64,000 nucleotides of DNA from Clostridia bacterium. Its GTDB lineage: Bacteria; Bacillota; Clostridia; Oscillospirales; Acutalibacteraceae. The stretch is taken from the NCBI GenBank assembly GCA_017517665.1, contig JAFWYP010000021.1:35988-99987 (forward strand). Direction: 5' to 3'. Numbering within the stretch: position 1 is the first letter of the stretch; the number at the start of each line of letters is the position of its first letter. A model generated the notes under the pieces. The model ran no database searches. It saw nothing but the letters and a program-made list of their open reading frames with translations, and was not told where the DNA came from. Shown one piece after another: positions 1 through 64,000 of the stretch. The translations under genes were made by a program, and so were the position numbers.

Positions 1-663
1 AAGTGCCTGTGCAGGGAAATATGTTAATGCAACCAGCTTATCGTTGCATTTGAGTTTGGGTTTTCCGTAAAGCGAAACGGCAAGAAAAGTGTCGGAAAGG
101 AGAAATAATCCGCCCGCCGCAACAAGGCATAAGCCGAATTCCTTTTCTCCGTTTATTATCGAAACCGTACCTCTCGAAACAGCGAAAATAAACGAAAACA
201 TCAGAAGAAACGAATAAAGAATCATTATCCTTCTGCCTTTCGGAAATCTGATTTTATCAATAACCACCTCAAGCACCGCTGCAACACAGAGAGCGAGAAA
301 ACCTAGAATAATTTGCTTCCTGTATAACCAAAGCGACGGCTGACAGCGAACAATGAAAGTGTAAAGATAAATAATATGACCTATCGAAAAGAAAAGAACG
401 CCCGTCATAAAATATTTACTGTTTTTGTAATCGAGCCAGAAATCTCCGAGCAATCCGAAAAACAGCGCAGCAACCATGAGAAGCGAATATTCAGAAAACC
501 GGCTGATAATTGCTGCTGATATGCCCGTCAGAAAAAACAGCGATGAGCAGAGCATTTTTGAGTGAAGCGGTTTTTTCATAAAAAACGGAACAAACTGCGA
601 AAGTACGGTTGTTACTGCAGTTAAAATACAAAAGATAATCGGGATAATATTACAGTTTGACAC
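1..663 (-). CDS. YhhN/TMEM86-family membrane protein (lysoplasmalogenase-like), 3' end cut by window
   Basis: An open frame of 221 codons runs off the left edge, so the C-terminus is missing. I place the start at a GTG (663) preceded by AAGGAAG six bases upstream. The protein is almost entirely hydrophobic, with about six membrane spans in the visible part. Segments such as FGLLGDFWLDY, FSIGHIIYLYTF and LLSDTFLAVSLYG followed by LTYFPAQAL match the conserved pattern of the YhhN family (GD, GH.IY, SD..LA, Y..AQ). Characterised members hydrolyse the vinyl-ether bond of lysoplasmalogens; whether this one does is inference, though plasmalogens are common in anaerobic Clostridia. It starts 21 bases after rnhA and is probably cotranscribed with it. 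Confidence 0.8.
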   Translation of the reverse strand, partial: MSNCNIIPIIFCILTAVTTVLSQFVPFFMKKPLHSKMLCSSLFFLTGISAAIISRFSEYSLLMVAALFFGLLGDFWLDYKNSKYFMTGVLFFSIGHIIYLYTFIVRCQPSLWLYRKQIILGFLALCVAAVLEVVIDKIRFPKGRRIMILYSFLLMFSFIFAVSRGTVSIINGEKEFGLCLVAAGGLFLLSDTFLAVSLYGKPKLKCNDKLVALTYFPAQAL

Positions 664-684
664 GGAAATCTTCCTTTCTTTGCA

Positions 685-1131
685 TTATGAAAATTTTGCC
701 GCCTGAGTTGTTGCAAGAATATCGCATCTCTCATTTTCGGGATGCCCTGCATGACCTTTGACCCAGATGATTTTGTATTCATGTTTATTGATTTCGGATA
801 TGAGAGTTTTCCAGAGCTCGGGATTGAGAACAGGCTTTCCGTCGGATTTCTTCCAGCCTTTTTTCATCCAGTTCCAAATCCAGCCCTGCAAAAACGCATC
901 TGCAACATACTTTGAATCCGTATAAATCGTGACTTCACATTTCTGGTTAAGCTTTTTGAGAGCTTCTATAACTGCGGTAAGCTCCATGCGGTTGTTTGTT
1001 GTTGATGCTTCGCCGCCGCTGAGTTCAAGCTCATGACCGCCGTAGCGCAGAATTGCGCCCCATCCTCCGGGCCCGGGATTACCCGAACAAGCTCCGTCGG
1101 TATAAATATCAACCTTTTTGAGTTCTGACAT
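685..1131 (-). CDS. rnhA: Ribonuclease HI
   Basis: Cytoplasmic endonuclease that cuts the RNA strand of RNA:DNA hybrids. At 148 residues it has the usual type 1 length. All catalytic residues are visible: D12 in [15 protein letters not shown]50 in NNRMELTA, D72 in YTDSKYV, H127 in KGHAGH and D137 in NERCDILA, equivalent to the E. coli D10/E48/D70/H124/D134 set. The basic protrusion ([12 protein letters not shown]) used for hybrid binding is present. The ATG at 1131 follows GGAG. A good promoter lies upstream (1170-1198), and the YhhN-like gene follows 21 bases downstream. Confidence 0.97.
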
Positions 1132-1169
1132 ACTTAATAATTCTCCGTCCGGTAATTTTAATGATAAAT

Positions 1170-1198
1170 ATTATAACATCAGTTTTTTTGTTTAACAA
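1170..1198 (-). promoter_or_regulatory. Sigma-A promoter of rnhA
   Basis: On the minus strand TTGTTA (1198-1193) and TATAAT (1175-1170) are separated by exactly 17 bases, about 40 bases upstream of the rnhA ATG. The spacer contains a seven-A run. Confidence 0.65.
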
Positions 1199-1267
1199 TA
1201 GAAAAATCGGTTATTCGTAAAATTTTTGCCAATAATAATGCATGAGTATTTTACAGGAGTTGGTTTG

Positions 1268-3571
1268 ATGAAAGCAGTAATAATGGCTGGAGGAGAGGGA
1301 AGCAGATTAAGACCCATAACCTGCACCGCGCCAAAGCCTATGGCAAAAATCCTCGGAAAGCCGATAATTGAGTATGTTTTTGATACTCTTATTGCAGGAG
1401 GCGTTACTCATGCCGCTGTAACTCTCGGCTATCTTCCGCATATAATCGAAAACAACTATGAACAAGGCTATAAAAATCTTAAACTGGATTTTATCAGAGA
1501 GGATGAACCTCTCGGAACTGCGGGAAGCGTGAAAAATGCAGCGGCGGATTTCAATGAACCGTTTGTTGTTATCAGCGCCGATGCCATGTGCGATTTTGAT
1601 ATCGGAAAAATAATGCTTTATCATAAAGCGAGCGGTGCGGCTGTGACAATAGTTGCGACCGATGTTGATGACCCGCGCGAATTTGGTGTTGTGAAAGTTG
1701 GAGAGGAAAACAGAGTGCAAGGCTTTCTTGAAAAACCTTCGTGGAGTCAGGCGGTAAGCAGTCTTGCAAATACGGGAGTTTACATCATAAATCCCGAATG
1801 TCTGAAACTCATTCCGAACGGCAAAAAATATGATTTTGCATCGGATTTATTTCCGCTTATGCTTGAAAGGGATATGCCTGTTTACTGTTATCATACTGAC
1901 GGGTATTGGTGTGATGTGGGTAACGCGGGGACATATCTTAAATGCCAGAACGATGCTTTTGACGGAAAATTTAATCCGCCCGTCGGCTGCTGTGCAAGCG
2001 GTATTTACGTTAAGGATAAGCTTCCTGTGGGTGATTATTCAATAAATCCACCCGTATATATCGGTTCGGATGTTGAGATATGTGACGGTGCGGTGATCGG
2101 TCCTTATGCGGTTGTTGATGATAATTGTTACATCGGTGAAAATGCGAGGGTCAGAAGAAGCACCGTGCTTGAAAACTGCTCTCTTGCCTCAGAAGCTTCG
2201 GTAACGGGTGCGGTTGTTTGCTCGGGTGCGGCGCTGAAAAAGGGTGCGGCAATGTTTGAAGGAAGCATCGCAGGGTCGGGATGTGTCATCGGAGAAAGTG
2301 CAAGCATCAGACCGAATGTGTTTGTCTGGCCGGGCAAAATCATCGGTTCGGGTGCGACTGTTTCCGATAACGTGAAATACGGAAGCGTAAAAACCGAATT
2401 TTTAGGAGAAAACGGTGTTGATGAAGATTGCGGTGCCATGCTGAATGCAGAAACTTGCGTAAAACTCGGATATGCGGTTTCGGCTTCAAAAAACGGCAAA
2501 AAAATTGGTGTCGGTCATGACGGAACAAAAAAAGCAGCTGTTATGCAGCTTGCACTTTCGGCAGGTCTTGCAGACGGCGGAAGCACCGTATGGGATTTCA
2601 GTGAATGCTTTGAGGCCCAGCTGAATTTTCTTGTTAATTTTTGCGGACTTGATTCGGGAATGTTTGTTTCGCAGACGGAAAACAGTCGGATTTCTCTTTG
2701 CGGAGAATACGGTCTGCCGCCTTGCAGAGCTTTTGAAAGAGAAATTGAAAGCGGTATGAGCAGATGCGAATTCCGTCAGACAGATGAAAAATCAGTTAAG
2801 GAAATATCCGATATGTCGGGAATAAAACTGCTTTATACTCAGGAACTCATGAAGCAATTCACGGGCACTTTCAATGGATTTACGGCATCCGTAAGCTGTG
2901 AAAACGGTAAAATATCGGATTTGCTCAGCGGCTGTTTTTCTAAATTCGGAATAAAGGAAAAATCTGCTCCGATATTCAGAATAAACTGTTCGGGCACTCA
3001 TGTTACGGCTGAAACCGACAGCAATAAATATGAGTTTGATAAGCTTCTTGCAATCTGCTGTTATGATGAAATGAGAAAAGGCAGAGATGTTGCCGTGTCG
3101 TACAGCTCACCTGATTATCTTGATATTATTGCGGAAAATTGTGGCAAAAAGGTTATGCGTTATCTCACAACTCCTGCCGATAATTCGGATGCCGCGGCAA
3201 GAAAGCTTGCCTCAAAGCAGCTTTTTCCGAGAGATGCGCTTTTTATGTGCGCAAGGATAATTTCAATTATGAATGAGAGATGCATGACGCTTGATTCCCT
3301 TGCTTCAGAACTGCCTCAAAAATTTATAGAGAGAAAGGTTTTCTCCGTGAATTTCCCGGCATCAAAGCTTTCCGCAGTAATGGAAAGCAATGATAACGAA
3401 ACCAAACATTTAAGCGAAGGAATAAAGCTTGTGCGTGAAGAAGGCAGTCTGCTTGTTATTCCCGAAAGAGGGGGCGGAAGAATAAAAGTTTTTGCCGAGG
3501 CAGATACGATGGAGGCAGCCCGTGAATTGTGTGCCGATATTGAAGAAATCATAAAATCTGTTTCGGATTAA
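1268..3571 (+). CDS. Sugar-1-phosphate nucleotidyltransferase fused to hexapeptide repeats and a degenerate phosphomannomutase-like domain
   Basis: The start chosen is the ATG at 1268, nine bases after CAGGAG, because it begins the family N-terminus MKAVIMAGGEGSRLRP. An in-frame start 42 bases upstream has no ribosome site. Residues 1 to about 225 form a nucleotidyltransferase (GGEGSRLRP at 8-16, ADAMCDFD metal motif, FLEKP, GYWCDVG). Residues about 250-370 carry left-handed beta-helix hexapeptides (e.g. IGPYAVVDDNCYIGENARV). The rest, to residue 767, has the layout of a phosphomannomutase but not its active site: the TASHNP phosphoserine loop reads FVSQTEN and the DGDGDR metal loop reads ETDSNKYEF. 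Such three-part proteins are known in Firmicutes and cyanobacteria; substrate (mannose- or glucose-1-phosphate) is uncertain. The mutase half is probably regulatory or binding only (inference). Confidence 0.85.
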   Translation: MKAVIMAGGEGSRLRPITCTAPKPMAKILGKPIIEYVFDTLIAGGVTHAAVTLGYLPHIIENNYEQGYKNLKLDFIREDEPLGTAGSVKNAAADFNEPFVVISADAMCDFDIGKIMLYHKASGAAVTIVATDVDDPREFGVVKVGEENRVQGFLEKPSWSQAVSSLANTGVYIINPECLKLIPNGKKYDFASDLFPLMLERDMPVYCYHTDGYWCDVGNAGTYLKCQNDAFDGKFNPPVGCCASGIYVKDKLPVGDYSINPPVYIGSDVEICDGAVIGPYAVVDDNCYIGENARVRRSTVLENCSLASEASVTGAVVCSGAALKKGAAMFEGSIAGSGCVIGESASIRPNVFVWPGKIIGSGATVSDNVKYGSVKTEFLGENGVDEDCGAMLNAETCVKLGYAVSASKNGKKIGVGHDGTKKAAVMQLALSAGLADGGSTVWDFSECFEAQLNFLVNFCGLDSGMFVSQTENSRISLCGEYGLPPCRAFEREIESGMSRCEFRQTDEKSVKEISDMSGIKLLYTQELMKQFTGTFNGFTASVSCENGKISDLLSGCFSKFGIKEKSAPIFRINCSGTHVTAETDSNKYEFDKLLAICCYDEMRKGRDVAVSYSSPDYLDIIAENCGKKVMRYLTTPADNSDAAARKLASKQLFPRDALFMCARIISIMNERCMTLDSLASELPQKFIERKVFSVNFPASKLSAVMESNDNETKHLSEGIKLVREEGSLLVIPERGGGRIKVFAEADTMEAARELCADIEEIIKSVSD

Positions 3572-3605
3572 TACACTTATTTATATATATTAATATTTTA
3601 TTTAC

Positions 3606-3634
3606 TTGACATTATTAGTATAAAAAGATATTAT
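3606..3634 (+). promoter_or_regulatory. Sigma-A promoter of the rnjA-gdpP-rplI-dnaB block
   Basis: TTGACA (3606-3611) and TATTAT (3629-3634) are 17 bases apart, 90 bases before the rnjA start. The 150-base gap holding it (3572-3723) shows no terminator for the upstream gene that I can recognise. Confidence 0.75.
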
Positions 3635-3723
3635 ATATTCTGGGGTATGAGCAGTTACCCCTGATTACATATAAATTGATGAAATTGTACATATTGAAAT
3701 AAAAATTCAGAACAGGAGATTAT

Positions 3724-5550
3724 ATGCAAAAAAAGAACAATGCTGTGAACAAAGATAATAATCAGAAATCACAGAAAAACAAATCCAATCAGAAATGGCA
3801 GAAAAACCGTTCAAATCAGTTTAAGCAGACAAAGAAGAATACCGCCTCAAAATCCAGAAACGGTTCTGCGAAAAAATACAGAAAAGTAAACGAGCTGCCC
3901 ATAAAGATTTCCTTCCTCGGAGGTCTAAATGAAGTCGGAAAGAACATGACTCTTTATGAATACAAAGAAGATATGTTTCTCGTTGACTGCGGTCTTGCAT
4001 TTCCTGACCCTGAAATGCTCGGTGTTGACCTTGTAATACCAGATTTCAGCTATGTTGAAAGAAATGCCGATAAAATCAAGGGCATAGTTATTACTCACGG
4101 CCACGAGGACCATATAGGCGGTCTTGCTTATCTTCTCAAAACGGTGAACATTCCCGTTTACGGAACGAAGCTTACCATCGGTCTCATTCAGGGCAAGCTC
4201 AAGGAACACGGCATTCTCTCAAGTGCAAAGCTTCATGAAATTGCACCCGGAGATGTTGTTGAACTCGGTGAATTCACCGTTGAGGCAATCCATGTAAACC
4301 ACTCGATTCCCGATGCAATCGCTCTTGCAATCAAATGTGAATGCGGAACTGTTGTCCAGACGGGTGACTTCAAGATTGACAGCACTCCCATTGACGGCGG
4401 AATGATTGACCTTTCACGTTTTGCGCAGCTCGGTGAAGAAGGTGTTCTCGCTCTTCTTTCCGACTCAACAAACGCCGAAAGACCCGGATATACAGAAAGC
4501 GAGCGTAAGGTGGGCGAATCCTTTGATGTTCTTTTCAGAAGAGCAGGCAAAAGCAGAATCATTGTTGCAACCTTCGCTTCAAATATCCACAGAGTTCAGC
4601 AGATTATCAATGTTGCAAGTGCTCTCGGCAGAAAGGTTGCCATAATAGGCAGAAGCCTTGAAAATGTTGTTAATATCAGTGCACAGCTCGGGTATCTCAA
4701 TATTCCTGACAATGTGCTTATAAATGCCGATTTGATTAATAAATATCCTGCTGACAGTCTTGTAATTATTACAACGGGCAGTCAGGGCGAGCCGATGTCG
4801 GCACTTTCGAGAATGGCTTTTTCAGATCACAGAAAGGTTGAAATCTGCCCCAACGATTATGTTATTATTTCCGCAACTCCGATTCCGGGCAACGAGAAAA
4901 TGGTGGGCAAGGTTGTTAATGAACTTCTGAAGCTCGGAGCTCATGTTATCTATGAAAAGATGTACGATGTTCATGTTTCGGGTCACGCTTGTCAGGAAGA
5001 ACTCAAGCTTATAATGGGTCTTGTAAAACCCAGATATTTTATTCCCGTTCACGGCGAACAGAAGCATCTTCGCAAGCATGCGCTTCTTGCCGAGGGAATG
5101 GGAATAGAAACAGAAAATATTTTCATTGCGGATAACGGCTATGTTGCCGAAATAACAAGCAAATCAATCAAAAGCGGTGCGCCTGTGCCTGCAGGTAAGG
5201 TCTTTGTTGACGGTTCGGGTGTCGGAGATGTCGGAAGCGTTGTTCTCCGTGACAGAAAGCATCTCGGTCAGGACGGCATTATTGTTGTTACTGCTTCGAT
5301 TGACTATGAAACTGGTCAGCTCATTGCAGGTCCGGAGGTTGTTTCAAGAGGCTTTGTTTATGTCAAAGAAGCCGAGGAGCTTATTGAGCAGGCAAGAAAG
5401 GTTGCCGAGAAATGTCTTGAAAACTGCTATTATAACAACATCAGCGATATCGGTGCTATAAAAGGCAAGCTCAGAGATGCCGTTTCGCATTTCGTATATG
5501 ATAAAACAAAGAGAAGTCCCATGATTCTTCCGATTCTTATGGAGGTTTAA
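3724..5550 (+). CDS. rnjA: Ribonuclease J (metallo-beta-lactamase/beta-CASP exo/endoribonuclease)
   Basis: Central mRNA-decay and RNA-maturation enzyme of Firmicutes, with 5'-3' exonuclease and endonuclease activity. The metal-binding motif HGHEDH sits at residues 125-130, followed by the beta-lactamase strands (NHSIPDA, TGDFKID, SDSTNAE) and the beta-CASP domain (TFASNIHR, TTGSQGEPMSAL, HVSGHA, PVHGEQKHLRKH). The C-terminal domain typical of RNase J is present. The ATG at 3724 follows ACAGGAGATTAT. Unusual is the first stretch of about 55 residues, rich in Lys, Asn and Gln and without predicted structure; the catalytic core starts near residue 60. A stop abuts the gdpP start, and the GGAGG for gdpP lies inside this gene's last codons. 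Confidence 0.95.
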   Translation: MQKKNNAVNKDNNQKSQKNKSNQKWQKNRSNQFKQTKKNTASKSRNGSAKKYRKVNELPIKISFLGGLNEVGKNMTLYEYKEDMFLVDCGLAFPDPEMLGVDLVIPDFSYVERNADKIKGIVITHGHEDHIGGLAYLLKTVNIPVYGTKLTIGLIQGKLKEHGILSSAKLHEIAPGDVVELGEFTVEAIHVNHSIPDAIALAIKCECGTVVQTGDFKIDSTPIDGGMIDLSRFAQLGEEGVLALLSDSTNAERPGYTESERKVGESFDVLFRRAGKSRIIVATFASNIHRVQQIINVASALGRKVAIIGRSLENVVNISAQLGYLNIPDNVLINADLINKYPADSLVIITTGSQGEPMSALSRMAFSDHRKVEICPNDYVIISATPIPGNEKMVGKVVNELLKLGAHVIYEKMYDVHVSGHACQEELKLIMGLVKPRYFIPVHGEQKHLRKHALLAEGMGIETENIFIADNGYVAEITSKSIKSGAPVPAGKVFVDGSGVGDVGSVVLRDRKHLGQDGIIVVTASIDYETGQLIAGPEVVSRGFVYVKEAEELIEQARKVAEKCLENCYYNNISDIGAIKGKLRDAVSHFVYDKTKRSPMILPILMEV

Positions 5551-7518
5551 ATGAAATTCAAGGGTTTTTGGTATGACGGTTTGTTGATTAGTCTTGCGGC
5601 CGCGGTTTCTGCGGTGTTTATCGTTATGGCCGTTTTTGTTGAACCGAGGCTTGCAATTGCAGAGGGTATTGCATTTTTGATTGTTTGCGTTATAGCGGTT
5701 TACAGAGCTTTGTCTGCCAAAAAGAGATATAAGCGTTTTATAGCAAAAACATCAAGAAAACTGGATTTTACCGATAATAAAGTGTTGTCAAACTATCCGT
5801 TTCCCGTTGCTGTATGTGACGAGAACGGTTACATAACGTGGTACAGCGACCGTTTTCTGAATGAAATTTCGCTCGGTGAAATCACTGCAACCGAAAAAGT
5901 GAGCAAATATCTCGGAGGCAGAAAGCCCGATAGTATAGGTGATGATGAAGAAATCAGAGTTTCCGTAAACGGTAAACATTATATCGTTTACACAGTCAGA
6001 TATATTTCGGGCGGCAAAAAATACTGCGGATTTTATTATCTCGACAATACCGCACTCAGACAAACGGAAATAGAATACTATGACTCAAGACCATACGCGG
6101 TTCTGATTGAACTTGATAATCTCGACGATTCACGTTCCGATTTCAGAGACAGCGAAAGAACCGAGATTAAAAGCCAGATTGAAGCTTCTCTTGATAACTG
6201 GAGTGAATCGTTTGACAGCGTGCTGAAAAAAATCAGTGATGACAGATATCTTGTTGTTACCGAAAAGAAAAATTTCACCCGCATGGTTGAGGACAGATTT
6301 TCCGTTCTTGAAACAGTCCGTAATTTTGAATTCAAGGGAAAAAAATCGGGTGCAACTCTTTCGGTTGGTGTTTCGTCCGGCGACACAATCAAAAAGTGTG
6401 AAAAGGGTGCAAGAAAGTCTCTTGAAATGGCACTCGGCAGAGGCGGCAATCAGGTTGCAATCAAAACAAAGGACGGCTATGATTATATCGGCGGTGTTTC
6501 CAAGAGTGCGGAAAAGCGTACGAAAGTTAAAAGCCGTGTTGTCGGCTCGGCACTTTCCGAGCTTATCAAATCGAGCAGCAATGTTATTATAATGGGTCAT
6601 TCCTATACAGACCTTGACGCAATAGGTGCGGCGGCAGGCATGGCTTGTGCCGTTCAGAGCTTCGGAACTCCCGTTTATATTGCAACCGATAAAAAGAAAT
6701 CTCTCGCATCAAGGCTTATCGAAAAGCTTGAAAACGAGGGCATGGGTGATGTGATAACCACTCAGGAAAACGCTCTTGAAATGCTCGATAAAAAGAGCCT
6801 TCTTATTGTTGTTGATACTCATATAGAAAGCTTTGTTGAGTTTCCGAAGCTTTACGAAAAGGCGGAAACAAGAGTTATAATAGACCATCACAGAAGAGCG
6901 GTTACGGATATTGAAAGTGCGGTTATATTCCATCACGACCCCGGTGCTTCATCCGCGTGCGAAATGGTTACGGAGCTTCTTCCGTATATAAATTCTGAAA
7001 TCAATATCACGAAAACGGTTGCGGAAGCTCTTCTTGCAGGCATTATGCTTGATACCAAGGATTTTGTTATCGGAACGGGTGTCAGGACTTTTGAAGCGGC
7101 GGCATTCCTTAAGGACAAAAACGCTGATACCGTAAGCGTTAAAAAGCTTTTTGCAAATTCGCTTGAAATCAATAAGCTTCGCACAAAGGTTATTTCCGAA
7201 GCGGAAAGCTATATGCGCTGTGCAATATCCGTTGCGGATTTTTCTTCTCCCGATATAAGAATAATCTGCGCTCAGGCGGCAGATGAGCTTCTTAAGGTCA
7301 ACGACATAAAAGCTTCATTTGTTATGTTTGAAAGCAATGATATGGTTTGTATTTCTGCAAGAAGCTTCGGAGAAATCAATGTTCAGATTATTATGGAATC
7401 TCTCGGCGGCGGCGGTCATCAGACCATGGCTGCTTGTCAGCTTAAGGGCTGTAAAATAATTACGGCAAGAGAAAAGCTCGAAAGAGCAATAAAAGAATTT
7501 TTTGAAATAAATTCATAG
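5551..7518 (+). CDS. gdpP: Cyclic-di-AMP phosphodiesterase GdpP (membrane-bound PAS/GGDEF-like/DHH-DHHA1)
   Basis: Degrades the second messenger c-di-AMP, so it controls potassium/osmotic balance and wall stress. Two membrane helices at about residues 10-30 and 35-52, a PAS-like domain (about 75-165), a degenerate GGDEF domain (about 175-310, no GGDEF signature) and a catalytic DHH-DHHA1 module follow in order. Catalytic motifs visible: GHSYTDLDAIG near 349-359, VDTH at 421-424, IDHH at 444-447 and GGGGHQTMAA near the C-terminus. The length of 655 residues is normal for GdpP/YybT. The ATG directly follows the rnjA stop, so the two genes are almost certainly cotranscribed, an arrangement found in many Firmicutes near rplI and dnaB. 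Confidence 0.95.
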   Translation: MKFKGFWYDGLLISLAAAVSAVFIVMAVFVEPRLAIAEGIAFLIVCVIAVYRALSAKKRYKRFIAKTSRKLDFTDNKVLSNYPFPVAVCDENGYITWYSDRFLNEISLGEITATEKVSKYLGGRKPDSIGDDEEIRVSVNGKHYIVYTVRYISGGKKYCGFYYLDNTALRQTEIEYYDSRPYAVLIELDNLDDSRSDFRDSERTEIKSQIEASLDNWSESFDSVLKKISDDRYLVVTEKKNFTRMVEDRFSVLETVRNFEFKGKKSGATLSVGVSSGDTIKKCEKGARKSLEMALGRGGNQVAIKTKDGYDYIGGVSKSAEKRTKVKSRVVGSALSELIKSSSNVIIMGHSYTDLDAIGAAAGMACAVQSFGTPVYIATDKKKSLASRLIEKLENEGMGDVITTQENALEMLDKKSLLIVVDTHIESFVEFPKLYEKAETRVIIDHHRRAVTDIESAVIFHHDPGASSACEMVTELLPYINSEINITKTVAEALLAGIMLDTKDFVIGTGVRTFEAAAFLKDKNADTVSVKKLFANSLEINKLRTKVISEAESYMRCAISVADFSSPDIRIICAQAADELLKVNDIKASFVMFESNDMVCISARSFGEINVQIIMESLGGGGHQTMAACQLKGCKIITAREKLERAIKEFFEINS

Positions 7519-7561
7519 TGAAAATTGTGTTAAAACAAACTCTAAGTAAGGAGATAAGAAT

Positions 7562-8002
7562 ATGAAAGTTGTATTATTACAGGATGTAAAAGGACTCGGT
7601 AAGAAAGGTGAACTTGTCAATACTTCAGACGGTTATGCAAGAAACTTTCTTTTCCCCAGAAAGCTTGCTATGGAAGCAAATTCTCAGGCTATGAGCGAGC
7701 TCAAAAACAGAGAGGCTTCCGAAAAGCACCGCATTGAAACCGAAATTGCCGCAGCAAAGGCAAGTGCTGCAAAAATTGAAGGCAAAACCGTTAAGTTTTC
7801 AGCAAAAGCAGGCACAAACGGCAAGCTTTTCGGCTCGGTAACGTCAAAGGATGTTGCAGAAGCAATTTCCAAGGAATTCGGACTCAAACTTGATAAGCGT
7901 AAGGTTGTTGTTGACGATATAAAAACCTTCGGCACATATCCCGTTGAGGTTAAGCTTTATAACGGAATTTCCGCATCAATGTTTGTAATGGTAGGCGAAT
8001 AA
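7562..8002 (+). CDS. rplI: 50S ribosomal protein L9
   Basis: Component of the large ribosomal subunit that binds 23S rRNA. The N-terminal RNA-binding signature is clear ([16 protein letters not shown]-like start, [13 protein letters not shown] at about 24-36). It is followed by the long connecting helix rich in Lys/Glu/Ala and the C-terminal domain ([16 protein letters not shown]). The 146-residue length is normal. The start has AAGGAG seven bases upstream. One base separates the stop from dnaB. Confidence 0.97.
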
Positions 8003-8003
8003 A

Positions 8004-9389
8004 ATGGCAGATAACAGTTTGCTTTCTTTTGACAATATACAGATGCCCTACAGCCTCGAAGCGGAGCAGGCTGTACTCGGCAGTATACTTGTAGACCCTT
8101 CCTGCCTTTCGCAGGCGGCGGTTTACATAACTCCCGAAGCATTCTATCTTCCTCAGCACGCATCCATTTTTGAAGCGATGATAAGTATTGATGCAACGGG
8201 TCAGAAGATTGACCCTCTTGTGATTCTCAACCTTCTCATTCAGCAGGGTGTTTATGACAGCGCTTCAGGAAAAAACTATCTTTTCCAGCTTAAAGACAGC
8301 GTGCCTTCAACGCAGAATGTTGAAATGTATGCAAAGATAGTGCGCGAGAAGTTCTATATAAGAACGCTTATCAATATTTCTGTTGAAACGGTTGAAAGTG
8401 CCGTTGCTCAGGAAGAAACAGCGGATGCACTTCTCGATAATGCAGAGCAGAAGATATACAATATCCGTCAGGGTAAAACAACAAACGCTCCTTCAAAACT
8501 TAAGGATATTATCGTTAACAATGTTTACGATACACTTAAGAAAATCACTGGTGAGGATAAAGAGCTTTATAAAGGCTATACAACGGGTTATTCCGATCTT
8601 GATAAGGTGCTTACGGGTCTTAACCGTTCTGACCTTATTCTTATCGGTGCCCGCCCTGCAATGGGTAAAACGAGCTTTGCGCTCAACCTTGCGCGAAACG
8701 TTGCCGCAATGGGCAAGAGAAAGGTTCTTTTCTTCTCTCTTGAAATGACCAAAGAACAGCTTGCAATGAGAGTTCTCGGTACTGAAGCACGCGTTTCAAG
8801 CATGAAAATGAGAAACGGAAATATTTCTCAGGATGAATGGATAAGGCTCGGTATGGCAACGAGTGCGCTTAATGACTGTGAGCTCTATTTTGACGATACT
8901 TCAAGCATCACCGTTCCCGAAATGAAGGCAAAGGTCAGAAGACTCGGAGGCGTTGAGTGTGTTATTATTGACTATCTCGGTCTTATCAAGGGCAGCACGA
9001 GAACGGAAAACCGTGTTCAGGAAGTCAGTGAAATAACACGAAACCTCAAAATGATGGCGAAGGACCTCAATATCCCCGTTGTCTGCTGTGCACAGCTTTC
9101 CAGAGGTACTGAGGGCAGAGGGAAATCGCACAGACCTCAGCTTTCTGACCTTCGTGAATCGGGTTCAATTGAGCAGGATGCCGATATTGTTATGATGCTT
9201 TACAGACCCGATTACTATAAAGGCGAAAAAGACGACGATGAGCAGGGTGCAGCCGAGCAGCAGGAAAATGCAAATGTAGCCGAGGTTATTGTTGTTAAAA
9301 ACAGACACGGCGAAACAGGAACGGTCAATTTTGTGTTTGACGGTGAACATACTCTGTTCCTCCAGTTGGAGAAAATTCACGATGAATAA
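8004..9389 (+). CDS. dnaB: Replicative DNA helicase DnaB
   Basis: Hexameric 5'-3' helicase of the replication fork. The N-terminal helical domain (PYSLEAEQAVLGSIL at about 15-29) is followed by a linker and the RecA-like motor. Walker A reads GARPAMGKTS at residues 215-224, the Walker B region reads CVIIDYLGL, and QLSRGTE and SDLRESGSIEQDAD correspond to motifs H3/H4. The Arg-finger region is KNRHGETG. The 461-residue length is normal; no intein is present. Its start follows the rplI stop by one base, and its last eight bases overlap tilS. Confidence 0.97.
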   Translation: MADNSLLSFDNIQMPYSLEAEQAVLGSILVDPSCLSQAAVYITPEAFYLPQHASIFEAMISIDATGQKIDPLVILNLLIQQGVYDSASGKNYLFQLKDSVPSTQNVEMYAKIVREKFYIRTLINISVETVESAVAQEETADALLDNAEQKIYNIRQGKTTNAPSKLKDIIVNNVYDTLKKITGEDKELYKGYTTGYSDLDKVLTGLNRSDLILIGARPAMGKTSFALNLARNVAAMGKRKVLFFSLEMTKEQLAMRVLGTEARVSSMKMRNGNISQDEWIRLGMATSALNDCELYFDDTSSITVPEMKAKVRRLGGVECVIIDYLGLIKGSTRTENRVQEVSEITRNLKMMAKDLNIPVVCCAQLSRGTEGRGKSHRPQLSDLRESGSIEQDADIVMMLYRPDYYKGEKDDDEQGAAEQQENANVAEVIVVKNRHGETGTVNFVFDGEHTLFLQLEKIHDE

Positions 9390-10722
9390 TAAAATCAGAA
9401 ATTCAATAGAACATTATAATATGCTTCCGGAAGGCGCGTCGGTTGTTGCGGCGGTATCGGGCGGAAGTGACTCTATGGTTCTTTTGAATGTTCTCAATTC
9501 TCTTAAAGATGAATTAAAATTTACTCTTTGTGCCGCCCATGTCAATCATTGCTTAAGAGGCGAAGATGCGGACAACGACCAGCATTTTGTTGAAGAAAAG
9601 TGCAAAGAAATGGGTGTGCCTGTTCATGTGCTTAAGGTTGACGTTGCCGCTAAGGCAAAGGAAAGCGGAGAAGGCTTTGAAGAGTGCGCAAGAAGGATAA
9701 GATATGAATTTTTCAATTCTCTCGGAGAAGAAATAATTATCGCAACGGCACATAATCTCAGCGATAAAATTGAAACCTTTCTCTTTAATTTTTCAAGAGG
9801 AAGCACTTTGAGAGGTCTTTGTTCAATTCCGTCAAAGCGTGAAAATATCATAAGACCGCTTATTGACTGCACAAAAGCGGAGATTCTTGATTACTGCAAA
9901 AAAAACGGAATTGAATATGTAACGGATGCAACAAATGCCGATGTCACGTATTCACGCAACAGAATAAGGCATAATGTTGTAAAAGAGTTTACGGTTATCA
10001 ATAATTCTTTTGAAAAATGTGCAGGCAGATGTATTTCGGCAATCAGCGAGGATGAAGCCTTTCTTTCTTCGCTTGCCCGTGAATATGTTGAAAGCGCAAG
10101 ATGTCAGAACGGATTCGATGCCAAAAAGCTTGCCGAAGCACCTCTTCCGCTGAAAAGAAGAGCCGTTATCAGAATAGTTGAAGAATGCACCGGAATAACT
10201 CCCGAATATAAATTTGCGGACTCAATTTGCGGCATGCTTGATAATCATGGAAAGATTCAGATTAACGGGGGAGTAACTGTCAGAGTGTGTAAAGGAATTC
10301 TTGATTTTCCGAAGGAAGCAGAAGAAGGAAAGATTTCCGAAATCGTTGACGGAAAAGCGGAATTTTTTGATTCGGTTATTGAAACGAAAATTGTTAATAT
10401 TAAGGAAATAAATAATTTACAAAACATTTCAAAACAAGGGTTGGAATATTATCTTGATTGTGATAAAATAATCGGCAGACTCGTTGTAAGAAGCCGTCAG
10501 GCAGGCGATAAAATATCGCTCAAATCAAGAGGATGCACCAAAACCCTCAAAAAACTTTTCAACGAGCTTGAGATATCTCCTGAAAAACGGAATTCCGTTG
10601 CAATTTTTGCGGATGAAAAAGGTGTTGTGCTCGTTGAAGGCTCGGGCTGTGACTCAAGAGTTGCGGTAAACAAAGCAACGGAAAATGTTTTGCTTGTGAG
10701 AATAAAAAAGTGTGGGGTGTAA
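9382..10722 (+). CDS. tilS: tRNA(Ile)-lysidine synthetase
   Basis: Modifies C34 of the CAU-anticodon tRNA-Ile to lysidine so that it reads AUA and accepts isoleucine. The N-type ATP pyrophosphatase motif SGGSDS is at residues 26-31. [34 protein letters not shown] and RPLI are the expected family blocks, and a TilS C-terminal domain with RQAGDKI follows. The start is the ATG at 9382, which has GGAG 10 bases upstream and overlaps the dnaB stop (ATGAATAA). A longer frame reaching back to 9289 would only extend into dnaB. The length is 446 residues. Confidence 0.95.
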
Positions 10723-10723
10723 A

Positions 10724-11266
10724 ATGCTTAACGATATCGAGAAAGTATATTACAGCGAAGAACAGCTTCATTCAATCGTTGAAAAACTCGGAAAACAGAT
10801 AAGTGAAGATTATAAAGATAAAAACCTGCTTCTTGTAAGTGTTCTTAAAGGCTCTGTTGTTTTTATGGCAGACCTTATGAGAACAATAACCGTTCCTTGC
10901 GCGATTGACTTCATGTGCGTTTCAAGCTATAAGAGCGGAACGGAGTCATCGGGTGTAGTAAAGATTGTGAAAGACCTTGATATCAATCTTGAGGGTTACG
11001 ACCTTCTGATTGTTGAGGATATTCTTGATTCAGGAAAAACTCTCAGCAGTCTTAAAAAAATCCTTATGAGCAGAAACCCCAAGAGCATAAGAATATGCAC
11101 TCTTCTTGATAAACCCGAACGCAGAGTAGTTGACGATATTTTTGCCGATTATTCGGGCGCAGAGGTTCCTGATGAATTTGTGGTCGGCTACGGTCTTGAT
11201 TATGATGAAAAATACAGAAACCTTCCTTATATCGGTGTTCTTAAAAGAAAGGTATATGAAAAATAA
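10724..11266 (+). CDS. hpt: Hypoxanthine-guanine phosphoribosyltransferase
   Basis: Purine salvage enzyme converting hypoxanthine or guanine plus PRPP to IMP or GMP. The PRPP-binding loop [10 protein letters not shown] lies at residues 97-106, and the purine-specificity region [20 protein letters not shown] near the C-terminus is typical. I use the ATG at 10724, one base after the tilS stop (GGGGTG upstream as ribosome site); a GTG at 10712 would overlap tilS. The tilS-hpt-ftsH order is a conserved Firmicutes arrangement. Product length is 180 residues. Confidence 0.95.
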
Positions 11267-11302
11267 ATAAGTGAATGATAATATGAGGAGTGATTTTTCC
11301 AA

Positions 11303-13207
11303 TTGAATACTAAAAACGTCAATTCAGGCAATTTTAAAAAGAAACTGCCAACCATTTTAACCTATATTCTTATTCCTTTGCTGATTATCGGCGGTGTTAC
11401 CATTTATGCGCAGACACAGAAAAAGGAAAAAACAAAATATTACGAAATTGTTGCTCTTTTCAATGAAGGCAAGGTTTCCGAATACAACCTCAACCTCAGC
11501 AGCGGTGCATTGACATATAAGCTTAAGGGCGATGATAAGAAGGTTTATACCTTCAGCGTCCCTAATGTGAACCTTTTTGTTGATGACGTTCATGAGGATG
11601 TTATTAAGTTTAACACCGAAAATCCCGATCAGAAGATAAAGGCTGATTATATTGCTGGTTCAACCGGTCAGTGGCTTTATAATATTGTTCCCACGCTTCT
11701 TCTTCTCCTTGCAATGGGCGGACTGACATTCTTTATGTTTAAGAGAATGAATCAGACAATGTCAAATGAAAACAACCGTACTTTGAGCTTCGGTAAAGCA
11801 AGAATCAAGCAGGCAAAGGACGAAAAGAGAAAGACAACATTCAAGGATGTTGCAGGTGCGGACGAAGAAAAGGAAGAACTTGAAGAAATCGTTGAATTCC
11901 TCAAGAATCCCAATAAATTCGATACTCTCGGTGCAAGAATTCCCAAGGGTGTTCTTCTTGTAGGCCCTCCGGGAACGGGTAAAACTCTTCTTGCAAGAGC
12001 AGTTGCAGGCGAAGCGGATGTTCCTTTCTTCTCAATTTCGGGTTCCGATTTCGTTGAGATGTATGTCGGTGTCGGCGCATCGAGAGTCCGTGACCTCTTT
12101 GACCAGGCAAAGAAGAATTCGCCGTCAATCATTTTTATTGATGAAATTGATGCGGTAGGCCGTCACAGAGGTGCAGGCATGGGCGGCGGACATGACGAAA
12201 GAGAACAGACACTCAACCAGCTGCTTGTTGAAATGGACGGCTTCGGTGCAAATGAGGGAGTTATCGTTATTGCGGCAACAAACCGACCCGATATCCTTGA
12301 CCCCGCACTTCTCCGTCCCGGCAGATTTGACCGTCAGGTAACAGTAAATTATCCCGATACAAAGGGCAGACTCGAAATTCTCAAGGTTCATGCAAAAGGC
12401 AAACCCATCGCTCCCGATGTTGACCTTAACAGCATTGCTCATGCAACAATCGGATTTACGGGTGCAGACCTCGAAAACCTTCTCAATGAAGCGGCTCTTC
12501 TTGCTGCAAGAATTGATAAGAAGGCAATCACAATGGAAGAAATTGACGAGGCAGCTCTTAAGGTTCAGGTAGGTTCGGAAAAGAAATCCCATAAAATGAA
12601 CGAAAAAGCAAAGAAGCTTACCGCTTATCACGAAGCCGGTCACGCGGTTTCGAGCTTCTATCTTGAACATGAAGACCCTGTTCACCAGATTTCAATTATT
12701 CCAAGAGGTATGGCAGGCGGTTATACGCTTTACAGACCCACTGAAGAAAAGAATTATACTTCCAAGAACGAAATGCTTGACAGCCTTGTAGGTCTCCTCG
12801 GCGGACGCGTTGCGGAAGCTCTTGTTCTCGGTGATATTTCAACCGGAGCTTCAAACGATATCGAAAGAGCAACCGAAATCGCAAGAAACATGGTTACAAA
12901 ATACGGTATGAGCGAAAAGCTCGGACCAATTGCATTCGGCGGCGGAAACCGCGAGGTTTTTCTTGGCAAGGATTACGGTCAGGTGCGTAACTATTCCGAA
13001 ACCGTTGCTTCACAGATTGATGAGGAAATTGAAGAAATCATCAGAAATGCTTACGGCAGAACGGAATCAATCCTCACAGAGCATATGGATAAGCTTCATA
13101 TTGTCGCTCAGAAGCTCTTTGAGCATGAGAAGATGACGGGCGAAGAATTTGCCGCAATTATGACAGAAACAGTTACAGAACCGTCTGCAGACGAAATTAC
13201 AGAATAA
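11303..13207 (+). CDS. ftsH: ATP-dependent zinc metalloprotease FtsH
   Basis: Membrane-anchored AAA+ protease that degrades misfolded membrane and short-lived regulatory proteins. Two membrane helices (about 15-36 and 125-146) flank a small extracytoplasmic domain. The AAA module carries Walker A GPPGTGKT at 221-228, Walker [12 protein letters not shown] and the [20 protein letters not shown] block. The zinc site HEAGH is at 443-447. The start appears to be TTG at 11303, with GAGGAG about 12 bases upstream, longer than ideal, so translation may be modest. Length 634 is normal. A hairpin follows the stop. Confidence 0.96.
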
Positions 13208-13213
13208 ATCATA

Positions 13214-13240
13214 ATCACCGCAGAGTTTTTCTGCGGTGAT
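13214..13240 (+). terminator. Intergenic hairpin between ftsH and trmB
   Basis: Perfect 11-bp stem ATCACCGCAGA / TCTGCGGTGAT with a five-base loop. No T-run follows, so it is more likely a processing or stability hairpin or a weak terminator than a strong Rho-independent one. Confidence 0.4.
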
Positions 13241-13262
13241 ATATATGTAGGGTGTGAAAACC

Positions 13263-13931
13263 ATGAGAATGAGAAAGAAAAAACATCTTGAGGAGCGTCT
13301 TGAAAAATGTGACAATGTGCTGACTCTTTTCAGTGATGACTGCAATTTTAATACTGCGATTGAAAAGAAAGAATATATTGACACCGAAGAGCTTTTCGGT
13401 AACAGCAATCCGGTTGTGCTTGAAATCGGCTGCGGCAAAGGGAAATTCGCCTGTGAACTTGCAAAGCAAAACCCCGATATCAATGTACTTGCACTTGAAA
13501 AGTGTGCCAATGTCATTGTTATGGCGAGTGAAGCGGCGACAAATGAAAACATAACCAATCTCAAATTTCTTCGCTGCGGTGCGGAATATCTTGAGAAATA
13601 CATAAAGCCTGAGTCGATTGAACGAATTTATCTGAATTTTTCATGCCCGTATCCCAAGAAAAGATATGCAAACCACCGTCTCACAAATGAGCGTTTCCTT
13701 AAAAGCTACAAAGTAATACTCAAAAAGGGTGCGGAGATACATCAGAAAACCGATAATATGCACTTCTTTGAATATTCAATCGAGCAGCTTACGGGCAGCG
13801 GATTCAGCCTTAAGAATATTTCCCTTGACCTTCATAACAGCGATTTTGAGGGCAATATCGAAACCGAGTATGAACACAGGTTTTCATCAATGGGCATGCC
13901 GATTTACAGGCTTGAAGCTTATCTTAAATAA
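13263..13931 (+). CDS. trmB: tRNA (guanine-N7-)-methyltransferase
   Basis: Makes m7G46 in the tRNA variable loop using S-adenosylmethionine. The first residues MRMRKKKHLEERL match the basic TrmB N-terminus, which is why I prefer the ATG at 13263 over the GTG at 13254. The SAM-binding motif EIGCGKGKFA, the ALEK acidic turn, FSCPYPKKRYANHRL (family PDPWPKKRH-like block, here with SCPY replacing DPWP) and the C-terminal substrate region TEYEHRF are visible. The change of the usual DPW to SCPY is worth noting. Length is 222 residues. A bidirectional terminator follows. Confidence 0.93.
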   Translation: MRMRKKKHLEERLEKCDNVLTLFSDDCNFNTAIEKKEYIDTEELFGNSNPVVLEIGCGKGKFACELAKQNPDINVLALEKCANVIVMASEAATNENITNLKFLRCGAEYLEKYIKPESIERIYLNFSCPYPKKRYANHRLTNERFLKSYKVILKKGAEIHQKTDNMHFFEYSIEQLTGSGFSLKNISLDLHNSDFEGNIETEYEHRFSSMGMPIYRLEAYLK

Positions 13932-13934
13932 AAC

Positions 13935-13965
13935 AAAAATCCGAGGATTAACCTCGGATTTTTTT
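13935..13965. terminator. Bidirectional Rho-independent terminator between trmB and znuB
   Basis: AAAAATCCGAGG / CCTCGGATTTTTT with a five-base loop. A-run on one side and T-run on the other serve both converging genes; the T-run overlaps the znuB stop codon. Confidence 0.85.
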
Positions 13966-14800
13966 ATGCCTTTTTTGAGATTTTTCCGATTGATAAACAA
14001 ATCAGAAAAACAACTATATTCGCCGCAACGATTGTTGAGCCGACGGGTGTGCCGTAAAGAATTGCGATGAAAATACCGATAACCGCACATATAACCGAGA
14101 TAACGGCAGAGCTGATTATAACCGAAAAGAAGTTTTTGAAAATTCTCATTGCCGAAAGGGCAGGGAAGATAATCAGAGCCGAAATGAGGAGTGCACCGAC
14201 AAGCTTCATTGCAAGCACGATAACAACGGCTGTGATAACGGCTATGAGCGTGTTGTAAGCCTTTGCGTTTGTGCCCGTTGCCGAAGCGAAGCCTTCATCA
14301 AAGGTTACCGCAAAAATCTTGTGATAGAAAAGAACAAAAACAAGAATAACAACAGCTGCAAGCACGGCGCAGAGAATGACATCGGACTTTGAAAGAGTCA
14401 GAATTGATGTTGATCCGAAAAGAGTTGTGCACGCATCTCCGCTTACGTTGGGTGATGCGGAAAAAATATTCAGAAGCAGATATCCGAGTGCAAGCGCGCC
14501 GACGGATATCATTGCAATTGCCGCATCGCCCTTGATTTTGGAATTGCTTGTTATACCTAAAAGAATAACTGCCGCAATTATTGTTATCGGAAGCGTGACC
14601 GTCATTGGTGCAAGTCCGCAGACGGTTGCAACCGCCATTGCACCGAAGGCAACGTGAGAAAGTCCGTCACCAATCATTGAGTATCTTTTCAATACAAGAC
14701 TTACTCCTAAAAGTGCGGCGCAAAGAGCGATAAGAACGCCTGCAATAAGCGCAAACTGAACGAAGGGGTAGCTGAAATAAGAAACTATTTTATCAATCAT
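13964..14800 (-). CDS. znuB: Zinc ABC transporter, membrane permease
   Basis: Permease of a metal-type (ABC-3) importer, with about eight hydrophobic spans over 278 residues. GDGLSHVAFGAMA is the classic cytoplasmic contact motif of ZnuB/AdcB/MntB permeases, and LKRYSMIGDG precedes it. The start MIDKIVSYFSY at 14800 is preferred because GGAGG lies eight bases upstream; the ATG at 14806 is only two bases from it. The gene overlaps the end of znuC by eight bases. Zinc rather than manganese is inferred from the His-rich binding protein and the Fur-family gene in the same operon. Confidence 0.92.
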   Translation of the reverse strand: MIDKIVSYFSYPFVQFALIAGVLIALCAALLGVSLVLKRYSMIGDGLSHVAFGAMAVATVCGLAPMTVTLPITIIAAVILLGITSNSKIKGDAAIAMISVGALALGYLLLNIFSASPNVSGDACTTLFGSTSILTLSKSDVILCAVLAAVVILVFVLFYHKIFAVTFDEGFASATGTNAKAYNTLIAVITAVVIVLAMKLVGALLISALIIFPALSAMRIFKNFFSVIISSAVISVICAVIGIFIAILYGTPVGSTIVAANIVVFLICLSIGKISKKA

Positions 14801-15506
14801 TTTCATGCCCTCCGTCGCAAATGAAGCAGTGACAGCCGTCACTCTTCTGATAATCCTCTTTCGTTCCGAAAAACAATGGCTTGTTGCCGATATGAAGAAT
14901 ATGCGAAGCAAATTCGATGGCGGCATGAATATCGTGCGATACCATGATAACCGTTGTGCCCTCGTTGTTTATGTCGCTGATAAGGCGGTAAAGATTTTTT
15001 GTAACAACGGGATCAAGACCTGCAACGGGTTCATCAAGCACAAGCAGTTTTTTTGTTGCACAGAGTGCTCTTGCAAGCAGAACTCTCTGCTGCTGACCGC
15101 CCGAAAGCTCTCTGTAGCAATCGGAAGCAAGGTCGGATATTCCGAGCTTGTCCATTATATCGTTTGCACGCTTTTTCTGTTCCTTTGAATAAAACGGACG
15201 CAGACCGCAGCCGTTGAGGCAACCCGAATAAACGATTTCTTTAACGGAAGCGGGAAAATCCTTCTGTACGGGTGTCTGCTGAGGAAGATATCCGATTTCG
15301 TTTTGTTTAAGACCGTCGCCGAATTCGATTTTGCCCGAAACAACGTTTTTCTGACCGAGCAGAGTTTTCATGAGAGTGCTCTTGCCCGAACCGTTTTCGC
15401 CTACTATGCAGAGATAGTCGCCTTTGTTAACCTCAAAATCAAGGTCTGTAACAATGGCTTTTCCCTCGTATCCGAGAGAAACTCCGCTGACTTTTATAAG
15501 TGCCAT
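14793..15506 (-). CDS. znuC: Zinc ABC transporter, ATP-binding protein
   Basis: ATPase of the importer. Walker A GENGSGKST starts at residue 36, the signature LSGGQQQR is at about 134-141, and Walker B reads LLVLDEPVAGLD, with the switch His in MVSHD. The protein ends in an unusual Cys/His cluster, CHCFICDGGH, which could bind metal (inference). The ATG overlaps the znuA stop in an ATGA arrangement, indicating translational coupling. Length 237 residues. Confidence 0.94.
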   Translation of the reverse strand: MALIKVSGVSLGYEGKAIVTDLDFEVNKGDYLCIVGENGSGKSTLMKTLLGQKNVVSGKIEFGDGLKQNEIGYLPQQTPVQKDFPASVKEIVYSGCLNGCGLRPFYSKEQKKRANDIMDKLGISDLASDCYRELSGGQQQRVLLARALCATKKLLVLDEPVAGLDPVVTKNLYRLISDINNEGTTVIMVSHDIHAAIEFASHILHIGNKPLFFGTKEDYQKSDGCHCFICDGGHEND

Positions 15507-16450
15507 CAGTTAAGTGCCTCCCTCAGAATTTCAAGATTGTTTCTCATAATATCAAGATAATTTGTGCCTCGTGCAATATCTGCCGATGAAACCGACTGGC
15601 AGGAATCGAGAGTGAGAATTTTTGCACCCGTTTCGCTGCAAATCATTTCCGCAATTGAGCCGTCGGAGCCTTCTGTTATGATAACGGCAGGCAATTTAAG
15701 CTCTTTTGTTTTGTCAATTAAAAATGCCATTGTCTGAAAGCTTGCTTCGCTTTCGGATGAGCAGCCCGAAAATGCGGCGTGATAGTCAAGACCGTAATCT
15801 TCAACAAGATAGCGGAAGGGGAAACGGTCTGCAAAAAGAAGAGTGTTTCTGTTTGCGGACTCGATAACCGATTTATATTCTCCGTCAAGTGCGTTAAGAG
15901 AATTAATATAGTTTTCGGCATTTGTTTTGTATTTTTCCGAATTTGCCGAATCAATTTCACAAATTATTTCGCAAAGATTTTTTGTGATTTCGGCTGAGTT
16001 GCGAAGAGAGAGCCATATATGCTCATCCTTTTCGTGCTCACTTTCATGGATGTGATTGTGCTCTTTTTCCATACCTGCCACATAATCGACCTCATATGTT
16101 TCAACCATATCCATGAGTGCAACTGGTTTAAGGCTTTCCGAATTTGCTGATTTGAGTGTGCCTTCAACCCATGAATCAGAAATTCCGCCAATATAGATGA
16201 ATAAATCCGCCGAAGCGATTTCAATGATATCCGTTGCGGTAGGTTCGTAGCTGTGAAGGTCAGCACCGTCATCAAGAAGAAGCGAAAGACCTTCTTCACT
16301 GCCGAGAATATTTTTAACATAGTCATACTGCGGAAATGCCGTGCAAACAATCTTAAGTCCCTCATGGCTTGTCCCGTTGCTGTTGACGCATGAACACATA
16401 ACAACCGTGCACATGATAAGGCAAAGAATAATTGATAATAATTTTTTCAT
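15506..16450 (-). CDS. znuA: Zinc-binding lipoprotein of the ABC transporter
   Basis: Extracytoplasmic solute-binding protein of the A-I (metal) cluster. The N-terminus is a lipoprotein signal ending around CSC, so it is membrane-tethered. Family metal ligands are visible as DLHSYEPTATD (first His) and later DYHAAFSG; a His/Glu-rich loop, HNHIHESEHEKDEHIW, lies between them and is typical of zinc- rather than manganese-specific proteins. The C-terminal IITEGSD and NYLDIMRNNLE match family ends. Length is 314 residues. It starts 12 bases after the Fur-type gene and overlaps znuC by one base. Confidence 0.93.
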   Translation of the reverse strand: MKKLLSIILCLIMCTVVMCSCVNSNGTSHEGLKIVCTAFPQYDYVKNILGSEEGLSLLLDDGADLHSYEPTATDIIEIASADLFIYIGGISDSWVEGTLKSANSESLKPVALMDMVETYEVDYVAGMEKEHNHIHESEHEKDEHIWLSLRNSAEITKNLCEIICEIDSANSEKYKTNAENYINSLNALDGEYKSVIESANRNTLLFADRFPFRYLVEDYGLDYHAAFSGCSSESEASFQTMAFLIDKTKELKLPAVIITEGSDGSIAEMICSETGAKILTLDSCQSVSSADIARGTNYLDIMRNNLEILREALN

Positions 16451-16462
16451 TTTCTCCTCCGA

Positions 16463-16849
16463 TTATTTGCAATCGCCGCATTTGCCGAGTAAAACAGTGT
16501 GGCTGTCTATCTCGAAAGCGGTGTTTTTCTTTATATCGTTCTGTATAAGTGCGGAAACATCATGGTCAAGATGGTAAACCTTGCCGCAGTCGGTGCATTT
16601 TATGTGAAGATGACCTTCACATTTCTCGTTATTAATGAACTGATATACAAAGCTTCTGCTGTTGCCTTTGACCGTGCGGTGAACAAGACCCTCTTCAACA
16701 AGCTTTGTCATAAGACGGTAAGCTGTGCTCTGGCTTATATCATCTTCACTCATGCTGCAGACGATTTCTTCAATCGTAAAAGCTTTTTCGCTGTTTGACT
16801 GCAAAAAGTCAAGCAAAGCCTTTCGCTGATGTGTATTATATGTTTTCAT
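16463..16849 (-). CDS. Fur-family transcriptional regulator, Zur-like
   Basis: A 128-residue Fur-type repressor. The winged-helix half contains TYNTHQRKALLDFL and QSTAYRLMTKLVEEGLVHR (recognition helix). The dimerisation half has HLHIKCTDCGKVYHLDHD and ends in GKCGDCK, giving the two CxxC pairs of the structural zinc site. The start at 16849 has GGAGG four to five bases upstream; a start 42 bases earlier would lie within the promoter region. Being the first gene of the znuACB operon it is most likely Zur (inference). A palindrome just downstream of its -10 box may be its own operator. Confidence 0.9.
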   Translation of the reverse strand: MKTYNTHQRKALLDFLQSNSEKAFTIEEIVCSMSEDDISQSTAYRLMTKLVEEGLVHRTVKGNSRSFVYQFINNEKCEGHLHIKCTDCGKVYHLDHDVSALIQNDIKKNTAFEIDSHTVLLGKCGDCK

Positions 16850-16862
16850 ATTTCCTCCGAAA

Positions 16863-16879
16863 TTAAGAATAACTCTTAA
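16863..16879. promoter_or_regulatory. Candidate operator for the zinc operon
   Basis: Palindrome TTAAGAATAACTCTTAA (6-bp perfect arms, five-base centre), placed at the expected transcription start of the regulator gene. It does not match the Bacillus Zur box closely, so assignment rests on position and symmetry. Confidence 0.45.
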
Positions 16880-16882
16880 ATT

Positions 16883-16910
16883 ATTATACACAAATGTAAA
16901 CCGATGTCAA
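16883..16910 (-). promoter_or_regulatory. Promoter of the zur-znuACB operon
   Basis: Minus strand TTGACA (16910-16905), 16-base spacer ending in TG, and TATAAT (16888-16883): consensus -35 and -10 boxes with an upstream TG. Confidence 0.8.
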
Positions 16911-16919
16911 TATAAAAGG

Positions 16920-16948
16920 TTGACTTTGGAGTGATTTTGATATAAAAT
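16920..16948 (+). promoter_or_regulatory. Promoter of the secreted phosphoesterase gene
   Basis: TTGACT (16920-16925) and TAAAAT (16943-16948) with a 17-base spacer, 34 bases before the ATG. It points away from the zinc operon promoter nine bases to its left. Confidence 0.55.
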
Positions 16949-16981
16949 ATTTACATTAATTTATTATACGGAGGTATTGAA

Positions 16982-18187
16982 ATGAAAAGGTTTGTTTCAA
17001 TCGTACTCGCACTTGTGCTTGTTTTCAGCGCTTGTGCAATTTCAGCATCGGCTTATGATCTTGTTCCTCTTAAGTTTGATAAGAACGGCGAATTCAAGAT
17101 TATGCACCTTTGTGACTGCCAGGACGATTTTCCTGCTGACACTAAAATGATTAAATTTATTGATACAGTTCTTAAAGAGTATCAGCCCGATATCGTTGTT
17201 CTCGGCGGCGACAATACTGTAGGTCCTGATAATATGACAGAAGAAATGAAGAGAAATGCCGTTGAAGAGCTTTGCAATGTTTTTGTTGCTAATGAACAGT
17301 ATTTTACTCTTGTTTTCGGCAACCATGACCGTGAATCAAACTTTGAAAATGACGAGCTTCTTCCCATGTATCAGCTTTACGGCAAGGGCTACTGCCTTGC
17401 ATATGACGAAGTTCCCTCTCTTCACGGCACAGGCACTCACAACCTTCCCGTTATGAGCTCAGACGGAACAAAGATTAAGTTCAATCTTTGGATGTTTGAC
17501 TCAGGTTCACACTATATTGATGACGAAGGTAATGACCTCGGCTTTTATGACTGCGTAAGAAAAGACCAGATTGAATGGTATCAGAAAGAGAGCAACGAGC
17601 TTGCAACTCTTGCAGGCGGCAAGGTTCCTTCTCTTGCATTCCAGCACATCGTTGTCGGTGAAGTTTTTGATGCTCTTTTCCACGAGTCACTTGTTGACCT
17701 CGGAGTAGCAACACCCAAGACAAACAACGGCAAGATTTATTCATTCTTCCCCAAGACAGAGAATATTCAGGACGGTTTCCTCTTTGAATTCCCTTGCCCC
17801 AGTGAAAAGAACGAAGGTCAGTTTGAAGCAATGGTTGCTCAGAAGGATGTTCTTGCAATTTTCTCGGGTCACGACCATATCAATTCTTACACAACAGAGC
17901 TTGACGGTATCAAAATCATCAACACTCCCGGTGCAACATACAATTCATACGGCAACGAAATCACAAGAGGCATGAGAATGATTACTGTTAAGGAAAACGA
18001 TCCTTGGAATTTTGAAACAGAAGTTGTTACTGTAAGCCAGTTTGCGCTTGATAACAAGGATTTTGCAGAGGATGCGGAAATCGACACATTCACAGCAGGT
18101 CTTATGCTTTTCCTCGGAGATGTTCTTCTTGCTCTCAACGAAGCAACAAAAATCTTCTCATCTGTTATCACAATGATTTTCGGATAA
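16982..18187 (+). CDS. Secreted calcineurin-like metallophosphoesterase
   Basis: Begins with a signal peptide (MKRFVSIVLALVLVF..., likely cut after ASA near residue 24), so it acts outside the membrane. Metal-site motifs of the calcineurin-like family follow in order: MHLCDCQDD (D-x-Q variant), VLGGDNT, FGNHDRE, FQHIVVGE and FSGHDHINSY. The C-terminal 30 residues (GLMLFLGDVLLALNE...) are hydrophobic and could anchor or dock the protein. Substrate unknown; relatives include phosphodiesterases and purple-acid-type phosphatases. The ATG has GGAGG nine bases upstream. It is a single-gene unit with its own promoter and terminator. Length 401 residues. Confidence 0.85.
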   Translation: MKRFVSIVLALVLVFSACAISASAYDLVPLKFDKNGEFKIMHLCDCQDDFPADTKMIKFIDTVLKEYQPDIVVLGGDNTVGPDNMTEEMKRNAVEELCNVFVANEQYFTLVFGNHDRESNFENDELLPMYQLYGKGYCLAYDEVPSLHGTGTHNLPVMSSDGTKIKFNLWMFDSGSHYIDDEGNDLGFYDCVRKDQIEWYQKESNELATLAGGKVPSLAFQHIVVGEVFDALFHESLVDLGVATPKTNNGKIYSFFPKTENIQDGFLFEFPCPSEKNEGQFEAMVAQKDVLAIFSGHDHINSYTTELDGIKIINTPGATYNSYGNEITRGMRMITVKENDPWNFETEVVTVSQFALDNKDFAEDAEIDTFTAGLMLFLGDVLLALNEATKIFSSVITMIFG

Positions 18188-18201
18188 TTCAATAAACAAT
18201 T

Positions 18202-18235
18202 ACAGGCTGCCTCGTATGAGACAGCCTGTTTTTTT
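18202..18235 (+). terminator. Rho-independent terminator of the phosphoesterase gene
   Basis: ACAGGCTGcCTC-GTAT-GAGaCAGCCTGT followed by seven T. The minus-strand reading lacks a T-run, so it mainly serves the plus strand. Confidence 0.85.
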
Positions 18236-19016
18236 ATAAGAAGAAATATCTGATTAAGTAAAGTATTATCATGTGCACGGGATAGAATGCGTAGAAGCCG
18301 TATTGCAGAGCTTTTCCGCCTTTTCCTTTTCTGCCGCCGTAAAGCCAGATAGGAATAAGAGCGAAAACCGCAAATCCCTGAATGGCGATTTCGTGTGATT
18401 TTCCGAAAAGCTCAACAATAATATGCTGTCCTTCGGGAAGAACAATATGGAGCAGAATCATTGATATGAGCTGAAGCAGCCATGCAAAAGGAAAATCTCT
18501 GAAAAGATAGAACATTATTACTGTGAGGTATCCCCAGAAGCCGTAGTCGGGGAATCCGATAAATGCGGCAAGCGAAACGGGAATGAGCAGAAGAACTGAT
18601 TTGATTATTGTTTTTGCTGTTTTATCTTTTCTTGCTTTATCAATCAATACTATTCCGAGCAAACCGAGAAGCAGGGTGAATATAACATTCTGATGATACG
18701 GATAAAACCAGCTTCCGCCGTAAAACAAATTGAACGGAATTTCGGATACTACGGCAAAAACCAGAAGCCTGAGAATATATTTTTTAACATTTGAAGTATG
18801 TATGAAACCTTCAGCAATCTGGAATGCAAATATGGGAAAAGTAAGTCTGCCGAGATATGTCATCCAATCGTTTCCTGAAATGAGTGTTGCCCATAAATGG
18901 TCAAGAACCATGAATATTACCGCAAGGATTTTGAGCATATCCGAGGTAAGACCGCCGAAAGGCTTTTTGTTCAGCGGACTGTTGCAGGGTAGTTTTTTGA
19001 TAAGTTCTTTATTCAT
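18234..19016 (-). CDS. TraX-family membrane protein
   Basis: About eight to nine hydrophobic helices over 260 residues. The N-terminal LTSDMLKILAVIFMVLDH, then YLGRLTFPIFAFQIAEGF, and a run with EIPFNL match the TraX family pattern. TraX was named for acetylation of F-pilin, but chromosomal homologues in Firmicutes have no established substrate; acyl transfer to a surface component is a guess. The ATG at 19016 is chosen because GGAG lies nine bases upstream; the ATG at 19025 overlaps that site. It follows alaA by 18 bases and is likely cotranscribed with it. Confidence 0.8.
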   Translation of the reverse strand: MNKELIKKLPCNSPLNKKPFGGLTSDMLKILAVIFMVLDHLWATLISGNDWMTYLGRLTFPIFAFQIAEGFIHTSNVKKYILRLLVFAVVSEIPFNLFYGGSWFYPYHQNVIFTLLLGLLGIVLIDKARKDKTAKTIIKSVLLLIPVSLAAFIGFPDYGFWGYLTVIMFYLFRDFPFAWLLQLISMILLHIVLPEGQHIIVELFGKSHEIAIQGFAVFALIPIWLYGGRKGKGGKALQYGFYAFYPVHMIILYLIRYFFL

Positions 19017-19034
19017 TTTTATCATCTCCGCGAA

Positions 19035-20249
19035 TTATTGTCTGTAACCGTCAAGAAAATCTGCAAGTTTTTCCATTGCATCCTCAAGAGATGTAATGTC
19101 AGGCAGAAAAACAATTCTGAAATGGTCAGGCTGTTTCCAGTTGAATCCCGTACCGCAGGTTACAAGAATTTTCTTGGCTTTAAGAAGGTCAAGCGTGAAT
19201 TTCTGGTCATCGGTGATGTTGAATTTTTTGGTGTCAAGCTTCGGAAATATATAAAACGCTGCTTTGGGTTTTACTGCACTTATGCCGGGAATTGCATTGA
19301 GTGCATTATAAACAAAGTTTCTCTGTTCGTATATCCTTCCGCCGGGTGCAAGGAGCGCTTCGCCGGTCTGTATTCCGCCAAGTGCAGTCTGAATAACACT
19401 TTGCGCAGGCACGTTTGAGCAAAGACGCATCGAAGAAAGAAGATTGAGACCTTCGATATATCCTTTTGCATGGGACTTTTCGCCTGCAAGGCACATCCAG
19501 CCGCTTCTGTAGCCTGCAACCTTATGTGACTTGGAAAGACCGTTGAAGCTGACAGTCAGCAAATCGGGCGCAAGAGAAGCGAGCGCAATATGCTTTTCGC
19601 CGTCAAGCACAAGGCGGTCATAAATTTCATCCGCAAAAAGAATCAGTCCGTTTTCGCGCGCAAGCTGAGCAATCTGTTCAAGAATATCTTTTGAATAAAG
19701 TGCCCCCGTAGGATTATTCGGATTGATAACAACAATACCCTTGGTGTTGGGTGTTATCTTTTTTCTCATGTCGTCAATGTCGGGATTCCAGTTTGCTTTT
19801 TCGTCGCAAAGATAGTGAACAGCCTTACCGCCTGCAAGGGTTATTGCGGCAGTCCACAAAGGATAGTCCGGCATTGGTACGAGTATTTCATCGCCCGTAT
19901 CAAGCAAGCCCTGCATTGACATCATTATAAGCTCGCTTACACCGTTTCCCGTATATATATCGTTGACTCCCACATTCGGAATGCCTTTGAGCTGACAATA
20001 CTGCATGATTGCCTTTCTTGCAGCGAAAAGACCCTTTGAATCGGAATAGCCTTCACTCGAACGGAGATTATATATCATATCAACAACAACCTCGTCGGGT
20101 GCGTTGAATCCGAAAGGCGCAGGATTGCCGATATTGAGCTTAAGGATTTCCATTCCGTTGGCTTCCATACGGTTTGCTTCTTCCATTACGGGACCTCTTA
20201 TGTCATAGCAGACATTGTCAAGTTTTTTTGACTTTTCAAATATTTTCAT
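19035..20249 (-). CDS. alaA: Alanine aminotransferase, AlaA type
   Basis: PLP-dependent class I transaminase making alanine from pyruvate and glutamate. The sequence follows E. coli AlaA closely over its whole 404 residues (E. coli 405): KLDNVCYDIRGPV, LKLNIGNPAPFGF, GYSDSKGLFAARKAIMQY, the PDYPLWTAA and INPNNPTGA blocks, FADEIYDRL, and NGLSKSHKVAGYRSGW containing the PLP lysine. The start MKIFEKSKKL at 20249 has AGGAG six bases upstream. The gene is downstream of a plsC-type gene but separated from it by a terminator hairpin. Confidence 0.93.
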   Translation of the reverse strand: MKIFEKSKKLDNVCYDIRGPVMEEANRMEANGMEILKLNIGNPAPFGFNAPDEVVVDMIYNLRSSEGYSDSKGLFAARKAIMQYCQLKGIPNVGVNDIYTGNGVSELIMMSMQGLLDTGDEILVPMPDYPLWTAAITLAGGKAVHYLCDEKANWNPDIDDMRKKITPNTKGIVVINPNNPTGALYSKDILEQIAQLARENGLILFADEIYDRLVLDGEKHIALASLAPDLLTVSFNGLSKSHKVAGYRSGWMCLAGEKSHAKGYIEGLNLLSSMRLCSNVPAQSVIQTALGGIQTGEALLAPGGRIYEQRNFVYNALNAIPGISAVKPKAAFYIFPKLDTKKFNITDDQKFTLDLLKAKKILVTCGTGFNWKQPDHFRIVFLPDITSLEDAMEKLADFLDGYRQ

Positions 20250-20261
20250 TCTTATCTCCTG

Positions 20262-20290
20262 AAAAAGCCGTATGCTTTCGGACATACGGC
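20262..20290 (-). terminator. Rho-independent terminator after the 20298-20897 acyltransferase gene
   Basis: Minus strand GCCGTATG / CATACGGC, eight-base loop, then TTTTTC. It lies only 13 bases before the alaA start, so alaA either depends on read-through or has a promoter I could not identify. Confidence 0.75.
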
Positions 20291-20297
20291 TTAAAAA

Positions 20298-20897
20298 TTA
20301 TTTTGCAACAAAAACGGGAGTTTCGGTTATACCGTGTGCAACTATGTTGGTAAGTTTTTCATTTTCCGTGACAAGGTCATCGGAAATTGTAATCGGTTCA
20401 AAAAACTGAATCTTTATGCTCTTTCTGAACATTTTATATTTTCCCGTTATTGAAAAAGGAACAATTTTTGAACCGGTTTCATTTGCCATTTTTACTGCTC
20501 CGAATTTGAAAGGAGTAACGGTATACTGCGCTTCCGATTTAAGTTTAACCTTTCCTTCGGGGAAAATACCGATAACTTTGTCATCCTGCAAAACTTCAAT
20601 TGCCGATGAAAGAGCTGCTTTGTCCTTCTGACCTCTGTGAACGGGGATAAGACCGAAGGGCTCAAAGAAAGGCTTCCAGGGAGCTTCGAGAAGCTCGCTT
20701 TTTCCGAGGAAGTGAACAACTCTCTTTGTTGAAGCCGCAACAGTTATGCAGTCCATAAAATGGGTGTGGTTGCCTGCAAGAATAATTCTGCCTTCGGTGG
20801 GAATGTTTTCCGCGCCGATAATGGTGGGTCTGAAAAGCTTTCTGAAAAGCCAGTCAAGTTTGTTTCTGTGTTTTAAATATGCTTTCGGTTCGTTCAT
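20298..20897 (-). CDS. 1-acyl-sn-glycerol-3-phosphate acyltransferase (PlsC type), paralogue 1
   Basis: Membrane-associated acyltransferase of phospholipid synthesis. The catalytic NHTHFMD (HX4D) motif lies near residue 43, and FPEGK marks the phosphate-binding motif, with the GAVKMANETGSKIVPFSITGKY block following. At 199 residues it is a short PlsC. It has CGGAGG upstream and its own likely promoter (20934-20962). Two paralogues (25171-25803, 25800-26384) precede the activase genes on the same strand. Together they form one gene neighbourhood; which acyl donor and acceptor each uses is unknown. Confidence 0.9.
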   Translation of the reverse strand: MNEPKAYLKHRNKLDWLFRKLFRPTIIGAENIPTEGRIILAGNHTHFMDCITVAASTKRVVHFLGKSELLEAPWKPFFEPFGLIPVHRGQKDKAALSSAIEVLQDDKVIGIFPEGKVKLKSEAQYTVTPFKFGAVKMANETGSKIVPFSITGKYKMFRKSIKIQFFEPITISDDLVTENEKLTNIVAHGITETPVFVAK

Positions 20898-20933
20898 TTT
20901 ATATCCTCCGGACAGAAGATGTTGTATAGTTTT

Positions 20934-20962
20934 AATTTATTATATTTTTTATGAAAAGTCAA
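20934..20962 (-). promoter_or_regulatory. Probable promoter of plsC paralogue 1
   Basis: Minus strand TTGACT (20962-20957), 17-base spacer, TAAATT (20939-20934), in the 71-base gap after the 20969-22243 gene. The -10 box is only a fair match. Confidence 0.45.
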
Positions 20963-20968
20963 CAGCAA

Positions 20969-22243
20969 TTATTTGACATCGGCGGTTTCTTTGTTTTCAT
21001 TTGCAACCGCAAGCATAAGTCTGATTCTGTTTTCCTGATTAACCTTTGTTGCACCGGGGTCGTAGTCGATGGGAACAATGTTTGACTGAGGATACATTTC
21101 CTTGAGCTTTCTTATCATGCCCTTGCCCACGATGTGATTGGGAAGGCATCCGAAAGGCTGTGCACAGACAATGTTGCCGTAACCGCTTTCAATAAGCTCC
21201 ATCATTTCAGCGGTAAGAAGCCAGCCTTCGCCCATTTTGCATCCGGCACCGATGATTTTGGTGCACATTTCTTTGATGTGTGCATAGGGTGCGGGTACGC
21301 TGAAATTACCGTAAGCCGCAGCAGCATCGTTGAGAATTTTCTCGATTTTAGCAAGATACCACATTGCAATTCTCATTGCAATTTTCTTAAAGCGATTGCC
21401 GCCGTAAAGCTTGATATCTTCAAGTCTGTTATCTACTTTAAAATTAAGGAAGCCCATAAGACCGGGTACCATAACCTCGCATCCCTGGTTAAAAAGGAAT
21501 TCCTCAAGGTGATTGTTTGCAAGGGGAGAGTATTTTACATAAATCTCGCCTACAACGCCGACCTTAGTCTTTCTGATATTTTTATTAACGGGAATTTCAG
21601 CAAAGGTTTTTGTTATTTCGGGAAGAGCCTTCTTGATTTCAAAGAAAGAATAACCCTTGCCTTTGCTCAGATTAGCGCTGATATCCTTAATCCACTTCTG
21701 AGTAAGTCTTTCTGCATCGCCCTTGTTGACCTCATAAGGCTCAACCTGATTTTTGAGAAGCATGATAAGGTCGCCGTAAATAACGGATGAAAGCATTCTG
21801 AGTGCCATGGAAAGACGGATTTTAAAGCCGCTGTTTTTCTCAAGACCCGAAAGGTTAAGAGAGATAACGGGAATCTGCGGATAACCCGCTTTCTTAAGAG
21901 CTTTTCTGAGAAGGTGAATGTAGTTTGAAGCTCTGCAGCCGCCGCCCGACTGAGTGATCATAAGTGCGGTTTTGTTCGGGTCATACTTGCCTGTGTTGAG
22001 TGCGTCAATAAGCTGTCCGATAACAATAAGAGCAGGGTAGCAGGTGTCGTTATGAACAAGCTTAAGTCCTTCGTCAACAACCGTTCTTCCGTCATTCTTA
22101 AGAAGCTCAACCTTGTAGCCGTACTGACCGAAAACATTGATAAGAAGCGAAAAATGGATGTCAAGCATATTGGGTGCAAGGATTGTATAGTCCATCATAT
22201 CCTTCGTAAATTCAACTCTGTCCGTATCAATTTTCTTTTTCAT
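20969..22243 (-). CDS. 2-hydroxyacyl-CoA dehydratase (HgdB/D-like) component of the activase-like system
   Basis: A 424-residue soluble protein resembling the C-terminal part of the large 'CoA-substrate-specific activase-related' proteins, usually one chain of about 1400 residues. Visible landmarks are NDTCYPALIVIGQL, QSGGGCRASNYIHLLRKAL, a GEIYVKYSPLANNHLEEFL block and CAQPFGCLPNHIVGKGM with DYDPGATKVNQENR. Several conserved cysteines (in NDTCYPA, GGCRA and FGCLPN) suit iron-sulfur binding. Here it is a separate gene 12 bases after the activase gene. Family role by analogy: ATP-dependent electron activation of a radical dehydratase or reductase; the actual substrate is unknown. Confidence 0.75.
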   Translation of the reverse strand: MKKKIDTDRVEFTKDMMDYTILAPNMLDIHFSLLINVFGQYGYKVELLKNDGRTVVDEGLKLVHNDTCYPALIVIGQLIDALNTGKYDPNKTALMITQSGGGCRASNYIHLLRKALKKAGYPQIPVISLNLSGLEKNSGFKIRLSMALRMLSSVIYGDLIMLLKNQVEPYEVNKGDAERLTQKWIKDISANLSKGKGYSFFEIKKALPEITKTFAEIPVNKNIRKTKVGVVGEIYVKYSPLANNHLEEFLFNQGCEVMVPGLMGFLNFKVDNRLEDIKLYGGNRFKKIAMRIAMWYLAKIEKILNDAAAAYGNFSVPAPYAHIKEMCTKIIGAGCKMGEGWLLTAEMMELIESGYGNIVCAQPFGCLPNHIVGKGMIRKLKEMYPQSNIVPIDYDPGATKVNQENRIRLMLAVANENKETADVK

Positions 22244-22255
22244 TTTCCCGCCTCC

Positions 22256-25159
22256 TTATCTGCCTGTTGCGGCAAACAGACTTCTGAGTCTGATTTTAAC
22301 CGCACCGGGGTTTGAAATTTCGTCTATCTTTATCTGAGTATAAATCTTGTTGTCTTTTTCAAGAATTGTTCTCATTTCGTCTGTTGTAATGGCATCAACA
22401 CCGCAGCCGAAGGAAACAAGCTGAACAACATTCAGATCTTTATCGTTTGACTTTGCAACGTATTTTGCAGCTGCATAAAGTCTTGAATGATAAGTCCACT
22501 GATTGAGAACGGTAGTCGGGAATTTTTCAACGAGAGGACTTACGCTGTCTTCTGTTATAACCGTTGCACCGCATTCGCAGATAAGCTTGTCGATGCCGTG
22601 ATTGATTTCTTCGTCAAGGTGATAGGGTCTGCCGCAGAGAACGATAACCGGTCTGTCATTCTCTTTTGCTTTCTTCATGAATTCCATACCCTTGACATGG
22701 ATTTTGTTCATGAATGAATAGTATTCGTCATAAGCCTTCTTTGCTGCGGATTTAACCTCTTTAAGGCTGATATCTCCGAAATATCCGCAGAGTATTCCGT
22801 GGATTTTCTTTACGAAATCCTTGGGTCTGTGAAGACCGACATAATCGCTCATGAAGTTGATTTCCTTAAGTCTGCCGACATTTGAACGGATAACTTCGGG
22901 GTAATATGCAACAACGGGACAGTTGTAGTTGTTGTCGCCGAGGTCCTCATCAAGGTTATATGACATACAGGGATAGAAAATGTTTTCAACGCCCTGATTG
23001 AGAAGTGACTCGATATGACCGTGAAGCAGCTTTGCGGGATAGCATACGGTATCCGAGGGGATTGTGTGCTGACCGAGAACATACAAATCTCTTGTTGATT
23101 TTTCAGAAAGTGCTATTCCGAAACCGAGTTCTGTAAAGAATTTGTGCCAGAAGGGGAGAAGCTCAAACATATTAAGACCCATAGGCAGACCGATTGTGGG
23201 TCTTTTACCCGTTACGGGTGCATAGCCTGCAAGAAGCTCGCGCTTATAGTCAAACATATTGTCGCCGCTGTTGATGTTTGATTTTGCAAGAGGCTTGCTG
23301 CAGCGATTTCCGCCGATAAAGCTTCTGCCCGAGCTGAATGTATTTACGGTAAGACGGCAGTTATTGCTGCATTTACCGCAGGTAACAGCCTTTACCTTAT
23401 GTTCAAAAACCTTAAGTTCTTCCGCTGTGATGATTGTGCTTTTTTCGGGCTTTCTTTCGAGGGCGTAAAGCGCGGCACCGTATGCGCCCATGATTCCCGA
23501 AATAACAGGTCTTACAACATCTCTGCCGATTTCCTGTTCAAATGCGCGAAGAACGGCATCATTGAGGAATGTTCCGCCCTGAACAACAATGTTCTTTCCG
23601 AGTTCGTCCGCACTTGCGGCTCTGATAACTTTATAGATTGCGTTTTTAACAACGCTGATTGAAAGGCCTGCCGAAATATTTTCGATTGATGCGCCGTCCT
23701 TCTGTGCCTGCTTGACTGAGGAGTTCATGAAAACGGTGCATCTTGAACCGAGGTCAACGGGTCTGTCCGCGAAAAGACCGAGCTTTGAGAATTTTTCGAT
23801 TCCGTAACCCCATGCAGCTGCGAATGTCTGAAGGAATGAGCCGCAGCCTGAAGAACAAGCTTCGTTGAGGAAAATATTGTCGATTGCATTGTTTCTGATT
23901 TTGAAGCACTTAATATCCTGACCGCCGATGTCGATGATGAAATCAACGTCGGGTTTGAATTTTTTTGCGGCTGTGAAGCGTGCAACCGTTTCAACAAGAC
24001 CGATGTCAATGCCGAAAGCGTTTTTGATGATTTCTTCACCGTAGCCTGTTACGGCACTTGAAACAACAACCGCATCAGGATAGTTTTCATAAAAATATTC
24101 AAGGAAATCTCTGATAAGAGAAACTGGATCGCCGCTGTTGGGGGTATATTTGCTGCAAATGATTTTTCCTTCTTTGTTTATAACGGCAGCTTTTACGGTT
24201 GTTGAACCTGCATCAATACCGATGCATACCTCTTCACCCTTTTTTACGGGGCAGTTTTCTTCAACAAATGCTTTGGCATGACGTGCGGAGAATTCTTCGT
24301 ATTCTTTTTCATTTGCAAAAAGAGGATTTGCGCCGAGATATTCTCCGCTTTCCTTTGAATTTCTGATTTTTTCGGTAACGTCTTTTATGTCAATTCCTTT
24401 TGAATCGGATGAGAATGCCGCACCGAGAGCAACGAAGTAAAGTCCGTTTTCGGGGCAGACACCTTTTACTCCGAGGCCTTTGTCAAATGCTTCGCGAAGC
24501 TGTGAAAGGAAATAAAGAGGACCGCCGAGATAAACAACGTTTCCTTCGATTTTTCTCCCCTGTGAAAGACCTGCAACGGTCTGGTTGACAACCGCAGTAA
24601 AAATACTTGCGGCAATATCATTCTTTCTTGCGCCCTGATTGAGAAGCGGCTGAATATCCGATTTTGCGAAAACACCGCATCTTGAAGCGATTGAATAAAT
24701 CTTTTCGTGGCTTTCGGCAAGAACGTTCATGTCTGTGGGTGTAACGTTGAGAAGAGATGCCATCTGGTCGATGAATGCACCCGTACCGCCTGCGCATGAA
24801 CCGTTCATTCTGACCTCAACACCGTTTGTAAAGAAAAGAATCTTTGCATCTTCGCCGCCGAGCTCAATAACTGCATCCGTGCCGGGAAGAAGCTTTGAAA
24901 CGCTGATTCTTGTAGCATAAACCTCCTGAATGAAATCAAGACCGAGTGCGTTTGCAAAACCCATACCTGCCGAACCTGAAACGGTAAGAGATGCGTTTGC
25001 AAATTCGGGATTGAGTTTCACTATTTCAGTAAGCATTTCTGCGCTTTTTTCTGCAATTTTTGAATAATGTCTTTCGTAAGCTTTGTATTTTATGTTGTTA
25101 TTATCGTCGATTGCAACGCACTTGAGTGTTGTTGAACCGACATCCATACCTATTCTCAT
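22256..25159 (-). CDS. Double BadF/HgdC-type ATPase (acyl-CoA dehydratase activase-related) with DUF2229-like region
   Basis: A 967-residue protein with two ASKHA ATPase modules. The first begins MRIGMDVGSTTLKCV; the second begins near residue 312 with CIGIDAGSTTVKAAV. Each has the bridging iron-sulfur cysteine region (GSCAGGTGAFIDQMA with SRCGVFAKSD, and EACSSGCGSFLQTF with SRCTVFMNSS) known from the HgdC activator. After these come a cysteine cluster, CGKCSNNCRL...NRCSKPL, and a C-terminal domain with IPSDTVCYPAKLLHGH and VLCGRPYHLDEEINHG. HgdC-type proteins use ATP to push an electron into a radical-forming dehydratase. It follows plsC paralogue 2 by 11 bases. Confidence 0.85.
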   Translation of the reverse strand: MRIGMDVGSTTLKCVAIDDNNNIKYKAYERHYSKIAEKSAEMLTEIVKLNPEFANASLTVSGSAGMGFANALGLDFIQEVYATRISVSKLLPGTDAVIELGGEDAKILFFTNGVEVRMNGSCAGGTGAFIDQMASLLNVTPTDMNVLAESHEKIYSIASRCGVFAKSDIQPLLNQGARKNDIAASIFTAVVNQTVAGLSQGRKIEGNVVYLGGPLYFLSQLREAFDKGLGVKGVCPENGLYFVALGAAFSSDSKGIDIKDVTEKIRNSKESGEYLGANPLFANEKEYEEFSARHAKAFVEENCPVKKGEEVCIGIDAGSTTVKAAVINKEGKIICSKYTPNSGDPVSLIRDFLEYFYENYPDAVVVSSAVTGYGEEIIKNAFGIDIGLVETVARFTAAKKFKPDVDFIIDIGGQDIKCFKIRNNAIDNIFLNEACSSGCGSFLQTFAAAWGYGIEKFSKLGLFADRPVDLGSRCTVFMNSSVKQAQKDGASIENISAGLSISVVKNAIYKVIRAASADELGKNIVVQGGTFLNDAVLRAFEQEIGRDVVRPVISGIMGAYGAALYALERKPEKSTIITAEELKVFEHKVKAVTCGKCSNNCRLTVNTFSSGRSFIGGNRCSKPLAKSNINSGDNMFDYKRELLAGYAPVTGKRPTIGLPMGLNMFELLPFWHKFFTELGFGIALSEKSTRDLYVLGQHTIPSDTVCYPAKLLHGHIESLLNQGVENIFYPCMSYNLDEDLGDNNYNCPVVAYYPEVIRSNVGRLKEINFMSDYVGLHRPKDFVKKIHGILCGYFGDISLKEVKSAAKKAYDEYYSFMNKIHVKGMEFMKKAKENDRPVIVLCGRPYHLDEEINHGIDKLICECGATVITEDSVSPLVEKFPTTVLNQWTYHSRLYAAAKYVAKSNDKDLNVVQLVSFGCGVDAITTDEMRTILEKDNKIYTQIKIDEISNPGAVKIRLRSLFAATGR

Positions 25160-25170
25160 TTTTATTTCTC

Positions 25171-25803
25171 CTATGCATCTTTGCGGACTTCATCTGCCGG
25201 AATACCGAGGCTTTCAAGCATGAGTCCTTCTATTTCATCGTGAAGCTTCTGATTTGCTTCTTCAACTGTCATTTCGCCGACTTTGAAGGGCTTTCCGAAT
25301 ATAACCTTCAAATCCTTGCTGCGGAATTTATATTCACCCGTAAGTCCGAAGGGAACGATATATGCATCGGTTTTCTTTGCCATTGAAACAGCACCGTGCT
25401 TTAACGGAAGCATGAACGCATCGGTTTTGTTTCTTGTTCCTTCGGGGAAAATACCGATTGCACCGTCATCCTTAAGAACGGTAAGTGCGGATTTTGCACT
25501 TGAAAAATCCTTTCTTGAACGGTCAACGGGAATACAGCCCACAAGGCGGAAAAACGGTGCAAGGCTGCCTTCAAAATATTCTTTCTTAGCCATGTAGTGA
25601 ATAACTCTTTTTGTTGCCATGATTGTGAGGCACTGGTCAAAAACGTGTTTGTGATTGCCAGCAATGATAATCGCACCGTCATCGGGAATGTTTTCTGCAC
25701 CGATAATCTGCGGATTATAATATAATTTGAACAAAGGACGCATGATAGGGGTTAATATTTTATAACCCGTTTCTCTGTTTTCGGGTTTAACTGATTTGCT
25801 CAT
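25171..25803 (-). CDS. 1-acyl-sn-glycerol-3-phosphate acyltransferase (PlsC type), paralogue 2
   Basis: Acyltransferase of 210 residues with the motif NHKHVFD (HX4D) near residue 50 and FPEGTRNKTD as the phosphate-binding block, then GAVSMAKKTDAYIVPFGLTGEY. A hydrophobic N-terminal segment suggests membrane association. Its start overlaps the end of paralogue 3 by four bases (ATGA), so the two are translationally coupled. The double BadF-type ATPase gene begins 11 bases downstream. Confidence 0.9.
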   Translation of the reverse strand: MSKSVKPENRETGYKILTPIMRPLFKLYYNPQIIGAENIPDDGAIIIAGNHKHVFDQCLTIMATKRVIHYMAKKEYFEGSLAPFFRLVGCIPVDRSRKDFSSAKSALTVLKDDGAIGIFPEGTRNKTDAFMLPLKHGAVSMAKKTDAYIVPFGLTGEYKFRSKDLKVIFGKPFKVGEMTVEEANQKLHDEIEGLMLESLGIPADEVRKDA

Positions 25804-26384
25804 TTGGTAACACCTGCTTTCAAAAGTTCTTCTGAAACAACCTTCATAAGTTTTTCGTTTGCTTCTTCGAGGTTATCGGAAACCGTAATCGGATCCATAA
25901 ACTGTATTTTAATACTTCTTTCAAATGCCTTATATTTACCCGTGATAACAAAGGGAATAATCGGGGTGCGGGTATCTCTTGCCATTTTTACTGCGCCGAA
26001 TTTAAAGGGCATGATGATATCTTCGGTGCGGTTGATTGTTCCTTCGGGGAAAATACCGATAAGTTTTTCGTCGTTAAGATACTTAACGGCAGTTTCAAGC
26101 GCCGCCTTATCCTTTGTTCTTCTGTTAACGGGAATAATACCGAGATTCTTGAAGATTATCTTGAGAGGTCCTCTCATGAGTTCATCCTTTGCAAGGTAAT
26201 GAACGCATCTGTCCGTTGCACAGCCGACGAGAATGCAGTCAAAATAGTTTGTGTGATTACCTGCAAGAATGATTCTTCCTGTCTGAGGTATGCGGTTTTT
26301 GCCGATGATTGTAGGCTTGTAAATTGCTTTGAAAATTGCGCCGAGAGGGCGTCTTATCATCCTGTAAAGGAAAGGTTCTTTCAT
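25800..26384 (-). CDS. 1-acyl-sn-glycerol-3-phosphate acyltransferase (PlsC type), paralogue 3
   Basis: First gene of the minus-strand acyltransferase/activase cluster, 194 residues. NHTNYFD (HX4D) lies near residue 43 and FPEGTINRTED follows, with GAVKMARDTRTPIIPFVITGKY. The sequence is closest to paralogue 1 by eye. CGGAGG stands seven bases before the ATG. Between it and the sigma-factor unit upstream is a terminator (26442-26470); I could not find a convincing promoter in the short remaining gap. Confidence 0.9.
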   Translation of the reverse strand: MKEPFLYRMIRRPLGAIFKAIYKPTIIGKNRIPQTGRIILAGNHTNYFDCILVGCATDRCVHYLAKDELMRGPLKIIFKNLGIIPVNRRTKDKAALETAVKYLNDEKLIGIFPEGTINRTEDIIMPFKFGAVKMARDTRTPIIPFVITGKYKAFERSIKIQFMDPITVSDNLEEANEKLMKVVSEELLKAGVTK

Positions 26385-26441
26385 TTTTGTCCTCCGTTAT
26401 ATATAAAATTTTTTAAAATATATAATACAGTATCCATAAAT

Positions 26442-26470
26442 AAAAAAGGCGAAGCTGAAAAAGCTCCGCC
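26442..26470 (-). terminator. Rho-independent terminator of the sigma-factor unit
   Basis: Minus strand GGCGGAGC / GCTTCGCC (one G-U pair), seven-base loop, then six T. Lies 17 bases after the stop of the 60-residue gene. Confidence 0.85.
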
Positions 26471-26486
26471 TTAATTCACTTACCCA

Positions 26487-26669
26487 TTAAAAAGTGTTTG
26501 TTGTTTTTTCTTTGATTACCGCAATCAGTTTGAATTTTCCGCTTTTCATTTTGTTTAAAGTGCTGTACCGAGCGCAGTTTTTGACGATTTGATGCTTAAC
26601 AGATTCTTCAATATCAATGCAGCCCATGACTCTTTTGTATTCGTTGAGATGCTTGTTGTTAAGTGTCAT
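26487..26669 (-). CDS. Small protein downstream of ECF sigma factor (possible truncated anti-sigma)
   Basis: A 60-residue basic protein whose start overlaps the sigma gene end by 11 bases. The first half (NEYKRVMGCIDIEESVKHQIVKNC) resembles the cytoplasmic N-terminal helix of the anti-sigma proteins often encoded after clostridial ECF factors, but no membrane helix follows and a terminator comes soon after the stop. It could be a minimal soluble anti-sigma factor or the stump of a longer gene (inference). I do not recognise a named family. Confidence 0.55.
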   Translation of the reverse strand: MTLNNKHLNEYKRVMGCIDIEESVKHQIVKNCARYSTLNKMKSGKFKLIAVIKEKTTNTF

Positions 26670-27165
26670 TCAAATCATTCCTTTCAAGCTCACGTTTGAG
26701 CAGATTTCTTCCGTATTGAAGTCTTTTGCGTACGGTAACGGGTGATGTGTTTGTTATATCTGCAATTTCATTGGCTTTATAGCCTTCGATATAATACAAA
26801 TCAAGCACAATCTTATATTTCACGGGCAATCGCATAATCAGTTCAAAAATATCTCTGTCATTATCACTTATTCCGATGTGACGGAGCTCATCAAGATTTT
26901 CAACAGCGTGCTTGCTGTTGAGTCTTGCCATATTCTTGCTTGTGTTGGTTGCAACCTTGATAAGCCATGCTTTTTCATGCTCCGAATCCTTGAAAAGAGG
27001 AGCTTTGGTTAAATATTTCAAAAAAGTTTCCTGCAAAGCATCTTCGGCATCATGTTTGTTGCACAGAATACCGTAGCATATACGGAAAAGCATCTGACTG
27101 TATTTTTCAACCGCATATTCAATGTGGCGTAATTCGTTATTGTAATGAGCGGTAACTGCACACAC
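26659..27165 (-). CDS. ECF-type RNA polymerase sigma factor
   Basis: A 168-residue sigma-70 family protein with region 2 (YSQMLFRICYGILCNKHDAEDALQETF, including the DAEDALQ core-binding signature) and region 4 (LPVKYKIVLDLYYIEGYKANEIADIT with the helix-turn-helix SPVTVRKRLQYGR). Regions 1 and 3 are absent, as in ECF factors. The start is probably GTG at 27165, with GGGAGGT eight bases upstream. A small inverted repeat lies just before that ribosome site. The downstream overlapping small gene is its likely partner. Target genes cannot be told from the window. Confidence 0.9.
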   Translation of the reverse strand: MCAVTAHYNNELRHIEYAVEKYSQMLFRICYGILCNKHDAEDALQETFLKYLTKAPLFKDSEHEKAWLIKVATNTSKNMARLNSKHAVENLDELRHIGISDNDRDIFELIMRLPVKYKIVLDLYYIEGYKANEIADITNTSPVTVRKRLQYGRNLLKRELERNDLNDT

Positions 27166-27181
27166 AGCAACCCACCTCCCG

Positions 27182-27203
27182 AAAGGGCATAACTATACCC
27201 TTT
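27182..27203 (-). promoter_or_regulatory. Inverted repeat next to the sigma-factor ribosome binding site
   Basis: AAAGGG / CCCTTT arms with a ten-base centre (TATAGTTATG on the minus strand), ending about five bases before the GGGAGGT ribosome site. Could be a leader hairpin or an operator; function unproven. Confidence 0.35.
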
Positions 27204-27320
27204 ATAATATATAAAACACTTAAAAACAACAAAATGTGATATTTATTTTGTGAACAAATTGTAAACTTATTCTTTCTTATATTATTTTATCACATTTTTG
27301 AAAAACAAACAAGTAAAAAG

Positions 27321-27349
27321 TTGAAATTTCTGTTATGTTATGCTATAAT
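27321..27349 (+). promoter_or_regulatory. Promoter of nanE-ROK operon, leaving no 5' leader
   Basis: TTGAAA (27321-27326), 17-base spacer ending in TGC, TATAAT (27344-27349). The expected transcription start, about seven bases after the -10 box, falls on or next to the A of the nanE ATG at 27357. Confidence 0.75.
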
Positions 27350-27356
27350 CCGAGTT

Positions 27357-28064
27357 ATGGAAAAGAAAACAAACAAAGAAATTTTAAAGCAAATCGAAGG
27401 CGGACTTATTGTTTCCTGCCAAGCCCTGTCAACAGAGCCATTATATGACAGCTACATAATGAGCAAAATGGCTTATGCTGCATTCCTCGGCGGTGCTGTG
27501 GGAATAAGAGCAAATACTGTTGTTGACATTCTGGCTATCAGGGAAAGAGTTGACCTTCCGATTATCGGAATCATCAAGGAAGTGTATGACGACAGCGATG
27601 TTTACATCACTCCTACGATGAAAGAAGTTGATGCGCTTGTTGAAATCGGCTGCGATATTATTGCAGTTGATGCAACAAACAGACTCAGACCGAATGGTGT
27701 AACCTTTGAAGAATTCTTCAAAGAAGTGCGTGCGAAATATCCCGAGCAGCTTTTCATGGCAGATACCTCCTGCTTTGAAGAGGGTAAGCTTGCGCTTGAA
27801 CTCGGATTTGATCTTCTCGGCACAACCATGAGCGGCTATACTCCTTATACAAAAGGCACATCTCTGCCCGATTTCACGCTTATGAAGCGTTATAAGGAGG
27901 AACTCGGTGCAACTGTTATTGCCGAGGGCGGTATATGGGCACCCGATGAGCTTGTGAAGGCTTTTGAGAGCGGTGCACACGCAGCAGTAGTCGGTACGGC
28001 TATTACAAGACCCATGGATATCACAAAGCGTTTTGTAAAAGCATTGGAAGAGTCCAAAAAATAA
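27357..28064 (+). CDS. nanE: N-acetylmannosamine-6-phosphate 2-epimerase
   Basis: Converts ManNAc-6-phosphate to GlcNAc-6-phosphate in sialic acid/ManNAc breakdown. The (beta/alpha)8 signature is clear: GGLIVSCQAL near residue 14, GAVGIRANT, PIIGIIKE, DIIAVDATNRLRP, MADTSCFEEG, LLGTTMSGYT, VIAEGGIWAPDE and AVVGTAITRP. The ATG at 27357 gives 235 residues, normal for NanE, and there is no internal Met before the conserved core. No Shine-Dalgarno sequence precedes it, and the promoter sits so close that the mRNA should be leaderless. The ROK kinase gene follows after a small hairpin. No lyase (nanA) or transporter is in the window. Confidence 0.93.
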   Translation: MEKKTNKEILKQIEGGLIVSCQALSTEPLYDSYIMSKMAYAAFLGGAVGIRANTVVDILAIRERVDLPIIGIIKEVYDDSDVYITPTMKEVDALVEIGCDIIAVDATNRLRPNGVTFEEFFKEVRAKYPEQLFMADTSCFEEGKLALELGFDLLGTTMSGYTPYTKGTSLPDFTLMKRYKEELGATVIAEGGIWAPDELVKAFESGAHAAVVGTAITRPMDITKRFVKALEESKK

Positions 28065-28071
28065 TTTTCGG

Positions 28072-28091
28072 GGGACGATATCATTCGTCCC
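28072..28091 (+). repeat. Hairpin between nanE and the ROK kinase gene
   Basis: GGGACGA / TCGTCCC with a six-base loop and no T-run. Likely an mRNA stability or processing hairpin within the operon. Confidence 0.4.
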
Positions 28092-28115
28092 TTGTGTTTT
28101 ATCGGAGGAAACCGG

Positions 28116-28991
28116 ATGAAAATCCTTGCATTTGATATCGGCGGCACGGAAATCAAATATGCTTTCTGTGATGAAAATTTCAATCTGACCGAGAAAAAAT
28201 CCATTCCCACAAATGCGCACGAAGGCGGAAAAAGAATAATTGAGCGTGTTGTTGAAATTATAAAAAACTGCGACGGCATTGACCGTATAGGCATTTCAAC
28301 GGCGGGTCAGGTTGACAGTAAAAGAGGCGAGATTATTTTTGCAACCGACAGCATTCCCGGTTATACGGGCACAAAAATAAAAGAAATAATCGAAGCTGAA
28401 ACTGGTATCCCGACAGCGGTTGAAAACGATGTCAATTCCGCTGCGATAGGCGAAGCGATTTTCGGTGCGGCAAAGGGTGTTGACAGCTTCGTCTGCCTTA
28501 CGTACGGCACGGGAATAGGCGGTGCGGTTTATCTTGATAACAAGCTGTTTACGGGCGCATCGTTTTCCGCAGGTGAATTCGGTCATATCGTAACTCACGC
28601 AGGCGGCAGAAGCTGCACCTGCGGCGGCAAAGGCTGCTATGAGGCTTATGCATCGGCAAAAGCACTTGTCGGAGATGTTGCCGAAAAAATAGGCAGAAAC
28701 ATGAACGGCAGAGAAATTTTTGCGGAGTTTGATAACCCCGAAATCCGTGATGTTATTGATAACTGGATTGACGAAATTGTTATCGGTCTGAAGAGTCTTA
28801 TTTATATTTTCAATCCATTGCTTATCGTTGCGGGTGGCGGAATAATAAACGAAGCATATATTACCGACGAAGTTAACAAGCGCCTTGAAGATGAGCTTAT
28901 GGACAGCTTCAGAAAAGTCAAGGTTGTCAAGGCGATTATGGGCAATGATGCCAATAAACTCGGTGCCGCTTACCTTGCATCAAAATTATAA
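28116..28991 (+). CDS. ROK-family sugar kinase, probably N-acetylmannosamine kinase
   Basis: A 291-residue ROK protein without a DNA-binding domain, so a kinase rather than a repressor. The ATP loop is FDIGGTEIKYA (residues about 5-15), the sugar-binding/catalytic region contains VENDVNSAAIGE, and GEFGHIVTH precedes the structural zinc motif CTCGGKGCYE. The adenosine site VAGGGIINE follows. Position directly after nanE favours ManNAc as substrate (NanK), but glucokinase-like specificity cannot be excluded. Its ATG has CGGAGG eight bases upstream. A bidirectional terminator closes the operon. Confidence 0.85.
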   Translation: MKILAFDIGGTEIKYAFCDENFNLTEKKSIPTNAHEGGKRIIERVVEIIKNCDGIDRIGISTAGQVDSKRGEIIFATDSIPGYTGTKIKEIIEAETGIPTAVENDVNSAAIGEAIFGAAKGVDSFVCLTYGTGIGGAVYLDNKLFTGASFSAGEFGHIVTHAGGRSCTCGGKGCYEAYASAKALVGDVAEKIGRNMNGREIFAEFDNPEIRDVIDNWIDEIVIGLKSLIYIFNPLLIVAGGGIINEAYITDEVNKRLEDELMDSFRKVKVVKAIMGNDANKLGAAYLASKL

Positions 28992-29002
28992 TTTCAAACG
29001 AA

Positions 29003-29040
29003 AAACCGCTGAAACCGTGTGATTTCAGCGGTAATTTTTT
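29003..29040. terminator. Bidirectional terminator between the ROK kinase and DUF4430 lipoprotein genes
   Basis: ACCGCTGAAA / TTTCAGCGGT, eight-base loop, A-run upstream and seven T downstream after TAA; works for both converging units. Confidence 0.85.
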
Positions 29041-29456
29041 TATCCCCTTTCAACTCTGAACGAGTAAACATCTCCGTCAACAATCGTTGTCTGGTCAACA
29101 CCCTTCATCGACATTTCACCGTTGATGTAAAATGCCCAATATGTGCCGTCGGTATCATAGTCAGCAGTAATTCCGTTTACTTCTTTGATATAAAGACCGT
29201 ACGGACCTTGTTCGCCTTTTATATATCCGAGCTTTTGCAACGCATCTCCGAGCATTTCCACGTCTGTCATAATCGGTAACTGAGTTTTGTTCCCGTTACC
29301 GTCAACAACTTCAAATGTGAATGTGTTGCCGTTTTCGGGCTCAACACTTATCGGTTCTGTGGTTGTTATAACATCCTTTTGAGTTTTACCGCAGGCACCG
29401 AGAGAAAATATCATCGCAATGGCGATAAATGCGGCAATAAATCGTCTTATTTTCAT
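29040..29456 (-). CDS. DUF4430-type lipoprotein
   Basis: A 138-residue lipoprotein (signal MKIRRFIAAFIAIAMIF, lipobox LGAC) followed by a short Thr/Glu linker. The globular domain reads GDALQKLGYIKGEQGPYGLYIKEV..., with WAFYINGEMSMKGVD and DGDVYSFRVE, the pattern of the DUF4430/transcobalamin-like C-terminal fold. That fold often occurs in surface cobalamin- or ligand-binding proteins of Firmicutes, but I cannot name a ligand. Three ATGs are clustered; the one at 29456 has the best spacing (nine bases) to AAAGG. It follows the phosphate transporter gene by 13 bases and shares its transcript. Confidence 0.75.
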   Translation of the reverse strand: MKIRRFIAAFIAIAMIFSLGACGKTQKDVITTTEPISVEPENGNTFTFEVVDGNGNKTQLPIMTDVEMLGDALQKLGYIKGEQGPYGLYIKEVNGITADYDTDGTYWAFYINGEMSMKGVDQTTIVDGDVYSFRVERG

Positions 29457-29469
29457 TTTCATCATCCTT

Positions 29470-31218
29470 TTACGACAAAACATATTTGCTGTTATATTTT
29501 TCAAATTTTTCGGTGAATTCCGCACTGCCCGAAAGCTTGTAATTATTAAGATATTTATGAGCATTGAATTCCGAATGGCTGAGCTGAATAAGACAAACCG
29601 CGATGTTTGAACAATGGTCGGAAACTCTTTCGTAGTTTGTTATAAGGTCGGAAAGAACGAAACCGAGCTCAATTGTGCAGTTGCCGCCGGTAAGGCGGTT
29701 GATATGTCTGCTCTTGATTTCCGAAAGAAGTCCGTCAATAACCTGTTCGAGAGGTTCAACCTCAAGAGCATAGTCAATGCTTCCTTCGGAAAACGCATTG
29801 ACTGTGATGTCAAGAATCTCTTTAATTGCGTTTGTTGCAATTTTTAATTCGGCAGTAGCCTTTTCGGAGAATACAATCTTTTTATCATTTATTTCTTTTG
29901 CTGTTTTCATGATGTTAACGGCATGGTCGCCGATTCTTTCAAAATCGCCGATTGCATGAAGCAGCAGAGCAACGGTGTTACTGTCTTCGTTTGACAAATC
30001 CATGCTTGAAACCTTAACGAGAAATGAACCGAGCTTATCTTCGTATTCGTCAAGTCTTTTTTCGTTATCGGTTATTTCTTTTGCGGATTTTTCATCATAT
30101 TTATCAATAACGGAAATTGAACGGATTATCGTGTCAACGGCAAGCTTTGCCATGTTTACCGCGTGATTACGGCATTCCGAAACGGCAATTGCGGGGGTGA
30201 GAAGCAGTCTTTCATCAATGATGGTCTGCTTTTCTTCGGTTTCTTTATCCTTGACCGTTTTGACTGCAAGCTTTTCAAGCAGTTTTGAGAAGGGGAAGAG
30301 CAATACCGTTGTTGCAAGGTTGAATATACTGTGAACAACCGCAATACCCGCAGGGTCAATAGCTGATTCTGCAAATGTGAGGTTGAAAATTGAGTTGATG
30401 CCGTAGAACAAGGCGAGGAGAACGGCTGTGCCGATAAGGTTGAAATAAACGTGGATTGCCGCAACTCTTTTAGCATTTTTGCTGACTCCGATGCTTGATA
30501 TAAGGGCAGTTACGCAAGTACCTATATTCTGACCCATGATAATAGGGATTGCCATTGAATAGGAAAGCGTACCCGTCAGCGAAAGAGCCTGCAGGATACC
30601 GACGGTTGCCGATGAACTCTGAATAACGGCAGTCATGACAACGCCTATGAGAAGACCGAGCAGGGGATTGTTGAACATTATCATCAGGTCGCGGAATTCC
30701 TGCATTTCGGAAAGCGGCGCCATGGAATCGCTCATCATTTCCATGCCGAACATGAGAACTGCAAATCCGAGGCATATTCCGCCGATTTCCTTAAGGCGAT
30801 CCTTTTTAGCAACCATAAACATCAAAATTCCGATGAAAGCGATTATGGGAGAAAAGTTTGAGGGCTTCAGAAGGCTAACAAAAAAGTTGTCGCTTTCTAT
30901 GCCTGCAAGGCTGAGAATCCATGCTGTAACGGTTGTTCCGATATTGGAGCCCATAATAACGCCGATGGATTGACCGAGCTGCATTATACCCGAGTTAACA
31001 AGACCCACAAGCATAACCGTAACAGCTGATGATGACTGAATTGTTGCGGTTATAACCACACCGAGAAACAGCGCCTTGATGGGTCTGTCAGTCATTTTTT
31101 TGAGGATTTTTTCAAGCTTGCCGCCTGCGGTTTTTTCAAGACCTCCCGACATTGTGCTCATTCCGAAAAGGAAAAGAGCAAGACCGCCGAAAAGGGAAAT
31201 AAAATTAAAAATGCTCAT
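29470..31218 (-). CDS. Na+/phosphate cotransporter family protein with PhoU-like C-terminus
   Basis: A 582-residue protein. The first 320 residues hold the two inverted NptA repeats with QSSSA motifs: ATIQSSSAVTVMLVG and TAVIQSSSATVGILQ, plus GSNIGTTVTAW and GQNIGTCVTAL. Residues from about 345 form a cytoplasmic helical PhoU-like domain (ERIGDHAVNIMKTA, YERVSDHCSNIAV). The family moves phosphate with sodium; in bacteria import, export and c-di-AMP-linked control have all been proposed. Its promoter is at 31250-31278 and the ATG follows CGGAGG. Confidence 0.9.
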   Translation of the reverse strand: MSIFNFISLFGGLALFLFGMSTMSGGLEKTAGGKLEKILKKMTDRPIKALFLGVVITATIQSSSAVTVMLVGLVNSGIMQLGQSIGVIMGSNIGTTVTAWILSLAGIESDNFFVSLLKPSNFSPIIAFIGILMFMVAKKDRLKEIGGICLGFAVLMFGMEMMSDSMAPLSEMQEFRDLMIMFNNPLLGLLIGVVMTAVIQSSSATVGILQALSLTGTLSYSMAIPIIMGQNIGTCVTALISSIGVSKNAKRVAAIHVYFNLIGTAVLLALFYGINSIFNLTFAESAIDPAGIAVVHSIFNLATTVLLFPFSKLLEKLAVKTVKDKETEEKQTIIDERLLLTPAIAVSECRNHAVNMAKLAVDTIIRSISVIDKYDEKSAKEITDNEKRLDEYEDKLGSFLVKVSSMDLSNEDSNTVALLLHAIGDFERIGDHAVNIMKTAKEINDKKIVFSEKATAELKIATNAIKEILDITVNAFSEGSIDYALEVEPLEQVIDGLLSEIKSRHINRLTGGNCTIELGFVLSDLITNYERVSDHCSNIAVCLIQLSHSEFNAHKYLNNYKLSGSAEFTEKFEKYNSKYVLS

Positions 31219-31249
31219 AATCTACCTCCGAAAAATCCCTTCGTTCTTT

Positions 31250-31278
31250 AATATAATGCAAAAAACGCCAAAATTCAA
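31250..31278 (-). promoter_or_regulatory. Promoter of the Na/Pi cotransporter unit
   Basis: Minus strand TTGAAT (31278-31273), 17-base spacer, TATATT (31255-31250), 32 bases before the gene. Confidence 0.6.
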
Positions 31279-31362
31279 TATCAAATAAAAAATTTGTGTA
31301 TATTTTATCCGAATAATTAATTTATAGTCTGCATAATTGAACATTACAAGAGGTGTTTGATT

Positions 31363-32223
31363 ATGGTTATTAAATTGAGCAAAACCATGTTTTTGGCAAT
31401 TGCGGCGGTGTTGCTTCTTGTAAGCACAGCAGTGAATGTTGTTCCTGTTTCGTCAATTATCGGCGGCACAGAAAGAGATCTGCCTGTTGTCATGTATCAT
31501 CAGCTGACAAAAAATCAGAAAAAATCGGGAAAATATGTGCTGACTGTTGAGCAGTTTGAAAAGGATTTGATGTTTCTGAAATCAAAAGGGTATCAAAGTG
31601 TTACCGTAAAACAGCTTATTGAATTTTCGCAGGTAAAAGGGGATATTCCCGAAAAATCAATTCTTATAACTTTTGATGACGGTCAGGAAACGCTTTATGA
31701 ATATGCATTGCCGCTTCTTGAAAAATACGGCTTTACCGCCGTGGGATTTGTTGTAGGTGCATTGGCGGATTATTATACTGAAATTGACGATCATAACCTC
31801 AGTTATTCTTATCTCAATTGGCAACAGATAAAAGAAATGTCCGAGGGAAATATAATTGAAATCGAAAGCCATTCTTTTGATTTACATAAGAATACGGGTA
31901 ACCGTTCGGGCATAAAAAAGAAAAAAGAAGAAACTGTTGAGCAGTACCGTGAATTTTTATGCTCGGATGTGGCAAAAATGAAAACAGCGATGGAAAATAA
32001 CACAGGTAAAAATCCCGTTGCATTTGCGTTTCCTTTCGGAAGCTTCAGCCGAGAAAGCACGGAGATACTGAAAGAATGCGGTTTTAAAATGACCCTGACT
32101 TGTGAAGAAAGAGTCAACAAAATAAAAAAAGCCGAACCCGAATCGCTTTTCGGGCTCGGCAGATATAACAGACCTGAGGGTATAAGCTCAGAGAGCTTCT
32201 TTGAAAAAATGGGAATTAGTTAA
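31363..32223 (+). CDS. Polysaccharide deacetylase (NodB/CE4 family), membrane-anchored or secreted
   Basis: One N-terminal hydrophobic helix (residues about 8-28), then an extracellular carbohydrate esterase 4 domain. Motifs are VVMYHQLTKN, ITFDDGQET (motif 1, two Asp), IEIESHSFDLHKN (motif 2, HX4H) and AFAFPFGSFSRES (motif 3). Likely substrates are N-acetylated wall or surface polymers (inference). The ATG at 31363 follows AAGAGGTG by nine bases; an upstream TTG is less suitable. Its last 30 codons contain a hairpin that reads as a terminator for the gene on the other strand. The stop codons of the two converging genes are seven bases apart. Length 286. Confidence 0.87.
   Translation: MVIKLSKTMFLAIAAVLLLVSTAVNVVPVSSIIGGTERDLPVVMYHQLTKNQKKSGKYVLTVEQFEKDLMFLKSKGYQSVTVKQLIEFSQVKGDIPEKSILITFDDGQETLYEYALPLLEKYGFTAVGFVVGALADYYTEIDDHNLSYSYLNWQQIKEMSEGNIIEIESHSFDLHKNTGNRSGIKKKKEETVEQYREFLCSDVAKMKTAMENNTGKNPVAFAFPFGSFSRESTEILKECGFKMTLTCEERVNKIKKAEPESLFGLGRYNRPEGISSESFFEKMGIS
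32124..32160 (-). terminator. Rho-independent terminator of the aminotransferase gene, embedded in the deacetylase coding sequence
   Basis: Minus strand GCCGAGCCCGAA / TTCGGGTTCGGC, six-base loop, followed by seven T. The 12-bp stem is complete in minus-strand RNA (one G-U pair) but has an A-C mismatch in plus-strand RNA, which points to function on the minus strand. Confidence 0.8.
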
Positions 32224-32230
32224 GCACGAC

Positions 32231-33496
32231 TTAACCGAGAATCTTTTCAATTGCGGAAATTTCAACGCAAAGGCAAAGAATCTCAACCGCCTTGCAGAGT
32301 TCGTCCCTTGACGGGAAGGTGGGGGCAATGCGGATGTTTTTATCTTCGGGGTCTTTACCGTAAGGATAGGTTGCGCCTGCACCCGTGAGTGTAACGCCGG
32401 CTTCCTTGCAAAGTGCAACGGTTCTGATTGCACAGCCTTCATAAACATCAAGGCTGATGAAGTAACCGCCGTTGGGATTTGTCCATGAAGCAATGCCCTT
32501 GCCTGCAAGATTCTTTTCAAATGCATCAAGAACCGCATCAAACTTGGGCTTGAGGATAGCAGCGTGCTTATCCATATGTGCTTCAACGCCGGCTTTATCC
32601 TTAAGATAGTTGACATGGCGAAGCTGATTTATCTTATCATAACCTATTGTCTGGATTGTCATTCTGCTCTTGACTGCCCTGATATTTGCATCTGAAGCGG
32701 CAAGAACGGAAATGCCCGCACCGGGGAATGTAACCTTTGAAGTTGATGTTACTTCGATAAAGTAATCTTCATTGCCTGTTTCCTTGCAGGCTTCAAAGAT
32801 GTTAAGAAGCTTATCGTGATTGTTGTTGATGTGATGAATGCAGTATGCATTGTCCCAGATAACTCTGAAATCCTTTGCGGCAGGTTTGAGAGAAGCGAAG
32901 CGGCGGACTGTTTCGTCGGAATAGGTTGTTCCCGTGGGATTTGAGTACATGGGAACACAGATAATGCCCTTAACTTTTTCATCTTTGATGAGTTCATCAA
33001 TCTTATCCATGTCGGGACCGTTTTCGTTTGTGGGAATATTAATCATTTCAATTCCGAAATGCTCGAGAATTGAAAAATGTCTGTCATAACCGGGAACGGG
33101 GCAGAGGAATTTGATTCCTTTTTGTGCCGCCCAGGGCTCTGCACCTGCACCGAAGATCATGCACTGTGCGATATAGTCATACATAATTGTAAGGCTTGCG
33201 TTGCCGAAAACGATGAGGTTTTCGGGTGCAACATCAAGAATTTCCGAAAAGAGCTTTTTGCATTCGGGAATACCGTCAAGAATTCCGTAGTTGCGCACAT
33301 CAAAACCGTTTGATGTCTTGAAATCTCCGAGAAATGTGGGGTCAAGCATATCGTTTGTGATTTCAAGCTGATCTGCGCCGGGCTTTCCTCTTGACATATC
33401 GAGCTTAAGTCCCATTGACTTATATTCGTTATATTTTTCAGTGAGTGCCGCCAGTCTTTCCTGAAGCTGCTCACGTGATAAATCCTGAATTTCCAT
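32231..33496 (-). CDS. Aspartate aminotransferase, subgroup Ic
   Basis: PLP enzyme of 421 residues matching the class I-like 'Ic' aspartate aminotransferases known from Corynebacterium rather than the AspC/AspB forms. Typical blocks are LKLDMSRGKPGADQLE, NYGILDGIPECKKLF, FGNASLTIMYDYIAQ, VPMYSNPTGTTYSDE, IWDNAYCIHH and TSTSKVTFPGAGISVLA (PLP lysine in STSK). The C-terminal TGAGATYPYGKDPEDKNIRI block is also characteristic. It connects oxaloacetate/glutamate with aspartate/2-oxoglutarate. The start at 33496 has CGGAGG eight bases upstream. Its terminator lies inside the neighbouring converging gene. Confidence 0.9.
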   Translation of the reverse strand: MEIQDLSREQLQERLAALTEKYNEYKSMGLKLDMSRGKPGADQLEITNDMLDPTFLGDFKTSNGFDVRNYGILDGIPECKKLFSEILDVAPENLIVFGNASLTIMYDYIAQCMIFGAGAEPWAAQKGIKFLCPVPGYDRHFSILEHFGIEMINIPTNENGPDMDKIDELIKDEKVKGIICVPMYSNPTGTTYSDETVRRFASLKPAAKDFRVIWDNAYCIHHINNNHDKLLNIFEACKETGNEDYFIEVTSTSKVTFPGAGISVLAASDANIRAVKSRMTIQTIGYDKINQLRHVNYLKDKAGVEAHMDKHAAILKPKFDAVLDAFEKNLAGKGIASWTNPNGGYFISLDVYEGCAIRTVALCKEAGVTLTGAGATYPYGKDPEDKNIRIAPTFPSRDELCKAVEILCLCVEISAIEKILG

Positions 33497-33532
33497 TCTG
33501 ACAACCTCCGAGGTAAATTTCAAATCTTGTAT

Positions 33533-33561
33533 ATTTTATAATATGCGAAATGATTTTGCAA
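33533..33561 (-). promoter_or_regulatory. Possible promoter of the type Ic aminotransferase
   Basis: Minus strand TTGCAA (33561-33556), 17 bases, TAAAAT (33538-33533); an alternative TATAAA two bases nearer would give 15-base spacing. Reasonable but not strong. Confidence 0.4.
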
Positions 33562-33660
33562 GTGTTATTTTCAAATCTTGCAAAAATTCGTGGATTTGCA
33601 CTACAAAGAGGTATTTTTACGCATTTTTGCTATGCTTTTATATGCAAAATTTATCTTTTG

Positions 33661-33683
33661 ACAGCAGAAATAAAATCTGCTGT
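33661..33683. repeat. Hairpin in the 319-base intergenic region before oadB
   Basis: ACAGCAGA / TCTGCTGT with a seven-base loop, in an AT-rich gap (33497-33815) that otherwise holds only the two promoters listed. Small frames there look random. Confidence 0.35.
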
Positions 33684-33748
33684 TATATTTTATGTAAAAC
33701 TTCAGAATATAAATGCATTTATTTTTTTATGAAAATTTACAAATTCCC

Positions 33749-33777
33749 TTGAAATTTTCGGGTGAAGATGATATTAT
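33749..33777 (+). promoter_or_regulatory. Promoter of the oadB unit
   Basis: TTGAAA (33749-33754), 17-base spacer ending in TGA, TATTAT (33772-33777), 38 bases before the ATG. Confidence 0.7.
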
Positions 33778-33815
33778 AAATTCGATTTTGTTCAAAGAAA
33801 GGAAGGATTTTCAAA

Positions 33816-34970
33816 ATGGAATTTATAACCGGAATTATGACCGACATTTTTGGGAATTTAACGTTCATTGACTACAAGCAAGTCATTATGTGGATCATTG
33901 GCGGCTTGCTGATTTTCCTTGCAATCAAAAAAGAAATGGAACCTACTCTTCTTCTTCCCATGGGCTTCGGTGCAATCCTTGTTAACCTGCCCATACCTCC
34001 CGTAGCGGAAGGTGAAGCAGCTTCAGGCGTAAGAGGCGTTATTGATTTCCTTTTTGAAATCGGTATCGACAGCCACGAGCTTTTCCCGCTTATTCTGTTC
34101 ATCGGTATCGGCGCAATGATTGACTTCGAGCCTGTTCTGACTAATCCGAAACTCATGATTTTCGGTGCGGCAGCTCAGTTCGGTATTTTCTTCACACTCT
34201 GCCTTTCATCTGTTTTCGGTTTTGAACTCAAGGATGCGGCTTCAATTGCAATTATCGGTGCGGCAGACGGCCCCACATCAATCTTTGTTGCAAATATGCT
34301 TAACTCAAACTATACGGCGGCTATCATGGTTGCGGCATATTCATATATGGCTCTCGTTCCCATCGTTCAGCCTCCCATTATCAAGCTTTGCACAACAAAG
34401 AAAGAACGTCTTATCCGTATGAACTATACAGGTAAGAAGGTTTCAAAGCTCACAAAGATTCTCTTCCCCATCGTTGTAACAATCATCGTCGGTATGGTTG
34501 CACCCGATGCAACAGCACTTATCGGCTTCCTTATGTTCGGTAACCTTATCAGAGAATGCGGTGTTCTTAACTCACTTTCTGAAACAGCGCAGAACGTTCT
34601 TGCAAACCTCATCACAATTTTCCTCGGCTTCACAATCGCATCAAAGATGGTTGCAGAGGATTTCCTCAAGCTTGATACAATCCTTATCATGATTCTTGGT
34701 CTTGTTACATTCATCGTTGATACCTTCGGTGGTATCATGATTGCAAAGTTCATGAACCTCTTTACAAAGAATAAGATTAACCCCATGATCGGTGCGGCAG
34801 GTATTTCCGCATTCCCCATGTCCGCAAGAGTTGTTCATAAGATGGGTCTTGCAGAAGATAACCAGAACTTCCTTCTCATGCACTCAATCGGTGTTAACGT
34901 TTCGGGTCAGGTTGCTTCGGTTATCGCAGGCGGTCTTATTCTCACTCTCGTAGGCAATGCACTTATTTAA
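33816..34970 (+). CDS. oadB: Na+-translocating decarboxylase, beta subunit
   Basis: Integral membrane subunit that decarboxylates carboxybiotin and pumps Na+. It has about nine to ten membrane spans over 384 residues. The signature GAADGPTSIFVANML holds the essential Asp, and FIGIGAMIDFEPVLTNPKL, GAAAQFGIFF and HSIGVNVSGQVASVIAGG are family blocks. The ATG follows AAGGAAGG. Only this subunit and a small membrane protein are here. The carboxyltransferase alpha and biotin carrier are not in the window, so the substrate (oxaloacetate, methylmalonyl-CoA, glutaconyl-CoA or malonate) cannot be told. Confidence 0.92.
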   Translation: MEFITGIMTDIFGNLTFIDYKQVIMWIIGGLLIFLAIKKEMEPTLLLPMGFGAILVNLPIPPVAEGEAASGVRGVIDFLFEIGIDSHELFPLILFIGIGAMIDFEPVLTNPKLMIFGAAAQFGIFFTLCLSSVFGFELKDAASIAIIGAADGPTSIFVANMLNSNYTAAIMVAAYSYMALVPIVQPPIIKLCTTKKERLIRMNYTGKKVSKLTKILFPIVVTIIVGMVAPDATALIGFLMFGNLIRECGVLNSLSETAQNVLANLITIFLGFTIASKMVAEDFLKLDTILIMILGLVTFIVDTFGGIMIAKFMNLFTKNKINPMIGAAGISAFPMSARVVHKMGLAEDNQNFLLMHSIGVNVSGQVASVIAGGLILTLVGNALI

Positions 34971-34989
34971 GTAACAGGAGGGAATAACA

Positions 34990-35253
34990 ATGGAAACAAC
35001 AATTATTGAAACAACAGCTCCCGTTGCTGAAGAAATCGTTCTTATCGCAGAGGATGCGGTTGCAGAAGTTGAAGCAACAGAGACAGTTGAAACAACAAGA
35101 GATTACTGGACTCCGGAAGGACTCAAGGAATCTGCTCCCATTATGGGCAAGGGTATGCTCGGCATATTCATCGTTATGGGTATTGTTATCGCTTGCGTAA
35201 GCATACTCAACAATGCTTCGGGTCCCAAGAAAAAGAAAGAAAAGAAACAGTAA
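34990..35253 (+). CDS. Small single-span membrane protein after oadB, possible gamma/delta-like decarboxylase subunit
   Basis: An 87-residue protein with an acidic, Thr/Glu/Val-rich N-terminal half, one membrane helix (about 53-74, GKGMLGIFIVMGIVIACV) and a very basic tail (KKKKEKK). It starts 19 bases after oadB with AGGAGGG as ribosome site and ends before a strong terminator, so it belongs to the same transcript. Gamma/delta subunits of Na+ decarboxylases are small single-span proteins, but their helix is normally at the N-terminus, so the assignment rests mainly on position. No other family recognised. Confidence 0.6.
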   Translation: METTIIETTAPVAEEIVLIAEDAVAEVEATETVETTRDYWTPEGLKESAPIMGKGMLGIFIVMGIVIACVSILNNASGPKKKKEKKQ

Positions 35254-35265
35254 AAATGATATTAA

Positions 35266-35307
35266 AACGGAGAAACTTCGTGATGAAGTTTCTCCGTTAT
35301 TTTTTTA
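35266..35307 (+). terminator. Rho-independent terminator of the oadB unit
   Basis: 14-bp perfect stem AACGGAGAAACTTC / GAAGTTTCTCCGTT, five-base loop, then ATTTTTTTATTT. The T-run overlaps the end of the converging epimerase gene. Confidence 0.9.
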
Positions 35308-36177
35308 TTTGCAAAATGTTTTTCTTAAATATGCAACTGATGCCGCCGCATCCGCATCAAGCTCTGCAATGCTTGCACCGTGGGACATATCGCGCCAGAT
35401 TGAAATATCTTTTCCTACCTGACCGCCCATCTGCACAAACGGCTCCATAACAACATAGCCGTCATAGTTTATATCGCGCAAAGCTTGACCGATTGCTTCC
35501 CAATCCATTCTTCCGTTGGGATTCGGACATCTTCTGTTTGTTTCGCCTACATGAAATGAGCCGAGATAACCCTCTGTGAGCTTTATCGCCTCAACCATTG
35601 AATCTTCTTCAATGTTCATATGGAAGGTGTCAAGCATCGCTTTAACGTTTGGCTTGTCAACCGCTTTCACATAATCAACATCTTCATAAGCTTCATTAAT
35701 CATGTAGCCTTCAAATCTGTTGAGAGATTCCATACAGAGAGTTATGCCGTGGTCAGCCGCTATATCGGCAAGTCTTCTCATGCTTTTTATGCTGCGTTCG
35801 GTGTCGGCTTTTTTATCAAATCCCGATGCAAAATCAACGGGCCAATATGAATAAAGTGCACCGCCGATTCGGTCAATGCCTGCAATCTCCATTTTTCTGA
35901 AAACGTCGGCATAGAAAGCAAATGCTTTTTCAACAGCCGCGGTATCTGTTGAAGCAAGATTATGTTCGGGTCTCGGGCCGTAACCGCCTGAAAGAAGCAT
36001 TCCGTTTGCCTCTGCGCATTTTTTGAGTTCTCTGAAATATGAATCGGGTTCACGGTCAAAAGCACCGCAGGCAACTTCGAGAACATCAAATCCAAGTCTT
36101 TTGCATTTTTCGATGTAAGGAAGAAAATCTCCGCCCCATTCATGCTCCCAATAAGCATAGTAAATACCGAATTTCAT
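35305..36177 (-). CDS. D-psicose/D-tagatose 3-epimerase family protein
   Basis: TIM-barrel ketose 3-epimerase of 290 residues. It begins MKFGIYYAYWEHEW, as in Agrobacterium and clostridial D-psicose 3-epimerases, and keeps the metal ligands E150 (CMESLNRFE), D183 (MLDTFHMNIEED), H209 (SFHVGE) and E245 (VVMEPF), with GALYSYWP and the RDINYDG block. These enzymes interconvert ketoses at C3 (fructose/psicose, tagatose/sorbose, also some L- and 6-deoxy ketoses). It lies at the end of the rhamnose gene set, 53 bases after fucO, behind a terminator-like hairpin, so it may be expressed at reduced level. Confidence 0.9.
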   Translation of the reverse strand: MKFGIYYAYWEHEWGGDFLPYIEKCKRLGFDVLEVACGAFDREPDSYFRELKKCAEANGMLLSGGYGPRPEHNLASTDTAAVEKAFAFYADVFRKMEIAGIDRIGGALYSYWPVDFASGFDKKADTERSIKSMRRLADIAADHGITLCMESLNRFEGYMINEAYEDVDYVKAVDKPNVKAMLDTFHMNIEEDSMVEAIKLTEGYLGSFHVGETNRRCPNPNGRMDWEAIGQALRDINYDGYVVMEPFVQMGGQVGKDISIWRDMSHGASIAELDADAAASVAYLRKTFCK

Positions 36178-36192
36178 AAATGATTACCTCTG

Positions 36193-36223
36193 AAAAACGG
36201 GTACGGATTATTCCGCACCCGTT
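36193..36223 (-). terminator. Terminator/attenuator between fucO and the epimerase gene
   Basis: Minus strand AACGGGTgCGGA / TCCGtACCCGTT with a four-base loop and one internal mismatch, followed by TTTTT. Placed within a same-strand operon, so it probably allows partial read-through. Confidence 0.7.
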
Positions 36224-36230
36224 AATTTGT

Positions 36231-37379
36231 TTAGATGAGTGAATTGTAAAGAGCAGTAATTTCTTCAACGCTTGTGTCTCTGGGGTTGCCGGGACGGCAG
36301 GCATCGTCGAATGCGCTCTGTGCAAGGAAGGGGATATCCTCAGCCTTAACGATTTCCTTAAGGTCAGCAGGAATGCCGACATCAATTGAAAGCTGCTTAA
36401 CAGCATCGATAGCTGCTTTTCTTGCATCTTCAATGCTCATGGCTTCTGTGCCTTCAACTCCCATAGCCTTTGCGATATCTCTGTACTTATCGCCTGTTGC
36501 GGGTGCGTTATATTCCATAACTGTGGGAAGGATGATAGCGTTTGCAACACCGTGAGGTGTATCATAGAGAGCACCGAGAGGATGAGCCATTGAGTGAACA
36601 ATGCCGAGACCTACGTTTGAGAAGCCCATACCTGCAACATACTGACCGAGAGCCATGCCTTCTCTGCCTTCGTCTGTGTTTGCAACAGCACCTCTGAGGC
36701 TCTTTGCAATGATTTCGATTGCCTTGATATGGAACATATCGCTCAGCTCCCATGCACCCTTGGTGATGTAGCCTTCGATAGCGTGAGTAAGAGCGTCCAT
36801 GCCTGTTGCTGCTGTAAGACCTGCGGGCATAGTTGACATCATATCGGGGTCAACAACTGCAACAACGGGGATGTCGTGAACGTCAACGCAAACCATCTTT
36901 CTGTTGTTCTGTGCGTCTGTGATAACGTAGTTGATTGTAACCTCAGCTGCAGTACCTGCTGTTGTGGGAACAGCGATGATGGGAACGCACTTGTTCTTTG
37001 TGGGAGCAACGCCTTCAAGTGAACGGACATCGGCGAATTCGGGGTTTGCAATGATGATGCCTACAGCCTTTGCAGTGTCCATTGATGAACCGCCGCCTAC
37101 AGCGATGATGCAGTCAGCGCCGCTTGCCTTGAAAGCTTCAACGCCCGCCTGAACATTCTCGATTGTGGGGTTAGCCTGGATTGTGCTGAATACGTCATAA
37201 GCGATGTCGGCACCCTTGAGAACGTTGAAAACCTTGTCTGCAACGCCGAATTTTATGAGGTCGGGGTCACAGCAAACAAGAGCCTTTGTAAAGCTTCTTG
37301 CCTTAAATTCATCGGCAATTGCAGCGATTGCGCCTTTGCCGTGGTATGATGTTTCGTTGAGTACAAATCTGTTTGCCAT
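36231..37379 (-). CDS. fucO: Lactaldehyde reductase / 1,2-propanediol oxidoreductase
   Basis: Iron-dependent group III alcohol dehydrogenase of 382 residues (E. coli FucO 382). Near-identical stretches such as NPEFADVRSLEG, PTTAGTAAEVTINYVITD, GMDALTHAIEGYITKGAW, ALGQYVAGMGFSNVGLG and MAHPLGALYDTPHGVANA make the FucO assignment firm; the metal ligands (Asp, and His in HAIEG, HSMAHPLG and DTPHG) are present, and GGGSSMDTAKA binds the nucleotide. It reduces L-lactaldehyde, the product of rhamnulose-1-phosphate cleavage, to propane-1,2-diol. It begins 18 bases after rhaD. Confidence 0.95.
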   Translation of the reverse strand: MANRFVLNETSYHGKGAIAAIADEFKARSFTKALVCCDPDLIKFGVADKVFNVLKGADIAYDVFSTIQANPTIENVQAGVEAFKASGADCIIAVGGGSSMDTAKAVGIIIANPEFADVRSLEGVAPTKNKCVPIIAVPTTAGTAAEVTINYVITDAQNNRKMVCVDVHDIPVVAVVDPDMMSTMPAGLTAATGMDALTHAIEGYITKGAWELSDMFHIKAIEIIAKSLRGAVANTDEGREGMALGQYVAGMGFSNVGLGIVHSMAHPLGALYDTPHGVANAIILPTVMEYNAPATGDKYRDIAKAMGVEGTEAMSIEDARKAAIDAVKQLSIDVGIPADLKEIVKAEDIPFLAQSAFDDACRPGNPRDTSVEEITALYNSLI

Positions 37380-37397
37380 AATATTTATCCTCCAATA

Positions 37398-38219
37398 TTA
37401 AAGATTAAGAAAATCTCTTCTGTATACATCTTCAAGCTTGAATGCCTTAACGATTTCAACGAGATCGGGATCTGTGATTGTGTTGACTCTGGGAAGGTGA
37501 GCTGTCATCATGTAGAGCTGTGCAGCCTTTTCAACTGTTTCGATAAGACCGAAAGCTTCGTCAAGGTCCTTGCCGCAGCCGTAGATACCGTGCTGACCCC
37601 AGATAACAAGACGGAATTCCTTCATCTTTTCTGCGGTTGCAATACCGATTTCGTTTGTGCCGCATACCATCCAGGGAAGAACACCGATACCGTCGGGGAA
37701 AACAACCATGCATTCGGTGCACATCTCCCAGAGAGAATGTGTGAACTTCTTTTCGGAAAGCTCATGAACATATGTCATTGCAAGAGTGTTTGTGGGATGG
37801 CTGTGCATGATAACTCTGTTTTCGGGGTTCTTTGAAAGTCTTGAAATGTGGCTCATAAGATGTGCGGGAAGCTCCGATGTGGGTCTGCCGCCGTCTTTAT
37901 AACCCCAGAGAACATGAGCAGTTGTGCCGTCTTCTGCGATTCTGATGATACCGAGATTTGTTTCGGGATCATCTTCAACATTCTTAAAATATTTGCCTGT
38001 GCCTGTAACGATAAAGATTTTGCCTGCAAGAACTTTTGCATCAAATCCCATGTCAAAGCTTCTGATGGAAGCGTTGATATCAAGATACTCTGCAACTTCG
38101 TCATTTTCGAGCATAACGCTGATGTTACCACCGTTTCTTTCGTCCCAACCTATGCGGTACATATTTGCCGTTGCTTTACACATACCCACTACAAAGGGTG
38201 CTTCAAAGATGTTTTTCAT
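37398..38219 (-). CDS. rhaD: Rhamnulose-1-phosphate aldolase
   Basis: Class II zinc aldolase of 273 residues (E. coli 274) splitting L-rhamnulose-1-phosphate into DHAP and L-lactaldehyde. GWDERNGGNIS at the N-terminus, FIVTGTGKYF, NLGIIRI, PTSELPAHLMSH, VIMHSHPTN (zinc ligands), CMVVFPDGIGVLPWMV and the third ligand region WGQHGIYG follow the family order. The ATG overlaps the rhaA stop by four bases, so translation is coupled. Confidence 0.95.
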   Translation of the reverse strand: MKNIFEAPFVVGMCKATANMYRIGWDERNGGNISVMLENDEVAEYLDINASIRSFDMGFDAKVLAGKIFIVTGTGKYFKNVEDDPETNLGIIRIAEDGTTAHVLWGYKDGGRPTSELPAHLMSHISRLSKNPENRVIMHSHPTNTLAMTYVHELSEKKFTHSLWEMCTECMVVFPDGIGVLPWMVCGTNEIGIATAEKMKEFRLVIWGQHGIYGCGKDLDEAFGLIETVEKAAQLYMMTAHLPRVNTITDPDLVEIVKAFKLEDVYRRDFLNL

Positions 38220-39454
38220 TTTCTGTTCACCAATACCTTTTCTTCATATTCTTTAATGCTGTTGAGATAACAGCTTTCTGTGCCTTGTCTTTCGAGGAAT
38301 TCCGCCCACACATCGCCCATGGGCATTGTTTTCATTTCTTCGCCGAGAATCATAAGCTCGGTGAAGTTTGCTTCATCCTGCAATTCCTGCATTTTCTTTG
38401 AGGGCTGGAGAAGCGCAAAAAGAAGAGCTTTCTGAACGTTTCTTACACCCGTTACCCATGCACTGATGCGGTTGATTGAAGCATCGAAATAGTCGGTTGC
38501 GATAAACACTCTGTCGAGTGCATCGTTTCTTACGATTTCCTTTGCAATTTCTTTTGTTTCATCGTCGAGAAGAACAACATGGTCACTGTCCCAACGGACG
38601 CCTCTTGTGATATGCAGAGCGATTTTTTCGCTGAATGCAAGCATGGAGGGGATTTTATCGGAAACAAGCTCTGTGGGATGATAATGACCGTTATCCATGA
38701 GGGGTGTGATTCCCTTCTGAATTGAATAGCTAAGACAGAATTCAGCGGAGCCGACTGTGTAGCTTTCAAGACCGATACCGAAAACCTTTGACTCGAGTGT
38801 TATGTAGACATTCTTCTTATCATAAGGAGTTTCAAGAATTTCATCAAGTGATTTCTTGAAACGGAGACGGGGTGAAAGTCTGTCTGCGGGAATATCCTTA
38901 TATCCGTCGGGAATCCAGATGTTCATAACGCAAGGATAACCCGTTTCCTTTGCAAAATAATCGGAAAGCTCAACACAGCGCTTGCCGTGTTCAACCCAGA
39001 ATTTGCGTACTTCTTCATCGGGTGAGGAGAGGGTGAGACCGTCTTTTACTATGGGATGAGAGAAGAAGGTGGGATTAAAGTCAATGCCGATGTTTCTTGC
39101 CTTTGCAAATTCAACCCATTTTGCGAAATGCTCGGGTTTAAGAGCGTCTCTGTCGGCTCTGTTGCCGTCAAAAATTGCATAGCTGGCATGAAGATTGAGC
39201 TTCTTTTTGCCGGGAATAAGACTGAAAGCCTTGTCAATATCTGCCATGAGTTCTTCGGGGTTTCTTGCTTTGCCGGGATAGTTGCCCGTTGTCTGGATAC
39301 CGCCCGAAAGAGCGTCGTCGCTGTCAAATCCGCCAACGTCGTCGCCCTGCCAGCAATGGATTGAAACCGTTATGTCCGAAAGCTTTTCGATGGCTGCATC
39401 GGTATCAATTCCGAAATCGGCATAAAGCTTTTTGGCACTTTCGTATCTGTTCAT
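38216..39454 (-). CDS. rhaA: L-rhamnose isomerase
   Basis: Metal-dependent aldose-ketose isomerase, 412 residues, converting L-rhamnose to L-rhamnulose; many RhaA enzymes also turn D-allose into D-psicose. The start MNRYESAKKLYADFGID at 39454 has GGAGG six bases upstream. Family blocks include SIHCWQGDDVGGF, GGIQTTGNYPGKARNPEEL, KLNLHASYAI, GIDFNPTFFSHP, NIWIPDGYKD, YTVGSAEFCLSYS, LDNGHYHPTE-type MDNGHYHPTE and ITRGVRWDSDHVVLLDD. First gene of rhaA-rhaD-fucO, with a fully consensus promoter. No kinase (rhaB) or mutarotase is present in the window. Confidence 0.95.
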   Translation of the reverse strand: MNRYESAKKLYADFGIDTDAAIEKLSDITVSIHCWQGDDVGGFDSDDALSGGIQTTGNYPGKARNPEELMADIDKAFSLIPGKKKLNLHASYAIFDGNRADRDALKPEHFAKWVEFAKARNIGIDFNPTFFSHPIVKDGLTLSSPDEEVRKFWVEHGKRCVELSDYFAKETGYPCVMNIWIPDGYKDIPADRLSPRLRFKKSLDEILETPYDKKNVYITLESKVFGIGLESYTVGSAEFCLSYSIQKGITPLMDNGHYHPTELVSDKIPSMLAFSEKIALHITRGVRWDSDHVVLLDDETKEIAKEIVRNDALDRVFIATDYFDASINRISAWVTGVRNVQKALLFALLQPSKKMQELQDEANFTELMILGEEMKTMPMGDVWAEFLERQGTESCYLNSIKEYEEKVLVNRK

Positions 39455-39493
39455 ATTTAACCTCCGTTCAGAGATGATTTCATATTCCATTAA

Positions 39494-39522
39494 ATTATAT
39501 AATATCACAAGTTGAATGTCAA
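39494..39522 (-). promoter_or_regulatory. Consensus promoter of the rhamnose operon
   Basis: Minus strand TTGACA (39522-39517), 17 bases, TATAAT (39499-39494): both boxes perfect. Such strength in a catabolic operon suggests repression rather than activation. Confidence 0.85.
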
Positions 39523-39523
39523 C
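39511..39523. promoter_or_regulatory. Candidate operator over the rhaA -35 box
   Basis: Palindrome GTTGAATGTCAAC (five-base arms, three-base centre) covering the -35 hexamer. Short, so it could be chance. Confidence 0.35.
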
Positions 39524-39556
39524 CAATCAGAGGGTGGTTTTATGAATATTTAAGTG

Positions 39557-39585
39557 TTGATTTTTTTTGTTATATATAGTAAAAT
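39557..39585 (+). promoter_or_regulatory. Promoter of the GT2-TagF / glnN unit
   Basis: TTGATT (39557-39562), 17 bases, TAAAAT (39580-39585), 40 bases before the start chosen. Confidence 0.6.
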
Positions 39586-39625
39586 AAATCGAATATGCAC
39601 AATAATATGTAAAGGAATGGCGAGA

Positions 39626-42244
39626 ATGTCGGATTTCAAATATAAGATTTCGGTAGTTATCCCCGTTTACAACTGTGAAAAGTTCATATCCCCCTGCGTT
39701 GAAAGTCTTAACGGACAAACTATGCCGTCGGAGGAGTTTCAGATTGTTTTTGTCAATGACGGTTCAAAAGACAAAAGCGGTAAAATTTGCAGGGATTTTG
39801 CAGAATTGAATGAAAATATAGTTTATTATGAAAAAGAAAACGGTGGTGTTTCAAGCGCAAGAAACAAGGGAATAGAGCTTGCCGAGGGTAAGTATATTAT
39901 GTTCCTTGATGCCGATGATTCACTCGGTGCAGGCAGTCTTGAAGCGATTTATAAATTTTTTGAAGCGCATTATGATGAAACCGACCTTGTAACCTATTCA
40001 ATAGATTATATCAACGAAAAAGGCGCCGTTTCAACTCATAAACGTTTTGATGTTATGAGTCACAGCGGAATTTACGACATAAATTCAAACACGAATATTC
40101 TTCAGACCACAATGAATATCTGTATCAAGAATGTTCCCGAAAAAGAGAGAATTCTTTTTGATGAAAGCCTTTCGCTCGGCGAAGACCAGTGGTTTATTTT
40201 CTCGTGGCTTCTCAAAAAACAAAAGCTTGGTTTTGTAAAGGAAGCTGTCTATAAATATTTCCGTCACTCGGGATCAGCAAGCTCGATGTTCAACAATCCT
40301 TACTACTGTTTTGAACAGTATACGGAATTTCTGAGAAAGCTTCTCAACGCATCGCGTGATAAAGACGGAAAGCCTCATCCGACAGCTCAGGCACTTGTTG
40401 TCTATAATCTCGGCTGGAGACTCACGTCCGATATGCTTGTAAGCCATGCGGATGCGGAAACAGAAGGAAAACAGTATGAGGTATTGCGCGAAATTATGAG
40501 CGAGGTCGACACTTCGGTTATCTGCAATTCCATTTATATCGACCCGTACCATGTTGAATGCTTCATGCGTCTTAAAAATGAGCCTTGTGAAATTTCCGTA
40601 AACGGCTCTGCAGTGTGCGCTTCAAGCGACGGAAATCTGTGGTTTGCGCAGGCGCACACAATTGTTTTCAATACGCTCAGAGTCCATAACGGAAAAATAC
40701 AGGTTTCCGGATATGTCAAGAACGGTGTTCTTGATTTCAAGGAGCTTAAGCTTTTTTATTCCGATATAAACAATAATCTTCACGAAATTCCGATGTATGA
40801 TACTGCGTTCAGCTATTATAAGAGTAAGATGCAGACAAATCTTTTCGGCGGATTTGATGCCGAGATTGAATTTGACGGTGAAGAGGATATAACTTTTATT
40901 CTCGAAATTAACGGTGTAAGAGTTGTTCCCGTACCGTATTTCGGATTCAAATGTGCCGTAAACAGAACAAAATTTCACGCAGCAACAGGCGAATACGTGA
41001 TTAAATTTGAAGCTAAGTCAAAGAGTTTTCATTTTAAAAAGGCAAAAGCATCCGAGATTGCCGCAGCAACTGCAGCTGCCGATAATGCGGTAGGCACAGA
41101 AAGTAAAAGAGCAATGATTTACAGAAAAGTTTTCCGTAAAACAAAACCCGAAAATGAAATCTGGCTCTACTGTGACAGAGAAAACATCTTTGACAACGCC
41201 TATTATCAGTTTCTTCACGATTTTGAAAAGAATGATGGCGTGAAGCGTTACTATATTATTGATAAACTCAAAGATAAGAAGAAGTATTTTAATGCAAAAC
41301 AAAGAAAATATCTTGTTGATTTCAAGAGCCTGAAGCATAAAATGCTTTTCCTTAACTGTAAAAAAGTCTTTACTTCATTCAATTCCCTTTCCATTTTCAG
41401 TCCTTTTGACGGACTTCCTCTCAAATGCTATTCCGATATAACCGATTATGAAATAATCTATCTTCAGCATGGCATTCTCCATGCACGTCTTCCTCTGCTT
41501 TATACCAAAGAAAAGGCTAATGTTGATAAAGTGGTTATTTCTTCGGAGTTTGAAAGGGAGAATTTCAAAAAGATTTATAATTTCAATGAATCCGACCTTA
41601 TCATGAGCGGTATGCCGAGATTTGATGCAATCGACACCGAGAAAAAAGCACAGAGAAAGATTCTTTTCTCCCCATCATGGCGCAAAAATCTTATCGGCGA
41701 ATATGAAAACAACACAAGAGTGCTTTATGTTGATAAGTTCAAGGAGTCCGTTTTCTATAAGGAAATAAGTGCGTTTCTCAATTCCGAAAGGCTTGCGGAA
41801 ACACTTGAAAAATATGACCTTACTCTTGATTTCAAGAATCATCCGATTTTTGCGGATTATGACAGCCTTTTTGAGGTTAACAATCCCCGCATCAGAGTTA
41901 CTCAGGACAAAAATGAAATGCAGGATTATCTTGCGATGATAACTGATTATTCCTCGATTGTTTTCGATTTTGTTTATCTTAACAGACCGATTGTCTATTT
42001 TGTTCCCGATTACGAACAGTTCAGGGCAGGAATAACTCACGGCTATAATCAGCTTGATTTGCCTCTTGAAGAGGGCTTCGGCGATGTTAACGAAAACTAC
42101 GAACAGCTCACAGATTCGATTGAATATCTTGCATCACATGATTTTGATCCCAAACCCGTTTATGCGGAAAGAATGGAAAAATTCTTTGCATCAAGGAAAA
42201 AAGACCATGCCGAAACTTTGTATGAGGCAGTAAAAAAGAATTAA
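39626..42244 (+). CDS. Bifunctional glycosyltransferase 2 / CDP-glycerol glycerophosphotransferase (TagB/TagF-like)
   Basis: An 872-residue cell-surface polymer enzyme. Residues 1 to about 230 are a GT-A family 2 domain (VVIPVYNCEKFI, FVNDGSKDKSG, GGVSSARNKGIE, MFLDADDS with the DxD-type metal motif, GEDQWF). A beta-rich middle region (about 300-490) is not recognised. Residues about 520-872 are a teichoic-acid glycerophosphotransferase domain (YYIIDKL, YLQHGILHARLPLL, SGMPRFDAID, LFSPSWRKN, ITDYSSIVFDFVYLNRPIVYF). The ATG at 39626 lies nine bases from AAAGGA. The enzyme probably builds a teichoic acid or glycerol-phosphate-decorated polysaccharide at the membrane (inference). glnN follows by 24 bases, and uppP is two genes on. 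Confidence 0.9.
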   Translation: MSDFKYKISVVIPVYNCEKFISPCVESLNGQTMPSEEFQIVFVNDGSKDKSGKICRDFAELNENIVYYEKENGGVSSARNKGIELAEGKYIMFLDADDSLGAGSLEAIYKFFEAHYDETDLVTYSIDYINEKGAVSTHKRFDVMSHSGIYDINSNTNILQTTMNICIKNVPEKERILFDESLSLGEDQWFIFSWLLKKQKLGFVKEAVYKYFRHSGSASSMFNNPYYCFEQYTEFLRKLLNASRDKDGKPHPTAQALVVYNLGWRLTSDMLVSHADAETEGKQYEVLREIMSEVDTSVICNSIYIDPYHVECFMRLKNEPCEISVNGSAVCASSDGNLWFAQAHTIVFNTLRVHNGKIQVSGYVKNGVLDFKELKLFYSDINNNLHEIPMYDTAFSYYKSKMQTNLFGGFDAEIEFDGEEDITFILEINGVRVVPVPYFGFKCAVNRTKFHAATGEYVIKFEAKSKSFHFKKAKASEIAAATAAADNAVGTESKRAMIYRKVFRKTKPENEIWLYCDRENIFDNAYYQFLHDFEKNDGVKRYYIIDKLKDKKKYFNAKQRKYLVDFKSLKHKMLFLNCKKVFTSFNSLSIFSPFDGLPLKCYSDITDYEIIYLQHGILHARLPLLYTKEKANVDKVVISSEFERENFKKIYNFNESDLIMSGMPRFDAIDTEKKAQRKILFSPSWRKNLIGEYENNTRVLYVDKFKESVFYKEISAFLNSERLAETLEKYDLTLDFKNHPIFADYDSLFEVNNPRIRVTQDKNEMQDYLAMITDYSSIVFDFVYLNRPIVYFVPDYEQFRAGITHGYNQLDLPLEEGFGDVNENYEQLTDSIEYLASHDFDPKPVYAERMEKFFASRKKDHAETLYEAVKKN

Positions 42245-42268
42245 GTTTATCTGACAGGAGATTAAAAA

Positions 42269-44356
42269 ATGAACAGCGTTCCCGAAAGGTTCGGACGTAT
42301 GGTTTTCGACGATAAAGCGATGAAAGCCAGATTGCCCAAAGATACCTATAAAGCAATGAAAAAAACAATCAAGGACGGAAAACGCCTTGATATAGCAATC
42401 GCCAACGTTGTTGCAAATGCCATGAAAGACTGGGCAGTTGAAAACGGCGCAACCCACTATACCCACTGGTTCCAGCCGATGACGGGTATCACAGCCGAAA
42501 AGCATGACAGCTTTATTTCACCCAGCGGTGACGGCAGTGTTATCATGGAATTTTCCGGCAAGGAACTTGTTAAGGGTGAGTCAGACGCTTCAAGTTTTCC
42601 TTCGGGCGGACTTCGCGCAACCTTTGAAGCGAGAGGTTATACTGCATGGGACCCCACTTCATATGCATTCATAAAAGAGGGTGTTCTCTGCATTCCCACC
42701 GTTTTCTGTTCCTATGGCGGTGAAGCCCTTGACATGAAAACTCCGCTTCTTCGTTCAATGGAGGTTATCAGCAAGCAGGCTGTCAGAATTCTCCGTCTTT
42801 TCGGACAGAATGATGTAACAACCGTAAAAACAACAGTCGGTGCAGAGCAGGAATATTTCCTTATTGATACCGATTTGTATGATAAGAGAAAAGACCTTGT
42901 GTTCACGGGCAGAACTCTTTTCGGTTCAAAGCCTCCCAAGAGTCAGGAACTTGATGACCACTATTTCGGTTCAATCAAGACCCGTGTTGCGGCATATATG
43001 AAAGACCTCGATGAAGAGCTCTGGAAGCTTGGTATTCTTGCAAAAACGGAGCATAACGAAGCGGCACCCGCACAGCATGAGCTTGCTCCTGTTGTCACAA
43101 CAACGAATATTGCAACCGACCATAATCAGCTCACAATGGAAATTATGCAGAAGGTTGCAAAAAGACATAATATGATTTGCCTTCTTCACGAAAAGCCTTT
43201 TGAGGGCGTTAACGGAAGCGGTAAGCATAATAACTGGTCACTTTGCACAGGTGACGGCAGAAACCTTCTTGACCCCGGTGAAACACCTTATGACAATGCG
43301 CAGTTTCTTCTTTTCCTCTGCGCTGTTATCAAGGCTGTTGACAACTATCAGGATTTGCTCCGTGCATCCGTTGCAAGCGCAGGCAATGACCACCGTCTCG
43401 GTGCAGGCGAAGCACCTCCCGCAGTTATTTCGATGTTCCTCGGCGATGAACTCAATGAAATTCTTGAGTCAATTGAAAACGATACTGCTTATGACGCAAA
43501 AGAAAAAGTGCAGATGAAGGTCGGTGTTCATGTTCTTCCGAGATTCCCCAAGGATACAACCGACAGAAACAGAACCTCACCTTTTGCATTTACAGGTAAC
43601 AAATTCGAGTTCAGAATGCTCGGCTCTGCGCGTTCAATCGCAAGCGCAAACATCGTGCTCAATACCGCTGTTGCCGAATCACTCAAATCTTATGCCGACA
43701 GACTTGAAAGCGTTGATAACTTTGAGGATGCACTTCATGCACTTATCAAAAAGACAATCAAGGACCATAAGCGCATTATCTTTAACGGCAACGGTTATGA
43801 TGATGAATGGATTAAAGATGCTGAGGGCAGGGGACTTTATAATCTGCGCACAACCCCCGATGCAATTCCGTCTCTTGTTGCCGATAAGAACGTAAAACTC
43901 TTTGAAGAACATAAAGTTTTCACAAGAGCAGAGCTTGAAGCAAGACACGAAATTTATTTTGAAGGTTATTGCAAGACCGTCAATATTGAGGCGCTTACCG
44001 CAATAGAAATGGTTAACAAGGATATTCTTCCTGCAATCAGCAGTTATACGGGCAAGCTTTGCGAAACGGCAAGCCGTAAAAAGAGCTTCAATGTCGATAC
44101 TTCTTATGAGGACGAAATAATTACAAAGCTTTCAAAACTCACCGCCGTTATTTTTGAAAAAACAGGTGAGCTTGAAAATGTTATTGCAAACATAAAATCC
44201 GCAAAGAATACAGTTGATGAAGCAAATACATTCAGAGATGTTGTTATTCCTCTTATGAATGAAATCAGAGCAGCTGTTGACGAAGCCGAAACCGTAACCT
44301 CCGCAGAGTATTGGCCTTATCCCTCATACGGCGACCTCCTTTTCGGCGTTAAATAA
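42269..44356 (+). CDS. glnN: Glutamine synthetase type III
   Basis: ATP-dependent glutamate to glutamine ligase, 695 residues, the dodecameric GSIII class of Bacteroides, cyanobacteria and Clostridia. Blocks include VPERFGRMVFDD, HYTHWFQPMTGITAEKHD (GSIII N-terminal signature), FPSGGLRATFEARGYTAWD, VGAEQEYFLID, HNEAAPAQHELAPV, GVNGSGKHNNWSL, NDHRLGAGEAPPAV and DRNRTSPFAFTGNKFEFR. The ATG follows CAGGAG. It is unusual to find it right behind a teichoic-acid enzyme; a strong terminator follows. Confidence 0.96.
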   Translation: MNSVPERFGRMVFDDKAMKARLPKDTYKAMKKTIKDGKRLDIAIANVVANAMKDWAVENGATHYTHWFQPMTGITAEKHDSFISPSGDGSVIMEFSGKELVKGESDASSFPSGGLRATFEARGYTAWDPTSYAFIKEGVLCIPTVFCSYGGEALDMKTPLLRSMEVISKQAVRILRLFGQNDVTTVKTTVGAEQEYFLIDTDLYDKRKDLVFTGRTLFGSKPPKSQELDDHYFGSIKTRVAAYMKDLDEELWKLGILAKTEHNEAAPAQHELAPVVTTTNIATDHNQLTMEIMQKVAKRHNMICLLHEKPFEGVNGSGKHNNWSLCTGDGRNLLDPGETPYDNAQFLLFLCAVIKAVDNYQDLLRASVASAGNDHRLGAGEAPPAVISMFLGDELNEILESIENDTAYDAKEKVQMKVGVHVLPRFPKDTTDRNRTSPFAFTGNKFEFRMLGSARSIASANIVLNTAVAESLKSYADRLESVDNFEDALHALIKKTIKDHKRIIFNGNGYDDEWIKDAEGRGLYNLRTTPDAIPSLVADKNVKLFEEHKVFTRAELEARHEIYFEGYCKTVNIEALTAIEMVNKDILPAISSYTGKLCETASRKKSFNVDTSYEDEIITKLSKLTAVIFEKTGELENVIANIKSAKNTVDEANTFRDVVIPLMNEIRAAVDEAETVTSAEYWPYPSYGDLLFGVK

Positions 44357-44370
44357 GATTATAAAGGTAG

Positions 44371-44400
44371 GGCGGGGGCTTGCTCCCGCCGTTTTTATTT
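44371..44400 (+). terminator. Rho-independent terminator after glnN
   Basis: GGCGGGgGC / GCtCCCGCC stem, then GTTTTTATTT. Confidence 0.85.
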
Positions 44401-44452
44401 AGTATACTTTCTATATACCGCTAATATAATAAAATGAAAAGGGTGTGTACTT

Positions 44453-45292
44453 ATGGAGCTTGGTTTTGTTGAGATAATCAAAGTAATCCTTATCGGCATA
44501 ATTGAGGGAATAACCGAATGGCTGCCGATAAGCAGTACGGGACATATGCTTCTGTTTGATGCTTTTGTGCCGCTTAAAATGAGTGAAGAATTCAAGGAAA
44601 TGTTCTTTGTTGTCATTCAGCTCGGAGCAATCATGGCTGTTGTAGTCATGTTCTGGAAAAAGATGTTTCCGTTCGGTTATGCCGATAAAAAACTTCAGAT
44701 AAAGAAAAGCATAATTATGATGTGGGTCAAGGTTGTTGTCGGATGCCTTCCTGCTGCAATTCTCGGACTGCTTTTTGATGATTTCCTTGAAGAGCATTTC
44801 GGCAATGCTGTCACAATATCGCTCATGCTTATTCTTTACGGTATAGCGTTTATACTTGTAGAAAACAAGAATAAAAACAGCAGACCGAGGATAAATTCAA
44901 TTTCAAAAATCGATTATAAAACAGCGATAATAATCGGACTTTTTCAGGCACTCTCAATGATTCCCGGAACATCGCGTTCGGGCGCAACGATAGTCGGTGC
45001 ACTTCTTATCGGAGTTTCAAGAACCGCCGCTGCAGAATTCACATTCTTCCTTGCTGTTCCAACCATGCTTGGAGCAAGTGCTCTGAAGCTTCTGAAATTC
45101 GGATTTGATTTCAGCGGTGCGGAAATAACGGTTCTTTTAATCGGAATGATTGTTGCCTTTGCAGTATCTCTTTTTGCAATAAAATTCCTTATGGAATATG
45201 TCAAAAAGCATGATTTCAAGGTGTTCGGATGGTATCGCATAGCTCTCGGCGCATTGGTGCTGCTTATATCACTCTTAACGGAAAATATATAA
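44453..45292 (+). CDS. uppP: Undecaprenyl-diphosphatase
   Basis: BacA-type membrane pyrophosphatase, 279 residues with about eight spans, that recycles undecaprenyl pyrophosphate for wall and teichoic-acid synthesis and can give bacitracin resistance. The conserved motifs are GIIEGITEWLPISSTGHMLL near residue 14 and FQALSMIPGTSRSGATIVGALL, holding the catalytic Glu/Arg/Ser residues. The ATG has AAAAGGGTG upstream. Its place after the GT2-TagF gene fits a shared role in surface polymer assembly. Confidence 0.96.
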   Translation: MELGFVEIIKVILIGIIEGITEWLPISSTGHMLLFDAFVPLKMSEEFKEMFFVVIQLGAIMAVVVMFWKKMFPFGYADKKLQIKKSIIMMWVKVVVGCLPAAILGLLFDDFLEEHFGNAVTISLMLILYGIAFILVENKNKNSRPRINSISKIDYKTAIIIGLFQALSMIPGTSRSGATIVGALLIGVSRTAAAEFTFFLAVPTMLGASALKLLKFGFDFSGAEITVLLIGMIVAFAVSLFAIKFLMEYVKKHDFKVFGWYRIALGALVLLISLLTENI

Positions 45293-45324
45293 AAAATCAC
45301 CGCCAAGGTTTAACTTTGGCGGTG
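45291..45324 (-). terminator. Rho-independent terminator at the end of the 2-oxoacid/acyl-CoA operon
   Basis: CACCGCCAA / TTGGCGGTG with a nine-base loop that can extend the pairing (GTT/AAC). On the minus strand it is followed by TTTTTT; the plus-strand T-run is weaker but may also serve uppP. Confidence 0.8.
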
Positions 45325-45332
45325 TAACTGTT

Positions 45333-47015
45333 TTATTTAGCTGAATCGTTCTGACGGATTTCAACTCGTCTGACCTTTCCGCTGAATGTCTTCGGAAGCT
45401 CGTCAACGAACTCAATGATTCTCGGATATTTATATGGAGCTGTGTTTGTTTTAACATATGTCTGAAGCTCTTTTACAAGCTCATCTGAGCCTTCAAATCC
45501 GGGTCGGAGAACAACGGTTGCCTTAACGATAAATCCTCTTACGGCATCAGGTACGCCCGTAACGGCAACCTCAAGCACAGAAGGATGTTCAAGCATAACG
45601 CTTTCAATTTCGAAAGGTCCGATTCTGTAACCCGAGGATTTGATAACATCGTCGTTTCTTCCAAAGTAAACAAATCTGCCCTGTTCATCTCTGTATGCAA
45701 GGTCGCCCGTGTGGAAGAATCCGTTTCTGTAAGCGTCTGCGGTGTCTTCTTCGCTGAAGTTATAGCTTGCAACAACTCCGCAGGGATGCTCTTCGGGTGA
45801 GGGGGACTTAATGCAGATTTCGCCGATTGTACCTCTCTGGCAATGATTGCCGTCCTCGTCAAGGATATGCACCTTGAGTCCGGGGGCGGGGAAACCGATT
45901 GCACCGGGTACGGGCTTTGTCCAGGGATAAAGTGTGCAGATGCTTACGGGAGTTTCACTCATGCCGAAGCCCTCGTGAATTTCAAGACCCGTTGCCGCTT
46001 TCCACTTGTTGAATATATCTGCGTTGAGTGCCTCGCCTGCAGTGCAGCAATGCGTGATTGATGAAAGATCGTATTTGCTCACATCATTCTGAAGCATGAG
46101 TCTGTACATTGTAGGGGGAACGCAGAAAGTTGTAACCTTGTATTTTTCAAGCTTTGAAAGGATATCCGCGCCGTCAAATTTATCAAAGTCATAAACAAGG
46201 TTTGCGCTTTCGCCCATCCACTGACCGTAATATTTGCCCCAGAGGGATTTTGCCCAGCCCGAGTCCGAAACGGTGAAATGCATTCCGCCGTCAACAACTC
46301 TGTGCCAGAAAACGCCCGTCATAATGTGACCGAGGGGATATTTGAAGTCGTGGGCGATGATTTTGGGATAACCTGTTGTGCCTGATGAAAAGTTGATAAT
46401 CATTGTGTCATCAACCGTTGTTGCGGCATCACCCGTGGGTCTTGTCCATTCTTCGCTTGCATTGTCGAAGCCGTTTTCAAAGTCAATCCAGCCGTCAACA
46501 GCCTTATGCTTTGTTACAAACTTCTTTTCGATGGTTTCGTATTCGTCTTTTCTGTCATCAAAATACTCTGTGCAGTTATCGTCGCCCGTGATAATGGCAT
46601 ATTTTATCTTCGCCTTATTGCAGCGGTAGACGTAATCCTTGCCTTTGAGCATATTTGAAGCGGGTACCATGATTGCACCGATTTTGTTGAGTGCAAGAGT
46701 GATAACCCAGAAAAGATAGCTTCTTTTAAGGATAAGCAGAACGGGGTCGCCCTTCTTAACGCCTTCGGAAACAAGATAGTTTGCGGCTTTATCCGAAAGA
46801 CGTTTCATATCGCCGAAGGTAAATCTTTTTTCTTCTCCGATGTTTGAAACATAGAGAAGGGCAAGCTTATCGGGCTTTTCCGTGCCGAGAACATCAATAA
46901 CATCATATGCATAGTTAAAATCGTTCTCGTATGTTATATTAAAGTTTTCCTGGCAGTCCTTGAGAGAAATGAAAGAATCTCTTGATCTGCCTATGAATTT
47001 TTCATAAATCGGCAT
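45333..47015 (-). CDS. AMP-forming acyl-CoA synthetase (acetyl/medium- or branched-chain type)
   Basis: ANL-superfamily ligase of 560 residues, last gene of the operon. The phosphate loop is INFSSGTTGYPK near residue 208, followed by GEALNADIFNKW, HEGFGMSETP (A5), FHTGDLAYRDEQGRFVYFGRNDDVIKSSGYRIGPFE-type A7/A8 blocks and the catalytic Lys in FSGKVRR near the C-terminus. Overall it resembles the medium-chain acyl-CoA synthetase (MACS) group more than acetyl-CoA synthetase Acs. Alongside a 2-oxoacid oxidoreductase and IlvE it may act on branched-chain acids (inference). Confidence 0.88.
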   Translation of the reverse strand: MPIYEKFIGRSRDSFISLKDCQENFNITYENDFNYAYDVIDVLGTEKPDKLALLYVSNIGEEKRFTFGDMKRLSDKAANYLVSEGVKKGDPVLLILKRSYLFWVITLALNKIGAIMVPASNMLKGKDYVYRCNKAKIKYAIITGDDNCTEYFDDRKDEYETIEKKFVTKHKAVDGWIDFENGFDNASEEWTRPTGDAATTVDDTMIINFSSGTTGYPKIIAHDFKYPLGHIMTGVFWHRVVDGGMHFTVSDSGWAKSLWGKYYGQWMGESANLVYDFDKFDGADILSKLEKYKVTTFCVPPTMYRLMLQNDVSKYDLSSITHCCTAGEALNADIFNKWKAATGLEIHEGFGMSETPVSICTLYPWTKPVPGAIGFPAPGLKVHILDEDGNHCQRGTIGEICIKSPSPEEHPCGVVASYNFSEEDTADAYRNGFFHTGDLAYRDEQGRFVYFGRNDDVIKSSGYRIGPFEIESVMLEHPSVLEVAVTGVPDAVRGFIVKATVVLRPGFEGSDELVKELQTYVKTNTAPYKYPRIIEFVDELPKTFSGKVRRVEIRQNDSAK

Positions 47016-47033
47016 TACGTATCTCCTGACTGA

Positions 47034-47582
47034 TTATTTGAGTACGAGCGCAATAAACTCCGCCTGAGTATCGCCTACGTTTTTATGTGCGTGGGGAATG
47101 CTGGAATCGAAATATGCGCTGTCGCCTTCATTCAGCTCATAACAGATGTCGCCGATATAGAGCAGAAGACTGCCTGAAATAACATAATCAAATTCCTGAC
47201 CCTCATGTTCGTCCATTACGGGAGGATTGCCTGAGGGGTCAATTTTAACAAGGAACGGCTCTGCTTTTTTAGATTTAAAGGTGTATGCAAGATGTTGGAA
47301 TTCATAGCCTGGGTTACGGTTAACAATAAAACCCTTGTTCTTCTTAACAACCGTGCAGGTTGAAAGACGGGGAGATTCACCGCTGATGATATCAAGAATA
47401 TCAACGCCGAGAATAAGAGCGATATTGTTAAGGGTACTGATGGCGAAGTCATATTCGCCATGCTCGAAAGCAATGTAATTATCTTCGGAAATATCAAGCT
47501 TTTCAGCCATATCGGTTGCGGTAAGACCGCAGGTTTCGCGAAGAGAAGCAACTCGCAGGCCTATTTCTTTTAATTCAAGCAT
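47034..47582 (-). CDS. XRE-family regulator with C-terminal cupin
   Basis: A 182-residue protein: helix-turn-helix (RVASLRETCGLTATDMAEKLDI, about 9-30) and a cupin sensor domain (DEHEGQEFDYVISGSLLLYI, LNEGDSAYFDSSIPHAHKN) that could bind a small ligand. Located inside the operon, 22 bases after korC and 18 before the acyl-CoA synthetase gene, it is a natural candidate for the operon's own regulator. Start at 47582 with GGAGG upstream. Confidence 0.88.
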   Translation of the reverse strand: MLELKEIGLRVASLRETCGLTATDMAEKLDISEDNYIAFEHGEYDFAISTLNNIALILGVDILDIISGESPRLSTCTVVKKNKGFIVNRNPGYEFQHLAYTFKSKKAEPFLVKIDPSGNPPVMDEHEGQEFDYVISGSLLLYIGDICYELNEGDSAYFDSSIPHAHKNVGDTQAEFIALVLK

Positions 47583-47604
47583 GGGGGTTCCTCCTTGATT
47601 TTAA

Positions 47605-48135
47605 TTAATAGTTGTAGCCAAGCTCAACAGCCTTGATGTTAAGCTCGATAAGGTTCTGCTTTTTTGCAGGAACAAGCTTTGTCATTGTCTTTTCAACATT
47701 TTCATAGGGCATAACGCCTGCATGCTTAATCATGTGACCGATCATAATCATGTTTGCAAGACCGGGGAGGTTCTCATCCGAAGCAAGCTTTGTTGCGGGA
47801 ATATAGAAAACTTCAACGTCATCTCTTTCAACCTTGCGGTCGATGAGTGAGCTGTCAACAAAAATCTTTGCACCGGGAACAGCACTGTTCTCAAACTTAT
47901 CAAGAGAAGGAAGGTTCATCGCAACAAGAACGTTGGGGTTTGAAACGATGGGTGAACCGATTTTTGTATCGCTGAGAATAACGGAGCAGTTACATGTGCC
48001 GCCTCTCATTTCGGGACCGTAGGAGGGGAGCCAGCTTACTTCTCTGTCTTCAAGAAGACCGTCATATGCAAGGAATTTTCCCGAGAAAAGGATACCCTGA
48101 CCGCCGAAACCGGCAAGAAGAATCTCATATGTCAT
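47605..48135 (-). CDS. korC: 2-oxoacid:ferredoxin oxidoreductase, gamma subunit
   Basis: A 176-residue gamma domain protein: LLAGFGGQGILFSGKFLAYDGL at the N-terminus, SWLPSYGPEMRGGTCNCSVILS, and NLPSLDKFENSAVPGAKI are the family blocks. It is the third catalytic subunit of the four-gene oxidoreductase, two bases after korB. The subunit pattern D-A-B-C (ferredoxin first) is that of 2-oxoglutarate or 2-oxoisovalerate oxidoreductases; the substrate is not decided by sequence alone. Confidence 0.9.
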   Translation of the reverse strand: MTYEILLAGFGGQGILFSGKFLAYDGLLEDREVSWLPSYGPEMRGGTCNCSVILSDTKIGSPIVSNPNVLVAMNLPSLDKFENSAVPGAKIFVDSSLIDRKVERDDVEVFYIPATKLASDENLPGLANMIMIGHMIKHAGVMPYENVEKTMTKLVPAKKQNLIELNIKAVELGYNY

Positions 48136-48137
48136 AA

Positions 48138-48890
48138 TTATTCTGCCTCCTTTTCTGCGGTTTTATCTTTATAAACACCGAGAGGATAATAAGGAATCAT
48201 GTTTTCTTCAAGCCACTCAAGAGCCTTGTCGGGCTTGAGACCCCAGTTTGTGGGGCAGGTGGAAAGAACTTCAACAAGTGAGAAGCCCTTGCCTTCAAGC
48301 TGATTCTGGAAAGCCTTTTTGATTGCCTTCTTTGCAGCCTTTACATTCTTGACGTTGTTAACGGCAACTCTTTCAAGATATGTTGCACCGTCAACATTTG
48401 AGAGAAGCTCGCAAACCTTAACGGGAAGACCGACCTGCTCGGGATTTCTGCCGTAAGGAGAAGTCTGTGTAACCTGACCGGGGAGAGTGGTGGGAGCCAT
48501 CTGACCGCCTGTCATGCCGTAGATTGCGTTGTTAACAAAGATGATGGTGATGTTTTCGCCTCTTGCAGCCGCATGAACTGTTTCGGCAGTACCGATAGCT
48601 GCAAGGTCACCGTCGCCCTGATATGTGAAAACAACATTTTCAGGGAGTGAACGCTTAACACCTGTTGCAACTGCGGGAGCTCTGCCGTGTGCAGCTTCAA
48701 TCATATCGCAGTTGAAATAATTATATGCAAATACCGAGCAGCCTACGGGTGCAACACCGACTGTTCTGCCCTCGATTCCAAGCTCGTCAATAACCTCGGC
48801 AACAAGGCGGTGGATAATGCCGTGTGTGCAGCCGGGGCAATAATGAAGGGGTACATCGGCAAGTGCCTTGGGTTTTTCAAAAACTATCAT
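48138..48890 (-). CDS. korB: 2-oxoacid:ferredoxin oxidoreductase, beta (TPP-binding) subunit
   Basis: A 250-residue thiamine-diphosphate subunit. The TPP/Mg motif is seen as GDGDLAAIG ... NNAIYGMTGGQMAPTT, and the N-terminal HYCPGCTHGIIHRL carries a conserved Cys pair near the iron-sulfur partner. CDMIEAAHGRAPAVATGVKR is a standard block. Its ATG overlaps the korA stop by one base. The enzyme interconverts a 2-oxoacid + CoA and acyl-CoA + CO2 with reduced ferredoxin, in principle in either direction. Confidence 0.92.
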   Translation of the reverse strand: MIVFEKPKALADVPLHYCPGCTHGIIHRLVAEVIDELGIEGRTVGVAPVGCSVFAYNYFNCDMIEAAHGRAPAVATGVKRSLPENVVFTYQGDGDLAAIGTAETVHAAARGENITIIFVNNAIYGMTGGQMAPTTLPGQVTQTSPYGRNPEQVGLPVKVCELLSNVDGATYLERVAVNNVKNVKAAKKAIKKAFQNQLEGKGFSLVEVLSTCPTNWGLKPDKALEWLEENMIPYYPLGVYKDKTAEKEAE

Positions 48891-49960
48891 TATTTGTCAC
48901 CTCCGACGGAATTTGCTTCGTTGATAGAATTAAGTACATCTTCTGTTGTGGGAATCATACCGCCTACACGGTTGCAGAGAAGAACGGGCTTCTTGCAGCG
49001 TGTTGCGAGTTCGATATCCTCAATCATCTGACCCATTGAAAGCTCAACGCTGATGAATGCCTTTACTTTGTCAGCAGCGGCATTGAGAACAGCCTTGGGG
49101 AAGGGCCAGAGGGTGATGGGTCTTATCATACCCACTTTGATGCCCTGAGCGCGTGCCTTATCAATAGCATTCTGTGAAACTCTTGCAGCAACACCGTATG
49201 CAACAATGCAGATTTCGGCGTCATCCATCATGTATTCATCATACATAACTTCTTCAGCTTCAATCTTTGCATATCTTTCGTAACGCTCAAAGTTGTATCT
49301 TTCGAGTTCATCGGGCTGAATGAAGAGAGAGTTGACAACGTTGTGCTCTCTTTCGCAGTTTGTACCGCATGCTGCCCAGCCTGATTTGTCATATTCTTTG
49401 ATTTCGCCCATATCAAGTGAAACGGGTTCCATCATCTGACCCATTGTGCCGTCTGAAAGAAGCATAACGGGCATTCTGTATTTGTCTGCAAGGTCAAAGC
49501 CCTTGAATGTGAGGTTAACCATTTCCTGAACGGAAGCAGGAGCAAGAACAACAAGGTGGAAGTCACCGTGACCTGCGCTCTTTGTTGCCTGGAAATAGTC
49601 GGACTGTGAAGGCTGGATACCGCCGAGACCGGGGCCGCCTCTCTGCACATTGATAATAAGAGCGGGAAGGTCTGAACCTGCAAGATATGAAATGCCTTCG
49701 CTCTTGAGCGCAATTCCGGGGCTTGAGCTTGAAGTCATTGTTCTTTTACCTGCTGCTGCAGCGCCGTAAACCATGTTGATTGCGGCGATTTCGCTTTCAG
49801 CCTGAAGGAATGTGCCGCCGATAAGGGGCATTCTTTTTGCCATATATGCGGCAACTTCTGTCTGCGGAGTTATGGGATAACCGAAGTAATGACGGCAGCC
49901 TGCCATGATAGCAGCTTCCGCAAGAGCTTCGTTACCTTTCATCAATACTTTTTCAGCCAT
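48890..49960 (-). CDS. korA: 2-oxoacid:ferredoxin oxidoreductase, alpha subunit
   Basis: A 356-residue alpha subunit: KGNEALAEAAIMAGCRHYFGYPITPQTEV, MVYGAAAAGKRTMTSSSSPGIALKSEG, PALIINVQRGGPGLGGIQPSQSDYFQAT and VMLLSDGTMGQMMEPV are highly conserved in Kor/Vor alpha chains. The C-terminal domain (VGMIRPITLWPFPKAVL, FISVELSMGQM) is present. It follows the ferredoxin subunit by 12 bases. Confidence 0.92.
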   Translation of the reverse strand: MAEKVLMKGNEALAEAAIMAGCRHYFGYPITPQTEVAAYMAKRMPLIGGTFLQAESEIAAINMVYGAAAAGKRTMTSSSSPGIALKSEGISYLAGSDLPALIINVQRGGPGLGGIQPSQSDYFQATKSAGHGDFHLVVLAPASVQEMVNLTFKGFDLADKYRMPVMLLSDGTMGQMMEPVSLDMGEIKEYDKSGWAACGTNCEREHNVVNSLFIQPDELERYNFERYERYAKIEAEEVMYDEYMMDDAEICIVAYGVAARVSQNAIDKARAQGIKVGMIRPITLWPFPKAVLNAAADKVKAFISVELSMGQMIEDIELATRCKKPVLLCNRVGGMIPTTEDVLNSINEANSVGGDK

Positions 49961-49972
49961 TATTCTTTCTCC

Positions 49973-50179
49973 TTACTTTTCAACGGTGATTACGCAGTCG
50001 GGACACATTGTTGCGCAGAAAGCGCAGCCGATGCAGGCTGACTGGTCTGTGATGCCTGCGGGATGATAACCCTTGGCGTTGATTTCGTCTTTAAGCAATG
50101 CCACAATCTTTTTGGGGCATGCACCAACGCAAAGACCGCAGCCTTTGCAAAGGTCTGTTTTAAAGGTTACTTTTGCCAT
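49973..50179 (-). CDS. korD: 2-oxoacid:ferredoxin oxidoreductase, delta (ferredoxin) subunit
   Basis: A 68-residue 2[4Fe-4S] ferredoxin with two CxxCxxCxxxCP-type clusters: CKGCGLCVGACP at residues 11-22 and CIGCAFCATMCP at about 49-60. It is the electron outlet of the oxidoreductase and first gene of the korDABC block. It has AGGAGGAAG upstream. The 163-base gap before it holds a 161-bp imperfect palindrome. Confidence 0.93.
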   Translation of the reverse strand: MAKVTFKTDLCKGCGLCVGACPKKIVALLKDEINAKGYHPAGITDQSACIGCAFCATMCPDCVITVEK

Positions 50180-50196
50180 AAATCTTCCTCCTAATG

Positions 50197-50357
50197 GTAA
50201 CCACTGAATAAATCGCAGTCACGATTCTCAGCGGCTATTTTTCTGTCATAAATGCCAAAAATACTCGTTAATACACAAAGTATTGCCTGCGTTTTTTGAC
50301 ATTTCTGACTTAAAACTTTCTCGCTGATAATCGCAACACGATTTAATCAGCGGTTAC
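50197..50357. repeat. Imperfect 161-bp palindrome (MITE-like or multi-hairpin element) between the P-loop gene and korD
   Basis: Outer arms start GTAACC / GGTTAC and contain two related hairpins: 50201-50234 (CTGA..AATCG/CGATT..TCAG) and 50320-50353 (GCTGAtAATCG/CGATT..TCAGC). Further inward GTCAtAAATGcCAAAAA pairs with the reverse complement of the right side. The right arm includes the last codons and stop of the P-loop gene. No transposase is present. Confidence 0.6.
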
Positions 50358-51026
50358 TTTTGCCCACGATTGCTTTACATAAAGCTTTATCGGTGTGCAA
50401 TTTACAACTTTATCTTTAAGTGTATCAAATAAATCTTCTTTTACGGTGGTCATTCTTATCGGCAAAGAACTTGCTTTTGAAATTTCTTCGGCATAACCGA
50501 TTGAAGAAATAACATCTTCTGCGGTTGTTTCGTCACCGAGATTGGAATTGTTGACAATTCCCGTGAACTTCATTCTGCAAGCGGTTTCGATTTCTCTCAT
50601 AACCCCGATTGTTGAAGCGCAGTCGGGAGTGAGAGGTCTGAACTTGTTGATGACAAGCAGATATTCATAATCATTCTGTTCGATTATTGACGGTGCGTAT
50701 CTTCCGAGTGCAAGTGCACCTCTGTCATCACCGCCGACATCAACAACTGCTCTTACCGATAAATCATCTATAATCGAATAAGCTTCTGCGGGCAAAGCGG
50801 GAACATCAACATTTGAATTCGCATATTCCGAAGAAATAAGGTGAATTCCTCTTGCTTCAAGATGTTTTTCGCTGTCTTTGGTTCTGAAATAGGGGTTTAC
50901 AATGTCGAGGTCGGCAATGCTTACCTTATCAAATTCTTCACGAAGACGCAGAGCATAGTTGACTGCTATGTTTGTTTTGCCGCTTCCGTAATGACCTGCA
51001 AAGACTGTTATTCTTTTGCTTTCCAT
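50343..51026 (-). CDS. P-loop NTPase of the MinD/ParA/CobQ type, function unknown
   Basis: A 227-residue soluble ATPase. The deviant Walker A loop VFAGHYGSGKTNIA lies near residues 8-21, VSIADLDIVNPYFRT follows as switch region, and VVDVGGDDRGALALG as Walker B-like region. No membrane helix or cysteine motif is seen. The ATG at 51026 comes one base after the ilvE stop, without a clear ribosome site, suggesting coupled translation. Its place between ilvE and korDABC suggests an accessory role, perhaps cofactor loading of the oxidoreductase as in Mrp/NBP35 relatives, but this is inference. The C-terminal codons lie in a palindromic element. Confidence 0.75.
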   Translation of the reverse strand: MESKRITVFAGHYGSGKTNIAVNYALRLREEFDKVSIADLDIVNPYFRTKDSEKHLEARGIHLISSEYANSNVDVPALPAEAYSIIDDLSVRAVVDVGGDDRGALALGRYAPSIIEQNDYEYLLVINKFRPLTPDCASTIGVMREIETACRMKFTGIVNNSNLGDETTAEDVISSIGYAEEISKASSLPIRMTTVKEDLFDTLKDKVVNCTPIKLYVKQSWAKVTAD

Positions 51027-51027
51027 A

Positions 51028-52092
51028 TCAAAGAACTTTAACCCAGCCGAACTTGTCTTCAACTGTGCCGCCCTGAATACCTGTTACGGTATCATAGAGC
51101 TTCTGGCTGATTTCGCCGATTTCACCGCCATTGATTGTCATAACATCGTCCTTATAGCGGAGCTTGCCGACGGGTGAAATAACTGCTGCGGTGCCAGTGC
51201 CGAAGCATTCTTCAAGAGTTCCGTTCTTCTGTGCTTCAAGAAGTTCGTCAACGGAAATCTTTCTTTCTTCAACAGGAAGACCCCAGCTCTTGCAAAGCTC
51301 AATTACGGAGTTTCTTGTGATACCGGGAAGAATGCTGCCGTTGAGCATCGGAGTAACTATAGTGCCGTTAATCTTGAAAAAGATGTTCATTGCGCCTACT
51401 TCTTCGATATATTTTCTTTCAACACCGTCAAGCCAGAGAACCTGTGAATAACCGTCGTCATGTGCCTTAACCTGAGCTGCAAGGCTTGCTGCGTAGTTAC
51501 CGCCTGTCTTTGCAAAGCCCATGCCGCCCTTAACAGCTCTTACATAGTCGTCTTCAATCCAGATGCCTACGGGAGCAAGACCGCTTGAATAGTAAGCACC
51601 TGAGGGGGAGAGGATAACGATGAAGAGATAAGTCTTTGAAGGAGCAACGCCGAGGAAATCGTCTGTTGCAATGATGAAGGGACGGATGTAGAGTGATGTG
51701 CCGGGAGCTGAAGGAATCCAGTCGCGGTCAACATCAACAACTGCGCTTACAGCCTGAACGAAATCTTCAACGGGAAGCTCGGGGATGCAGAGACGCTTGT
51801 TTGTATCGTTTGTTCTCTTTGCGTTCATTTCGGGTCTGAAAAGACGGACTTCGCCGTCAGCGCCCTTGTAAGCCTTAAGACCTTCAAACATTTCCTGACC
51901 ATAGTGGAAAACCATGCAAGCGGGGGAAAGGCTGAGGTTTGAATAAGGAACTATGCGGGGGTCATGCCAACCCTGACCCTCTGTATAATTCATAACAAAC
52001 ATGTGGTCGGTAAAGATTTTTCCGAAGTCGAGATTGCTTTCGTCGGGCTTCTGTTTGGGAGCGGTTGTTCTCTCAATTTTAATATTTAACAT
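51028..52092 (-). CDS. ilvE: Branched-chain amino acid aminotransferase
   Basis: PLP fold-type IV transaminase, 354 residues, connecting Val/Leu/Ile with their 2-oxoacids. YTEGQGWHDPRIVPYSNLSL, FHYGQEMFEGLKAYKG, RLFRPEMNAKRTNDT, TSLYIRPFIIAT, GGNYAASLAAQVKAHDDGY with the nearby PLP region, VLWLDGVERKYIEEVGAMNIFF and CFGTGTAAVISPVGKL mark the long (eukaryote-like) IlvE subgroup. The ATG at 52092 follows AAAGGGTG. Its location next to a 2-oxoacid oxidoreductase and acyl-CoA synthetases suggests work on branched 2-oxoacids in that pathway. Confidence 0.95.
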   Translation of the reverse strand: MLNIKIERTTAPKQKPDESNLDFGKIFTDHMFVMNYTEGQGWHDPRIVPYSNLSLSPACMVFHYGQEMFEGLKAYKGADGEVRLFRPEMNAKRTNDTNKRLCIPELPVEDFVQAVSAVVDVDRDWIPSAPGTSLYIRPFIIATDDFLGVAPSKTYLFIVILSPSGAYYSSGLAPVGIWIEDDYVRAVKGGMGFAKTGGNYAASLAAQVKAHDDGYSQVLWLDGVERKYIEEVGAMNIFFKINGTIVTPMLNGSILPGITRNSVIELCKSWGLPVEERKISVDELLEAQKNGTLEECFGTGTAAVISPVGKLRYKDDVMTINGGEIGEISQKLYDTVTGIQGGTVEDKFGWVKVL

Positions 52093-52113
52093 TTTTAACA
52101 CCCTTTCGGTAAT

Positions 52114-54624
52114 TTAATTTCTGGAAAGTCCGAGTTTTGTGGCGAATTCTTCTCTCATTTTATATTTGAGAATCTTACCTGCCGCATTCTTCGGGAAATC
52201 TTCAACAAATTCTATATAGCGCGGAACTTTATGTCTTGCCATATGGGATTTGATATAATCTGACATTTCTTCGGCTGTCATGCTGCATCCTTCTTTGAGA
52301 ATAATGCAAGCCATGATTTCTTCGCCGTAGCGTTTGTCCGGAACGCCGATAACCTGAACATCCTGAACATAGTCATGAGTGAATATGAACTCCTCAATTT
52401 CACGGGGATAGATGTTTTCACCGCCTCGGATAATCATATCCTTGAGTCTGCCCGTAATGAGATAATATCCGTCAGGTCTTCTGCAGGCGATATCTCCTGT
52501 ATGAAGCCAGCCTTCTTTATCTATTGCCGATTCTGTTGCTTTGGGCATTTTATAATAACCTTTCATTATGTTATAGCCTCTTGCAACAAATTCACCGTTC
52601 TCGCCGTCGGGGAGTTCTTCGCCGGTTTCGGGGTCGATAATCCTGCATTCAACGTTCGGGAATGCGCTTCCGACAGTTTCTGTTCTGTCTTCAAGCGATT
52701 CGTTGACTTCGCCCATTGTGCATCCGGGAGAAGCTTCGGTTTCGCCGTAAACGGAAAGAATTTCCGTCATGTTCATTTCTGCAGCTGCGCGCTTCATAAG
52801 GTCGGGAGGACAGTTTGCACCTGCCATGATACCCGTTCTCATATAAGAGAAATCGGTCTTTGCAAAATCCTCATGCTGGAACATTGCAATGAACATGGTG
52901 GGAACGCCGTTGAAGCAGGTGATGTGCTCCTGATGAACGCAGGCAAGCGATGATTTTGCCGAGAAATAGGGGAGAGGGCAAAGAGTTCCGCCGTGAGTCA
53001 TCATTGAAGTCATCGAAAGCACCATGCCGAAGCAATGGAACATCGGAACCTGAATCATCATTCTGTCGGCTGTGGACATATCCATTCTGTCGCCGATTGT
53101 TTTGCCGTTGTTAACGATGTTGTAGTGAGTGAGCATAACACCCTTGGGAAATCCCGTTGTACCCGAAGTGTACTGCATATTGGCAACATCGTGGCAGTCA
53201 ACTGCAGCGGCTCTGCGGTAAACTTCCTCAACGGGAACTCTTACCGCCATATCCATGGCTTCTTCCCATGTAAGGCAGCCCTTCTGACGGTAGCCTACCG
53301 TTATGATGTTGCGAAGGAAGGGAAGCTTTCTGCAATGGAGAGGTTTACCCGGAACTGCAACCTCGAGTTCGGGACAAAGCTCTGCAATGGACTGTGCATA
53401 GTTTGAATCAAGACACGATTCGATGGTAATGAGTGTGTGAGTATCGGACTGTCTGAGAAGATACTCAATCTCGTGGATTTTATATGCTGTGTTTACGGTA
53501 ACAAGAACAGCACCGATTTTGGTTGTTGCCCAGAAGGTGATAAACCACTGGGGAAGGTTTGTAAGCCATACGGCAACCTTGTCGCCGGGCTTAACGCCGA
53601 GAGCAATGAGTGCTCTTGCGCAGTTGTCAACATCATCGCGGAACTGTGAGTATGTTCTTGTATAATCGAGAGTTGTGTACTTATAAGTAATCTGGTCGGG
53701 GAATTTTTCAACCATTGTATCAAGCACTTCAGAGAAGGTTTTGTTGATGAGCTTGTACTTTTCCCAGACAAACTTGCCCGTACCGCTTCTGTTTTCGTAA
53801 AGAAGCTCCTCGCTTTTTTTCTTTTTATCGTAATTTGAAATTGAATTCACAAAGTGGGGGAACACGATTTCTGCAATGCCGAAATCCTCCATGGTTTCGG
53901 GTTGGCATTCATATGAAAGAAAACCGTCATAGTTGACCGATTCAAGAGCATTGAGCATTGTCTGAATCGGAAGTGAACCTTCGCCAATAAGGCGATATTT
54001 CACTTCGCTGTTTTCAACAACCGAATCCTTGACATGAACGTGTTTTATATATGCGCCGAGATTTGTGATTGTTGTGTCAGGCTCTTCTCCGAAATCTCTG
54101 TAGGGATGGTTGATATCCCAGAGAGCTGCGAGATTGTCGCATGCGAAAATGTTGAGAAGGTCGCGGAGTCTTGAAGTGTCCGCATAAATGCCTACTGTTT
54201 CAACAAGAAGTGCAACATTATCCTGCTCAGCTTTTTCGATTACCCTGCCGATAAGTGAGATAACGTTTGAATCTTCAACGGTTTTTTCTTCGCCCGTTGC
54301 GTATGCATGAATTCTGACATAGGGACATCTGATTCTTGCAGCAATTTCAATCGCCGTTGCGATTTCTTCATAGCTTTCATCCGCAATTGAAGCATCCGCA
54401 ATGTTGCAGAATGTATCAAGGCAGGAAACCGTGAGCGAGTTCTCGCGAAGCTTGTGGACGGTTGCGGAAGAATTCTGTTTATTGAAAGGCGCATCGTTAC
54501 CGGTGAACCTTTCGTCTGTTATGTTGTGGATTTCGATACCTGAAAATCCGAGGTCGTTGGCAGTGCTTACAAATTCTGACCATGAAAGCTCCTGCCATCC
54601 GTTTGTGGAAAATGACAGTTTCAT
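52114..54624 (-). CDS. Fusion of a sugar-isomerase-type TIM barrel and an AMP-forming acyl-CoA ligase
   Basis: An 836-residue fusion. Residues 1 to about 265 form an AP-endonuclease-2/xylose-isomerase-like barrel with probable metal ligands E142 (LLVETVG), D170 (ALWDINH), H197 (HVHVKD) and E239 (LSYECQP). A short linker leads to an ANL ligase (about 290-836): phosphate loop QYTSGTTGFPKG at 484-495, SVYGETEASPG, HTGDIACRRPDGYY, RLKDMIIRGGENIYPREIE and the C-terminal lysine in NAAGKILKYKMR. The ligase part resembles medium/long-chain fatty acyl-CoA synthetases. There is no stop or frameshift between parts. The start overlaps the LeuA-like gene by four bases. What the barrel does to the ligase substrate is unknown. 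Confidence 0.85.
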   Translation of the reverse strand: MKLSFSTNGWQELSWSEFVSTANDLGFSGIEIHNITDERFTGNDAPFNKQNSSATVHKLRENSLTVSCLDTFCNIADASIADESYEEIATAIEIAARIRCPYVRIHAYATGEEKTVEDSNVISLIGRVIEKAEQDNVALLVETVGIYADTSRLRDLLNIFACDNLAALWDINHPYRDFGEEPDTTITNLGAYIKHVHVKDSVVENSEVKYRLIGEGSLPIQTMLNALESVNYDGFLSYECQPETMEDFGIAEIVFPHFVNSISNYDKKKKSEELLYENRSGTGKFVWEKYKLINKTFSEVLDTMVEKFPDQITYKYTTLDYTRTYSQFRDDVDNCARALIALGVKPGDKVAVWLTNLPQWFITFWATTKIGAVLVTVNTAYKIHEIEYLLRQSDTHTLITIESCLDSNYAQSIAELCPELEVAVPGKPLHCRKLPFLRNIITVGYRQKGCLTWEEAMDMAVRVPVEEVYRRAAAVDCHDVANMQYTSGTTGFPKGVMLTHYNIVNNGKTIGDRMDMSTADRMMIQVPMFHCFGMVLSMTSMMTHGGTLCPLPYFSAKSSLACVHQEHITCFNGVPTMFIAMFQHEDFAKTDFSYMRTGIMAGANCPPDLMKRAAAEMNMTEILSVYGETEASPGCTMGEVNESLEDRTETVGSAFPNVECRIIDPETGEELPDGENGEFVARGYNIMKGYYKMPKATESAIDKEGWLHTGDIACRRPDGYYLITGRLKDMIIRGGENIYPREIEEFIFTHDYVQDVQVIGVPDKRYGEEIMACIILKEGCSMTAEEMSDYIKSHMARHKVPRYIEFVEDFPKNAAGKILKYKMREEFATKLGLSRN

Positions 54625-56033
54625 ATAGCTTTCTCCTCGTAGACAATTTTATTGAGTGCGTTGATATAAGCAACTATGCTTGCGCCGATGATGTCTGTTG
54701 AAATACCCTTGCCGGAATAAAGCTTGCCGTTTGAACGGAGCTTAACAAGAGCCTCACCCATAGCCTCGCGGCCTTCGGTAACTGACTGAATCTGGAAATC
54801 GTCAAGCTCGTAGTGGTGACCTATAATCTGTTCGATTGTGTGGAAAGCGGCATCAATCGGACCGTCACCCATGCAGACTGCTTTGAGTGTTCTGCTGCCT
54901 TTTTCAAGAATAATGTTTGCAGTTGAGGAAATAACGTTTCCTGCGTTGATAACATAGCTCTGGAGCCTGTATGTGGGAGGTACCTGATGAGCAACGTTTG
55001 CAATAATCGCATCAAGCTCTTTTGCGCCGACCTGCTTTTTGACTGAAACATTCCTGAATGCTTCAAAAACCTTTGCTGTATCATCTTCCGAAAGCTCATA
55101 GCCGAGAGAAACGATTGCGTTGCTTACCTTTGCAATATCGGCTGTGTCGTCAAGAAGAACGGTGCTTCCGTATTCACCGATGCCCTCGGATGCGGCAAGA
55201 TTCTTATGAGTCTCGCTTGTCATGCGGAGAATCTGACCTGCCGAATGGTTGATTGCCATTGAATTAACGGAATAGCTTACGTCAAGTGTATGACCTTTGA
55301 CCTGAAGAGCCTTCATAACCTTTTCGAGGTCTGCCATTGTTTCGCTGCCGACGCAGGTTTTTATCTGTGTTGCACCCGCACCTACGCAGGCAAACACACA
55401 AGCATTTGCCATATCAAGAGCATTGCTGCATTCAACTCCGAGAGCAATATCTTTGACTGCAGGAACAGTTTCGTAAAGCTCACTGATAAGTGAAACAAAT
55501 TCGCGGGGAAGGAAAGCACCTGCGGTATCACAGAGAGTAACGGTTTTTGCACCGTTTTCAATTGCAGCTTCAACTGCCTTGAAAAGATACTCTTTTTCGG
55601 CTCTTGTTGCATCAACGGCGGAAAATTCAACATCACCGCAGATTGATGCGCAGTGAGCGGTCAGAGTGCCGATAAGCTCAAGCATCTGAGCAGGCTTCTT
55701 ATGATAGAAATATTCCATCTGAACTGCCGATACGGGAAGCGAAACAACGAGTCTGGGTTTCTTTGTTCCCGCGATGGACTTCATTGCTCTGTCTGCTTCT
55801 TCGACCGTACTGCCGACGGGACAGGATAGGATGCTGTTCTTTAGGAGGGGGCTTATAGTGCGCAAAACGAGTGTATCAATTTTTTCGTCGGTAATCTGAG
55901 CTGCTTCGATAACATCAATGTTGAGTTTGTCAAGCAGCTTTGCAATTTCAAGTTTTTCCTTGAAACTGAGGGCGATATCACCCTTGCGTGCGCACTCTCT
56001 GAGGGTTGCGTCTGTGATGGTGATTTTTTTCAT
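54621..56033 (-). CDS. LeuA-like (2-isopropylmalate/citramalate synthase family) protein with altered active site
   Basis: A 470-residue protein with the IPMS layout: TIM barrel (1 to about 280), linker and complete C-terminal LeuA regulatory domain (about 365-470, PPTYRLQSYVINAGNVIS to STDIIGASIVAYINALNK). The catalytic signatures are changed: the TLRDGxQ start reads TLRECARKG (residues 10-18), the metal HxH motif reads ECS at 201-203, and the GxGERxGN loop reads VGSETMADLE near 228. DATR at 141-144 and CDTAG at 168-172 remain. It may have a different reaction or be a leucine-type sensor. Start at 56033 follows AAAGGAGA; first gene of the operon. Confidence 0.8.
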   Translation of the reverse strand: MKKITITDATLRECARKGDIALSFKEKLEIAKLLDKLNIDVIEAAQITDEKIDTLVLRTISPLLKNSILSCPVGSTVEEADRAMKSIAGTKKPRLVVSLPVSAVQMEYFYHKKPAQMLELIGTLTAHCASICGDVEFSAVDATRAEKEYLFKAVEAAIENGAKTVTLCDTAGAFLPREFVSLISELYETVPAVKDIALGVECSNALDMANACVFACVGAGATQIKTCVGSETMADLEKVMKALQVKGHTLDVSYSVNSMAINHSAGQILRMTSETHKNLAASEGIGEYGSTVLLDDTADIAKVSNAIVSLGYELSEDDTAKVFEAFRNVSVKKQVGAKELDAIIANVAHQVPPTYRLQSYVINAGNVISSTANIILEKGSRTLKAVCMGDGPIDAAFHTIEQIIGHHYELDDFQIQSVTEGREAMGEALVKLRSNGKLYSGKGISTDIIGASIVAYINALNKIVYEEKAI

Positions 56034-56120
56034 GCTAATCTCTCCTTTTTGAACAGCATACTCTGACGGAATATGCAATTTTTTGCTGGTAAATATACTT
56101 ATGCACTATAAGTTCTTTAT

Positions 56121-56149
56121 ATTATATATAAACAGATTGATAAAGTCAA
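56121..56149 (-). promoter_or_regulatory. Promoter of the ten-gene 2-oxoacid/acyl-CoA operon
   Basis: Minus strand TTGACT (56149-56144), 17 bases, TATAAT (56126-56121). About 80 bases of leader follow; I see no T-box or attenuator in it. The rest of the 291-base gap (56034-56324) holds only the terminator listed next. Confidence 0.8.
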
Positions 56150-56269
56150 CCCGAATTTGACTATCAAAACCCGTGCCGAAAAAAATCGTAGACTGCAACA
56201 ACTTTAATTTTTTAATGTTAAAAATGTATGTACATTTTGCACAATGGAAAAGATATCAATTTGTTGAAA

Positions 56270-56309
56270 ACAGAAAAGAAAAGCAGCCGGAGAACGAGTC
56301 TCCGACTGC
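56270..56309 (-). terminator. Rho-independent terminator of the galT-lipoprotein unit
   Basis: Minus strand GCAGtCGGAGA / TCTCCGgCTGC, five-base loop, one mismatch, followed by TTTTCTTTTCTG. Confidence 0.8.
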
Positions 56310-56324
56310 AGATTAATGTATTGA

Positions 56325-57236
56325 TTAATACTTGAAGTTCTTGTACAAGATGTGAGATGAACCAGTTGCGTTGCCGCCGCCTGCAACGTCGATAACAACG
56401 TTGATGTCGTATTCTACGGTAAGGCTTACAAGGTGACCTGTTGCAACATCGATAACTGCAACGATTGTTGCGTTATCATAGCTTTCTTCGATAACCGCAC
56501 CGCTGACAACCTGACCTACTGCTGCATAGATAACGGGAGCAGTTTTGTGGTCGAAGTAGCTCTTATCAAGATCGCCGACGCAGATACCGCACTTATCAAT
56601 GGGAGAATTGTTGTAGGATTCGTTCTTTGAAGCCTTGCTGTTACCGGGCTTAACATTGAATTTGATTGTGTACTTGCCGTTACTTTCTGTGCAGGTTGCG
56701 CTTGTTATATCAGAAGTTGAAAGAGTGCTCTTTCTGAGATAATGATGAGGAACGTCGTCTTCCCACTGTCCCTTTGTAACATCCATTGTGTACTTGTTTT
56801 CAGCGCCGATACCCATGAATGAGTAAACAAGGTCACCGAATGTCTTGAGAAGGAAACCCGCGTTGAGTTCTTCGTTGTCTGTGTAACGTTCTTTGTTGAA
56901 GCCAACCCTTGCTGCATATGCTTTGTTTACAGCGTTGTTGTAGTATGCAACGATTTCTTCTGCTGTTGCGGGAGCTGCTGCGGGTACTGTTGATTCTTCT
57001 GCAACAGTTGTTTCGCCTTCAACGGGAGCGGCTGTTGTGTCACCCTCAACGGGAGCAACTGTTACGTCGCCTTCAGCAAGTGCTGCTGTTGTGTCTTCTT
57101 CAACGGGAGCAGCTGTTGTGTCGATTTCATCTGCTGCTGTAGTGGTTGTTGTGTCTGCTGTTGTGTCGTCCTTACCGCATGCTGCAAAGCTGAAAAGAAG
57201 TGCAGCAGCAAGGAAAAGTGCGAGAATTTTTTTCAT
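56325..57236 (-). CDS. Lipoprotein with Thr/Ala/Glu repeat linker, unknown function
   Basis: A 303-residue lipoprotein: signal MKKILALFLAAALLFSF with lipobox AAC, then a low-complexity linker (about 22-85) containing four nine-residue repeats of the TTAAPVEGD type. The remaining 215 residues form a folded domain (TAEEIVAYYNNAVNKAY, QVVSGAVIEESYDNATIVAV, HLVSLTVEYDINVVIDV) that I do not recognise; the end pattern resembles FMN-binding-like or DUF domains of Clostridia lipoproteins only loosely. The linker probably spans the peptidoglycan so that the domain reaches the surface. It follows galT by 49 bases, with AAAGGAG before the ATG. Confidence 0.8.
   Translation of the reverse strand: MKKILALFLAAALLFSFAACGKDDTTADTTTTTAADEIDTTAAPVEEDTTAALAEGDVTVAPVEGDTTAAPVEGETTVAEESTVPAAAPATAEEIVAYYNNAVNKAYAARVGFNKERYTDNEELNAGFLLKTFGDLVYSFMGIGAENKYTMDVTKGQWEDDVPHHYLRKSTLSTSDITSATCTESNGKYTIKFNVKPGNSKASKNESYNNSPIDKCGICVGDLDKSYFDHKTAPVIYAAVGQVVSGAVIEESYDNATIVAVIDVATGHLVSLTVEYDINVVIDVAGGGNATGSSHILYKNFKY
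57010..57117. repeat. Four tandem 27-bp repeats in the lipoprotein linker
   Basis: Units at 57010-57036, 57037-57063, 57064-57090 and 57091-57117, each encoding nine residues. Three share the core TCAACGGGAGC; the third has diverged (TCAGCAAGTGC). Confidence 0.85.
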
Positions 57237-57285
57237 GGGAATACTCCTTTCATATTTAACACCTTGCGGTGTTTATTCCAAAATA

Positions 57286-58773
57286 TTATACGGATTCAAT
57301 GAATCTCATGAATGCCGCAAAGCCGTTTTCGTCACGCTTGAATACACCTGCGTGCTCGAGAACGGTTGCAAAGACCTTTCCGACCTCTGCGTGAATGATA
57401 TCGGTTACATTTCCGGAATTGATTTCCGGATAATTTGCGATGAATTCTTCTGCCCAGTCAGCATGAAGCGCAGTCAGCGGATTTGCTCTTAAATCCTTTT
57501 TATTTACCAATGCATCTGCAAGTGCTTCAAATTCATCTTTTAGTCTGGGAGGAAGCACGGCAAGACCCATAACTTCAATCAGACCGATGTTTTCTTTCTT
57601 AATATGATGAAGTTCGGCATGGGGGTGATAAACACCCATGGGATGCTCGTCTGTTGTTATGTTGTTGCGAAGAACAAGGTCAAGTTCGTATTTTTTGCCC
57701 CTGCGTCTTGCAATGGGAGTGATTGTGTTGTGGGGCGTATCGCCCGAATATGCAAAGATAAAAACGCTTTCATCCGTATATTCACGCCATGCGGTAAGAA
57801 TTTTATCTGCAAGGTCAACAAGCTTTTCGGGGGACTCTGAAAGCAGACGGATTGTTGACATAGGCCATTTTACAATACCTGCATCAACATCCTCAAAGCC
57901 TTTGAATTCAACCTTTTTCTCAATGGGTGCTCTTTCCATTGCAAATTCATATCTACCGCCCTGGAAATGCTCGTGGCTGAGGATTGAACCGCCTACAATT
58001 GGTAAATCTGCGTTTGAACCTACAAAATAATGGGGAAAAAGATTGATAAATTCAAGCAGCTTTGAAAAAGCCGATTTATCTATTTTCATCGGTTTGTGTT
58101 CGCCGTTGAAAACAATACAGTGCTCATTGTAATATACGTAAGGAGAATACTGCATGAACCAACCCGAATTCGCAATCGTTATCGGGATGATTCTGTGATT
58201 CTGTCTTGCAGGGAAATTGGCTCTGCCTGCGTAGCCTTCGCACTCACGGCAAAGCTGGCATTTGGGATAACCTGCCTGAGGTGCATTTCTTTCTGCTTCA
58301 ATTGCTTTCGGGTCTTTTTCGGGCTTTGAAAGATTGACTGTTATATCAATCGTGCCGTAATCACCGTCATGCTGCCATTTGAGCATTTTTGCAATTCTGT
58401 CACGGCGGATATAATTTGTGTCGCCGCTTAATTTGTAATAATAATCGGTTGCTTTTTCGGGTGATTCCGAATAAAGCCTGCCGAATTTCTCAATAACCTG
58501 AGAGGGTCTGGGAGTGAGTGCACCCATAATTGCGGTATCAAAAAGGTCACGGTATACAATGGAATCTTCAATGATGCCTTTTTCTGCCGCATAGTCACAA
58601 AGATTATTGAGAATAACGTTTATTTCGCCCTTTGCTTCTTCGCATGAATCGTCATATTCATCTTTTTTGAGAAGATACATAACAGCGTTTGTGCAGTAAA
58701 CTTTGTCGCTTTCTTCGATAAGACCGTTGGTTACGGCATATGAAATCAATGCCTTTATGCTTGAATCAATCAT
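57286..58773 (-). CDS. galT: UDP-glucose-hexose-1-phosphate uridylyltransferase, class 2
   Basis: Leloir-pathway enzyme exchanging UDP-glucose and galactose-1-phosphate. Its 495 residues fit the larger Firmicutes class 2 GalT. RPSQVIEKFGRLYSESPEKATDYYYKLS, NYIRRDRIAKMLKW, NHRIIPITIANSGWFMQYSPYVYYNEHCIVF, GSNADLPIVGGSILSHEHFQGG (active-site His) and RRRGKKYELDLVLRNN are class blocks. The ATG at 58773 has only a weak ribosome site (GCGGA then eight T). No galK or galE is present in the window. Confidence 0.93.
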   Translation of the reverse strand: MIDSSIKALISYAVTNGLIEESDKVYCTNAVMYLLKKDEYDDSCEEAKGEINVILNNLCDYAAEKGIIEDSIVYRDLFDTAIMGALTPRPSQVIEKFGRLYSESPEKATDYYYKLSGDTNYIRRDRIAKMLKWQHDGDYGTIDITVNLSKPEKDPKAIEAERNAPQAGYPKCQLCRECEGYAGRANFPARQNHRIIPITIANSGWFMQYSPYVYYNEHCIVFNGEHKPMKIDKSAFSKLLEFINLFPHYFVGSNADLPIVGGSILSHEHFQGGRYEFAMERAPIEKKVEFKGFEDVDAGIVKWPMSTIRLLSESPEKLVDLADKILTAWREYTDESVFIFAYSGDTPHNTITPIARRRGKKYELDLVLRNNITTDEHPMGVYHPHAELHHIKKENIGLIEVMGLAVLPPRLKDEFEALADALVNKKDLRANPLTALHADWAEEFIANYPEINSGNVTDIIHAEVGKVFATVLEHAGVFKRDENGFAAFMRFIESV

Positions 58774-58809
58774 AAAAAAAATCCGCACTTTCGATAGAAT
58801 ATTATCCCT

Positions 58810-58838
58810 ATTATATACTTTTCGTCGCAACTGTGCAA
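58810..58838 (-). promoter_or_regulatory. Promoter of galT
   Basis: Minus strand TTGCAC (58838-58833), 17 bases, TATAAT (58815-58810), 37 bases before the ATG. Confidence 0.6.
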
Positions 58839-58928
58839 GTGGGAAATTAAAATTATGTAAACAAAGTGTATATTTTTTTGAAAAGATATGCTATATTGAA
58901 GAAAACGAAAAAAGGGAGATGACGGATA

Positions 58929-60329
58929 ATGAATATTCCCGATATGATTATATGCATACTTTTCACAACACTTGCCGCAAGCTATGCATGGGGAATGAGA
59001 GGTACGGTTATCGGCGGAGAAAAAGGCGCAATGCTTCCGGGTGCATTCATAGGACTGTTTCTTGCGTGGTTTTCGGGCGGTGCGATAAGAGATAATTTCT
59101 GGATTCCCGCTGCGGCAGGTCTTATGGGCATGACCTTCGGCGGGACTGAGCCCTACGGCGAAACAATCGGTATGGTGCTTCACCGCGGCAGATCCGATTA
59201 TAACCCTCAAAAGGGATATTTCGGTCTGGCATTCAAGGGTGCGTTGTGGTTTTCAATATGCGGAGGATTTATCGCAATATCTCTTGCATCCATGAGTAAC
59301 ATCATATATTCAACCCGTGATTTGCTTATATTTATGATTCTTGTACCTGTTATACAGCAAATCGGTTACAGAATTTTCAATCAGCCGTATGACAAGGAAA
59401 AAGGTATTTATCCGAAAATTTTTTATTCTCTCACCCGTCGCGAGGAATGGGGAAGCAATCTTGCTCTGCTTATTGCCATGATTGCGTTTGCTGTCATAAA
59501 AGGTGATGACTTCACTCTTGCAATGGTTGCAGGAGGATTTTTCTTTGGCGCAGTCGGTTGGCTTGCTGCCATGAAATTTTATGTGCTGTCGGCATTTCCG
59601 ATGAAAAACGGGAAATATATTCTCGGAAAGCTTAAAGAGAAAAATCTTGTTGACGGCTGGAAAATAATGGAATTCACCCTTGGTTCAATCGGCGGTTTCG
59701 GTCTTGCACTGACCTATTGCGTGAGATTTGAATTTGTTGAAAAATATAATGAAGCGATTGCCCTTAACGGTATACGCACGCTTCCCGAATCGCTTGAAAA
59801 ATTTATGCCTGCTTTGTGCGCTGTTTTTGCACTCGGAATAATATGGGTTAACCTTTATTCAATGATATGCGAAAGAAAGGGCAAAAAGATAAACTCGTTT
59901 GTCTGCGACCTTATCGAAAGACCTTTATATAATATTCTTCCAATGATTTTTGTGCTTCTCGGTTCGCGTTTTACGGCGATTTATTCAACGGTCTTTATGC
60001 TCGTGTTTGTTCTTGCTGTCAAGTGTGTTTTTGACCGATTCCCCGAATCGAAATTGCTGCCGCTTGCAGCTGTGATTTTAACTGCGGTTTGTTCAATTGT
60101 TTTTGCAGGATGTTTTTATCCTGATTTATGTACTCCTTTGAATATTATACTAATCGGGACTGTTCCTTATCTGATAACCGAATTAATCTGTGTTGCATGG
60201 AAAGTAACGGTAAAAGGCGGAAAAGTGTCCGATGTTATTCTGAAAACATCTTTTGTTACGGTTTATCCGTTTATGATATTGCAAAGTATATTAATAATAT
60301 TTATTTCTTTAAAAATTTTTATCATTTAG
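58929..60329 (+). CDS. Multipass membrane protein of unknown function
   Basis: A 466-residue protein with about eleven membrane helices. I do not recognise a family. Notable are a Gly-rich N-terminal third (YAWGMRGTVIGGEKGAMLPG, AAAGLMGMTFGGTEPYGETIG) followed by a soluble segment HRGRSDYNPQKGYFG, and a cytoplasmic-looking loop NQPYDKEKGIYPKIFYSLTRREEWG. The conserved-looking charged residues within the glycine-rich helices suggest transport or an enzyme in the membrane (inference). The ATG follows GGGAGATGACGG; an extended -10 (TGCTATATT near 58889) is the only promoter hint. Confidence 0.75.
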   Translation: MNIPDMIICILFTTLAASYAWGMRGTVIGGEKGAMLPGAFIGLFLAWFSGGAIRDNFWIPAAAGLMGMTFGGTEPYGETIGMVLHRGRSDYNPQKGYFGLAFKGALWFSICGGFIAISLASMSNIIYSTRDLLIFMILVPVIQQIGYRIFNQPYDKEKGIYPKIFYSLTRREEWGSNLALLIAMIAFAVIKGDDFTLAMVAGGFFFGAVGWLAAMKFYVLSAFPMKNGKYILGKLKEKNLVDGWKIMEFTLGSIGGFGLALTYCVRFEFVEKYNEAIALNGIRTLPESLEKFMPALCAVFALGIIWVNLYSMICERKGKKINSFVCDLIERPLYNILPMIFVLLGSRFTAIYSTVFMLVFVLAVKCVFDRFPESKLLPLAAVILTAVCSIVFAGCFYPDLCTPLNIILIGTVPYLITELICVAWKVTVKGGKVSDVILKTSFVTVYPFMILQSILIIFISLKIFII

Positions 60330-60331
60330 TA

Positions 60332-60360
60332 TTTACTTTTTGCTTTTCGTATGTTAAAAT
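60332..60360 (+). promoter_or_regulatory. Promoter of the yerC-methyltransferase-hslO-iolB unit
   Basis: TTTACT (60332-60337), 17-base spacer, TAAAAT (60355-60360), preceding the YerC-type gene by 36 bases. Confidence 0.6.
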
Positions 60361-60386
60361 GTTAAAGCATAAAAGTATACGAAAGG
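60343..60386. promoter_or_regulatory. Inverted repeat around the yerC promoter
   Basis: CTTTTCGTAT (60343-60352) and ATACGAAAGG (60377-60386) match in 9 of 10 positions as an inverted repeat and bracket the -10 box. Possible autoregulatory operator for the TrpR-like protein. Confidence 0.4.
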
Positions 60387-60395
60387 CGGTTCTGT

Positions 60396-60683
60396 ATGAG
60401 CGCAAAATTTAAGGATGCAAACGTCGATTTTCTTTTCGAGGCAATTCTTAATCTTGAAACCATGGAGGAATGCTATGATTTCTTTGAGGACCTTTGCACC
60501 GTGACTGAAATCAAGTCGATTTCCCAGAGAATAGTTGTTGCAAAAATGCTTCGTGATAAAAAAGTATATAATGAAATAGTGTCTGAAACAGGCGCAAGCA
60601 CTGCAACCATCAGCCGCGTAAACCGTTCTCTTCAGTACGGCTGCAACGGATATGAGGTTGTGTTCAAAAGGATGGAAAAGTAA
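60396..60683 (+). CDS. YerC/YecD family TrpR-like DNA-binding protein
   Basis: A 95-residue protein with the TrpR-superfamily fold: DANVDFLFEAILNL, CYDFFEDLCTVTEIKSISQR, VVAKMLRDKKVYNEIVSETGASTATISRVNRSLQYG. The GASTATISRVNRSL part is the recognition helix-turn-helix. Members in Firmicutes are presumed repressors with few known targets. The stop and next start overlap by one base (TAATG). The inverted repeat at the promoter could be its site. Confidence 0.9.
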   Translation: MSAKFKDANVDFLFEAILNLETMEECYDFFEDLCTVTEIKSISQRIVVAKMLRDKKVYNEIVSETGASTATISRVNRSLQYGCNGYEVVFKRMEK

Positions 60684-61423
60684 TGTCATACGATGATTTT
60701 TCACGTTATTATGACTTGCTGACCGATAATGTTGAGTATAAGAAGCGTGCAGATTATTTTTGCAGGCTTCTTTCCATGTGCGGAATAAACGAAGGGATAC
60801 TTCTTGACCTCGGCTGCGGCACAGGAAGTATGTCTTTTGAAATGGCGGACAGAGGATTTGACGTTATCGGCGTTGACAGCAGCATAGGTATGCTCAGTGC
60901 CGCGCAGCAGAAGATGTTTGAAAACGGAAAGCATATTCTTCTTCTGAATCAGAAGATGCAGGAAATTGACCTTTACGGCACGGTTGACTGCGCTGTTTGT
61001 GTGCTTGACGGAATCAATCACCTTGAAGACTGCGATGAAGTCAGAAAAACATTTGAAAAAGTTTCTCTTTTTATGAATAAGGGCGGAGCGTTTGCGTTTG
61101 ACGTGAACACAATCCACAAGCATAAAAATATTCTTGCGGATAATGCCTTTGTTTTTGAACCCGAGGGAGTATTCTGTGTATGGCAGAACAGCTGTAATCC
61201 CTCTGACAACAGCGTTGAAATATCTCTCGATTTCTTTGAGGAAGAGGACGGTGTTTATTACCGCGCCTGTGAAAGCTTTACAGAAAAAGCATACGAGCTT
61301 GACGAAATAAAAAAATGGCTTGAAGAATCGGGATTTGAGGTTGTCGGAATATATGACGATATGACAACGGAAAATGTAAAGCCCCACAGCGAAAGGGCAG
61401 TATTTTTAGCAAGAAAGAAGTGA
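60683..61423 (+). CDS. SAM-dependent methyltransferase (class I)
   Basis: A 246-residue methyltransferase. Motif I LLDLGCGTGSMSFEMADRG and the acidic end GVDSS define the SAM pocket, and CAVCVLDGINHL is motif IV-like. The C-terminal half (FAFDVNTIHKHKNIL, AVEISLDFFEEEDGVYYR-like region) matches a common Firmicutes group of unassigned small-molecule methyltransferases. Translationally coupled with the YerC-type gene; four bases before hslO. Confidence 0.85.
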   Translation: MSYDDFSRYYDLLTDNVEYKKRADYFCRLLSMCGINEGILLDLGCGTGSMSFEMADRGFDVIGVDSSIGMLSAAQQKMFENGKHILLLNQKMQEIDLYGTVDCAVCVLDGINHLEDCDEVRKTFEKVSLFMNKGGAFAFDVNTIHKHKNILADNAFVFEPEGVFCVWQNSCNPSDNSVEISLDFFEEEDGVYYRACESFTEKAYELDEIKKWLEESGFEVVGIYDDMTTENVKPHSERAVFLARKK

Positions 61424-61427
61424 TAAT

Positions 61428-62294
61428 ATGAGCGAACTTGTAAGAATGATATCAACCGACGGCACTCTGACCGTCATAGCGGTTGACAGCACGGATATTA
61501 TTAACCGCATGGAAAAAATTCATATGACATCCGCCGTAACCTCTGCGGCTCTCGGCAGACTCCTTACTGCCGCTTCAATGATGGGTGCGGTTCTTAAAGG
61601 CAGGGACCACAGTGTAACTCTCCGTCTTAACGGAAACGGTCCGTCAGGCTCTCTTATTGCTGTATCGGACAGCGAAGGCAATGTAAGGGGATATGTTGCA
61701 AATCCCGTTGTTGAAATTCCCCTTAACGATAAAGGTAAGCTTGATGTTGCGGGTGCTGTGGGTACGGACGGGACATTGACCGTCATGAAAGACCTCGGAA
61801 TGAAAGAGCCTTATATTGGTCAGATTCCAATCGTTTCGGGCGAAATTGCCGAAGATATAACAAGCTATTTTGCAACGAGTGAACAGCTTCCCAGCGTATG
61901 CGCACTCGGTGTGCTCGTTAATCCCGATTTATCAATTCAGGCGGCAGGCGGATTTATCATTCAGCTTCTTCCGACTGCTCTCGAAGATACAATTGATCAG
62001 GTTGAAGAGTGTATAAAGGGTATTCCTTCCGTTACGCAGATGCTCACAAGCGGAATGACCCCCGAGGATATCTGCAGAAGCGTTCTTAAAACATTTGACC
62101 TTGAAATCCTCGATACCGCAAAACCCGAATACAGATGCAACTGTTCAAGAGAAAGAGTAACAAAAGCGCTTCTCACAATGGGCAAGGAAGAACTTGTTGA
62201 CATGGCAAATGACCCGTTTACCGAGGTGGACTGCCACTTCTGTGAAAAGAAATACAGATTCACTTCTGCCGAAATCAGAAAATTGGCCGAATAA
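61428..62294 (+). CDS. hslO: Redox-regulated chaperone Hsp33
   Basis: A 288-residue holdase activated by oxidation of its zinc site. SAALGRLLTAASMMGAVLKG, GRDHSVTLRLNGNGPSG and VGTDGTLTVMKDLG are typical of the N-terminal domain, and the C-terminal switch has CNC (YRCNCSRERV) and CHFC (DCHFCEKKYRF) cysteines. It offers protection from oxidative unfolding in an anaerobe. It starts four bases after the methyltransferase gene. Confidence 0.96.
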   Translation: MSELVRMISTDGTLTVIAVDSTDIINRMEKIHMTSAVTSAALGRLLTAASMMGAVLKGRDHSVTLRLNGNGPSGSLIAVSDSEGNVRGYVANPVVEIPLNDKGKLDVAGAVGTDGTLTVMKDLGMKEPYIGQIPIVSGEIAEDITSYFATSEQLPSVCALGVLVNPDLSIQAAGGFIIQLLPTALEDTIDQVEECIKGIPSVTQMLTSGMTPEDICRSVLKTFDLEILDTAKPEYRCNCSRERVTKALLTMGKEELVDMANDPFTEVDCHFCEKKYRFTSAEIRKLAE

Positions 62295-62308
62295 GAAAGG
62301 GGTATATT

Positions 62309-63094
62309 ATGGGTAAATTATTCGGTTATCCCGAGTTTGATATCACCGGCGAAGAAATACTCTGCACCTATGATAATGATTACAGCGAAATGATGATGGA
62401 TGTCCGTGTTTACCGAATGAAATCGGGCGAAACAAGGAGCTTCTGCCGTGAAGGGGAGGAGATTGCCGTTCTTCTTCTTTCGGGAAAAATAACCTTCGCC
62501 TGCGAAGAAATTACTGAAACCGTAAGTCGTGAAAGCGTTTTCACCGAAGGTCCTTTTGCTGTTCATGCCTGCGCGGAAAGCAATATATCCGTTAAAGCGG
62601 AAGCAGATTCGGAAATACTTGTTCAGTGCACTGAAAATGACGGTACTTTTGCAGCAAAGCTTTACAGACCCGAGGATGCACCTTGGGGATATTCCTGCGT
62701 GGGTAAGTTCGGCAATGTTGCAAAACGCCGTGTAAATACAATTATTGATAAGGAAATTGCACCTTATTCCAATATGGTTCTCGGCGAAGTTCTTAATGAT
62801 AAAGGTAATTGGTCGGGATATCTTCCTCACAGACATCCTCAACCCGAATGCTATTATTTTAAATTTGACAGACCCGAGGGATTCGGTGCAAGCTTTGTCG
62901 GAGACGAAGTTTTCAAGAGTGTTGACAACAGCTTTTCCGCAATTCCGGGCGGTGCGCTTCATCCGCAGTCTGTTGCACCGGGCTTTCAAATGTATACCTG
63001 TTGGATGATCCGCCATCTCGATGATGACCCCTGGCTTCAGACCACACGCAATGAAGACGAAAAATATATCTGGCTTCACGAAGCTGAAATATAA
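62309..63094 (+). CDS. iolB: 5-deoxy-glucuronate isomerase-like protein
   Basis: Bicupin of 261 residues matching IolB, which isomerises 5-deoxy-D-glucuronate in myo-inositol breakdown. The metal-binding region LPHRHPQPECYYFKFDRPEGFG and the later GGALHPQSVAPGFQMYTCWMIRHL block are diagnostic. The ribosome site is AAAGGGG. No other inositol gene lies in the window, so it is either an orphan or works with genes elsewhere. Confidence 0.92.
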   Translation: MGKLFGYPEFDITGEEILCTYDNDYSEMMMDVRVYRMKSGETRSFCREGEEIAVLLLSGKITFACEEITETVSRESVFTEGPFAVHACAESNISVKAEADSEILVQCTENDGTFAAKLYRPEDAPWGYSCVGKFGNVAKRRVNTIIDKEIAPYSNMVLGEVLNDKGNWSGYLPHRHPQPECYYFKFDRPEGFGASFVGDEVFKSVDNSFSAIPGGALHPQSVAPGFQMYTCWMIRHLDDDPWLQTTRNEDEKYIWLHEAEI

Positions 63095-63096
63095 AT

Positions 63097-63122
63097 AAAA
63101 CGGCAGGTTATCCTGCCGTTTT
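63097..63122. terminator. Bidirectional terminator between iolB and the lipoprotein gene
   Basis: Perfect AAAACGGCAGG / CCTGCCGTTTT stem with a four-base loop. Confidence 0.9.
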
Positions 63123-63123
63123 A

Positions 63124-63576
63124 TTAATCTGTAATATCCATAAAATATAATTCGTATCCGCCGATTGTAAGAATAAGATAATAATCTTCGTCAACATCGT
63201 TCATGTTTGCTATTCCTGTTGTTGCAAAACCTTTAATTGAATTTTCTTCTGCAGAATACGTCAAATCATAAATAAGACCGTCTGCGTTATTTGTTTTTGC
63301 TTCTTTGTTTTCAGTATATTGAATTTTCCATGATTCTTTGCTTGCGGGGTCCGAAATTGTTATCTCATCGCCGGAAACGGTGCATTTGATATTTATTATT
63401 TTTGCTTCAGTATATCTGCTGCTGTTTTTTTCTGAAGTAAAAATAACTTTATCTGTTTCAGTTGAAGTTATGCGGGAAAAAGTCCAGTTGTATTCATCAA
63501 TGCGGACTTTTTTTGCTGCATTGCATCCGCTTAAAACAAACACCAGAATCAATAAAAGAGAAATAATTTTTTTCAT
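63124..63576 (-). CDS. Small lipoprotein of unknown function
   Basis: A 150-residue lipoprotein (signal MKKIISLLLILVFVL, lipobox SGC). The remainder is a small beta-rich domain (VRIDEYNWTFSRITS, VIFTSEKNSSRYTEAK, IKCTVSGDEITISD, SWKIQYTENKEA, YYLILTIGGYELYFMD) with no family I recognise. The ATG at 63576 has GGAGG seven bases upstream. It has its own consensus promoter and shares a bidirectional terminator with iolB. Confidence 0.8.
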   Translation of the reverse strand: MKKIISLLLILVFVLSGCNAAKKVRIDEYNWTFSRITSTETDKVIFTSEKNSSRYTEAKIINIKCTVSGDEITISDPASKESWKIQYTENKEAKTNNADGLIYDLTYSAEENSIKGFATTGIANMNDVDEDYYLILTIGGYELYFMDITD

Positions 63577-63614
63577 TTGCAATCCTCCGATTGTCTGAAT
63601 TTTTAACTTTTAAT

Positions 63615-63643
63615 ATTATATTACGCACAGCAACGAATGTCAA
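63615..63643 (-). promoter_or_regulatory. Consensus promoter of the small lipoprotein gene
   Basis: Minus strand TTGACA (63643-63638), 17 bases, TATAAT (63620-63615); both boxes perfect. Confidence 0.85.
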
Positions 63644-63659
63644 GAATGAGAAAATAAAT

Positions 63660-63691
63660 GCATTATATAATAAGGTTGCATCATATAATAA
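63660..63691. repeat. Short direct repeat upstream of the lipoprotein promoter
   Basis: GCATTATATAATAA (63660-63673) and GCATCATATAATAA (63678-63691), one mismatch, 18-bp period, in an AT-rich gap. Confidence 0.5.
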
Positions 63692-63759
63692 ATATAGATG
63701 TATGAGCAAAAACATCCTGTTTGAACTGCCAGAAAATATTTCTTTTCCGGAACTAAAAC

Positions 63760-63826
63760 TTTTTTAAAAATTTTTTGAAATTTTTTTTAAAAAAGGGTTG
63801 ACATTTCCGAAAAAGTAGTGTATTAT
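63760..63826 (+). promoter_or_regulatory. tRNA operon promoter with A/T-tract UP-like element
   Basis: TTGACA (63798-63803), 17 bases, TATTAT (63821-63826). Directly upstream, 63760-63794 consists of alternating T- and A-tracts, as in UP elements of stable RNA promoters. Confidence 0.8.
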
Positions 63827-63833
63827 ACGTCAT

Positions 63834-63852
63834 GTCGCTTGACCAAAGCGAC
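63834..63852 (+). repeat. Leader hairpin before tRNA-Val
   Basis: GTCGCTT / AAGCGAC with a five-base loop, nine bases before the tRNA; likely a processing signal in the tRNA precursor. Confidence 0.4.
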
Positions 63853-63860
63853 GCCGATGT

Positions 63861-63936
63861 GGGAGCATAGCTCAGCTGGGAGAGCATCTGCCTTACAAGC
63901 AGAGGGTCACAGGTTCGAGCCCTGTTGTTCCCACCA
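63861..63936 (+). tRNA. tRNA-Val (anticodon UAC)
   Basis: Complete 76-nt cloverleaf: acceptor GGGAGCA / TGTTCCC (one G-U), anticodon stem TCTGC / GCAGA with TAC at 63894-63896, T-arm ACAGG-TTCGAGC-CCTGT, and encoded CCA at 63934-63936. Confidence 0.97.
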
Positions 63937-63939
63937 TCT

Positions 63940-64000
63940 GGCCCGGTAGTTCAGCTGGTTAGAACGCTAGCCTGTCACGCTAGAGGTCGACGGTTCGAGC
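63940..64000 (+). tRNA. tRNA-Asp (anticodon GUC), 3' end cut by window
   Basis: Starts GGCCCGG three bases after tRNA-Val; D-arm and anticodon stem CTAGC / GCTAG with GTC at 63974-63976 are complete, and the T-loop is reached at the window edge. Confidence 0.95.

Follow-up and report, generated by a model that had tools for sequence, protein, structure and literature searches.

Organization and recurrence of the locus

The window, meaning the whole stretch of 64,000 nucleotides analysed here from a Clostridia bacterium, carries ten genes on the minus strand between positions 45333 and 56033. ORF calling and profile matches placed them in the order first described in an earlier note on this DNA. 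In the direction of transcription, the features are as follows.

56121..56149, minus: sigma-70-type promoter TTGACT-17-TATAAT, 11/12 consensus matches
56097..56113, minus: candidate operator, inverted repeat ACTTATAGTGCATAAGT beside the -10 box, from a repeat search
54621..56033, minus: LeuA-like protein, predicted pseudoenzyme, 470 aa; degenerate HMGL barrel and conserved LeuA_dimer domain
52114..54624, minus: fusion of a TIM barrel (xylose-isomerase-like) and an AMP-forming acyl-CoA ligase, 836 aa, from Pfam domains
51028..52101, minus: IlvE, branched-chain amino acid aminotransferase type II, NCBIfam above cut-off
50343..51026, minus: SIMIBI-type P-loop ATPase, 227 aa, CbiA family match
50180..50342, minus: 163-bp spacer, one long imperfect hairpin
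49973..50179, minus: VorD, 2x[4Fe-4S] ferredoxin-type delta subunit, Fer4 family matches
48890..49960, minus: oxidoreductase alpha subunit (NCBIfam 'VorB'; VorA here), PRK07119, POR_N and PFOR_II
48138..48890, minus: oxidoreductase beta subunit (VorB in the gene order), TPP-binding, TPP_enzyme_C
47605..48135, minus: oxidoreductase gamma subunit (VorC), POR domain at 124 bits
47034..47582, minus: XRE-HTH and cupin regulator, HTH_19 and Cupin_2
45333..47015, minus: MacS/MbcS-type acyl-CoA synthetase, PDB 3etc match, MbcS its best NCBIfam match
45298..45324, no strand assigned: terminator hairpin with a 12-pair stem, common to the operon and the convergent uppP

The LeuA-like and fusion genes overlap by 4 nt and VorA and VorB by 1 nt, while the intervals are 12 nt from the fusion to IlvE and from VorD to VorA, 1 nt from IlvE to the ATPase (ATG at 51026), 2 nt from VorB to VorC, 22 nt from VorC to the regulator and 17 nt from the regulator to the ligase. 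The overlaps and short gaps reported earlier thus hold throughout, except for a 163-bp gap at 50180-50342 that had gone unmentioned; located directly before VorD, it is the sole longer gap inside the operon. It contains no ORF of at least 50 aa and folds as a single hairpin (z -7.9). Four close relatives lack it, their ATPase and VorD frames overlapping at this point. Membership of a repeat family was rejected, as a search of the genome matched only the gap itself, and no Rfam element reached its gathering score within 44300-57300.

The promoter at 56149-56121 is the sole 11/12 match within the scanned region and is kept in 4/4 aligned close relatives, in line with the one strong promoter proposed earlier, although promoter-like matches overall are no commoner than in shuffled sequences (21 vs 20.9). 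The expected terminator was found as the hairpin at 45298-45324, with a T-rich tail on both strands. With up to 3 mismatches allowed, the inverted repeat next to the -10 box matches the window once, against 0.10 expected. Its core, CTTATAGTGCATAAG, occurs in this locus (L004) and four close relatives and in no others among 203 fetched loci; exact 6-bp arms are confined to the window and L095, the other relatives deviating at the end pair. Of five loci that are more distant and encode the regulator separately (L037, L099, L106, L115 and L144), none has such a repeat.

The neighbours are conserved, and the fusion, the LeuA-like protein, the ATPase and VorDABC were found together in relatives, as the earlier note had anticipated. 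Its picture of a single fixed operon needs correcting: the identical ten-gene order is shared by 8 of 134 distinct related loci, while rearranged modules occur in many more. Judged by gene neighbourhoods, the locus is a pair of mobile modules. Module 1 consists of the LeuA-like gene and the TIM-barrel/ligase fusion, which adjoin in 134/134 distinct loci, some of them visible only in part at contig ends. Module 2 comprises the branched-chain transaminase, the P-loop ATPase, the 2-oxoacid:ferredoxin oxidoreductase, the XRE-cupin regulator and the MacS/MbcS-type ligase. For these neighbourhood counts, loci sharing identical LeuA-like ends were merged (138 to 134); the 139 alignment rows used below are unmerged, with a few contigs present twice.

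A degenerate LeuA and two types of acyl-CoA ligase

The LeuA-like protein matches Pfam HMGL-like at 113 bits and LeuA_dimer at 102.4 bits (cut-off 24.9), whereas all 17 of its NCBIfam matches fall below curated cut-offs, the best LeuA model giving 297 bits against 532. We take the Asp after the catalytic Arg and the HxH pair to be the metal site of LeuA, and we likewise assume the customary roles of the GERAGN and GIHQ(D/H)G segments. On this basis, the metal Asp is kept in 2/139 members and the complete His pair in 0/139 (first His 0/139, second His 1/139), while in the control set, true LeuA of the same bacterial family but of another LeuA type, each metal position is kept in 18/18. The alignment shows a gap in place of the GERAGN Glu in 139/139 members, and the GIHQ segment is missing in 6/6 aligned proteins (window plus 5); L139 retains part of that stretch. 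Conservation is 0.78 in the regulatory domain and 0.57 in the barrel, the opposite of true LeuA from the same family (0.59 and 0.81). In a phylogenetic tree, these proteins form one clade apart from canonical LeuA-type proteins; it emerges from the same unresolved fork as five of the latter, two of them bacterial-type LeuA. A sequence comparison of the regulatory domain with solved structures gave no match. By its residues, the LeuA-like protein is a pseudoenzyme (hereafter pseudo-LeuA). It looks like a retired leucine-pathway enzyme kept as a leucine sensor, with leucine binding predicted from family membership.

Its partner contains AP_endonuc_2 (residues 21-242), AMP-binding (304-691) and AMP-binding_C (742-817) domains. 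The E-D-H-H-E metal set, at the positions presumed for the xylose-isomerase-like TIM barrel, is complete in 28/135 fusions; the window protein is among these, so its TIM barrel may still be catalytic. We propose that the fusion is an isovaleryl-CoA ligase.

The best PDB match of the second ligase, at 615 bits over residues 11-559, is 3etc, which is MacS of Methanosarcina acetivorans, an enzyme that prefers 2-methylbutyrate (PMC10455477). Its best NCBIfam match is MbcS, at 416 bits and below the equivalog cut-off of 850. The position of MacS Trp259 in the acyl pocket, located by its distance from the YHTGD motif, for which PMC10455477 gives the numbering, holds W in 82/82 homologues (window plus 81 from loci). 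According to PMC10026030, MbcS of Staphylococcus aureus accepts 2-methylbutyrate and isobutyrate and is poor on isovalerate, for which a separate ligase would thus be expected. The operon enzyme is proposed, from these similarities, to be an isobutyrate/2-methylbutyrate ligase. In 72 of the 81 homologues from fetched loci, the regulator match lies inside the same ORF, and where a locus has two such ligases, a single split in the tree (support 0.75) separates them in 26/27 cases. The source genome has three candidate ligases, namely the operon MacS/MbcS-type enzyme, a fused XRE-cupin ligase on contig C41 and the TIM-ligase fusion.

Oxidoreductase, ATPase and transaminase

The alpha, beta, gamma and delta subunits of the oxidoreductase are all present together. 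The alpha subunit scores 539.8 bits against PRK07119 (VorB; cut-off 399) and exceeds no pyruvate or 2-oxoglutarate model cut-off. The beta and delta subunits have 2-oxoglutarate-type models as their best NCBIfam matches, all below cut-off (for delta, OGOR_delta and PorD_KorD). The view that the enzyme is not specific for pyruvate or 2-oxoglutarate is therefore favoured by the alpha subunit and not by the other two, and 'Vor' appears a better name than the 'Kor' used earlier with the same reservation. The automatic VorB label of the alpha subunit suggests a possible specificity for branched 2-oxoacids. VorA occurs in 56/134 fetched loci, and the window type (at least 70% identity) in 43/67 genomes carrying the system (carriers) vs 10/228 others; a VorA match at E 1e-110 is missing in 10/67 carriers. 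Among the 20 non-carriers of the source family, 8 have a less similar VorA and 10 a MacS-type ligase, so neither alone is a marker.

The P-loop ATPase, called an orphan earlier, is one in annotation only, as it accompanies VorA in 53 of the 56 VorA-holding loci. All 35 aligned members match CbiA at E up to 0.01 (best 9e-9), and the Walker A motif GHYGSGK is invariant among them; the window member alone falls below Pfam cut-offs, and comparison with solved structures gave only weak ArsA/MinD-like matches around Walker A. We propose that it is an accessory or maturation factor for VOR. IlvE scores 508 bits against PRK13357 (cut-off 307) and 412 against TIGR01123 (cut-off 250). IlvE is missing from the distant locus L099, which has a separate regulator gene.

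Frequent loss of the de novo pathway in carriers

Carriers show a strong tendency to lack de novo ilv/leu genes, and in the source family this lack is complete, which answers the earlier question of whether carriers have incomplete ilv/leu pathways. Absence here means no match at the E-value set for that search. ilvC was found in 7/67 carriers vs 135/228 non-carriers and ilvD in 10/67 vs 137/228 (among the ilvD-positive carriers, the matches of G042 and G113 do not reach the curated cut-off, nor, by its E-value, does that of G276); in 31 of 37 carrier genera no carrier has ilvC. Among the 26 source-family genomes in the sample, ilvC and ilvD occur in 0/6 carriers vs 20/20 non-carriers, leuB above cut-off in 0/6 vs 19/20, and leuD-like genes in 0/6 vs 19/20, all of the latter matches being below the curated cut-off. 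All 26 have exactly one LeuA_dimer gene, which is pseudo-LeuA in carriers and true LeuA in non-carriers, 18 of the latter having the full motif set and two (L186 and L191, outside the motif search pattern) being assigned by curated score. The source bacterium, a gut organism whose genome is 88.7% complete, seems to have lost the usual leucine, valine and isoleucine genes.

The tests for leuB, leuD-like, hisD, LeuA_dimer, MacS-type ligase and TIGR00973 covered 60 of the 67 carriers and the 20 source-family non-carriers; G133, G142, G160 and G171 were left out for partial matches and G233, G269 and G276 for low completeness. TIGR00973 was discarded as a marker of true LeuA because it matched 1/80 genomes, the source-family non-carriers using another LeuA type, and LeuA_dimer was used instead. 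L089/G203, at 32-35% identity and with canonical LeuA motifs, was counted as a non-carrier. hisD is kept in 54/60 carriers (6/6 carriers and 20/20 non-carriers in the source family), which does not support the idea that ilv was lost through genome reduction.

There are exceptions on both sides. Both ilvC and ilvD are also lacking in 88/228 non-carriers, so pathway loss does not require this system. Four of the 60 tested carriers (G089, G192, G222 and G254) have leuB above cut-off together with ilvC; G192 and G254 are 4% contaminated, unlike G089 and G222. A leuB match below cut-off occurs in seven further carriers, a leuD-like match in 5/60, and a second LeuA_dimer gene in four (G016, G025, G061 and G087), with canonical motifs in the three that were fetched. 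Two genomes of one genus, G060 and G245, keep ilvBNCD, but searches for leuB, leuD-like genes and a second LeuA_dimer gene gave no match in them; nor do they match a MacS-type ligase or, at E 1e-110, VorA, yet module 1 is kept, followed by a PFOR-like gene. This combination points to leucine as the business of module 1, a case built on these two genomes plus G014, which lacks leu genes yet has VOR and one MacS-type ligase.

A proposed route and its alternatives

The operon probably makes leucine, valine and isoleucine from branched short-chain acids. The ligases would activate the acids to CoA esters, VorDABC would carboxylate these with CO2 and reduced ferredoxin, and IlvE would transaminate the resulting 2-oxoacids to the three amino acids. 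The operon MacS/MbcS-type ligase and the C41 fused ligase would serve isobutyrate and 2-methylbutyrate, and the TIM-ligase isovalerate. Pseudo-LeuA would be the leucine-binding subunit of the TIM-ligase, switching it off when leucine is abundant. The repressor of the operon may be the XRE-cupin protein, bound to the inverted repeat next to the promoter, and the ATPase may help to mature or energise VOR. We consider it likely that the operon in this way replaces the de novo branched-chain pathway, with leucine gating through pseudo-LeuA. Gene content, conservation, the disappearance of LeuA active-site residues and the replacement of ilv/leu in genomes are observed, whereas all substrates, the gating by leucine, the protein that owns the operator and the part played by the ATPase are inferred. 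A more specific version is tentative, and we would not be surprised to see it fail: a two-protein allosteric ligase, in which a LeuA stripped of catalysis is reused as a leucine-binding brake on the entry enzyme of the replacement pathway, where it would dock onto a TIM barrel whose own metal site is lost in most relatives. In the sister ligases, the regulator would be built into the ligase as an XRE-cupin fusion, one polypeptide both activating the acid and controlling transcription.

The earlier note had left the direction open. VOR and the transaminase are reversible, and VOR is known from peptide fermentation in archaea. In the reverse direction, branched-chain amino acids would lose their amino group, and VOR would oxidise the 2-oxoacids so formed to acyl-CoA and branched acids while reducing ferredoxin. 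We regard this as unlikely and favour synthesis: the de novo pathway is missing from most carriers, as would fit a need to make these amino acids, the ligase families are AMP-forming, a type that favours the activation of acids, and a leucine-regulatory domain on the partner of a ligase fits feedback on synthesis.

Slightly less likely still is a role of the ligases in providing branched acyl-CoA to prime the synthesis of branched-chain membrane fatty acids, with VOR linking that pool to 2-oxoacids. The second ligase has as its best NCBIfam match MbcS, which in S. aureus supplies the synthesis of branched-chain fatty acids (PMC10026030). Against this, IlvE and VOR are frequent among gene clusters found in at least 5 neighbourhoods, and no fatty-acid gene was recognised among these clusters, which are only partly identified by models; the inverse relation to ilvC, ilvD and leuB speaks for a role in supplying amino acids. 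Both uses may coexist.

Module 1 might instead activate another acid, such as an aryl acid, making the branched-chain link indirect. Some loci have nearby genes that we take, from weak matches or from their sequence, to be phenylacetate-CoA-ligase-like, ACT-domain-like or indolepyruvate-oxidoreductase-like, and an amidohydrolase lies near module 1 in 29/136 loci, directly after the fusion in 22. This is as improbable as the fatty-acid role, since the regulatory domain is that of the leucine pathway, module 1 replaces true LeuA one for one in the source family, and G060 and G245 lack only the leucine branch among the genes tested. The earlier note had also offered pseudo-LeuA as a new condensing enzyme, which its HMGL-like barrel and the Asp of the DTVG/DTAG motif (kept in 138/139) would suit; the lost metal site, the missing GERAGN and GIHQ segments and the lower conservation of the barrel lead us to dismiss this and to favour the sensor named beside it.

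Implications and comparison with known systems

The rumen isoacid carboxylation route was defined by isotope work, and leucine formation by isovalerate carboxylation in rumen bacteria has been reported since the 1960s. As summarised in PMC7356843, isovalerate is carboxylated and aminated to leucine, isobutyrate and 2-methylbutyrate being precursors of valine and isoleucine; that article credits Allison (1966), Robinson and Allison (1969) and Allison and Peel (1971). The isoacid literature covered, which took in few subscription papers, described the route and the ligases, and no paper in it presented the operon's gene set, pseudo-LeuA or the fusions. The chemistry is already known, and no report was found there of a sensor-ligase pair or a regulator-ligase fusion. 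The operon provides candidate genes for the isoacid route to leucine, to which no operon was found assigned in that literature, and offers a test of how isoacid flow is controlled. Pseudo-LeuA and the TIM-ligase form a marker pair that could predict branched-acid-dependent gut anaerobes from genomes. This bears on the benefit of isoacid feeding to fibre digestion, on bringing uncultured gut Clostridia into culture and on how metabolic enzymes can turn into sensors. Caution is also due in annotation, where pseudo-LeuA could pass as LeuA by similarity and its hosts be mis-scored as part-way leucine producers.

The operon shares its predicted chemistry with the rumen isoacid route: activation, ferredoxin-dependent carboxylation and transamination. 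Its oxidoreductase has the four-subunit layout of the VOR/KOR family, with an alpha subunit above the curated VorB cut-off, and differs in travelling with the P-loop ATPase. Nearly the whole second ligase can be aligned with MacS, and the Trp259 position is conserved in it; unlike MacS and MbcS, it has as operon partner an XRE-cupin regulator that forms the same protein with the ligase in most homologues. With 2-isopropylmalate synthase (LeuA), pseudo-LeuA has in common the HMGL barrel and the LeuA_dimer domain, whereas the active-site residues and segments are gone and the regulatory domain is now the conserved part.

Two modules and their distribution

The ten minus-strand genes of the operon (45333–56033) are flanked by a conserved promoter (56149–56121) and a two-way terminator (45298–45324), and the source genome is a 2.77-Mb draft that is 88.7% complete. 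They encode, in order, a LeuA-like protein, a TIM-barrel/acyl-CoA-ligase fusion (TIM-ligase), IlvE, a P-loop ATPase, VorD, VorA (alpha subunit), VorB (beta), VorC (gamma), an XRE-cupin regulator, and a second acyl-CoA ligase. This operon is composed of two modules: the LeuA-like protein and the fusion (module 1), and the remaining genes, including the oxidoreductase VorDABC (VOR; module 2). The comparison set drew on genomes of the order, which supplied 59 stretches no longer than 20 kb each, and on 80 named contigs, the best-scoring among at least 588 that were confirmed. Once L089 had been left out as a true LeuA, the set comprised 138 loci, among whose LeuA-like proteins 134 are distinct. 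The LeuA-like gene was followed by the fusion in 134 of 134 distinct loci, a few of them partly visible at contig ends. Because contig ends cut many loci, the other counts are lower bounds: at least 56 of the 134 loci contained VorA, at least 56 the ATPase, at least 60 IlvE, and at least 52 the second ligase, and the exact ten-gene order occurred in at least 8. Genome-wide, VorA at ≥70% identity was present in 43/67 carriers of the LeuA-like protein versus 10/228 non-carriers, and any VorA at E 1e-110 in 57/67 versus 113/228. Nearly all named carriers are labeled as metagenome-assembled, many from ruminant gut, and three bear the labels Salinivirgaceae or Bacteroidetes.

Other genes also accompany module 1. 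An Amidohydro_2-family protein lies nearby in 29/136 loci (directly after the fusion in 22), and the two that were scanned, from loci L066 and L159, measure 269 and 305 aa; the window has none. A PFOR-like gene of 1165–1193 aa follows module 1 in L036, L038, L121, L133, L149, L159, and L166, of which L036/L121 and L038/L133 are apparently the same contigs fetched twice. It is preceded by IlvE in L149 and L166 and by the amidohydrolase in L159, and the next gene in L036 resembles, below cut-off, a branched-chain amino acid ABC-transporter binding protein. In such loci, PFOR may replace VOR. Near module 1 in L103 and L151 (oxidoreductase- and ligase-like matches), L039, L078, and other loci are genes that we take to be indolepyruvate-oxidoreductase-like, phenylacetate-CoA-ligase-like, and ACT-domain-like. 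These putative neighbors suggest a parallel ligase and amino-acid-sensor system for aromatic amino acids.

The following features were noted within and beside the operon:
50180–50342: 163 bp separating the ATPase gene from VorD, forming end to end a single imperfect hairpin (z -7.9)
56325–57236, same strand: gene upstream of the operon, with TTAAPVEGD-like repeats
42269–44356, near the operon 3' end: 695-aa glutamine-synthetase-like protein, with a weak type I match only
56097–56113: inverted repeat beside the -10 box, its core found in four close relatives

The 163-bp stretch matches only itself in its own genome and is missing from four close relatives, in which the ATPase and VorD frames overlap. 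The window's ATPase ends four residues short of its counterparts in loci L095 and L096. The upstream product matched no NCBIfam model and, judged by eye, is probably a secreted lipoprotein; the glutamine-synthetase-like protein is presumably type III.

The de novo pathway and its probable replacement

Among 295 sampled genomes of the order, 67 were counted as carriers (68 matches minus the true LeuA of genome G203). The ilvC gene was found in 7/67 carriers versus 135/228 non-carriers and ilvD in 10/67 versus 137/228, counts for which Fisher p-values ignore kinship and are descriptive only. Both genes were missing from 57 of the 67 carriers, compared with 88 of the 228 non-carriers. The pattern holds over 14 families and 37 genera, with 31 genera lacking any carrier that has ilvC. 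Within the window's own family, neither ilvC nor ilvD was present in any of the 6 carriers, whereas all 20 non-carriers had both; leuB over cut-off and a leuD-like gene were each found in 0/6 carriers and 19/20 non-carriers, no leuD match exceeding the curated cut-off. Each of these 26 genomes contains exactly one LeuA_dimer gene, which is the pseudoenzyme described below in carriers and a true LeuA in non-carriers. Across 60 tested carriers, leuB was over cut-off in 4, with a below-cut-off match in 7 more, and a leuD-like match occurred in 5. Since hisD is present in carriers (54/60 tested overall; 6/6 in the own family, alongside 20/20 non-carriers), this is not a general loss of amino acid synthesis.

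The LeuA-like protein as a pseudoenzyme

By its residues, the LeuA-like protein is a pseudoenzyme. The family forms one clade with support of 100/99 in a tree of 39 members and 17 canonical proteins. Both metal histidines are kept in 0/139 members (the first in none, the second in one), the metal aspartate is kept in 2/139, all 139 show a gap at the GERAGN position, and the GIHQ motif is absent from 6/6 aligned proteins. As a control, all six motif residues were present in the 18/18 true LeuA proteins found by motif search among the 20 of the own family. Conservation is 0.81 in the barrel and 0.59 in the regulatory domain of true LeuA versus 0.57 and 0.78 in the pseudoenzyme, a contrast informative in direction only because the control is another LeuA type and the sample breadths differ. 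Such an inversion is what one expects where ligand sensing keeps a protein in use.

Two genomes of one genus, G060 and G245, bear on the identity of the ligand. Because they retain ilvB, ilvN, ilvC, and ilvD, they should make valine and isoleucine. In both, searches found no leuB, leuD-like gene, MacS-type ligase, or VorA at E 1e-110, and LeuA_dimer only as pseudo-LeuA. Module 1 is retained, and the gene after it, 123 bp away in G060 and 39 bp away in G245, encodes 1167 or 1179 aa; that of G245 is a pyruvate:ferredoxin oxidoreductase by curated model, and that of G060 is judged likewise by length and similarity. Genome G014 keeps ilvN, ilvC, and ilvD, with no leu genes seen, and has VOR and one MacS-type ligase. 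However, G089, G222, and G254 (the last 4% contaminated) combine module 1 with complete-looking pathways, the second LeuA_dimer gene of G089 having failed the motif search. G192, also 4% contaminated, has leuB and ilvC, yet its LeuA_dimer occurs only as pseudo-LeuA copies. A second LeuA_dimer gene is present in G016, G025, G061, and G087 and is canonical in the three fetched. Module 1 is fairly likely to be leucine-specific; for the proposed direct gating of the TIM-ligase by leucine, we put the chances at about even.

Fusion, regulation, and ATPase

The ligase part of the fusion looks active: YTSGTTGFPKG is identical in 132/132 fusions, and the remaining ligase motifs are mostly retained. The barrel looks variable, its metal residues being complete in only 28/135 fusions, including that of the window, so it could have a catalytic role in the window's protein and a purely structural one in others. 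The P-loop ATPase belongs to the CbiA/ParA class (35/35) and stays with VOR in 53 of the 56 loci holding VorA; a maturation role is our guess. An XRE-cupin domain shares its reading frame with the ligase in 72/81 ligase homologs of the loci; the window encodes the regulator in a gene of its own. The core of the inverted repeat was found at no fetched locus besides its own and those of the four close relatives, making it a candidate operator at the genus level, to which the XRE-cupin protein might, speculatively, bind.

Ligases and comparison with known systems

A MacS-type ligase matched in 57/60 tested carriers, 51 of them at two or more places, and in 10/20 own-family non-carriers, at one place each. 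Of the 27 loci with two copies, 26 have one copy on either side of a single tree split (support 0.75). The second copy of the window's own genome lies on the 60th stretch fetched from the order:
L034 (contig C41), 9693–11978: fused XRE-cupin/acyl-CoA-synthetase of 761 aa, regulator and enzyme in one chain

Beyond this fused ligase, the 20-kb stretch showed no homologs of other operon genes. We infer that the operon's MacS-type ligase, the C41 fused copy, and the TIM-ligase could together serve three acids (isobutyrate, 2-methylbutyrate, and isovalerate).

In the searched literature, outside which most subscription papers lie, no account of the gene set, pseudo-LeuA, or the fusions was found. 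The operon's second ligase is of the MacS/MbcS type, with the acyl-pocket tryptophan position conserved. Methanosarcina MacS prefers 2-methylbutyrate (PMC10455477), and S. aureus MbcS accepts 2-methylbutyrate and isobutyrate, isovalerate poorly (PMC10026030). The operon is predicted, and likely, to encode a route from branched acids to branched-chain amino acids. Such a route in the rumen is old knowledge (PMC7356843), and the same acids are required by some rumen methanogens (PMC10658910).
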